Positions 1 to 36,472 of a DNA stretch of 36,472 bases are shown one piece after another. Both the position numbers and the translations under genes were made by a program. The DNA is from Chitinophagaceae bacterium (GTDB lineage: Bacteria; Bacteroidota; Bacteroidia; Chitinophagales; Chitinophagaceae), in contig CANGEZ010000002.1 in NCBI GenBank assembly GCA_947452875.1, positions 1 to 36,472 of the forward strand, in the 5' to 3' direction. Positions within the stretch are counted from its first letter, which is position 1; each line of letters opens with the position of its first letter. Under the pieces are notes generated by a model. That model did not search any database. It was not told the origin of the DNA and worked only from the letters and a program-made list of their open reading frames with translations.

Positions 1-744
1 TACGACTTGGTGAGCAATGAAGTAACGAACATGAGTAATAGCGATGCATACAAACAAAAAATTCCTTACCAAGTTATACTTCATATCACAGGAAAATTAT
101 TTAAACCGGAAATCAACTTTGACATACAATTGCCTGAACAGGGTTTGAAAGTTAGCAATGAGGTAAAGAACCTTATTGAAAGTAAACTCAACAGATTACG
201 TCAGGACCAAGCCACTTTGAACAAGCAAGTTTTCTCATTATTGTTAATGAATAAATTTATTAGTGAACAAAGCACTGATCTGATAAAATACTCAGGAACA
301 GATTTTTCAAGTATGGCTAAAAAAAGTGTCAGTGGATTTCTAACATCCGCAATCAATGATATTGCAGGAGACATTTTCAAAGGCATTGATGTGGATTTAA
401 ATCTCAACTCTTACAATGATTATACAAAAGGAAACAATGAGCAAAAAACAGATTTAAACATTGCTATTTCTAAAAGTTTTTTTAATAATCGTTTAACCAT
501 AAGTGTTGGTAATAAATTTGGATTATCAGGCCAGCAAGCAGGTGGCAGCAACAATACATTCAGACCTGATGTGAATATGGCTTATAAATTAAGTAAAGAC
601 GGGAAGTACATGCTAAGCGCCTATACTAAAAACCAATTTGAAATTGTACTTGATGGATATGTTGTTGAATCAGGCATTTCCTTTTCTATTACACTTGATT
701 ACGATACATTTAATGAGTTTTTTGGAAATAAAAACAAGAATTGA
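1..744 (+). CDS. TamB/DUF490-like translocation and assembly protein, C-terminal part
   Basis: The reading frame is open from the first base of the window, so the gene starts upstream and only about 247 C-terminal residues are visible. Seen: a stretch of beta-type sequence (PYQVILHITGKLFKPEINFD) followed by a helical segment near NLIESKLNRLRQDQATLNKQ and then alternating polar/hydrophobic strands to the stop. This arrangement is typical of the C-terminal DUF490 domain of TamB. Family knowledge: TamB is a long periplasmic protein anchored in the inner membrane that works with a BamA-family outer membrane partner in envelope biogenesis. The next gene, which overlaps this one, encodes such a partner (TamL type), which supports the call. 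An internal TTG at position 7 is not taken as the start. No link to the downstream catabolic locus is apparent. Confidence 0.72.
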   Translation, partial: YDLVSNEVTNMSNSDAYKQKIPYQVILHITGKLFKPEINFDIQLPEQGLKVSNEVKNLIESKLNRLRQDQATLNKQVFSLLLMNKFISEQSTDLIKYSGTDFSSMAKKSVSGFLTSAINDIAGDIFKGIDVDLNLNSYNDYTKGNNEQKTDLNIAISKSFFNNRLTISVGNKFGLSGQQAGGSNNTFRPDVNMAYKLSKDGKYMLSAYTKNQFEIVLDGYVVESGISFSITLDYDTFNEFFGNKNKN

Positions 745-3026
745 AAACAAGACTAATCATATCAACTTTAATACTTGCATTAACTGCTGCTTCATGCAGT
801 GTCAGTAATTATCTTCAGGGTGAAAAATTATTCAAAGGCGCTGAAATTCAAATTGACAAAGCCACTGATGTTAAAGAATCAAATGCTAATCTCAAGTCAG
901 TTATTGAACTGGCCACAAGACCTGATCATAATAAGTTTATTTTAGGATTTCCATATAAGGTATGGTTCTGGTATAAAATAGGTGAGCCTAAAACAGATAA
1001 GGGCATCCGAAAGTTTTTAAGAAAAAAATTGGCTGAACCTCCTGTATTGAGCAACAGGGTGAATGTAAAAGCTGCTGCAGAAAACATTCAATCACTTTTG
1101 GAAAACCTCGGCTATTTTCATTCTACTGCGAAAGGAGATACTGTAAATTCAAAACAATTCTGTAAGGCGATTTATAAAGTAAAAGTTGAACCTCAATATC
1201 TGATTAATGAAGTAAGTTGGGTTAAAGATTCATCTTCTGCTTTGATACAATTGCTTGAAGATGATTCCAAATCAAATAGTTTATTGAATACTGGAGATGC
1301 ATACAGACTAAGTGACATTACTGCAGAACGTGAACGAATAGGTGCATTTGCCAAAACGAAAGGATACTATTATTTTCATCCGGATTATTTAATGGCTTAT
1401 GCAGACAGTACAGTAGGTAATAAAAAAGTAAATCTGTTGCTCAATCTCAAACACACTGCTCCTGCTGAAGCTAGATCTGTATATACCATCAATAGCATTA
1501 CCGTTTACCCAGATTTTTCACTCGGTGGTTATTTTAGTCAAAACCATGTATTGTCTTCGAAAGAAACTGATGGAATCCTCATCAAACAAAATTCGAATCT
1601 TTTCAAAACCGAATTGATTGAAAAATCGATCACCTATCGGCCTGATACAGTTTATAACAGTGAGATGATTAATGCCACATTAAACAGACTTATTAATTTA
1701 GGTACTTTCAAATTTGTAAAAAATAAATTTGATACGATAAGCGGCCATTCCAATAATCAACTTGCTGTGACTTATTTTCTAACTCCCTATAAAAAGAAAT
1801 CCATTCAAACTTCACTTGATGCATTTAGTAAAGACAATAGTTTTGTGGGTAGCAAAATCAGTGTGAACTGGAAAAATAAAAACACATTTGGAGGCGCAGA
1901 ACAATTGGCTGTGAAAGTTTATGGAGGATTTGAAGTAGCCACAACAGATTCTTTAAAAGTAAATAATAATTTCAGAGCCGGTACAGAAGTGTCCCTGAAA
2001 TTTCCAAGTTATGTTGTTCCGTTTTTTAAAATAAAAGAAAACAGTTTTTATCCCGGAAATACAGCAATCAGTATGGGATACGAGTGGTATGAAAAAAGAT
2101 TATACTACACAAAGAATTTTTTCAAATTGCAATACGAGTTTATCAAAAAGCCAAGTGCGAAAACGCAAATTAATTTTGCACCTATAGCATTGAGTTATAC
2201 CAATGCAACCAATGTTACGGATTCTTTTTACAGAGAAGCCAATATCAATCCTTCGTTGCTAGTGAATGTTTATGCTGAAACCATACTTGGCACTTATTTG
2301 TCTTTCAGCAAGTTTTCAGAACAGCCACATCATAAATGGTACATCAACACAAGCATTGATGTTTCTGGAAATATGGCAGGACTGATTACCGGAGCCAAGT
2401 ACTATCGGGAGAAAAAAATAATAAAAGCACCTTTTGCTCAATATGTAAAACTGGATGTTGATTTGCATTATACTGTTACAGCAGGCAGAAAAAAATCATT
2501 AGCCAACAGATTGCAAATTGGTTTGGGTTTGCCTTATCATAATTCAAAGGCGCTTCCTTTTTCTAAGCTATATACAATTGGAGGAGCAAGTTCATTAAGA
2601 GGCTTTAATGCCGGTACTATTGGACCAGGCTCATTAATACCTTCCGCATTAAATCGTGGACTATACCAAATTATTGGTGGTGATATGAAATTGTTATTCA
2701 ACACTGAATTAAGAATGCCCTTAACGAAATATATTAGCCTGGCTTGGTTTGCAGACATTGGCAATACTTGGACAAAAGATACTTTGTTGTTTGGACAACC
2801 CGGAAAAATTTCAAAAGACTTCTACAAAGAAATAGCCTTTTGTACAGGAACAGGATTGCGTTTTGATGCCACTATTTTAGTCATAAGAGCTGATTTGGGC
2901 ATTCCCTTAAGAAAGCCATTTCTTCCAGAAAAGGAAAGATGGGTGATGAATAAAATTGCTTTTGGAGATTCACAATGGCGAAGAGAAAATCTGATTTTGA
3001 ATATTGCTATTGGATTGCCTTTTTAA
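741..3026 (+). CDS. TamL-like outer membrane lipoprotein of the BamA/TamA family
   Basis: This 761-residue protein has a lipoprotein signal: a short basic start, a hydrophobic run and the lipobox AASC with Cys19. POTRA-like repeats follow in the N-terminal half, and a C-terminal surface-antigen barrel contains the family's RGF motif (ASSLRGFNAG, about residue 620) and ends in a terminal Phe (IGLPF). In Bacteroidota the TamA partner of TamB is typically such a lipoprotein, called TamL. I chose the TTG start at 741 because the signal peptide leaves almost no room for another start. This start overlaps the preceding stop (TTGA), which implies translational coupling with the TamB-like gene. It is probably located in the outer membrane, in envelope assembly. 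A BamA paralogue of another function is possible but less likely next to tamB. Confidence 0.82.
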   Translation: MKTRLIISTLILALTAASCSVSNYLQGEKLFKGAEIQIDKATDVKESNANLKSVIELATRPDHNKFILGFPYKVWFWYKIGEPKTDKGIRKFLRKKLAEPPVLSNRVNVKAAAENIQSLLENLGYFHSTAKGDTVNSKQFCKAIYKVKVEPQYLINEVSWVKDSSSALIQLLEDDSKSNSLLNTGDAYRLSDITAERERIGAFAKTKGYYYFHPDYLMAYADSTVGNKKVNLLLNLKHTAPAEARSVYTINSITVYPDFSLGGYFSQNHVLSSKETDGILIKQNSNLFKTELIEKSITYRPDTVYNSEMINATLNRLINLGTFKFVKNKFDTISGHSNNQLAVTYFLTPYKKKSIQTSLDAFSKDNSFVGSKISVNWKNKNTFGGAEQLAVKVYGGFEVATTDSLKVNNNFRAGTEVSLKFPSYVVPFFKIKENSFYPGNTAISMGYEWYEKRLYYTKNFFKLQYEFIKKPSAKTQINFAPIALSYTNATNVTDSFYREANINPSLLVNVYAETILGTYLSFSKFSEQPHHKWYINTSIDVSGNMAGLITGAKYYREKKIIKAPFAQYVKLDVDLHYTVTAGRKKSLANRLQIGLGLPYHNSKALPFSKLYTIGGASSLRGFNAGTIGPGSLIPSALNRGLYQIIGGDMKLLFNTELRMPLTKYISLAWFADIGNTWTKDTLLFGQPGKISKDFYKEIAFCTGTGLRFDATILVIRADLGIPLRKPFLPEKERWVMNKIAFGDSQWRRENLILNIAIGLPF

Positions 3027-3164
3027 TGTTGAACAATCATTTTCTAAGCATCACTTTTTATATCTATAATAATTTTTAGACACGATGATTCTCATCTCTC
3101 AAATGAAAGTCAATTAAGTTTATCGGAATCACACTTTTGCTTTTGTATGTTGTGTTGAGTTTTT

Positions 3165-6100
3165 TTATTCAATAGTAAACCTAACTGATTTTGTATATTG
3201 GCCTGCTTTCAATGATAATTGATACCTACCCGCTTTAAATTCTTTTGTATTGAATTTGAATAGATGACTTCCGGCATCTTCGTCAGCTTCTTTACATGTT
3301 TTTATGAGTGTACCTTTTTCATCATGTAAAGTGATCAGCACGTTCGCTTGTTTTTTCAAATAGTACTCAACTATGTTTTCTGCTTTTAACACATCGGTCT
3401 TCAATACTAATTCCTGAGAAAATGCATTATTGAAATCTTGTGGCGTATTGGATGTCGCATTTTTCAATGTGCCAGGAAGCACAGATGATTCAATCACAAA
3501 CTGCATTAAATCTCCGGCGCAAACATAGTTGGTCGTGCCGCCAGTGCTATACACCCTTAATCTAATTTCTCCGGTTGATGATATATAATTTGCAAAGTTG
3601 TTTGATTGAACAACATTAATGGTTGCGTCTATTGTTGAAACTGTGGAAGAATTTATCAAAGTCCATGAAGATGTTGTCCAGTCATAAAGAAATAAATCCT
3701 GAGTTTGCGAAACTGAATTATTACCATCATAATTAATAGTAAGCTTATTCACTGTGTTTATCGGTTGGTTGATGGTAACACTTCCATACCAATCTACTTT
3801 TCGTGTACCCGTAGTCGTTGACTTAACAGTATAATAATCGGAATTATTGCTGATCAAGGCTCCTGCTTTACATCTGCAACCTGTTCCAAATGAAACATTT
3901 GTGTTAGATGGTGAATATGCATAATTGGTTCGTACAATAAAATTTTGATTCACATTAGTTGCGGCACTATAAATACCATTTCCAGATTGAGATGCTGTAA
4001 TTATTGCAATTCCTGAACCAACCACATGAATCATATTATTTACAATAGTCGCAACTGAAGCATTAGAACTAGAATAAGTAACTGTCAATGCTGAACTTGA
4101 TGTTGCATCTGATGCAAAATCTGCGTCTCCTATTGATTTAAGAGGAAGTGCAGCGAATGTAATAGTTTGAGAAAGATAATTGACAGCCATGGTTAAAGTG
4201 CAAGTTTGTCCACCAAAGCTTAATGCAAAGTTGGCATTACCCGCAGCCGAAGGTGTACCCGTGATGTTATAAGTCAATGTGCCTTCACCATTAACTGATG
4301 TTCCTGCTTGTAAAACTGCATTAAGCCCCGTTACACCTGTAGATGCAATCGCACTTCCTGCAGAATAAGCGATACTGTTTTCTCCAATATAAGGGACAGT
4401 AGCCGTTCCACTATAAACTGTTGTTGCAGATGCTGCAGTTGAAAAAGTTGCTGCACCACAATTCATTGAAATGGCTGTAGGCACTGTTGTTGAAACTCCT
4501 GATCGCTGATAAAACCCTCTGTTGGGAACTGATGTTGAAGAAACTGTATTTCCAAAATAATCAAAGCCTCCATTATTACTAACTAACTTACCCGAATTTA
4601 ATGCAGGTGAACCGGTACGTAATTTATATCCGCTCAATGTATTAATTCCAGTGGCTCCTGTACCAACACCAAGAAAAAGCGGACTCGATATTAGTTTAAA
4701 TGGATCTGCAGGTTCTGTAGCATGATGGCTTCCATAAAAAGTATTATTTGAAATATTTCTGGTTTGCACTCCTGTGCCAGTTCCAAAAACATAATCAGCT
4801 CCGGTAATCGCACTACTCAGGTTATAGATGATGTTGTTGAAAAAATTATACGTATGATTATTGCCACTATTTTCGTGAATGATATTGGGGTTAATTCCTG
4901 ATTTTATATAAAAAACATTGTTGTAAATTTCATTCCCAGCTGAAGAATAATTTAAAAATACCAAATCGCCCAAATCATTCTGACTAACACAATACCTTAA
5001 GGTACATCCAATATCTCCGGGGTCGGGAATACCGGTTGTATTATTAGTTGCGGATCTTGTGTTGCAACCCCAATATATCCCTTGTGAATTATCATGGCTG
5101 TAACTGTATTGAAAAATGATACCTACACTTCCAAAGTCAGGATCATACATGCTTCCATCAATGACTCCGGGATCAACCGTCTGGGTGGTAGCTCTGTTAT
5201 AATAGCCTTCATTGTATTGAAACACCGTTCCTTTGGCACGTGCAGTAAACATGGTGTTACCGGTAGTTCCCAAAGCGGTTTCATAGCAAACATTCTTTTC
5301 AATCAATCCTGTTTCATCGGTGCAACGGATGATCATCGCATTTTTACCAATGTGATGTAGTGTGTTGTTTTTTATCCATACACTACTGAATCTTCTGTTG
5401 TACCAGTTTGTATATTCTGTTTGGTCAGCAGCCACTGATGAATTTTGGCCTCCAGGATAATACACATTCCATTCATTATCTAAAGAAATTCCATTGTTCT
5501 CACAGTAGTAAATATTGCAACTGTCTATCAACACATCATTAAATCTAGATTTTGTTAAACTGGTTTCAACGGTATCCAAAACGGCAAAATAAATACCACC
5601 GGTTCTTTTTGGTGTCGCTCCATTTATTTTCGTACTGCCGCTTCCCAATTGTCCTTTTACATGATGTATATTGAGATTTTTAAGATAAATATGATTTGCT
5701 GTTCCATAACCATCGATGGCCACCATCACACCACGTCTATCTGCTCCAAGTGGATTGAGATTTACCGCAGCTGTATCATTATAAATACCCAGAAAAAAAT
5801 CTGCATCGTTAGGCTGGTTGGGTGTATTTGTAATTTCAAGATTATTGATTTCAATATACTGTTGGTTATATAGATAAACAACGCCCTGACCAATAATTCC
5901 ATTTCCATGAATAATGGGTTTGGCGCCGCTACCATATGAAGTCACAACAATTGAATTTGTTGGGGTACCTGAGCCTTTAAATTTTATTTGCTGTGATGTC
6001 CATACAGAACCTGATTTTAGGTTTATTGTAGATCCGGCAGTCAATGTCAGATTGTAAATTTTGGTAAGGTTTTTCCATGGAGTACCCACTGATGTACCAG

Positions 6101-6206
6101 AGTTGGTATCATTACCTGAAACCTGATCAATGTAATAATTAGTCTGCGCTTGCGAAATATATCCGACAAGAACAAACAACATCACTAAAGGATATTGAAA
6201 TTTCAT
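3165..6206 (-). CDS. Secreted right-handed beta-helix protein, possibly a polysaccharide-degrading enzyme
   Basis: This 1013-residue protein has a Sec signal peptide (residues 1-20, ending SQAQ). Residues about 22-570 are an Asn-rich parallel beta-helix starting with the YYIDQVSGNDTNSG-type opening common to secreted beta-helix proteins of Bacteroidota. A bacterial Ig/MBG-like domain follows (about 677-758, QTITFAALP...), then a beta-sandwich of unknown family with the doublet CRC (about 759-906). A C-terminal beta domain (about 930-1013, ending AGRYQLSLKAGQ...) resembles a divergent type IX sorting signal. The helix part is very similar to the one in the protein at 27978-31094, which indicates duplication within the locus. 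Beta-helix proteins in such loci are often polysaccharide lyases or hydrolases, but no catalytic residues can be assigned here. It is divergent from the MFS gene across a LacI-type operator, so it is probably co-regulated. Confidence 0.72.
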   Translation of the reverse strand: MKFQYPLVMLFVLVGYISQAQTNYYIDQVSGNDTNSGTSVGTPWKNLTKIYNLTLTAGSTINLKSGSVWTSQQIKFKGSGTPTNSIVVTSYGSGAKPIIHGNGIIGQGVVYLYNQQYIEINNLEITNTPNQPNDADFFLGIYNDTAAVNLNPLGADRRGVMVAIDGYGTANHIYLKNLNIHHVKGQLGSGSTKINGATPKRTGGIYFAVLDTVETSLTKSRFNDVLIDSCNIYYCENNGISLDNEWNVYYPGGQNSSVAADQTEYTNWYNRRFSSVWIKNNTLHHIGKNAMIIRCTDETGLIEKNVCYETALGTTGNTMFTARAKGTVFQYNEGYYNRATTQTVDPGVIDGSMYDPDFGSVGIIFQYSYSHDNSQGIYWGCNTRSATNNTTGIPDPGDIGCTLRYCVSQNDLGDLVFLNYSSAGNEIYNNVFYIKSGINPNIIHENSGNNHTYNFFNNIIYNLSSAITGADYVFGTGTGVQTRNISNNTFYGSHHATEPADPFKLISSPLFLGVGTGATGINTLSGYKLRTGSPALNSGKLVSNNGGFDYFGNTVSSTSVPNRGFYQRSGVSTTVPTAISMNCGAATFSTAASATTVYSGTATVPYIGENSIAYSAGSAIASTGVTGLNAVLQAGTSVNGEGTLTYNITGTPSAAGNANFALSFGGQTCTLTMAVNYLSQTITFAALPLKSIGDADFASDATSSSALTVTYSSSNASVATIVNNMIHVVGSGIAIITASQSGNGIYSAATNVNQNFIVRTNYAYSPSNTNVSFGTGCRCKAGALISNNSDYYTVKSTTTGTRKVDWYGSVTINQPINTVNKLTINYDGNNSVSQTQDLFLYDWTTSSWTLINSSTVSTIDATINVVQSNNFANYISSTGEIRLRVYSTGGTTNYVCAGDLMQFVIESSVLPGTLKNATSNTPQDFNNAFSQELVLKTDVLKAENIVEYYLKKQANVLITLHDEKGTLIKTCKEADEDAGSHLFKFNTKEFKAGRYQLSLKAGQYTKSVRFTIE

Positions 6207-6523
6207 AAATAAAAAATAATTAGATTAAAAATAAGCTGTTATTAAAGCAATAACATTCTCTAAGGAGTTGGGGATTTTTGTTTTGAAGGGTGGAATTGGG
6301 GCTTACAATTAAGAGTTTCTAAAAATAGGCCAATTTGTATTTACTTTTTTAATAACTATTTAATAAAAACGGACACACTTGAATGTTTCTACGAAAACGT
6401 TTTCGTGAAATTCAATACGATTCATATCAAGTCTTTTTGAATATGTAGGTTATTAATCAATAATGACGATATTTAAACACTAATTAAAAATGGGTTGAAA
6501 ATCATTTAATAAATGAAAGGTTT
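6207..6523. other. Divergent intergenic region with LacI-type operator
   Basis: This 317-bp gap between the beta-helix gene (minus) and the MFS gene (plus) must hold both promoters. Seen: a perfect 16-bp palindrome (6391-6406, listed separately), a 7-bp inverted repeat with a 5-base loop (tgttatt/aataaca, 6237-6255) in the beta-helix leader, and a TCTTTTTG at 6432-6439 that is one base off the Bacteroidota -7 consensus TAnnTTTG. No convincing -33 partner was found, so no promoter is called. A GAAAGG just before the MFS ATG could be a weak ribosome site. No small ORF of interest was found. Confidence 0.5.
6391..6406. promoter_or_regulatory. Putative LacI-family operator (perfect palindrome)
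   Basis: The sequence acgaaaacgttttcgt is a perfect 16-bp inverted repeat with a central CpG flanked by AA/TT, the usual architecture of LacI/GalR-family operators. It lies 117 bp before the MFS start and 184 bp before the divergent beta-helix start. A second site with 13 of 16 identical bases is upstream of the lacI-type gene (34276-34291). Binding by the local regulator is inferred. Confidence 0.68.
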
Positions 6524-8047
6524 ATGAAATCAACAAATAGTATTCGTTCTATTATTATCGCTTCTTCATTAGGTACATTAATTGAATGGTACGATTTTTT
6601 TATTTTTGGTAGTTTGGCGGTAGTGATTTCCACAAAATTTTTTCCACAGGGAAATCAAACCGTTGCTTTTCTTTCAACTTTAGCCACTTTTGCTGCAGGA
6701 TTTGTGGTACGTCCTTTTGGTGCTTTGTTTTTTGGAAGATTGGGTGACCTGATAGGCAGAAAATATACCTTCATGGTCACATTGTTATTAATGGGTGGTT
6801 CTACTTTTTTAATTGGTTGTGTACCAAATTATGCCACTATAGGCTATTGGGCTCCCTTGCTGGTATTGATATTGAGATTGCTTCAAGGATTGGCACTAGG
6901 TGGTGAATATGGTGGTGCTGCTACTTACGTTGCCGAATACTCGCCAAGTAGTGAAAGAGGTTTCTGGACTTCTTGGATACAAATCACAGGAGCCGCAGGT
7001 TTATTTATTTCGCTGATTGTGATTTTAATTACCAGAAATATTCTGGGTACTACATCTTTTGAAGATTGGGGATGGCGCATTCCATTTTGGATTTCAATCA
7101 TAATGGTCATCATCTCTTTCTTCATTCGAAGAAATATGGAAGAATCTCCTGTCTATTCAAAAATAAAAGCAGAAGGGAAAGTTTCAAAGAATCCACTAAA
7201 AGAAAGTTTTGGTAATCGATACAATTTCAAATTTGTTTTAGTTGCCTTATTTGGTGTAACTATGGGACAAGGTGTAGTTTGTTACACTGGTCAATTTTAT
7301 GCCTTGAGTTTTATTGGAAAAGTGTGTGGTGTTGTCAACCAACAAACAGATTCAATCATGGCTATCGCATTGTTAGCCACAACTCCATTCTACATTGTGT
7401 TCGGAGGTTTATCAGATAAAATTGGAAGAAAACAAATAATGATGTTTGGCATTTTGCTCGCAATTATTGCTTACCGTCCTATTTACAGTGAAATATTTTC
7501 AAATACAGAATGTTCAAAAAAGATTGAAATCACTGAAAAGAGAAAAACAAAAATCACATCTTTTCCTATTGAAGGAAGTGCTAGCCGTTTGATTCAAACA
7601 ACAGTTACTACAAGTTTCTATACAGATGGAACAACAATGGAACTGATAAAAAAAGATACACTACTCTCCAACGGAATCGTCAAAGAAAATAAAGAAATAA
7701 AAAAATCGATAACGCTGAACAATACTAGTTATTGGACTATCGTATTACTTGTATTCATTCAGCTATTATTTGTAACTATGGTGTATGGTCCGATTGCTGT
7801 ATTTTTGGTAGAGTTGTTTCCAGCGAAAATAAGATACACATCTATGTCATTGCCTTATCATATTGGTAATGGTGTTTTTGGAGGGTTGTTACCAACAGTA
7901 GCTACTTATCTCGTTACTACAGCAAAATCAGAAAACAATCCTGAATGGTATTTGAATGGGTTGTGGTATCCTATAATCATAGGAGCTGTTTGCTTTGTGA
8001 TTGGAATGATTTTCTTAAATAAAACAAATAATAAAACCGAAGATTAA
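6524..8047 (+). CDS. MFS transporter, metabolite:H+ symporter type, with large loop insertion
   Basis: This 507-residue integral membrane protein has MFS signatures: GRLGDLIGRKYT at residues 71-82 (loop 2-3), a repeat of it at 295-304 (GLSDKIGRKQ), EWYDFF near the first helix, and RLLQGLALGGEYGGA around 118-132. These match the metabolite:H+ symporter group (ProP/KgtP/ShiA-like), whose members carry organic acids or osmolytes. Residues about 318-402 form a hydrophilic insertion of roughly 85 residues between helices of the C-terminal half, which is not usual in the classical members. The gene is followed 3 bp later by a small membrane protein gene. In this locus it could import a released uronate, a short oligosaccharide or a dicarboxylate, but the substrate cannot be read from the sequence. 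The divergent LacI-type operator suggests induction with the locus. Confidence 0.82.
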   Translation: MKSTNSIRSIIIASSLGTLIEWYDFFIFGSLAVVISTKFFPQGNQTVAFLSTLATFAAGFVVRPFGALFFGRLGDLIGRKYTFMVTLLLMGGSTFLIGCVPNYATIGYWAPLLVLILRLLQGLALGGEYGGAATYVAEYSPSSERGFWTSWIQITGAAGLFISLIVILITRNILGTTSFEDWGWRIPFWISIIMVIISFFIRRNMEESPVYSKIKAEGKVSKNPLKESFGNRYNFKFVLVALFGVTMGQGVVCYTGQFYALSFIGKVCGVVNQQTDSIMAIALLATTPFYIVFGGLSDKIGRKQIMMFGILLAIIAYRPIYSEIFSNTECSKKIEITEKRKTKITSFPIEGSASRLIQTTVTTSFYTDGTTMELIKKDTLLSNGIVKENKEIKKSITLNNTSYWTIVLLVFIQLLFVTMVYGPIAVFLVELFPAKIRYTSMSLPYHIGNGVFGGLLPTVATYLVTTAKSENNPEWYLNGLWYPIIIGAVCFVIGMIFLNKTNNKTED

Positions 8048-8050
8048 AAG

Positions 8051-8278
8051 ATGAATACATTAAAAAAATACTCAGGCATAGTTTGGATAGTAATGGGAAT
8101 AGCTGTAGGTTATTTTAACATCATCATTATGGGTATTCCTAAATTTCAAACTGGAAAACAAGACGATCTTGTTTTTGGAATCGTAAACATGTTTGTACTA
8201 ACGCCAATCGTTGTAGGCGGATTATTAATTTTTGGCTATTACGCTCTAAAGGGAGAATATGCAGATGAAAAAGTATAA
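8051..8278 (+). CDS. Small two-helix membrane protein, DUF6814-like, MFS partner
   Basis: This 75-residue protein has two predicted transmembrane segments (about residues 9-30 and 42-66) and a short charged C-terminus. It starts 3 bp after the MFS stop and is surely co-transcribed with it. It resembles the small DUF6814-type proteins that I recall as accompanying MFS transporters in Bacteroidota, but I am matching this from memory. Function is unknown. A role as an accessory or stabilising subunit of the transporter is inferred from position only. It ends 2 bp from the stop of the convergent matA gene, and no clear terminator is visible between them. Confidence 0.68.
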   Translation: MNTLKKYSGIVWIVMGIAVGYFNIIIMGIPKFQTGKQDDLVFGIVNMFVLTPIVVGGLLIFGYYALKGEYADEKV

Positions 8279-8280
8279 GC

Positions 8281-8853
8281 CTACGCGTTATAATCATAGT
8301 TAATCATAATCCCCCAGCTCTCATTTAATCTTTGTTCACTGTAATCAGCATCAAAATTAATACTGTGGATTCTAGCTCCATTACTCAAATGGAATTTTGC
8401 TACAGGCCCATCCCAAGATTCTAAATATTTTCTGATAGAAGGCTCATCCGGTTTCGTATTGAAACAATCTTTCATCAAAGGAGAAGGAGATAAGGTGTAG
8501 AAATTATTAATGCCTTTCAATCTGCAATGTTCTATCAAAGTTTTTATAGCCATTGTGCCCGCACCTTTTATAGTGCATGTCGACAATCTGAATATGGAAT
8601 AAAATATGGCAAAGGTAACATCGTATTTACTGCTGTATCCATCATCGTTCAACACTTCTGCCATATTATGAGGAATACGATTTCCAATTCTTGCACAAAT
8701 CATAAACTGAGGAATATCATCCTGCGCATAAACAAAAATGGTACGGTTTCCGGTTATTCTTCTTTTTATTGATATACCAGGATGCACGGGGTCTTCTTTT
8801 ATAAAATCAAACCATTCACTTTTAAATGCAGGGGTACCGTGTTCTATAATCAT
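8281..8853 (-). CDS. matA: Malonyl-CoA decarboxylase, catalytic GNAT-fold domain only
   Basis: The predicted reaction is malonyl-CoA to acetyl-CoA plus CO2. The 190-residue protein matches the C-terminal catalytic half of malonyl-CoA decarboxylases. It has AIFYSI (82-87), the TLSPSP loop with Ser122, and AKFHLSNGARIHSINF (152-167) with His155, followed by ESWGIMINY near the end. Ser122 and His155 correspond to the catalytic Ser and His of the family (Ser329 and His423 in the human enzyme). Characterised enzymes are about 400-490 residues with an N-terminal helical domain. That domain is absent here, and no matching sequence precedes it because madM ends 9 bp upstream. It is the last gene of the minus-strand train, after madL and madM, and completes the MatB route. 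Small domain-only forms may be normal in this phylum; I cannot verify that here. Confidence 0.83.
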   Translation of the reverse strand: MIIEHGTPAFKSEWFDFIKEDPVHPGISIKRRITGNRTIFVYAQDDIPQFMICARIGNRIPHNMAEVLNDDGYSSKYDVTFAIFYSIFRLSTCTIKGAGTMAIKTLIEHCRLKGINNFYTLSPSPLMKDCFNTKPDEPSIRKYLESWDGPVAKFHLSNGARIHSINFDADYSEQRLNESWGIMINYDYNA

Positions 8854-8862
8854 TTTATTTTT

Positions 8863-9615
8863 TTATGCTCCTATGATTTTGTTTACTATAAAATAAAGTA
8901 TTGATGGGCATAACAAGCAACCCATGGCTGTATGAAATGTTGCTGTTAAGGCTCCGTAAGGAACGAGTTTGATATCTGTTGCAGCTAGTCCAGCGGATAC
9001 GCCACTTGTAGAACCAACAACACCTCCAAAAATCATTGCGGATTGAGGGTCGCATACACCAAGCCGCTTCGCAAGGAAAGGTGTTGAGATGGTAACAATA
9101 ACAGACTTAATAACGCCTATGGCTATACTAATGGCAATCACTTCGGATGAAGCACCAACTGCTCCACCTGTAATAGGCCCAACAATGAATGTACAGGCAC
9201 CGCCACCGATCGTAGCAAAACTTTTGGCGTCAGTATATCCCATAGCATAACCTATAGATCCTCCAATCACAAATGCGATTACAGTTCCAATCAACAAACA
9301 GAAAATACCAACCAAGCCGGTCTTTTTAATTTCAGAAAAACTCGCGCCCATGGCAGTTGCGACAATAGCAAAATCTCTCATCATGGAACCACCAAGTATA
9401 GCCAATCCTGAAAATGCAGGAACAGATGCCAAACCTTTTTCACCACCACCAAAATAAGCCAATAACAAACCTACACTAATGGCAATTGCAGCACCAGGTA
9501 TTTTATGATTGGTCAATTTTTTGGAGATAATGTAAGACAAATACATCACGACTCCCACAAATAAGAATGCAAATACCAATCCATTTTTATCTAATATTCC
9601 GGCAAGATCTTTCAT
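8863..9615 (-). CDS. madM: Malonate transporter subunit MadM
   Basis: This 250-residue polytopic membrane protein has about seven hydrophobic segments. Diagnostic stretches include GILDKNGLVFAF at the N-terminus, IVATAMGASFSEIKK, TFIVGPITGGAVGASSEVIA and LAATDIKLVPYGALTATFH, all typical of MadM. MadM with MadL forms a malonate uptake system (malonate:Na+ symport in Malonomonas rubra). The gene follows madL with an 8-bp gap and precedes matA with a 9-bp gap, so all three should be on one transcript. The length fits the family, and the ATG at 9615 starts directly in the conserved N-terminus. Confidence 0.93.
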   Translation of the reverse strand: MKDLAGILDKNGLVFAFLFVGVVMYLSYIISKKLTNHKIPGAAIAISVGLLLAYFGGGEKGLASVPAFSGLAILGGSMMRDFAIVATAMGASFSEIKKTGLVGIFCLLIGTVIAFVIGGSIGYAMGYTDAKSFATIGGGACTFIVGPITGGAVGASSEVIAISIAIGVIKSVIVTISTPFLAKRLGVCDPQSAMIFGGVVGSTSGVSAGLAATDIKLVPYGALTATFHTAMGCLLCPSILYFIVNKIIGA

Positions 9616-9623
9616 CTTTTATT

Positions 9624-9992
9624 TTATTGTTGAGCTTTATTTTTTACATAACTGATGATCAAAGGCACGGTTGCAAAACATACTACAGTTGCGAATATGC
9701 CAACAAGTAGAGCCACCCAACCTCCCGACATTGCCGCCTTTACATTTTGTGAAGCGGACATCGCAACAACCACAGGAATATACATCGTACTCCAGAATAA
9801 CATCCCACTCTCGGTTTCAGGCTTCAAGATGCCTTTCTTTTTGAAGTAATCATTAAAAAGTATTAAAATCAACATGGCAAAACCGACACCACCTAAATTA
9901 CCACTCATACCCAATGATTTTCCTAGTTGATCGCCCAATACATGACCTACTAAAAAACATCCTGCTAAAATGGCTACTCCATATATTTTCAT
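9624..9992 (-). CDS. madL: Malonate transporter subunit MadL
   Basis: This 122-residue membrane protein has four hydrophobic segments. It begins MKIYGVAILAGC and has the family pattern GNLGGVGFAMLILI, ESGMLFWSTMYIPVVVAMSASQNV and a Gly-Gly turn before the last helices, which matches MadL in order and length. It is the small partner of MadM in malonate uptake across the inner membrane. Its position 21 bp after the two-domain esterase and directly before madM and matA places it inside the malonate module of the locus. Confidence 0.93.
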   Translation of the reverse strand: MKIYGVAILAGCFLVGHVLGDQLGKSLGMSGNLGGVGFAMLILILFNDYFKKKGILKPETESGMLFWSTMYIPVVVAMSASQNVKAAMSGGWVALLVGIFATVVCFATVPLIISYVKNKAQQ

Positions 9993-10013
9993 TTGTGTTG
10001 TTTTTTATTTTAA

Positions 10014-11582
10014 TTATTTACCTGTTGTAATTTTATTTACAGATTCTTTGATGGATTTTCCCCATAATTTATATCCTTCGTCATTGTAATGCAATTTATC
10101 ATCGCGATATAATGCAGCATTGGGTTTTCCATCAGCATTTAAAAATTGTTGCCCTGCATCTATATAAAATAAATTCGGTTGTGACGCTGTAAATGTTTTT
10201 ACCAAATTATTCGCCTGTTGAATTTTATCCCACACACTCCATCTTTTTTCGCTTGGCGAAATGGCCAACCATGTTATCGGTGTGGTTGGATATTTTTCAC
10301 GGATGGTTTTTACAATGTATTTATACAATTCCAGAACCTGATCAGGTGATTTGTCTTTTTCTGTTGCCGTGATATCATTTCCTACATAAATGAAAATGGC
10401 TTTGGGTTGATGAGGATATACAATACGCTTGATGTAATAAGAAACGTCTATCAAATTAGAACCGCCAAACCCTCGATGAATGATGTCTTTGTAATCCAAG
10501 TCTATTCTGATATTCTTCCACATTCTGATATAAGAACTTCCTATAAACATAATCGCATTATCAGCATATTTTTCTGCTTTATTCAAACTGTCGAATGTGT
10601 TGATGTCTTTGTCCCAACGAAAAACACCTTCCTCATTTTTACCTTTATTGATTTTGAGTTGGGTGTATAACCAGACCGCCATGGATTGCACACAACTGTC
10701 TTGTTTGGTTTTGTTGTTATCTAGCGTGTGTCCGGTACCGTAGAAAGGACGCCATCCTGTAGCGATTCCCAATGAAAGGCAATGCTGGAAGAGTATGTAA
10801 GGTCCATATTTGAATCCGTGGTAATCATAAGAGCTGTCATAAGGAACGGTCTTGTCTTCTGTTCCTGCAGTATTAAACAAAGGCACATCGCCTTTTTGAA
10901 TCCATTTGTAATCAATCATAGCACCCCATGCATTCATGACACCATTGACTTTGGAAGAATACCCTTCATTACCACTGTTGCCTTCAAGCGTTCCCCATTT
11001 TTTTTGATTAACGGCAGCAGGAATTTCATTTTCGTTCATGTAAGCAATAGCCAAACATGTTTTTGAGCCTGCCGAACTTCCGGTTAAGAATATCTGAGAA
11101 GTATCAATGCCATATTCTTCAGCATGTTTCCTGAAAAAACGAACAGCTGCTCTTCCATCCTGCTGGGCACGATATAAGGCTTCTGCATAATCTTTATTAG
11201 TCTTGGCTTCCTTTCCATCTTCATAACCAGATTTTTCAACACCCAAACGGTAATCTATAGACGCTGTAACATATCCTCTTTTTGCAAAAGAATTGCAAAC
11301 CATCGAACTATAACTACCATTTTTAGAATTGTTTTGAAAACCACCGCCATGTATAAAAATCAACAATGGTCGGTATTTCAAGGTATCTCCTCTGGAAGGA
11401 AAAATGACATCAAGCAATAATTTTTCTTTATCTCCCTTTATATTTATGGCTTCTCCATATTGAACATTGTTTACAGAATCTAAAGATGAAAAAACTTCAT
11501 CTTTAAATCTTTTCTGAGCAATTGTATGATTTGCACAAAAGCAAAACAAAAAAAGTAAAATGGATTTTAAAATCTTCATCAT
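10014..11582 (-). CDS. Secreted two-domain esterase: alpha/beta hydrolase fused to SGNH hydrolase
   Basis: This 522-residue protein has a signal peptide (about 1-22, ending TIAQ). The N-terminal domain (about 30-310) is an esterase-type alpha/beta hydrolase with the oxyanion motif HGGGF (78-82), nucleophile elbow GSSAG with Ser170, a probable acid Asp243 and His285 in GTGH. The C-terminal domain (about 335-520) is an SGNH/GDSL hydrolase with FIGSS (Ser350), RGFGGSN (block II), YVGND with Asn402 (block III) and DKLH with Asp495/His498 (block V). Both sites look intact. The protein should remove ester groups from an extracellular or periplasmic substrate. Its ATG overlaps the matB stop (ATGA) and madL/madM/matA follow, so malonyl half-esters are an attractive substrate. 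Acetyl or aromatic esters remain possible. Confidence 0.85.
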   Translation of the reverse strand: MMKILKSILLFLFCFCANHTIAQKRFKDEVFSSLDSVNNVQYGEAINIKGDKEKLLLDVIFPSRGDTLKYRPLLIFIHGGGFQNNSKNGSYSSMVCNSFAKRGYVTASIDYRLGVEKSGYEDGKEAKTNKDYAEALYRAQQDGRAAVRFFRKHAEEYGIDTSQIFLTGSSAGSKTCLAIAYMNENEIPAAVNQKKWGTLEGNSGNEGYSSKVNGVMNAWGAMIDYKWIQKGDVPLFNTAGTEDKTVPYDSSYDYHGFKYGPYILFQHCLSLGIATGWRPFYGTGHTLDNNKTKQDSCVQSMAVWLYTQLKINKGKNEEGVFRWDKDINTFDSLNKAEKYADNAIMFIGSSYIRMWKNIRIDLDYKDIIHRGFGGSNLIDVSYYIKRIVYPHQPKAIFIYVGNDITATEKDKSPDQVLELYKYIVKTIREKYPTTPITWLAISPSEKRWSVWDKIQQANNLVKTFTASQPNLFYIDAGQQFLNADGKPNAALYRDDKLHYNDEGYKLWGKSIKESVNKITTGK

Positions 11583-13063
11583 GATTCGAATAATTTTTTG
11601 ACATCATTTTTGGTAACCTTACCCATAGCATTTCTTGGCAACTCATCTACAATCAAATATTTCCTTGGAGTTTTATACGCCGCCATTTTTTCTCTGAGCC
11701 ATTTGTTTAATTCATCCGTGTTGATGTTTTCATCTTTATCAACAATGGCTGATACAATCAACTCGCCCCATTCATCATTAGGAATTCCTACAACCGCACA
11801 ATCAGTAATCAATTCATATTTTCTCAGCTCTTCTTCGATTTCCAATGCAGATATTTTATACCCGCCAGATTTGATAATGTCCACTGAATTGCGACCCATG
11901 ATCCTGTAATATCCGTCTTCCACAATCGCTACATCTCCTGTTTTGAACCAACCATCTGCTGTAAATTCTTTTGCAGTGGCTTCTGGTTTTCTCCAATATT
12001 CTTTAAAAACATTTTTGCCGCGCACTAAGATTTCGCCAGATTCTCCAGGTTTAACTTCATGATATTCTTCATTCACCAATTTAACATCTACACCTTCCAA
12101 AGGCTTTCCAATATAACCCGCTCTTCTTTCCTCATGATAGGGATTGCTAATGGCCATTCCGATTTCTGTCATGCCATATCTTTCCAACAACACATGTCCG
12201 CTGATGTTTTTCCATCTTTCCATTACAGAAACTGGCAATGCCGCCGAACCACAAACCATTAATCTGAATTTTGACATACATTCCGTCATTGATTGTTGCT
12301 GCGCCTCAGTTAACGATTCCCAGTAGGTGATGAGTTTGAAATAAATTGTAGGTACTGCCATGAAAACGTTGATGGCTCCTTTTTGAAAAAGTTGGAAGAT
12401 ATGTTCAGCAGAAAATCCGTTTATAAATTCACAAACAGCACCGCTCCATAATGAGCTTGACACCACATTAACGATTCCGTGTACATGATGCAAAGGCAAT
12501 ACGCAAATGGTGTGATCGTTCTGACTCCATTCCCAGGCTTTTACTAAAGTAGAAATCTGCGCTTCGAGATTTTCATGAGTGGTAACCACACCTTTTGGTT
12601 TATTAGTTGTGCCGCTCGTATATAAAATCATGGCGCTTCTTTTGGCATCAATATCAGGTAATGTTTTTGGAGCAACATTGTTTTCATCTCCCAAAACAAT
12701 CAAGCGGATATTTTTTTCAGCAGTAAGGTCTTTCAACAAAGCTTCATACTGAGGTGATACCACAATAATAGAAGCTTCTGTATCTTCAATCACATATTGC
12801 AATGATGGCAACGGATGCGTGAGACACATGGGAACGGTTATACCTCCTGCACGCCAGATGGCCCATTGCACTTTCACATAATCAAAACCAGGGTCTACCA
12901 TAAATCCGATACGCGCTTCATGTAAATCAGCATCAGTTTCGAGCAATAATGATGCAAATTGTTCAGAAGCTTCAAGCAATTGGGCATAACTGTAATCAAC
13001 ACCATTACTGATGATGGCTTTCTTGTTTGTATAACTGATTGCATTGCTGATAATCTCTAACAT
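11579..13063 (-). CDS. matB: Malonyl-CoA synthetase (MatB-type acyl-CoA ligase)
   Basis: The predicted reaction is malonate + ATP + CoA to malonyl-CoA + AMP + PPi in the cytoplasm. The 494-residue adenylate-forming enzyme has the P-loop TSGTTNKPKG (149-158), LPLHHVHG (189-196), ERYGMTE (294-300), TGD (375-377) and PRNAMGK with catalytic Lys482. Residues 296-325 (YGMTE, then SNPY, an Arg pair, GYIGKPLEGV) match the block characteristic of MatB, where Arg contacts the free carboxylate. Neighbouring madL, madM and matA strongly support malonate over other acids. The length is near the usual MatB size. It overlaps the downstream esterase gene by ATGA, which implies coupled translation, and uxaC lies 14 bp upstream. 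Confidence 0.87.
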   Translation of the reverse strand: MLEIISNAISYTNKKAIISNGVDYSYAQLLEASEQFASLLLETDADLHEARIGFMVDPGFDYVKVQWAIWRAGGITVPMCLTHPLPSLQYVIEDTEASIIVVSPQYEALLKDLTAEKNIRLIVLGDENNVAPKTLPDIDAKRSAMILYTSGTTNKPKGVVTTHENLEAQISTLVKAWEWSQNDHTICVLPLHHVHGIVNVVSSSLWSGAVCEFINGFSAEHIFQLFQKGAINVFMAVPTIYFKLITYWESLTEAQQQSMTECMSKFRLMVCGSAALPVSVMERWKNISGHVLLERYGMTEIGMAISNPYHEERRAGYIGKPLEGVDVKLVNEEYHEVKPGESGEILVRGKNVFKEYWRKPEATAKEFTADGWFKTGDVAIVEDGYYRIMGRNSVDIIKSGGYKISALEIEEELRKYELITDCAVVGIPNDEWGELIVSAIVDKDENINTDELNKWLREKMAAYKTPRKYLIVDELPRNAMGKVTKNDVKKLFES

Positions 13064-13077
13064 CTCAATAAATCTTT

Positions 13078-14526
13078 TTAAAAATTAAAATATTCTTTCG
13101 CATTGTGATAGCAAATATTTTGTACAATATTTCCAATCCATTTGGTATCATCGGGCAACAAACCTTTTTCCATTTCGTCGCCAAATAAATTGCATAAAAC
13201 TCTTCTGAAATATTCATGTCTAGAATATGAAAGAAAACTTCTGCTGTCGGTCAACATACCAACAAACGTGCTTACGGTACCCATATTTGATAAAGCGTTC
13301 AATTGCTTTTCAATACCATCTTTCTGATCTAAAAACCACCAGCCCGAACCATATTGCACTTTTCCTTTGGTGATCCCATCATTAAAATTATAACACATTG
13401 CAGCAAACACATCGTTATCTGCAGGATTGATATTGTATAAAATTGTTTTGGCTAATTGACCTTCTTTTTCAAGAGCATTTAAAAAATTTGCTAACGATGA
13501 CGCTTGACTGAAATCCCCAATTGTATCTACTCCCGCATCAGCACCCAATAAACTCAATAACCTTGAGTTGGTATTTCTGAGCGGACCCAAATGAAACTGT
13601 TGTACCCAGCCACGATTGTGATACATTTTGCATAAGGCAAGCAATACTGCACCAGCAAAGTTTCCAGGTGCAGAAAATGATGTAGCATTAGAACCTTGTA
13701 TGAACAATTCGAATTCTTTTTCAAGAGCGGTATTCATTTCAAATTGATCAGGCATTTTTGTTAAGCCATGATCGGAGATACGAGCACCATTTTCATGAAA
13801 ATAATCCATTCGTTTTTCGAGCGCCTCCAGCAATTGAGCAAATGTTGTGATACTCATGTCGGCAGCTTTTTCCAATTGATGGAAATAAGTAATGAAAGCT
13901 TCGCGGTTTCCAATATTGAAAATTTTATCGGGCCTAAAAGAAGGCAAAACATCTATTCCAATGTTATCTGCTTTTATTTTTTTATGATAAACCAAATCAT
14001 CACAAGGGTCGTCGGTTGTACCCACCATTTCTACCTGATAAGAGTTAAGAATGCCTTGAGTAGAATGGGTGTCTTGTTTTAGTATTTCATTGCAATGATT
14101 ATAAATTTTTATTGCATTGTCTTTGTTTAAATATTCATCAATACCAAAACTGTTTTTCAATTCCAATTGCGACCAGTGAAACAAAGGATTGCGAATGGTG
14201 TCCGGAAAACAAGTTGCCCAAGCCATAAATTTCTCTTCATCTGTTGTATCATTTCCAGTTATGAATTTTTCATTTACAGCCAAACCGCGCATGGCTCTCC
14301 ATTTGTAATGATCACCTTTCAGCCAGATTTCGGTAATAGAATCGAATTTTTTATTAGCCGCTATTTGATCAGGGGGTAAATGATTATGGTAATCAATGAT
14401 AGGCATATCTTTTGCAAAGTCGTGATACAACAGTTTTGCTGTTTCATTTTGCAATAAGAAATTATCATTGATAATAGTTCCAGATTTTTTTTGTTTTGTT
14501 CCGTTCGAAAACACAGCATTTTCCAT
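13078..14526 (-). CDS. uxaC: Uronate isomerase (glucuronate isomerase)
   Basis: This enzyme converts D-glucuronate to D-fructuronate, and also galacturonate to tagaturonate, in the cytoplasm. The 482-residue protein has the metal-site motif DYHNHLPP (residues 45-52, His47 and His49), GTTDDPCDDL (169-178), and a C-terminal LTDSRSFLSYSRHEYFRR segment, all hallmarks of UxaC. The length fits the family, with about 25 extra N-terminal residues before the conserved core, as in many Bacteroidota homologues. It is flanked by uxuA (15 bp upstream) and matB (14 bp downstream). Because uxuA and an SDR are present and no uxaA or uxaB is seen, the glucuronate branch is favoured. Confidence 0.94.
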   Translation of the reverse strand: MENAVFSNGTKQKKSGTIINDNFLLQNETAKLLYHDFAKDMPIIDYHNHLPPDQIAANKKFDSITEIWLKGDHYKWRAMRGLAVNEKFITGNDTTDEEKFMAWATCFPDTIRNPLFHWSQLELKNSFGIDEYLNKDNAIKIYNHCNEILKQDTHSTQGILNSYQVEMVGTTDDPCDDLVYHKKIKADNIGIDVLPSFRPDKIFNIGNREAFITYFHQLEKAADMSITTFAQLLEALEKRMDYFHENGARISDHGLTKMPDQFEMNTALEKEFELFIQGSNATSFSAPGNFAGAVLLALCKMYHNRGWVQQFHLGPLRNTNSRLLSLLGADAGVDTIGDFSQASSLANFLNALEKEGQLAKTILYNINPADNDVFAAMCYNFNDGITKGKVQYGSGWWFLDQKDGIEKQLNALSNMGTVSTFVGMLTDSRSFLSYSRHEYFRRVLCNLFGDEMEKGLLPDDTKWIGNIVQNICYHNAKEYFNF

Positions 14527-14541
14527 GTTTAAATATTTAAA

Positions 14542-15720
14542 TTATTTTGATTCCAAAACATTTCTCATGATTCCCAATTCCAGTCCTCTTAATTCTGCAA
14601 GTCCTCTTAATCTTCCAATGGCGGAATAACCCGGATTGGTTTTCTTTTTCAAATCATCCAACATTTGATGTCCATGATCTGGACGCATAGGAATAGAAAT
14701 ATTTCTGCTTTGCATGATGCTTACTATTTCTTTAATCACAGCATACATATCGGCATCTCCTTCCAGATGATTGTCTTCATAGAAATCACCGAATTCATTT
14801 CTTTTGGTATTTCTCAAATGAATGAAATTGATTCTGTCGCCGAATTGTTTTACCATGGCTGGCAAATCGTTGTCTTCTCTTACACCAAAAGAACCAGTAC
14901 AAAAACAAAGTCCATTATTTAAAGAAGGAACTGCATCAATCAATTGTTGAACATCAGCAGCAGTACTCACTACACGAGGCAAGCCCAATAAAGGATAAGG
15001 AGGATCGTCAGGATGTATCACCATCTTCACGTTGCATTCATCTGCTACAGGTACAATTTCACTTAAGAAATAAATCAAGTGAGCACGAAGTTTTGCTGCA
15101 TCGATTCCATCGTATTTATCCAAAGCTGCCTGAAATTCTTCAATAGAAAAACTCTCTTCGCTGCCAGGCAAACCTTTAATCATATTTTGTTTGAGTAATT
15201 GCTTCTCATTATCATTCATCTCGGAAAATCTTTTTGTTGCTCTTTCTATTTCTTCAGCAGCATAATCAGCAACTGCATTTTTTCTTTTCAAAATAAACAA
15301 ATCGAAAGCCACCACTTCTGCTCTTACATACAATAACGCCAAAGAACGGTCGGGCATTTCATAAGCCAAATTGGTTCTTGTCCAATCCATTACCGGCATA
15401 AAATTGTAAGTAACAATATGGATTCCGCACGCACTTAAATTTCTGATAGATTGTTTATAGTTGTTGATATAAATCTGATAATTTTCAGCATGTGTTTTTA
15501 TCGCTTCATGCACAGGAACACTTTCTACAACCGACCATACCATACCAGCAGCTTCAACTTCGGCTTTTCTTTTTTGTATTTCTTCTGTAGTCCATACTTC
15601 ACCGTTAGGTATATGGTGTAATGCGGTTACAACTCCTGCACATCCCGCCTGTCTAATATCCCACAAGCTCACTGGGTCATTCGGACCATACCAGCGCATG
15701 GTTTGTTGCATTTGGTTCAT
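14542..15720 (-). CDS. uxuA: D-mannonate dehydratase
   Basis: UxuA dehydrates D-mannonate to 2-keto-3-deoxy-D-gluconate. The 392-residue protein begins with the family signature [19 protein letters not shown] (residues 8-26) and contains [11 protein letters not shown] (233-243) and MRPDHGHQM (345-353), which carry the metal ligands of the TIM-barrel enzyme. The length matches UxuA (about 390-400). Met1, Met4 and Met8 are all possible starts. I keep the first, though Met4 or Met8 would also retain the signature. KDG kinase and KDPG aldolase, needed for the next steps, are not in the window. Confidence 0.95.
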
Positions 15721-15797
15721 AATGTATGTTTGTTGTTTGGTGTTTATTGTTTGGTGTTTTTGAATTTTTACTTTTTACTTTTGAATTTTGAATTGTT
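15721..15797. repeat. Low-complexity spacer with 13-base direct repeat
   Basis: This 77-bp gap between the sialate esterase-like gene and uxuA is the longest spacer within the train apart from the hairpin. It contains ttgtttggtgttt twice in tandem (15733-15745 and 15747-15759) followed by T-rich partial repeats (tttttac twice, ttttgaa twice). On the transcribed strand this is an A/C-rich leader before uxuA. It may be unstructured and help initiation, or be simple replication-slippage sequence. No promoter is called. Confidence 0.55.
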
Positions 15798-17243
15798 TTA
15801 CCACTCATCAGTTCGGAACGACGAAGCCGGCAACCCAGCTGTGTTAAACAATTCCCCTTTCACAAAATCTTTCCATGCATACCTTACTGCTATTGGATTT
15901 GGAACCTTTTCACTCCATACATTCAGGGTTCCGTCTGATTGTATTTTTGCGTTTGCTTGATAGAAAATTTTATCCTCGCCGGCTATTTCAAAATTCACGA
16001 GATCATTTCCATAAGTGCTTAAGCCTCTTTCTGCATAATCGAATTTTATGGTGGCAATATTTTTATTAATGAACATTGAATTATAAATTGGACCACAATA
16101 TGAAATTCCTTTATAACCATATGTTTTTGCCAAAGCCCAATACAACAATCGCTGGCTCACTTCTTTTTTATAAGGAGGATGAATAAATGCTTCAGTGCCA
16201 ATGTCTGTAGTGATCGCCATTCCTGAATTAGGAATAATAGCCATGGCTTTCATCTGCGCTTCACGAACTCCTCTTACACTTTTTGTTGTGTCTTTGTTTC
16301 CATAAGGTGCAATTTGTACATAATAAAAAGGCAGGCTATCCTTCGATTGCCAATGCGTTCTCCAGCTCGAAACCATCTTAGGAAGTAGTTTTAAATAACC
16401 TGCCGGATCATAACGATTGGTTTCGCCCTGGTACCAAATAAAACCTTTAATGCCATATCCTGCAAATGGCGCAATCATTCCATTGAATAACGTAGTGGCC
16501 AATTTGTGTTTTTCTTTTGAGGTATCAATCTTGGTAGTATATTCTTTGATATCTTTTGGGAAATCAGTCAAGGATTCAGCATCCATCCAGGTTTGAATTT
16601 TGGTTCCCCCCCAGCTACTAACGATAATGCCTACAGGCACGTTCAGTTTTTTCTGTAACATCGAGCCATACATATAAGCAACCGCACTAAATTCAGAAGC
16701 AACTTCAGTGTTCGACATTTTCCATTCTCCTCCTACAGTATCTACAGGAATTACGTTTGCATTTCTTTTGGTGTCAAAAAGGCGTAGTTGATTGTTATCT
16801 GCTTCCAATAACATTTCATTGGAATTCGCTACCGGCTGATTTTTAAATCCACGCATGGGCATCTCCATATTGGATTGCCCCGAACAGAACCACACTTCCC
16901 CAATCAGTACATTGTTGATGGTAACGGTATCCTTGTCATATATGGTGATGGTATATGGGCCCCCTGCTGTAGGTGTTTTAATAAATGTCCTCCAACTGCC
17001 ACTCCTATCTGATACACAGGCATATTCAAGAATTGGATATTGCTTTGTACCGCCTGTTCTCCATGGACAAGAAATATGAATGATTGAAGAAGGATTGCCA
17101 CTTCCCCATATAGCGACTTGTGTATTCTGCTGTAACACCATGTTATCACTGAACATGGCAGGCATTATGATTTTTGCAAATGAACTGGTTTGTGTCAATG
17201 ACAAAATCAGTATAATGACGATATGATAGTTTCTTTTTTTCAA
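15798..17243 (-). CDS. Sialate O-acetylesterase-like SGNH carbohydrate esterase
   Basis: This 481-residue protein has a signal peptide (about 1-23). It has the family blocks MFSDNMVLQQ (30-39), EVWFCSGQSNMEMPM with Ser124, VSSWGGTKIQTWM (208-220), IWYQGETN (269-276) and IHPPYKKEV with His355. Family enzymes deacetylate sialic acids or acetylated sugars of plant polysaccharides. Oddly, the acidic residue usually three positions before the catalytic His is Ala352, and position 353 is Phe. Only Glu351 is acidic nearby, so activity or specificity may be altered. The gene sits 2 bp downstream of the GH2 gene, suggesting joint action on an acylated glycan. Sialic acid itself is unlikely to be the substrate, as no sialate genes are present. 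Confidence 0.85.
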   Translation of the reverse strand: MKKRNYHIVIILILSLTQTSSFAKIIMPAMFSDNMVLQQNTQVAIWGSGNPSSIIHISCPWRTGGTKQYPILEYACVSDRSGSWRTFIKTPTAGGPYTITIYDKDTVTINNVLIGEVWFCSGQSNMEMPMRGFKNQPVANSNEMLLEADNNQLRLFDTKRNANVIPVDTVGGEWKMSNTEVASEFSAVAYMYGSMLQKKLNVPVGIIVSSWGGTKIQTWMDAESLTDFPKDIKEYTTKIDTSKEKHKLATTLFNGMIAPFAGYGIKGFIWYQGETNRYDPAGYLKLLPKMVSSWRTHWQSKDSLPFYYVQIAPYGNKDTTKSVRGVREAQMKAMAIIPNSGMAITTDIGTEAFIHPPYKKEVSQRLLYWALAKTYGYKGISYCGPIYNSMFINKNIATIKFDYAERGLSTYGNDLVNFEIAGEDKIFYQANAKIQSDGTLNVWSEKVPNPIAVRYAWKDFVKGELFNTAGLPASSFRTDEW

Positions 17244-17245
17244 TT

Positions 17246-19936
17246 TTATTTTTTTCTTACAGCAATGCCATTCAATATGGCTTTACCTTTTTTGTTTTCA
17301 AATTTTATTTCTATTCCTTGATTATTTTTTGCTGTAATATTGAATTTTTTCATCACGGCTTCGCAGTAAGAAGCTTCTTTATTCAAATCAAAATCAGTCA
17401 AAACTTTATTGTTGTTGATGGTCACATCGAAAACTCTTTTCGCTGCTTCATGAAATTCAGGCTCTGCGAAATACAGTTCAATTTCATAATCACCATCAGG
17501 CATGTCTAAACGATAAAATTTTACATCATTTAAATAAGTGTACAACAATGGAGTCTTATCGGTGTTGGTAATCTTTCCTTTCAAACTAATGAATGATGGT
17601 GTTCCTGAGGTATAACCAAAACTGCCTTTTGAATAAGGCTTGTCTTCAATCCAAATATTCTTATCCTTGTCGATGTATTGCGCATTGGAGCCACAGTTGA
17701 TTTTCAATGTCGACTCATCTATTAAACGCGCAGCACCAAAATTGTTCAATAAAGTGTCATAACTTTTGTATGAAATGTAAAAAGTATCTGTTATTGTTTT
17801 TTTGTTGATAATTGCTTTTGCTATAATGCAATTTTTGATTGGTTCATTATATCTTATTCTGTCCAGATCATCGCTGATCAGAATATCATTAATCAACAAC
17901 AATTTCCACGTCGATTTTCCGATACCGTTAGTTTTCTTTTTACCGACGCTTTTACCATTCAAATACAAACTCACTTCTTTGGCGTTTGAATATACATCAA
18001 TAGTTGAGCTGTCGCCTTTGATTCCCTTTCTGATGGGCCAGTCGCGGGCTGCGATATACACCATCGGCTCGGGATTCCAGTTGGCTTTGTACAAATAGTA
18101 AACGTCTTTGGGCTTTCTGTCCCAAGTGTACATGCCTTTGTGATTGATGTTGGAAATGGTGCCACCGATATTCGGATTGCCAAAATCAAATTGATTCCAA
18201 ATAGCTGATCCCGCGAAGTATGGTCTTTGTTTGATTTGTTCTAAATAAGATTCATGGAAATACCTTTGATACTGACCGGTATTGTCAAGTCTTGTTGGAT
18301 GTTCTGTATTCACACTCAAATCCGATTCGGCGCCGTATTCACTTACCAAAATAATTTGATTGGGCTTGCTTTCATGTTTCTTGTCAAACGTTTTTCCAAA
18401 CTCTTCCACTTTACCACTGTACCAACCATTATAAATATTGTAGCCGGCAACTTGCGGAATCACATCAATTTTAAATTTATCATAATCGCTGCTCATGTGC
18501 ATGGCAAGTGTGCTGTAACGGATACTGTCTTCTTCACGAACGATTCTGTCTAATTTTTCTTCCGTCATTCTTACATTGTCACCGTAAATGGAATCGGTAA
18601 TTTTTTGCGATCGTTTGTTATAGTAATCGTTAAGAAATATTTCATTCATCGAACCCCATAGAATAACTGAAGGATGATTATAATGCTGACGAATCATCTC
18701 TCTGATCATAGTGCCACAGTTGTTTACAAATTCATCGGAGATGTTCATGTAATTGACCAGAGGAATTTCTTCCCATATAAACAAACCCATTTCATCAGCG
18801 CGTTTCAGCACATAAGGATCTTGTGGGTAATGTGCCAGACGCAAAAAATTACAACCCATGTTTTTGATGATTTGCAAATCTCTTTCATGGTCTTCTTCAG
18901 TCAATGCGCTACCCTTGCCCATCATGTCTTGATGACGATTGGTACCTTTTAAGACATATTTTTTTCCGTTTAGGATGAAACCACTGTCAGCATCAAAACG
19001 ATAACGCTTAAACGCCACTGAATTGTAAATGCTGTCCAAAATTTGGCCATCAACTATAATCTTTGTTTCCAGTCTGTATAAATAAGGAAGCTCAGGCGAC
19101 CACAACACTGTATGATTGATGGGTTCGCTCATCATCTGATAGGAACTGTCTTGTTTTCCGTCTATGTTTATTTGCTGATCGAAACTGGCAGTTAAGTTTT
19201 TAAACGGATCATACAATTTGTTTGAAATGGTAAGCTTATTAAAAAGTGGCAATTCATTGCTAATTCTGGTGTTTACTTTGATAATCGGCAATTGTTTTTC
19301 CAAATTGGGCATGGTTACATAAACACCTGATGCGCCATAATCATTCATTGAAAAATGAATTTTGTTTGTTGTAACCAAATGTACATTTCTATATACGCCA
19401 CCATATATGGTGTAACCAATATCCAATGGAGGAAGAAAAAGATTAGGCGCATTATTCACCATTAATGCAATCACATTTTCTGTACCATCAAGTTTTACAA
19501 ATGGCGTAATGTCAACATTGAAAGCGGTGTAGCCTCCTTTATGTCTTCCGGCGAAAGCACCATTTACAAAAACATCTGTAATATTATTGACACCGTCGAA
19601 TCTTAAAAAAAGCTTTTTGTTTTTAACAGATTCATTAAATGCCATCTTTTTTCTGTACCACACTATGCCTCTGTAATAATCATTATCATCATCGTATGGA
19701 TCTGTGCTATTGAAGCAATGAGGTATAGTTACTGATTCCCATTTTGAATCATCGTAATCTGCTCTGAATGGATCGGATGTTGGTTGTTGGGTAAACTTCC
19801 AGTTGTTATTGATTAAACTGTCATTTCTTGAAGACAATGACTGTGAAATAACCTGAGTGCTGAAAAACATTAAAAAACAAAACAGCAAATTTCTGTTTGC
19901 TGTTCTATTATTGATATGAAAGTTGTTATTCACCAT
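17246..19936 (-). CDS. GH2-family beta-glycosidase (glucuronidase or galactosidase type) with C-terminal malectin domain
   Basis: The frame is open from 19984, but I prefer the ATG at 19936. It avoids overlap with the upstream SDR gene and directly precedes a signal peptide ending FSTQVISQ. Residue numbers count from 19984. The order is sugar-binding jelly roll (about 52-205), Ig-like domain (about 210-330), TIM barrel (about 335-640) with acid/base Glu448 in GSMNE and nucleophile Glu549 in VSEYG, a linker, and a malectin-like domain (about 760-912). NHK at 614-616 followed by DRKPK aligns with the NxK motif of beta-glucuronidases, though some GH2 galactosidases have NDK there. Context (uxaC, SDR, uxuA) favours release of glucuronic acid. 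It probably acts in the periplasm. Confidence 0.87.
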   Translation of the reverse strand: MVNNNFHINNRTANRNLLFCFLMFFSTQVISQSLSSRNDSLINNNWKFTQQPTSDPFRADYDDSKWESVTIPHCFNSTDPYDDDNDYYRGIVWYRKKMAFNESVKNKKLFLRFDGVNNITDVFVNGAFAGRHKGGYTAFNVDITPFVKLDGTENVIALMVNNAPNLFLPPLDIGYTIYGGVYRNVHLVTTNKIHFSMNDYGASGVYVTMPNLEKQLPIIKVNTRISNELPLFNKLTISNKLYDPFKNLTASFDQQINIDGKQDSSYQMMSEPINHTVLWSPELPYLYRLETKIIVDGQILDSIYNSVAFKRYRFDADSGFILNGKKYVLKGTNRHQDMMGKGSALTEEDHERDLQIIKNMGCNFLRLAHYPQDPYVLKRADEMGLFIWEEIPLVNYMNISDEFVNNCGTMIREMIRQHYNHPSVILWGSMNEIFLNDYYNKRSQKITDSIYGDNVRMTEEKLDRIVREEDSIRYSTLAMHMSSDYDKFKIDVIPQVAGYNIYNGWYSGKVEEFGKTFDKKHESKPNQIILVSEYGAESDLSVNTEHPTRLDNTGQYQRYFHESYLEQIKQRPYFAGSAIWNQFDFGNPNIGGTISNINHKGMYTWDRKPKDVYYLYKANWNPEPMVYIAARDWPIRKGIKGDSSTIDVYSNAKEVSLYLNGKSVGKKKTNGIGKSTWKLLLINDILISDDLDRIRYNEPIKNCIIAKAIINKKTITDTFYISYKSYDTLLNNFGAARLIDESTLKINCGSNAQYIDKDKNIWIEDKPYSKGSFGYTSGTPSFISLKGKITNTDKTPLLYTYLNDVKFYRLDMPDGDYEIELYFAEPEFHEAAKRVFDVTINNNKVLTDFDLNKEASYCEAVMKKFNITAKNNQGIEIKFENKKGKAILNGIAVRKK

Positions 19937-19952
19937 TTTGTTTAATATAATT

Positions 19953-20768
19953 TTATACACCACTGAAAACACTGAATCCACCATCTACACCAATTTGTGT
20001 TCCCGTAACAAATTTTGAGGCGTCGCTTAATAAATAGACCAACGCCCCTATCAATTCATCAGGATTGCCGAATCTTTTAAACGGCGTGTTTTTGATAATA
20101 AGATTTCCGCGATCAGTTAATGACCCATCAGGATTCGTCAGCAAGGTTCTGTTTTGTTCTGTGAGAAAAAAACCGGGCATCAATGCATTCATTCTGATGG
20201 TGTCTCCAAATCGGTTTGCAGTTTCAACCGCGAACCATTGATTATACGCATCTATAGCGGCTTTGCCCATGCTGTATCCCAATACTTTGGTCAACGCACG
20301 TTTAGGACTAACCGAAGAAATGTTCACAATGCTTCCGCCTCCGTTTTGAGCCATTATGCTTCCAAAAATCTGGGTTGGAATCACTGTTCCCCAAACGTTT
20401 AATACAAGTGCATTTTTCATGCCTTCGATATTCAGTTCAAAAATATTTGCGCCATTTTGTAACACACCTTCCGGTATATTTCCACCTGCTGCATTTACAA
20501 GGCCATCTATTTTTCCGAAAACTGAAATGATTTTTTCTTTAGCGGCAATCATCTGTTCTTCGCTCAACACATCAGCTGAAATAGGCAAGGCCTTTCCGCC
20601 ATTGGCATTGATTTCTTCTGCTAGGTCATTTGCTTTATTAATGTCTCTTCCGATAATGACCACACTTCCGCCGGCAGCGGCAATGCCTCTTACAAAAGAT
20701 TTTCCCAGCACACCGGTGCCACCGGTTACGACTATGACTTTGTCTTTTAATGAAAACAATTTGTTCAT
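19953..20768 (-). CDS. SDR oxidoreductase, probable D-mannonate/D-fructuronate oxidoreductase
   Basis: This 271-residue short-chain dehydrogenase has the cofactor motif TGGTGVLG (15-22), NAAG (92-95), catalytic Ser151/Ser152 and the YxxxK pair Tyr165/Lys169. The C-terminus (VTGTQIGVDGGFSVFSGV) is classical. The family name alone does not give a substrate. Position does: it lies in one train with uxaC and uxuA, and the step between them (fructuronate to mannonate, normally UxuB of the long-chain mannitol dehydrogenase family) is otherwise missing. SDR proteins with this role are known to replace UxuB in other bacteria. It is separated by 4 bp from the upstream glycoside hydrolase gene. Confidence 0.8.
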   Translation of the reverse strand: MNKLFSLKDKVIVVTGGTGVLGKSFVRGIAAAGGSVVIIGRDINKANDLAEEINANGGKALPISADVLSEEQMIAAKEKIISVFGKIDGLVNAAGGNIPEGVLQNGANIFELNIEGMKNALVLNVWGTVIPTQIFGSIMAQNGGGSIVNISSVSPKRALTKVLGYSMGKAAIDAYNQWFAVETANRFGDTIRMNALMPGFFLTEQNRTLLTNPDGSLTDRGNLIIKNTPFKRFGNPDELIGALVYLLSDASKFVTGTQIGVDGGFSVFSGV

Positions 20769-20772
20769 TTTG

Positions 20773-22173
20773 CTAGTTGGTTTTTGAATCGAAAAGGCCG
20801 ATCAGTTGATACTTATGTGTGTTCAACTCCTTCATTTTATCAGCCAGTTCTTTATAAAATTGAAAGTTTAGGTTTACGAGTCCTTTATTAGAATCCTTGT
20901 TGGATTCGTCTGCTTTGGCATCATTTGGATCATTATCCTGATACCTGAACCAATGCCAGCCTACACAGTTTTTTGCTTGTAACAACTGCATGCAAAAATT
21001 CTGGTAATGGATGCCACGATCTTGTTGTGTTTTTACAATCCAGCCCGCACCGCTTTTGTTGCTCATGCCGGTTTCTTCTGCTTTTGTATAAAATTCTGTT
21101 ATGAAAAAAGGTTTGTTTGACCAATTGATCCAATCATTCAAGTAATCTTTTTTAGGTTTCCAGTCGCCATAATAATTGATGGAAATGATGTCTACAAAAG
21201 GTTCTGCCGCATCAAAAATATATTTGTTGTTTTTTGCGTTGGAATGGATTCTTGATCCGATATACATGTGATTGGGATCCGCTTTTTTGATGGCAGCAGC
21301 TACAATGGCATAATATTTTCCGGCCACATAACCGATGAATTGTTTTTTCAAATCGTCGGTCAATGAATCAACACCTTTTGATTTCATCCAGTCTTTCAAA
21401 GCGGTGAAACATTTATCAGCACTGTTGTTGTCATTGAGCAATGATTTCATTTCCGAATTGGTGAATGGCAATTCATTATCGGAGAAATGACCCAATAAGT
21501 TTTTGTCATTTTTCAAATAGGCGATAGTGGCACATTTGTCTTCACAGAAAGCAGGAAAATCTTTGTCGAAAATGAAAGAAAGTGTTGACAAAGATTTTAA
21601 ATCGGGATTTTTCTTTCTGCAATCAGAAGCAAAGCCGGCCAACAAATTCAATTGAGTAGTATAAGCAAAAGGATTTTGTGCAATGCGGTTATATTGTATT
21701 ATTGTTCCTGTATCGCTCCAGCAACCGGCGGTGTTGAAACCTAATTGTCTTAGCGTATCAATGGTTTTTGAAATCCAGTCTATTTTTCCGGAAAATCCTT
21801 CCGGTATAAAATCTGATTTTGAAATTTTGATGCCGTTTACGGCTGTAATAACAATGGCTTCTCCTTCAGGGTTGACCACAAACCATCTGTTGTTTATTTT
21901 TTCAGTGTGAAAAAAACTATTCTTTTTGGATGAAGCATTTACCGTTTTTTCTTTTTGTGAAGGATTGTAGCCAATAACATCCGTAACGCTGTTTGCAGGA
22001 AAAGATTGCCACTCTGAGTAATGAACTTGTTTGTTTTCATCTTTACTCCAGATTTTCGCTTGAATGACGGTACTGTCTGAAAATAATTTTTGAGATTGGG
22101 CATGGCTAATGATTGCTGAAGCAAACAATAACAAAATTGAAACCAATATTTTTTTCCTGCCCTTAATCATCAT
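20773..22173 (-). CDS. Secreted clan GH-A-like glycoside hydrolase, distantly agarase/GH50-like
   Basis: This 466-residue protein has a signal peptide (about 1-25, ending SHAQ). After an N-terminal beta region, the stretch NNRWFVVNPEGEAIVITAVNG (about 94-114) and the later FNTAGCWSD (146-153) resemble agarase-type TIM-barrel enzymes. Two conserved acidic spots fit clan GH-A: SDNEL with Glu234 as acid/base and FFITEF with Glu360 as nucleophile, plus VGWHWFRYQDND near the C-terminus. GH50 enzymes show similar DNE and EF motifs, but agar is an unlikely substrate here, and I cannot assign a CAZy family. It would act on the backbone or side chains of the glycan that enters through SusCD. It is 27 bp downstream of the DUF5017-like gene. 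Confidence 0.65.
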   Translation of the reverse strand: MMIKGRKKILVSILLLFASAIISHAQSQKLFSDSTVIQAKIWSKDENKQVHYSEWQSFPANSVTDVIGYNPSQKEKTVNASSKKNSFFHTEKINNRWFVVNPEGEAIVITAVNGIKISKSDFIPEGFSGKIDWISKTIDTLRQLGFNTAGCWSDTGTIIQYNRIAQNPFAYTTQLNLLAGFASDCRKKNPDLKSLSTLSFIFDKDFPAFCEDKCATIAYLKNDKNLLGHFSDNELPFTNSEMKSLLNDNNSADKCFTALKDWMKSKGVDSLTDDLKKQFIGYVAGKYYAIVAAAIKKADPNHMYIGSRIHSNAKNNKYIFDAAEPFVDIISINYYGDWKPKKDYLNDWINWSNKPFFITEFYTKAEETGMSNKSGAGWIVKTQQDRGIHYQNFCMQLLQAKNCVGWHWFRYQDNDPNDAKADESNKDSNKGLVNLNFQFYKELADKMKELNTHKYQLIGLFDSKTN

Positions 22174-22200
22174 TTTTCAATTAATTTTTTACGATTTATT

Positions 22201-23133
22201 TTATTGTACGACTACTGTAAATTCTTTGATAAAGGTTTTATCGAAATTCAGGCGTTTGTATGCTGCAACAAAAGTTGCTTTATACGTTCCTGGCTTGTTA
22301 TATACATAATTGAATTTTGCCAAAGGACTTTGTGTGATATTTTTGATCACAATAGGTGCATCAGGTGCTACAGCACTAGGATTCAATGGACGAGATACAT
22401 GCCAATATTGAGAACCGAAAGGCTCTGTTGTTGAATTTGAAATTTTCAAATAAGTAGATGATGTGGTCACACGAGGTGTTGGATCTGTGAATTGAACGGG
22501 CGCGAAATTTCCGGAAGTAATTTGATTAGAATCGATAACCGCTGCATTGGGAACGCCGTTGGTGAATACATTGTACAACGCCAGTTTACCAACGCTCCAA
22601 ACGATATTTGTAGGTTTGGTATTTTCATATCTGAAAGCAAGGTAACATGGTTGACCCGGTATCACACTATCTGTCAAATCAACAAAATCTCCTGAGGTAG
22701 GACCTGAAGGATAAAAGGTACTGAGTGTAGATGCAGGTGTTGGAAATAAAAACAAATCGGTAAGTCTTTTCCAATGCGCATTGGCAACATTCGTTGAATC
22801 ATAAATGCCGGTGAAATCATTGGATAACATCACATCCAAAGTATCTGCAGGTTGAAACTGAACTCTTGTTTCAAATTTTAATTGGAGTCTCCCACCCTGT
22901 AGAATTGTTCTTTCTCTATTTGCATATTCATGACCAATTTCACCAGAGTAAAAACTAATCACATCAGGATTTTCAGAAAGAAGGAATTGAGCTGTATCAG
23001 CACTATCAATTGTTGCAACAGGCAAGCTGGCATCAAATGAGTAACCATCTTCAGTATATCCCGGAACGTTCTTCTTGCAAGAAAAAAGAAATGCAAGGGA
23101 AATCATACCTGTAAAAAATAAAGTCTTTTTCAT
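22201..23133 (-). CDS. DUF5017-like surface lipoprotein, candidate glycan-binding protein
   Basis: This 310-residue lipoprotein has a lipobox ending FLFSC with Cys19, followed by KK. The mature part is beta-rich. It contains DVISFYSGEIGHEYANRER (residues about 57-75), which I associate with DUF5017, and ends with a PKD-like stretch (KFNYVYNKPGTYKATFVA). The position directly after susD is where Bacteroidota place SusE/SGBP-type surface glycan-binding lipoproteins, so binding of the target glycan at the cell surface is inferred. It has no recognisable catalytic motif. Gaps are 29 bp to susD and 27 bp to the glycoside hydrolase gene. Confidence 0.72.
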   Translation of the reverse strand: MKKTLFFTGMISLAFLFSCKKNVPGYTEDGYSFDASLPVATIDSADTAQFLLSENPDVISFYSGEIGHEYANRERTILQGGRLQLKFETRVQFQPADTLDVMLSNDFTGIYDSTNVANAHWKRLTDLFLFPTPASTLSTFYPSGPTSGDFVDLTDSVIPGQPCYLAFRYENTKPTNIVWSVGKLALYNVFTNGVPNAAVIDSNQITSGNFAPVQFTDPTPRVTTSSTYLKISNSTTEPFGSQYWHVSRPLNPSAVAPDAPIVIKNITQSPLAKFNYVYNKPGTYKATFVAAYKRLNFDKTFIKEFTVVVQ

Positions 23134-23162
23134 TATTATAAATGATTTATTCTGTTTTTAAA

Positions 23163-24788
23163 TTACCAGCCTGCGTTTTGAGTCATCAATGAATTCACGG
23201 ATATTTCAGCACTTGGAATGGGCAACAAAGTATCTCTTAGTTTCACATTGAAATAACCACCTAAGAATCTGTTTTTATTGGTTGAAGTTGCAGAGCTGTT
23301 GGCAATAGCATTTTTCGTAAAATCCATTCTTGCATTAAAGATGCCCCATCTGATCAAATCGAATTTTCTAAGTGCTTCAAAACATAACTCTCTGGCTCTT
23401 TCATCCTGAATGATTTTTCTGAAAGCAGCCTGTGTTGAAGCCTGTGAAGGGAAAATTCTCAAGGCTAGCGCACGAGACCTTACTTGATTCAGATAGCCAA
23501 GTGCTTCGGCAGTTGGACCGTCCACCTCATTGATAGCTTCAGCTGCCATCAGTAAAACATCAGAATATCTCAACACCGGAAAATTAGTAGGACCCCAATC
23601 TCTTTGCTTAGGTATTAAAGTTTCATAATCTCTTTTCCATTTGCCGCAATCTCTTTCAAATGTATAAGTACCGGGTGCATAATTTGTTGTTGTTCTCGGA
23701 CTCGTGCTTGAGTTGTAAGTGAATTCCGGCATATTCCAGTTTCTTCTTAAAGTATCTGATGGATAGGTAGCATAAATATTGTAAAGTACACCGCTCGGAA
23801 CATAAGAGCCATAACCATATACAATTTGCGGATTGGGATCAGTTCCTGAATATCGCATGGCCAATTGACTGGCAAAGCGACAGCCCGGAGGAACTGCACC
23901 TTGAGGTGTGTTGTTGCCATAGAATTCAATCTCCCACATACTTTCTTTATAGTCATACAAATCCTGTGAGTGATTGATGAACACCTGCTTGTAACTTGGG
24001 TTCAGTGAATGTACTCCGGAGGTGATTACTTTGAGTGCATAAGTTCTGGCAGAGTCATAGGCAGGTAAACCAAGCATCAGCGGATGCCCGGCCATTTTCA
24101 GATACACCCTTGCCAAAATACCTTCGACTGTTGTTTTTGAAACCCTTGATCCGTTTCCGATTTGAGTAATCTCACGGACAAGTGTATCCGCTGTTTTCAT
24201 ATCTTCCACAATTTTATTGTAAACTTCAATTGAAGGTGTGCGCGGATAATTAGGATTGCTAACTTGTGTTGTCGGGGTGAGAATTAATGGCACATCACCA
24301 AACCTGCTCACTAGTTGAAAATAATTGAAGGCTCTTAAAAACAAAGCCTCTCCTCTGATATTACGTTTTGCTGTATCACTTGCTGTAGCTTTGTCGATGT
24401 TGGCAAGTAAGAGATTGGCTCTGCCGATTCCCTGATAAAGTGCTGTCCAGCAATCAGCATAAATTTTTGTTGATGATTGGCAGTCGTATAAACTTGGAAC
24501 ATTACTATAATTGTTTCTGTTGTTGTAATGGCCCTCATCATTTCCCATTTCAAGCTCTATGGGAATGTATCTTCCGTAAGTTCCATCCTGAGCCAATGAA
24601 CTGTAAACACCGCCCAATGCCATATTTAAATCTGCTTCTGTGTTGAAGTATTGTTCAGATGCGATAAAATCAGCCGGCTTGGAGTCCAGTATTTTATTGC
24701 ATGAAACCGCAACAACAGAAACAAACAATATTCCGGCAGCCATCTTGAAAAAAGTGTTCATGTATTTATTTTTAATTTTTTTAATCAT
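23163..24788 (-). CDS. susD: SusD/RagB-family nutrient-binding outer membrane lipoprotein
   Basis: This 541-residue lipoprotein binds the glycan and closes over the SusC pore. The signal peptide ends VAVSC with the lipidated Cys at 30, followed by NKILDSKP. Typical SusD features are SEQYFNTEADLNMALGGVY near the N-terminus, TPR-like helices (GEALFLRAFNYFQLV), VLLMAAEAINEV, DERARELCFE and the C-terminal IPSAEISVN..MTQNAGW. An in-frame Met10 (24761) gives a more compact signal peptide and is an equally plausible start. The gene lies 29 bp after susC, the standard order. The symbol is used in the family sense. Confidence 0.95.
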   Translation of the reverse strand: MIKKIKNKYMNTFFKMAAGILFVSVVAVSCNKILDSKPADFIASEQYFNTEADLNMALGGVYSSLAQDGTYGRYIPIELEMGNDEGHYNNRNNYSNVPSLYDCQSSTKIYADCWTALYQGIGRANLLLANIDKATASDTAKRNIRGEALFLRAFNYFQLVSRFGDVPLILTPTTQVSNPNYPRTPSIEVYNKIVEDMKTADTLVREITQIGNGSRVSKTTVEGILARVYLKMAGHPLMLGLPAYDSARTYALKVITSGVHSLNPSYKQVFINHSQDLYDYKESMWEIEFYGNNTPQGAVPPGCRFASQLAMRYSGTDPNPQIVYGYGSYVPSGVLYNIYATYPSDTLRRNWNMPEFTYNSSTSPRTTTNYAPGTYTFERDCGKWKRDYETLIPKQRDWGPTNFPVLRYSDVLLMAAEAINEVDGPTAEALGYLNQVRSRALALRIFPSQASTQAAFRKIIQDERARELCFEALRKFDLIRWGIFNARMDFTKNAIANSSATSTNKNRFLGGYFNVKLRDTLLPIPSAEISVNSLMTQNAGW

Positions 24789-24817
24789 TTGCCATTTTTA
24801 ATTTTGGATTGCATGAA

Positions 24818-27800
24818 TTATAGATTCAAATTCAAACCAAAGGTTAATGTTTTCGCTCTCGGATAAACTGAATAATCAAAGCCTGGTGTTAACGCTGAAT
24901 TGTACACGGAAACCTCAGGATCTACACCTGTGTATTTGGTCCACGTAATGAGATTTTGTGCAGACAAATAAAAACGAAGATTTTTAATCCCTGATTTTTT
25001 CATTAGCTTCTCTGGCATCTGATAACCCAACTGTAAAGTCTTCAAACGCAGGTAAGAACCATCTTCTACAACTCTGGATGAATATACTCTGTCGCCATCA
25101 CCTCTGGCAATAAACATAACATTGTTTTGATTTTCTGGAGACCATCTGTTCAATACTGTGGTGAATTGATTTTGTAAAATCCTTCCCGAGTTGCCTTCGA
25201 ACACCAGTCTGTTGGCATTCAAGATATCATTGCCGTAAGAAAACTGAAAGAAAATATTAAGATCGAAATTTTTATATTTCACATTGTTGGTAAACCCGCC
25301 AATGAAATCAGGATTGGTATTACCGATGATGGTCTTGTCATTGTCATTGATGATTCTGTCGCCATTCAAATCTCTGTATTTGATGTAACCGGGCTGAATA
25401 GCAGGATCATAAACAGATGTATTTGATGTTACCGTGGGATTCAGCGTGTATGTTCCTGCTCCACTTCTGATGAAATCACTATATTGATAGTTTCCATCCC
25501 AAATGACACCATAAATCAAACCCAATGGTTGTCCTACTTTGGCCATGTAAGCAGGCAATCCTCTCCATTGATTATCCCAATTTATATTTGATAACAATGA
25601 TTCCTGACCATCATTAAGCGCAAGCACTTTGTTTCTGTTGAATGAGATATTAAAGCTGGTTGTCCATTTGAAATCATCATGATCAAAATTCTTAGTACTA
25701 ATAGAGAATTCCAATCCTTTGTTTTGTACTTTACCAACATTCTTATACGCTTGTGTGAAGCCTGAAGATGGCGGCAATTGAGCATTCAACAACAAGTTTG
25801 AAGTTACTTTATTGTAAACATCAGTAGTAATGGTAATTTTTTCGCTGAACAAATTCAAATCCAAACCAAGATTTGCTTGGGAAGTAGTTTCCCATTTCAG
25901 ATTGGGATTACCTAGTGCATTGGGAACTATCGTATTTGTAATCACACCATTGAATGGATAAGCAAGAACTGCCTGTGTAGATAACGTACTCAAATAGGCG
26001 AAGTCTGAAACCCTGTTGTTACCGAGTACACCATAGCTGAATCTCAGTTTTCCATCCTTCAGGAATTTGAAACTTTTCATGAAACTTTCTTTGCTGAATC
26101 TCCAGGCCACAGAACCGGAAGGAAAATAACTCCATTTGTTTTTAGGTGCAAACTTTGAAGAGCCATCTGCTCTCATCGACACTGTCATCAAATATTTTGA
26201 ATTGTAATTGTAATTGATCCTAGACAAAAATGAAACGAGATTATTTTTTGACTGGTAAGAAGTAATTGTTGAAGGCCTGCCTTCATCCAAACCAGAAAGA
26301 CCAAGTTGTTCGTTTGGCAATTGAGTGGCAGCAGCTCCAAAAATATTTTGTTTCACACTTTGTACTGTTGCTCCCAAAAGCGCATCAAAACTGTTTTTGT
26401 TGTTGATCTTATGATTGTAGGAAAGTGTATTTTCATTGACGTAAGTATTTTTTGTGTTGTTCACGATGGACCCGTTAACACCATTTACCCTGCCGGCTGC
26501 TGTATTCGGACTTCCTGAATAAGTATTTTTTCCATTGAATTCTTCATTTCTACCTACATCATTGATAACCCCAAAAGTTGATTTGAATAATAGGTCTTTT
26601 CTGATTTGATAATCAAAATTGAAATTGCTGTTCATCACATTGCTGTATCTGTTTCTTTGTTCAAACTGAACAGTTTCCTGGGGATTGAATCTTGAATCAT
26701 TCAAATTCAAATCAAATGCAGGATCTGTACCCGACAAAAGATCAGTAAGACTATCACCTGTAACCGGGCGATATCCCCAAACACTGTACATCAAATTACT
26801 TGTAGATGATGATGAGTTGGATAAAGAGGAAGGAATAGTGCCATAAGATTTTAATGAACTATAGTTGAGATTCATCCCAACTTTTACTTTTTTATTGATT
26901 TTATGGTCTAGTCTTATTCTTCCCTGATAACGATTGTATCCTGAATATTTCACAATACCATCTTGATTTAGTGCAGAGCCCGACAGTGAAAAGCTGGTAA
27001 ATTCATTACCACCGCGAATCGCCAGTTCATGATTCATCATCATTGAATTTCTGAAAATTAAATCTTGCCAGTTTACGCCGTTCACATTTTTATAGTAATC
27101 AATAGTTCTGCCATTACTCAAATAATAATTTTTACAATTGATGGAATCATAGTCGTACTGATATTTAACAAATTCATATGGAGATAGTACGTCGATTTTT
27201 TTGATGATTTGGTTAACGCCTACATATGCATTGTAGCTGATTTCGGTCTTTCCGGATTTCCCTTTTTTGGTAGTGATGATGATTACACCATTTGCCGCTC
27301 TTGCTCCATAAATGGCTGCAGCAGAAGCGTCTTTTAAAACTTCTATAGATTCAATATCAGAAACATTGATCGCATTGTTGTTATACCCTTCTACTGGAAA
27401 ACCATCAACTACATACAAAGGTGAATTGTCTTGAGTGATGGAATTGTTTCCTCTGATGACAATTGAAACCGGTGAACCAGGTTGTCCATCGGAAGAAACC
27501 ACTTGCACACCGGCAGCTCTTCCACCCAAAGCTTCTTCAAAACTTCTCACAGGTGCTTTTGACAAATCTTTCAAATCCAATTTTTCAACCGAACCAGTAA
27601 GATCTTTTCTTCTTGAAGTACCATATCCAACAACTACAACCGCATCAATCTCACTTTGTTTTTTTGCCAGCACGATATTAGGGAAATCAAATTGATTTTT
27701 TATTACAAACTCTTTAGATTCATATCCAATGTGAGAGACCTTAAGTGTTACATTTCCTTTGTCGGGTATGTTTATACTAAACGATCCGTCATTGTCTGTT

Positions 27801-27958
27801 GCGATGTTGAGCTTGGATCCTTTGATTTGAATTGTGGTACCCGACAATGGACCGTTTTCATCACTGAATACTTTACCGGTTACTTTTCTGTTTTGTGCAT
27901 GAGATGCAAAGGCGATAAATAACAGGAAGGCTGCAAATGCAGCAAAGCGTTTACACAT
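24818..27958 (-). CDS. susC: SusC/RagA-family TonB-dependent outer membrane transporter
   Basis: This 1046-residue TonB-dependent importer has a signal peptide (about 1-21), a carboxypeptidase-regulatory-like beta-sandwich (about 25-105) and a plug domain (about 115-235) with the SusC signature [26 protein letters not shown] region. A 22-strand barrel follows and ends FGLNLNL. It imports the oligosaccharide or glycoconjugate captured by the SusD-like lipoprotein encoded next. It starts only 19 bp after the stop of the secreted beta-helix gene, so it is probably not the first gene of its transcript. The symbol is used in the family sense. Confidence 0.97.
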   Translation of the reverse strand: [1046 protein letters not shown]

Positions 27959-27977
27959 ATTCGATATTGTTTTCTGT

Positions 27978-30900
27978 TTACTTAATAAATAATTTTTCCG
28001 CCAGCATTTTACCGGATTTTGAATCCAATACAGAAATCAAATAAGTTCCTGAAACCAGTTCACTTGTTTTGATTTCGAAATTCGCCGAATTGAAAATTGC
28101 TGACTTTATGTTTCGACCATCAATGTCTTTAATCTGAACACTAACCGGTAGAATAGTAGTAACCGGTAATGCAACATGAATATAATCCGTTGCAGGATTT
28201 GGATAAATACTAATATTTACTCCTTCATCAAAACTTAGTTTCCTGATCCCTGAATATGAATAACTGCCGTCGTTGTCAACCATTTTTAATCTGTAAAAAT
28301 TATTACCGGATAATGGAGACGGATCAAGATAAGAATAAGTTTTTGACGGATTCAAACTAGCTGTTGACATCACATTTCCAATTTTTGAAAACTGAATGTT
28401 ATTACCTGAACGCTCAATTTCAAAATGATGCAAATTGATTTCTTTTGTGGTGTTCCAATGTAATGAAGCGGTTTTTCTGATTTTTAATACATCAAATGAA
28501 GTCAATTCAACAGACAATACCGTTGTGCCCAAACCTTCATAAACACCACGGTTAGGGGCAGTTACAGGCAAGGCCGTTCCAAAAAAATCATGACCACCAT
28601 TGTTTGAAATAATTTTTCCATTGCTGATTGCAGGCGAACCGGGCATTAGCTTATAGCCCGACAAATAAGCAATTCCGGCAATACCAGAACCCGGACTTAA
28701 CAATTTAGGATCAGTTGTAAGTTTAAATGGATCTGAAGGTTCACTTGAGGGATGATTGCCATAAAAAACATTGTACTGAATCGTTCTGGTTTGCACTCCT
28801 GTGCCCGAACCAAAAGCATAATCCGCTGATGAACTTTGGTTATAAATGATATTGTTGTAAAAATTGTATTTGTGATTGTTGTTGTCGTTCTCGGTAATGA
28901 TGGTAGGACTTAATCCGGATTTGGAATAAAAAACGTTGTTGTAAATCTCATTACCTGCAGAAGAATAATTGAAATAAACAAGATGTCCCTTGTCGTTCTG
29001 ACTAATACAATAACGTAAAGTGCATCCCGTATCCTGAACATCAGGTATGCCGGTTGTGTTGTTATTGGAACCCCTTGTATTGCAACCCCAGTAAATACCT
29101 TCAGAATTATCGTGACTGTAACTATATTGGAATATAATACCAATGCTGCCAAAATCAGGATCATACATACTTCCGTCAATTGTTCCCGGATCGATGGTTT
29201 GTGTTGTTGACCTATTATTATAACCTTCATTGTATTGAAACACGGTTCCTTTGGCGCGTGCAGTGAACATGGTATTTCCAGTTGTTCCCAATGCCGTTTC
29301 ATAACATACATTATGTTCTATCAAACCGGTTTCATCAGTACAACGAATGATAACAGCATTCTTGCCGATATGATGAATGATATTGTTACTCAATTTGATG
29401 TTGGTGTATCTTCTGCTATACCAGTCTGCATATTCTGTTCCGCCGGGGTAATAAACATTCCACTCGTTATCAAATGAAACACCGATGTTTTCGCAATAGT
29501 TGATATTACAGCCGTCTATGAGCACATCATTGAATCTTGATTTTGAAGCAGCACTTTCACTATTATTGAGTACAGCAAAATATACACCGCCGGTACGTTT
29601 GGGAACAGCACCATTTACTGATGTCGTTCCGCTTCCCAATTGTCCTTTAATGTGATGAATGTTGAGATTTTTAAGATAGATGTGATTGGCAGTTCCGAAA
29701 TTATCAAGTGCCACCATAACGCCCCTTCTGTCTCCTCCCAAAGGATTTGGATTTGTACCTGTTGTACTATACAAACCAACAAAGAAGTCGGAATTTACCG
29801 GACCATTTGGTGAATTGGTGATTTCAAGATTGCTGATTTCAATGTATTGTTGATTGTACAAATAAACGACAGCTTCTCCGGTTAGGCCATTTCCGGCGAG
29901 CAAAGGCTTGGCACCCGTACTGTAACTGTCTACTTTAATTGGAGCCGTCGCTGTTCCTGAACCTTGGAATTTCAATTTCTGTCCGGTCCAAGTACTTCCA
30001 CATTTCAAATAAATTTCAGTTCCGGGGAGTACAGTTAATGTATTTAATTTGGAAACATTTTGCCAAGGAGTGTTGATAGACCCATTGTTATTGTCATTAC
30101 CTGCCAGTGCATCGATATAATAGCGTGTAACCACTACCGTTCCGTTAGTTGCACCCGATGTGACAACAGCGTTTGAATAATTGAAAGCCTTGTCAGTAGC
30201 ATAAACCCTGTAGTAGTAAGTTGTGTTCGCTGTTAGGCCCTGATCCGTAAATGAAGTAGAAGTTCCGATGTACACCACTTTTCCAGTTCCAATTGCGTTT
30301 CCTGTTTTGTAAATTCCATTACTGTTTGGATTCGGCTCTGCAGACGGATTTGAAGTATACCTCACAACCACATATCCACCGCCGTCAACATCAGCTGCTG
30401 CTGCCCAATTCACGTCTAAAGTTGTTGCTGTCGGATTGGAAGCTGCTGCTAAACCTGGGTCTGAAGGAGCCGTTTCATCCAAAGCTGAACCGGGATAAAC
30501 AACCCAATCATCGATATCCATCGACTTTAAATTGTTTACCGTATTGCTTGAAATTTTTATTGCAGCGAAACCATTGTTGGTGGCCACTGCAGGAGAAGTA
30601 ACAATTACAGAAGTCTTTGTAAATACTGCCGGATTGCCTGAAGGCACGAATGTTGTATAAACAGCCGTAGTCCCTGTGGCAGCGGATACGCCTGCCTGTA
30701 AGGTTGTATTTGGAAAATTCACTCCATCCGTCGCTTTACAATAAAACTGAATAACGTAAGAGACACTCGTACCAACCGGAGATGCAGGTGATAAATAGGT
30801 TCTTGGGCTTGTATTCACCGTATTTTTGGTATTGACAACAGTTATATATTGATCTCCTGTACGCGCACCACCGGTAACTATGGTAGCATTACCTGCACCA

Positions 30901-31094
30901 GAAGTTCCTCCTCTGGACCAAACAGTAACATCTGGCGTGCTGCTGGATGCCGTACTAGATAAAGCTCCTACAGACTGGCCTTCATACCCGCCATCCATTT
31001 GAGAGAATGTTCCAATGTATTGCTGGCCATAAATGAATTGCGAAAAGCAAAACAAAAATGACAATACCAATAGCTTCTTAGCGTTGTTTTTCAT
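27978..31094 (-). CDS. Secreted FN3 plus beta-helix protein with type IX sorting domain
   Basis: This 1038-residue modular protein has a signal peptide (1-23), a beta-sandwich possibly of carbohydrate-binding type (about 24-202, ending DIDDWVVYPG), a fibronectin type III domain (about 206-318) and an Asn-rich right-handed beta-helix (about 324-850) opening with RYYIDALAGNDNNNG. A linker domain follows, then a type IX C-terminal sorting domain (about 956-1038, IYPNPATDYIHV ... GTYLISV). It is therefore exported by the T9SS and either surface-attached or released. The helix is a close duplicate of that in 3165-6206, and the N-terminal module plus FN3 resembles 31152-34133. A lyase or glycosidase role on the polymer is plausible but no catalytic residues are evident. 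It leads the susCD train. Confidence 0.77.
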   Translation of the reverse strand: MKNNAKKLLVLSFLFCFSQFIYGQQYIGTFSQMDGGYEGQSVGALSSTASSSTPDVTVWSRGGTSGAGNATIVTGGARTGDQYITVVNTKNTVNTSPRTYLSPASPVGTSVSYVIQFYCKATDGVNFPNTTLQAGVSAATGTTAVYTTFVPSGNPAVFTKTSVIVTSPAVATNNGFAAIKISSNTVNNLKSMDIDDWVVYPGSALDETAPSDPGLAAASNPTATTLDVNWAAAADVDGGGYVVVRYTSNPSAEPNPNSNGIYKTGNAIGTGKVVYIGTSTSFTDQGLTANTTYYYRVYATDKAFNYSNAVVTSGATNGTVVVTRYYIDALAGNDNNNGSINTPWQNVSKLNTLTVLPGTEIYLKCGSTWTGQKLKFQGSGTATAPIKVDSYSTGAKPLLAGNGLTGEAVVYLYNQQYIEISNLEITNSPNGPVNSDFFVGLYSTTGTNPNPLGGDRRGVMVALDNFGTANHIYLKNLNIHHIKGQLGSGTTSVNGAVPKRTGGVYFAVLNNSESAASKSRFNDVLIDGCNINYCENIGVSFDNEWNVYYPGGTEYADWYSRRYTNIKLSNNIIHHIGKNAVIIRCTDETGLIEHNVCYETALGTTGNTMFTARAKGTVFQYNEGYNNRSTTQTIDPGTIDGSMYDPDFGSIGIIFQYSYSHDNSEGIYWGCNTRGSNNNTTGIPDVQDTGCTLRYCISQNDKGHLVYFNYSSAGNEIYNNVFYSKSGLSPTIITENDNNNHKYNFYNNIIYNQSSSADYAFGSGTGVQTRTIQYNVFYGNHPSSEPSDPFKLTTDPKLLSPGSGIAGIAYLSGYKLMPGSPAISNGKIISNNGGHDFFGTALPVTAPNRGVYEGLGTTVLSVELTSFDVLKIRKTASLHWNTTKEINLHHFEIERSGNNIQFSKIGNVMSTASLNPSKTYSYLDPSPLSGNNFYRLKMVDNDGSYSYSGIRKLSFDEGVNISIYPNPATDYIHVALPVTTILPVSVQIKDIDGRNIKSAIFNSANFEIKTSELVSGTYLISVLDSKSGKMLAEKLFIK

Positions 31095-31106
31095 AACCTA
31101 AATAAT

Positions 31107-31138
31107 AATGCGACTTTGAAAAGATTCAAAGTCGCATT
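31107..31138. terminator. Perfect 14-bp hairpin between secreted-protein genes, terminator or attenuator
   Basis: aatgcgactttgaa (31107-31120) and ttcaaagtcgcatt (31125-31138) are exact inverted copies with a 4-base loop. On the minus-strand transcript the hairpin lies 13 bases after the stop of the FN3 gene and is followed by the moderately U-rich attattattt, then the ATG of the next gene. This fits an intrinsic terminator or partial attenuator separating the first gene from the train, or an RNA-stabilising hairpin. The U-tract is imperfect, so complete termination is doubtful. Confidence 0.68.
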
Positions 31139-31151
31139 GTGTTGACTTTTA

Positions 31152-34133
31152 TTATTGAATAATTATTTCTGTATTGGTTGAAATTTTGTTACCCACTAAT
31201 TTTACCACATAAGTTCCCTTGCTCAAACTTCCGATTAGTCTAATATTCTCCGACAAAATACTACCGGTATAAACAATTCCATTAGACTGTATCAGTTGTC
31301 CATTCATGCTATACAATTGAACATCATAATTTCCTTTAGGCAAATTGTTCATTTGTAAATGCAATACATTGTTTTGAACCGGATTGTTAAGCACACTGAA
31401 CAAATTTTTCAAGTCATTTTTCAAGCTTATGATAGTGCTGAATTGCTCTCTTCCGTCAAGGCTATTGAATTTCAAACGATAATAGTATTTTCCAACAATG
31501 GTATTCAATCCATTGAAAGAATAGGAATTTGTTCCGGTAATATTATTCGCTGCAATAGTTCCAATTGTTTCAAAATTGATTCCGTCTTTGCTTTCTTCAA
31601 CAACATAAGAAATTAAATTATGTTCTTCTGCAGTTGTCCAAGATAATTTTGCTTTACCATTCAACAATGTACCTTTAAAAGAGATCAACGTCACAGGAAC
31701 TGTTGATGTTGGTTTCAATCCGAAAGTAAACGGACTAAAAGTTGTTTGAACTGTTGAAACTGCTGTTCCGGTGATTGCAGTACCTGGGTTAATTGGAGTT
31801 GCACTGACATTGTTCCAGGTTGCGCCCACAAAATGAGCTACAACGAGTTCATCAGCACCAGTTGCATTCGGAATGGCAGTAGCACCATCTAAAGTCAATG
31901 CCACTGAAGCACTGGCTCCGCTTAACTTTGTCACATCCCAATAGGTGGTATCCACATTTGTAAGTGGTGATGCAACTGTAAGTACACTATAAGGAGTATT
32001 GAAAAACTCTGCCTGATAAACCGATGCAGTGGCCGCACTTGGTTTGATGGTCACCGGACGATACATGCCTCCTTTTCCTGTTGGCAAAACGTAGTTTATA
32101 ATTCCGGCAGTATTTCTTTTAACGGGGCCATTCACATAACTTGTACTGTTACCTCCGGAAACTGTGGCACTGTTAACTAAAACCAGGATGTTGGTGGCGT
32201 CGGTATTGATTTTACCGGCAGTCAAAGTAAGAACTCCATTGACTGTTATCGGACCAGTTCCACTTAAAATAAGACCTGATGCTCCTGTTGTGTTCATGGT
32301 AAGATTACCTGAAATTCCAATTGGCGCGGCAATTGTTTTTGATATGCCCGCTCCGCTGAAAATAATGTTTACATAATCAGCTCTTGGCGTAATTGTTTGA
32401 GTAGTAGTAGTGCTTGTACCTGCATATTCAATTGTAGAAACAGGACCTAAAGTAACAGTGGAACCTGCATCATCAAACTGTATAGCACCTCCTGTTGAAG
32501 TTGGAACTCCACCAGTGTTGTTGCTTTCTAAACCTGCAAGCTTAGGTGTAATCAATTTACCATTAATGACTGCCGAACCTCCGGTTTTAATTTGTATCCA
32601 CCTTGAAGAAAGTGTACCAATTGTTGCGGTGGCGCCTGCTTCAACAAAGAAATAGTTTGTTTTAACAGGAGGTATTGTAGAACTTCCACCATTGAAAGTT
32701 ACATCTGCGTTGTTTTCTATGAAAATCTTATCGTAATCTTTTGTAGTACTTGTTGTAACAGCTGTACCTGAAGCCCTGTAGTGAACTTGTGTAAAGATGT
32801 CAAAAAGTTGATTGATGGCAGGCACATTGGGGGTATTGAAATAAAGTGCAGTTGGGTTGCCATCTATAGATTGATAAATTGAATCAATTGCAGGAAGCGT
32901 AAGAGAATTGAATTGAACGGTTGGAGCATTCACACCTGCAGGGTCTCCGATAATAATAGAAGAACCAAGTCCGGTGATTGAAAGAGATGCCAACAAGTCC
33001 GCGTTGGTTACAATTCTGTATATCTGTCCGGAATTTGAAAAACTTGATGGATGTGTACCTGTAAAATTAGCATTGGTCCACCAATTGGTAAGGGCATCGG
33101 TTGGACCGGTACCATCGTAATAGTAATTGATTTTTGCAGTTGGTGCAGCAGGACCAGCAGTTGTGGCAGTAGAATAGTTGAACGCTTTATCAACAGCATA
33201 CACTCTGTACCAGTAATTAGTTCCGGGAGTTCCACCAGCATCACTGAAACTGGTTTCTGTTCCAACATATACTACAACACCAGTTCCAACAGTATTGGTT
33301 GAAGTGGCTTTGTAAACTGCGTTTTGAAGAGGTGCAGGTTCAGCTGAAGGGTCTGCAACATATCTTACTACCATATAACCACCACCATCAACTCCGGCTG
33401 CAGGTGCAGACCAAGCCAAGTTTACAACGGCAGGGCCAGCTGTTGCAGAGAAGCCGGTAGCTGCATTAGGAGCCGTAATATCTGCAGCAGGTGCAGCCTG
33501 ATTATCGGCAGGATAAATTACAAAATTATCAACGTCAACTACAGCAGAAGCTCCAGTACCGGCAGCGCCAACGATTTTTACATTGATACCCGCTGTGCCG
33601 TTGGTTGTTGCAGGAACAGTAGAACCTACATTGATTGCAGTGGTGAATTTTGTCCAGGCAGCAGGCGTTCCTAAATTTACTTTTGTAGTGATTCTGCCTC
33701 CGGATGTTCCATCTGGACTTATATACACATAAGAAGCCGTGTCAGGAGTTCCTTGATTTTGTTTGTAATGAAACTGAACGATATAATTTGTGTTGAGGGC
33801 AAAACTCGTTGTACTCAAAATGTTACTGATAACAGTGGTTGATGTATTTGAAGTTGGTGCAGATTTTCCTACACTCAAATATTTTGGACCGCCATATCCA
33901 CCTGTTGCGGTGATACTTCTGACCTGGCCATTTCCGCTGCTAACAAACGACCAAGCAGTAGTGCTGGTATTTGGATTAAGTGCCGGTAGATTTCCGGTAC
34001 TTTGACTCTCAAAACCCGCGTCAATAGTGGCATAAGCGCCGATATTTTGCTGCGAAAACGCAGTTTGATGGATAGCAATCAAAACAAAATTCAAGAGCAA
34101 TGCAGAAAAAATAAAACTGTAATTCTTTTTCAT
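31152..34133 (-). CDS. Secreted FN3/beta-solenoid surface protein with type IX sorting domain
   Basis: This 993-residue protein has a signal peptide (1-28, ending FSQ). An N-terminal beta-sandwich (about 29-208, opening NIGAYATIDAGFESQS, ending VDVDNFVIYP) is followed by an FN3-like domain (about 216-330) with DGGGYMVVRY, closely matching the corresponding domains of the protein at 27978-31094. A long Thr/Gly/Ser-rich repetitive beta region comes next (about 336-830), then a T9SS-type C-terminal domain (about 912-993, KGNYDVQLYSMNGQ ... GTYVVKLV). No catalytic motif is seen; adhesion or substrate binding is inferred from composition. It is the first gene after the operator-bearing region shared with the LacI-type regulator, and is followed by a strong hairpin. 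Confidence 0.72.
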   Translation of the reverse strand: MKKNYSFIFSALLLNFVLIAIHQTAFSQQNIGAYATIDAGFESQSTGNLPALNPNTSTTAWSFVSSGNGQVRSITATGGYGGPKYLSVGKSAPTSNTSTTVISNILSTTSFALNTNYIVQFHYKQNQGTPDTASYVYISPDGTSGGRITTKVNLGTPAAWTKFTTAINVGSTVPATTNGTAGINVKIVGAAGTGASAVVDVDNFVIYPADNQAAPAADITAPNAATGFSATAGPAVVNLAWSAPAAGVDGGGYMVVRYVADPSAEPAPLQNAVYKATSTNTVGTGVVVYVGTETSFSDAGGTPGTNYWYRVYAVDKAFNYSTATTAGPAAPTAKINYYYDGTGPTDALTNWWTNANFTGTHPSSFSNSGQIYRIVTNADLLASLSITGLGSSIIIGDPAGVNAPTVQFNSLTLPAIDSIYQSIDGNPTALYFNTPNVPAINQLFDIFTQVHYRASGTAVTTSTTKDYDKIFIENNADVTFNGGSSTIPPVKTNYFFVEAGATATIGTLSSRWIQIKTGGSAVINGKLITPKLAGLESNNTGGVPTSTGGAIQFDDAGSTVTLGPVSTIEYAGTSTTTTQTITPRADYVNIIFSGAGISKTIAAPIGISGNLTMNTTGASGLILSGTGPITVNGVLTLTAGKINTDATNILVLVNSATVSGGNSTSYVNGPVKRNTAGIINYVLPTGKGGMYRPVTIKPSAATASVYQAEFFNTPYSVLTVASPLTNVDTTYWDVTKLSGASASVALTLDGATAIPNATGADELVVAHFVGATWNNVSATPINPGTAITGTAVSTVQTTFSPFTFGLKPTSTVPVTLISFKGTLLNGKAKLSWTTAEEHNLISYVVEESKDGINFETIGTIAANNITGTNSYSFNGLNTIVGKYYYRLKFNSLDGREQFSTIISLKNDLKNLFSVLNNPVQNNVLHLQMNNLPKGNYDVQLYSMNGQLIQSNGIVYTGSILSENIRLIGSLSKGTYVVKLVGNKISTNTEIIIQ

Positions 34134-34275
34134 AATTTACCAGTTGATGCCTTTAAGTTGAAAATATTTAAATGTTGATAAAATCAAACAGAAATTAATA
34201 CGTCAGCCTCGGTTTGATAGTTTGTAAAAATCATCTTTCTTATCGTTAAAAAGTTTATGGAATGTATAATTATTT

Positions 34276-34291
34276 GCGAAATCGTTTTAGT
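34276..34291. promoter_or_regulatory. Putative LacI-family operator (imperfect palindrome)
   Basis: gcgaaatcgttttagt matches the perfect palindrome at 6391-6406 at 13 of 16 positions and keeps the central CG with A/T flanks. It lies 80 bp before the regulator's ATG and 142 bp before the divergent gene at 34133, inside a 238-bp AT-rich spacer. A nearby tttcgaaa palindrome (34296-34303) could extend the site. Auto-regulation and control of the divergent PUL transcript are inferred. Confidence 0.58.
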
Positions 34292-34371
34292 AAATTTTCG
34301 AAAGATTTTAATTAATTTACATCACATTTATTACTCAAATTTTCTTTAGAGTATCACCAATAATTACTAAA

Positions 34372-35388
34372 ATGAATCTCAAGCAGCTTGCTAAAGAGCT
34401 AAACTTATCTATTTCTGCTGTCTCAAAAGCGTTGAGAGATAGTCATGAAATCAGTGCTGCTACGAAAGCTACTGTTATTGCGAAAGCGAAAGAGCTGAAT
34501 TATCAGGTAAATCCTTTTGCAAGCAGTTTAAGAAAACAAAAAAGTAAAACGATTGCCGTTGTGGTTCCCGAAATAGCCAATAATTTTTTCTCTTTGGCCA
34601 TAAACGGCATAGAATCTATAGCCCAGGAAAGAGGTTATCATGTACTGATTTATTTGACTCATGAAGATTTTCAAAAAGAAATAGCCATCACTAAATTGCT
34701 TCAAAATGGAAGAGTGGACGGCATCTTGATGTCATTATCAAGCCAGACAGCCAACATCCTGCACTTGGAAGAAATTAAAGAAAAACAAATTCCACTGGTA
34801 TTGTTCGACAGGGTTGCAGAGAGCATTGATTGCCCTAAAGTAAATGCCGATGATTACAAAAGTGCTTTAAAAGCTACCGAACACCTCATAGAAAACGGAT
34901 GCAGAAATATCGCTTTTCTCTCCATATCTAACTATTTGTCTATAAGCAACAAAAGAATGAAAGGTTATGTTGATGCTTTGAGATCAAATGGTTTGAAATC
35001 CGAAAACAGCATGATAATAGAGTGCTCCAATCATGAAGAAAACAACAAATCACTGATAAAAAAATTACTAAAATCCAAACACAGGCCAGATGCCATTTTC
35101 GCTTCCGTAGAAAAATTGGCCTTAAATGTTTACGATGTTTGCAAAGAATTAAAAGTAAATATTCCCAAGGATTTGAAAGTAATTGGCTTTTCAAACCTTC
35201 AGACAGCAACTTTTCTGAATCCGTCACTGACCACCATCACACAACCTGCCTATGAGATGGGAAGAGAAGCTACTTCCATCCTTTTTAAAATAATTGAAAA
35301 AAGAGGCTACAATATGATTCTGGAAAAAACTACTTTAAAATCAGAAATCATCATCAGAGAGTCCACACTTGCCGTTTCAAAAAAATAA
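34372..35388 (+). CDS. LacI/GalR-family transcriptional regulator
   Basis: This 338-residue protein has an N-terminal helix-turn-helix (about residues 2-24, LKQLAKELNLSISAVSKAL), a hinge segment NPFASSLRK (47-55) with Leu53 as the likely minor-groove lever, and a periplasmic-binding-protein-like effector domain (about 60-335). That domain contains TIAVVVPEIANNFFS, DGILMSLS, PLVLFDRV and the C-terminal TTITQPAYEMGREA, all usual for the family. The length is standard. It is divergent from the catabolic locus, and LacI-type palindromes occur in its own upstream region and at the far end of the locus. It is therefore the probable specific regulator, with a uronate, aldonate or oligosaccharide as effector. 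Malonate as effector cannot be excluded. Confidence 0.93.
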   Translation: MNLKQLAKELNLSISAVSKALRDSHEISAATKATVIAKAKELNYQVNPFASSLRKQKSKTIAVVVPEIANNFFSLAINGIESIAQERGYHVLIYLTHEDFQKEIAITKLLQNGRVDGILMSLSSQTANILHLEEIKEKQIPLVLFDRVAESIDCPKVNADDYKSALKATEHLIENGCRNIAFLSISNYLSISNKRMKGYVDALRSNGLKSENSMIIECSNHEENNKSLIKKLLKSKHRPDAIFASVEKLALNVYDVCKELKVNIPKDLKVIGFSNLQTATFLNPSLTTITQPAYEMGREATSILFKIIEKRGYNMILEKTTLKSEIIIRESTLAVSKK

Positions 35389-35390
35389 AT

Positions 35391-36472
35391 TCACTTAATG
35401 CATTTTTTAATTGCATTAAGATAAGCATCAATTACAAATTGTTTGTCGAATTCCTTTACCACTTTCTTTCTTGCATTAGCGCCCATAGCTTGCCTTAGCT
35501 CGTCTGAAAGTCCTATCATCTTTCTCATTTTTTCTGCCAAATCAACAGCATCTGCAACATTACATAGTAAACCCGTTACACCATGTTCCACTATTTCTCT
35601 GCATCCGGTTGTATCACAAGTTATACAAGGCTTTTCCATACTGGAAGCTTCCAATAATACATTACTGATACCTTCACGATAAGATGGAAGCACCACACAA
35701 TCAGAGGCTGCTATATGAGACCTGACATCATCTGAAGCACCACAATAAACTATTATATTTTCTGATACCCAGGCGTTAATGTCAGCTTCGGTAATGGTAT
35801 TTTTTCTGAGATTTTGTTGCCAGGTTGGACCTACAATTTTACATTCAATATCAAGTCTTTCCTCACGCAACATTCTGGATGCTTCCACATATTCAATTAC
35901 ACCTTTGTCTTTCAGCAATCGGCCGATGAATAAAAAAGTAAATTTTTTATTTTCAGCTTTAGGTTGTGGTTGGAAATATTCGTGATCAACTCCAGAACCC
36001 GGTATTAATGCGGCTTTGTCTGATGAAACAAATCGATGTATTACAAACAAATTCATATCATCTCTGTTTTGAAAAAACAATTGTGCTGTTCTTCTCAACA
36101 CAAATTTATATAAAAATCTGGCGAGTAAATAAGCAGGATTATGACTACTGAATAATGGACCAATGCCTGTGATATTTGTTATAGTAGGAATTCCCAATTG
36201 ACCGGTTACATAATTTCCCCAAATGGCAGGTCGCATCGTGAAAGTAAGACAAACATCAGCTTTTATTTTTTTCAACGCTCTTCTGATGTTACTGATGTAT
36301 CTAAAAACATGAAAAGGATTGATATTGCTGCTTTTCACGTCTATAACAGTGATGCCGTTTTTTCTAGCAATCGCCATGTCTTCATCAGTTCCGGTAGTTA
36401 ACACAACCACATTAAAACCCTGACGCATCAATTCAAGCGTCAACTTGTTTCGCATCGTGTTCGTGGAAACAA
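35391..36472 (-). CDS. Family 4 glycosyltransferase, 5' end outside window
   Basis: About 359 residues are visible. The frame stays open past the Met at 36455 to the window edge, and the usual first strand of the GT-B N-terminal domain is incomplete there, so the gene very probably starts outside. Seen: a Rossmann-type half, then KFTFLFIGRLLKDKGV opening the second domain, and the GT4 donor-site block SDCVVLPSYREGISNVLLEASSMEKP with the E-x7-E motif, followed by CREIVEHGVTGLL. Such enzymes transfer sugars from nucleotide donors during exopolysaccharide, capsule or O-antigen synthesis. It is convergent with the regulator gene (2-bp gap) and most likely belongs to a separate polysaccharide synthesis cluster. 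Confidence 0.87.
   Translation of the reverse strand, partial: VSTNTMRNKLTLELMRQGFNVVVLTTGTDEDMAIARKNGITVIDVKSSNINPFHVFRYISNIRRALKKIKADVCLTFTMRPAIWGNYVTGQLGIPTITNITGIGPLFSSHNPAYLLARFLYKFVLRRTAQLFFQNRDDMNLFVIHRFVSSDKAALIPGSGVDHEYFQPQPKAENKKFTFLFIGRLLKDKGVIEYVEASRMLREERLDIECKIVGPTWQQNLRKNTITEADINAWVSENIIVYCGASDDVRSHIAASDCVVLPSYREGISNVLLEASSMEKPCITCDTTGCREIVEHGVTGLLCNVADAVDLAEKMRKMIGLSDELRQAMGANARKKVVKEFDKQFVIDAYLNAIKKCIK
35394..35420. terminator. Possible terminator hairpin shared by convergent genes
   Basis: cttaatgca (35394-35402) and tgcattaag (35412-35420) are perfect 9-base inverted copies around a 9-base loop containing six T. The hairpin begins 6 bases after the regulator's stop and lies within the last codons of the convergent glycosyltransferase gene. 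It could end the regulator's transcript, but there is no T-tract after the stem, so the call is tentative. Confidence 0.4.

Follow-up and report, generated by a model that had tools for sequence, protein, structure and literature searches.

A two-domain esterase linked to malonate uptake and activation genes suggests malonyl-ester salvage from glycans in Chitinophagaceae

A gene for a protein with two esterase domains of different folds, here named EST2, is located among malonate genes in the window, i.e. in the whole stretch of 36,472 nt of DNA from a Chitinophagaceae bacterium (contig CANGEZ010000002.1) that was analysed here. Judging from the protein sequence and from the neighbours of the gene in related genomes, EST2 appears to be an exported, probably periplasmic esterase which frees malonate from a malonylated glycan or from its oligosaccharides, and we give this reading a probability of about 0.7. 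The initial annotation had proposed that EST2 feeds malonate to MadLM. This was guilt by association at one locus; gene linkage, enrichment of MadM and domain decay in other genomes now lend the proposal comparative support and make it stronger. The features of the window are listed in Table 1.

Table 1. Features of the EST2 locus in the window and the basis of their assignment
Feature	Position	Strand	Basis
Metabolite:H+ symporter-type MFS transporter, divergent from the operon	6524..8047	+	TIGR00883
Short malonyl-CoA decarboxylase, 190 aa, C-terminal catalytic part only	8281..8853	-	PF05292 E 1.9e-23; PDB 4ksf/4ksa MCD matches
MadM, malonate/sodium symporter subunit	8863..9615	-	TIGR00808 above cut-off, PF03818 E 5e-103
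MadL, malonate/sodium symporter subunit	9624..9992	-	TIGR00807 above cut-off, PF03817
EST2, two-domain esterase, 522 aa	10014..11582	-	Pfam PF20434 + PF13472, catalytic residues, aligned orthologues, structure model, Foldseek
MatB, malonyl-CoA synthetase (AMP-forming)	11579..13063	-	NCBIfam PRK07514 best model, PDB matches
UxaC glucuronate isomerase	13078..14526	-	PF02614, PRK02925
UxuA mannonate dehydratase	14542..15720	-	TIGR00695
SASA-type esterase (PF03629), second esterase of the operon	15798..17243	-	Pfam
GH2 glycosidase with malectin domain	17246..19984	-	Pfam, PDB matches, N-x-K motif by eye
SDR oxidoreductase, probable fructuronate/mannonate reductase step	19953..20768	-	PF13561; adjoins UxuA/UxaC in relatives
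GH50-like glycoside hydrolase	20773..22173	-	PDB 5t3b E 5e-63; beta-agarases 4bq2 7e-23
DUF5017 protein of SusC/D locus	22201..23133	-	PF16409
SusD	23163..24788	-	PF07980/PF14322
SusC TonB-dependent transporter	24818..27958	-	PF07715/PF00593/PF13715
LacI-family regulator, locus edge	34372..35388	+	profile match

The N-terminal part of EST2 (approximately residues 25-312) is an alpha/beta hydrolase of the BD-FAE type and the C-terminal part (approximately residues 320-515) is an SGNH hydrolase. Both Pfam matches exceed their gathering scores: BD-FAE (PF20434) matches residues 57-220 with an E-value of 3.6e-24 and 85.9 bits (gathering score 26.8), and Lipase_GDSL_2 (PF13472) residues 366-506 with an E-value of 6.5e-12 and 46.7 bits (gathering score 32.9). 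The first domain contains the triad GSS(170)AG, D243 and GH285, and the second the blocks GSS(350), the G374 region, GN402D and D495-x-x-H498. The two esterase folds with intact motifs described in the initial annotation are therefore confirmed, and all seven residues named there (Ser170, Asp243, His285, Ser350, Asn402, Asp495 and His498) were found at their positions. These catalytic residues are invariant across the malonate-linked orthologues that are not cut by a contig edge, with the exception of L154 and of the frameshifted L155. Since both domains are retained in orthologues at 45-85% identity, we regard the gene as real. It overlaps matB by 4 bp (ATGA) and is separated from madL by 21 bp, in agreement with the placement between these two genes suggested earlier. 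Read by eye, the N-terminus is signal-peptide-like with an apparent cleavage site after ...IAQ (IAQ/KR), and no conserved lipobox cysteine was seen among the aligned orthologues. Basic residues that might bind the free carboxylate of a malonyl group were looked for; conserved arginines (R71, R112, R138, R148 and R278; R353, R370, R386, R428 and R447) were found, most of which are also present in single-domain relatives.

The structure model of full-length EST2 was weak (pLDDT 66), while modelling by domain was better (78). In Foldseek comparisons the N-terminal domain was near Thermogutta Est2 (5ao9) and the BD-FAE carbohydrate esterases (PF20434; PDB 6tkx and 6xyc), with which it shares the fold and whose Pfam cut-off it passes; these relatives differ from EST2 in being single-domain or GH-fused proteins, and their identity to it is below 21%. 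To our knowledge, no link of the BD-FAE family to malonate has been reported. The C-terminal domain was near the sialate O-acetylesterase of Phocaeicola vulgatus (7pzg/6njc) and PAF acetylhydrolase. It has their fold and S-G-N-H blocks, but these enzymes are free-standing, act on acetyl substrates and are at most about 24% identical to EST2.

Fused esterases with two folds are already known; what is new here is that the predicted substrate is a malonyl ester and is connected with the uptake of malonate. The acetyl-feruloyl esterases of the CE6-CE1 type from Bacteroidetes are multicatalytic, and the removal of two acyl groups has been proposed for them (Kmezik et al. 2020, PMC7110780). Like them, EST2 is a Bacteroidota PUL enzyme in which two esterase domains of different families are fused, but it has a BD-FAE-type domain followed by a GDSL_2-type domain, whereas the known fusions have CE6 followed by CE1, belong to xylan loci and release acetyl and feruloyl groups (PMC7110780). 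According to Pfam, EST2 comprises BD-FAE and then GDSL_2 and not SASA/CE6 and then a CE1-type domain; it is analogous to the CE6-CE1 fusions and not a member of this group. The text of PMC7110780 does not contain the string "malon-".

The assignment of the malonate genes next to EST2 is based on the following observations. MadL and MadM pass the NCBIfam equivalog cut-offs (143.1 vs 113.5 bits and 325.7 vs 236.3 bits, respectively), and the window genome (2.26 Mb) has a single MadM. For MatB the malonyl-CoA synthase PRK07514 is the top NCBIfam model, although the score is below the cut-off (385.7 vs 558 bits). The PDB matches of MatB at ranks 1-5 are malonyl-CoA synthetases (4fuq, 3e-76), followed at ranks 6-7 by feruloyl-CoA synthetase (8weu, 2e-63), and the gap between 260 bits to malonyl-CoA synthetases and 218 bits to feruloyl-CoA synthetases is only moderate. 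Thus, an acid other than malonate is conceivable as the substrate of the window MatB, but MadLM, the decarboxylase and the second ligase lineage MatB2 described below all point to malonate. The window combines a malonate-specific transporter with an adjacent malonyl-CoA synthetase, as is expected for the proposed malonate salvage module. The 190-aa decarboxylase does not have the usual N-terminal helical domain; its orthologues (50-92% identity) are found beside EST2 in seven other loci (L026, L093, L094 and L157-L160).

Known malonate utilisation gene sets use free malonate. The window shares transporter and ligase families with these sets (madLM, matB and malonyl-CoA decarboxylase), but differs from them in the exported-type esterase between matB and madL, in the glycan locus and in the short decarboxylase.

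The genes for SusC and SusD, for uronate metabolism and for malonate are on one strand, and this suggests that the locus handles a uronate-containing glycan plus malonate. The GH2 protein has, by eye, the N-x-K motif of beta-glucuronidases, which is however also present in related beta-galactosidases, and its nearest solved structures include beta-glucuronidases. The GH50-like protein is secreted and has no Pfam match, its assignment being derived from a PDB sequence search (5t3b). The MFS transporter at the other side of the malonate genes appears to have some 80 extra residues inserted near positions 330-400 of the protein; this transporter type adjoins the EST2 locus, or that of a one-domain derivative, in several relatives within the genus, including those that lack malonate genes.

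To see the window in a wider context, we analysed 49 distinct loci encoding EST2 or a one-domain derivative; 37 neighbourhoods were read in the wider set. Full-length EST2 is present in 8 of 93 genomes of the window's genus, and EST2 genes also occur in 28 of 147 genomes of a second genus and in further members of the family. A malonyl-CoA synthetase gene adjoins EST2 or is one gene away from it in 35 of the 49 loci, and this linkage exists in three arrangements: matB-EST2-madL-madM (18 loci), matB-EST2-MFS (8 loci, of which four additionally encode the short malonyl-CoA decarboxylase) and EST2-MFS-MatB2 (5 loci); in the remaining four the contig stops after EST2. MatB2 shares approximately 33% identity with the MatB of the window; at E<=1e-70 it has five PDB matches, each of them a malonyl-CoA synthetase. 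EST2 directly adjoins matB or the MFS gene, often with an overlap. The transporter, the ligase lineage and the glycosidases are thus exchanged while malonate activation is kept, which argues against hitch-hiking. In L132, L134, L135 and L140 a gene for a zinc alcohol dehydrogenase (L134:12305-13348) lies directly upstream of matB-EST2-MFS. The MFS carrier L092:8267-9451 and its orthologues (L128-L132, L134, L135, L140 and L157-L160) replace MadLM beside EST2 and malonyl-CoA synthetase, and this carrier is a candidate for a new malonate transporter.

MadM is rare in Bacteroidota, exceeding the cut-off in 6 of 396 genomes including that of the window. Within the window's genus it was found in 4 of 8 EST2 genomes vs 1 of 85 others (p=1.2e-4, with rows that share ancestry and are not independent). 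The MadM tree, which includes six of the 18 loci with the first arrangement, indicates a single origin of the cassette with inserted EST2 (support 100/99). Where matB, madL and madM could all be read in a stand-alone operon (seven cases: L033, L035-L039 and L088), the three genes are adjacent, with no EST2 between them. In the distant EST2 genomes G457 and G458, matB-madL-madM is present and unlinked to EST2.

Other partners of EST2 were also considered. In the fetched stretch, 11 of the 35 loci with malonate linkage have no uronate genes. Malonate is hence the more frequent partner of EST2, and uronate linkage was rejected as the sole driver of its conservation. Similarly, the SASA esterase is missing from L027, L028 and most related, malonate-linked loci; it was therefore rejected as the main malonate-releasing candidate, and EST2 is the constant esterase.

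The loss of one catalytic domain provided a further line of evidence. Of the 12 loci without malonate genes, 8 have one catalytic centre that is missing, dead or altered, vs 2 of the 35 loci with them. Fisher's test gave p=5.8e-5 (4.4e-5 without the rows cut by contig edges, and 0.0017 in a conservative version with G510 and G729 scored as intact), to be read with the limitation that the rows are not independent, since the malonate label changes about seven to eight times on the tree and several losses are common to one clade. The alpha/beta hydrolase is absent in G407 and G495, both of which fall within the EST2 clade, dead in G490 (S170E, H285Y) and altered in G510 (H78D, GNSFG), with the SGNH domain kept in each case. 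The SGNH core was removed by in-frame deletion in G542, G623 and G598, and in G729 the D-x-x-H block is missing. Among the malonate-linked loci the damaged proteins are those of L155, with a frameshift, and L154, in which a copy with a dead alpha/beta hydrolase (S170A, H285N) stands between matB and madL. L154:1763-3172 and L147 (G626) belong to one MAG with several EST2 copies or fragments. Both sites are intact in the EST2 of G400 and G406 (80-81% identity), where neither MadM nor MatB was found genome-wide, and also in G586, where no malonate genes were found nearby; these three limit the inference from domain decay. A relative-rate test of the malonate-less G400/G406 was dropped, because EST2 seemed accelerated but UxuA likewise, and the difference between the domains was unclear.

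It is possible, but in our view unlikely, that EST2 is an ordinary acetyl or aromatic-acyl carbohydrate esterase of the glycan locus, and that the malonate genes are there for another reason, e.g. for the use of free environmental malonate. This would fit the nearest solved relatives, which are BD-FAE/HSL-type esterases and sialate O-acetylesterase/PAF-AH-like SGNH enzymes, and the closest characterised families, which comprise acetyl, feruloyl or general esterases. It would also fit the existence of MadLM-MatB in stand-alone operons, the orthologues without malonate genes in G400, G406 and G586, and an alpha/beta-hydrolase-only relative in the GH50/GH3 locus L099, in a genome without MadM (at L099:9822-14622 this gene is followed by GH50-like and GH3 genes and SusC). 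However, this reading is weakened by the linkage, in which EST2 adjoins matB or its MFS gene, often with an overlap, in three arrangements with differing transporters and ligases, and by catalytic-site decay mainly where the malonate genes are missing. Quite improbable is a true substrate in the form of a small malonylated glucuronide, such as a flavonoid malonyl-glucuronide, instead of a polysaccharide. Malonylated glycosides are common in plants, and the operon has both the GH2 enzyme with the beta-glucuronidase-like N-x-K and the uronate genes, but SusC/SusD and the GH50-like, GH3 and beta-helix proteins suggest a polymer, and several malonate-linked loci have no GH2.

If EST2 indeed releases malonate from a glycan, there is an even chance that the work is divided, one domain being the malonyl esterase and the other releasing a further type of group, probably acetyl, from the same or a neighbouring sugar. 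The CE6-CE1 acetyl-feruloyl enzymes are a precedent (PMC7110780), and the malonate-less loci that kept only one intact domain agree with such a division: the SGNH domain in G407, G495, G490 and G510, or, after deletion of the SGNH core, the other one in G542, G623 and G598. Since the losses go both ways and L154 keeps the mat-mad genes beside a dead alpha/beta hydrolase, we rejected an assignment of the malonyl activity to either domain by the loss pattern.

In the proposed mechanism for the release of malonate by EST2, SusC/SusD would bring the malonylated glycan substrate in, and EST2 would cut the malonyl ester with one domain, or with both at different positions, and perhaps remove a second acyl group as well. 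The free malonate would be imported by MadLM, or by the unrelated MFS carrier in other species, and converted by MatB to malonyl-CoA, which could then yield acetyl-CoA by means of the short decarboxylase or enter fatty-acid synthesis straight away. In parallel, the deacylated uronate sugar would go to the neighbouring uronate genes.

Beyond the window, we consider it rather probable that these loci represent an undescribed malonyl-ester salvage module, in which two-domain malonyl esterases feed MadLM or the MFS carrier and MatB, in part with the short decarboxylase, in glycan loci mostly of Chitinophagaceae. Malonylated uronate-containing polysaccharides would then be a common natural substrate, and the exchanged MFS family would be a new malonate carrier. 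Several of the MAGs with EST2 appear to originate from lake or other environmental samples. In the open-access literature we found no description of a malonyl esterase, of malonate genes with a PUL or of a similar salvage module, which is weak evidence, and no malonylated algal or bacterial polysaccharide.

Among the polysaccharide decorations that Bacteroidota of the gut and the environment are known to use, acetyl, methyl, feruloyl and sulfate groups predominate. A conserved esterase linked to the import of malonate would indicate that a malonylated glycan exists in the environment and would offer the first genetic handle on its degraders. Candidate enzymes are supplied by these loci, namely putative demalonylases, the 190-aa malonyl-CoA decarboxylase and the possible new MFS malonate carrier. 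Last, malonate released from glycans would enter fatty-acid synthesis as malonyl-CoA, thereby bypassing acetyl-CoA carboxylase.
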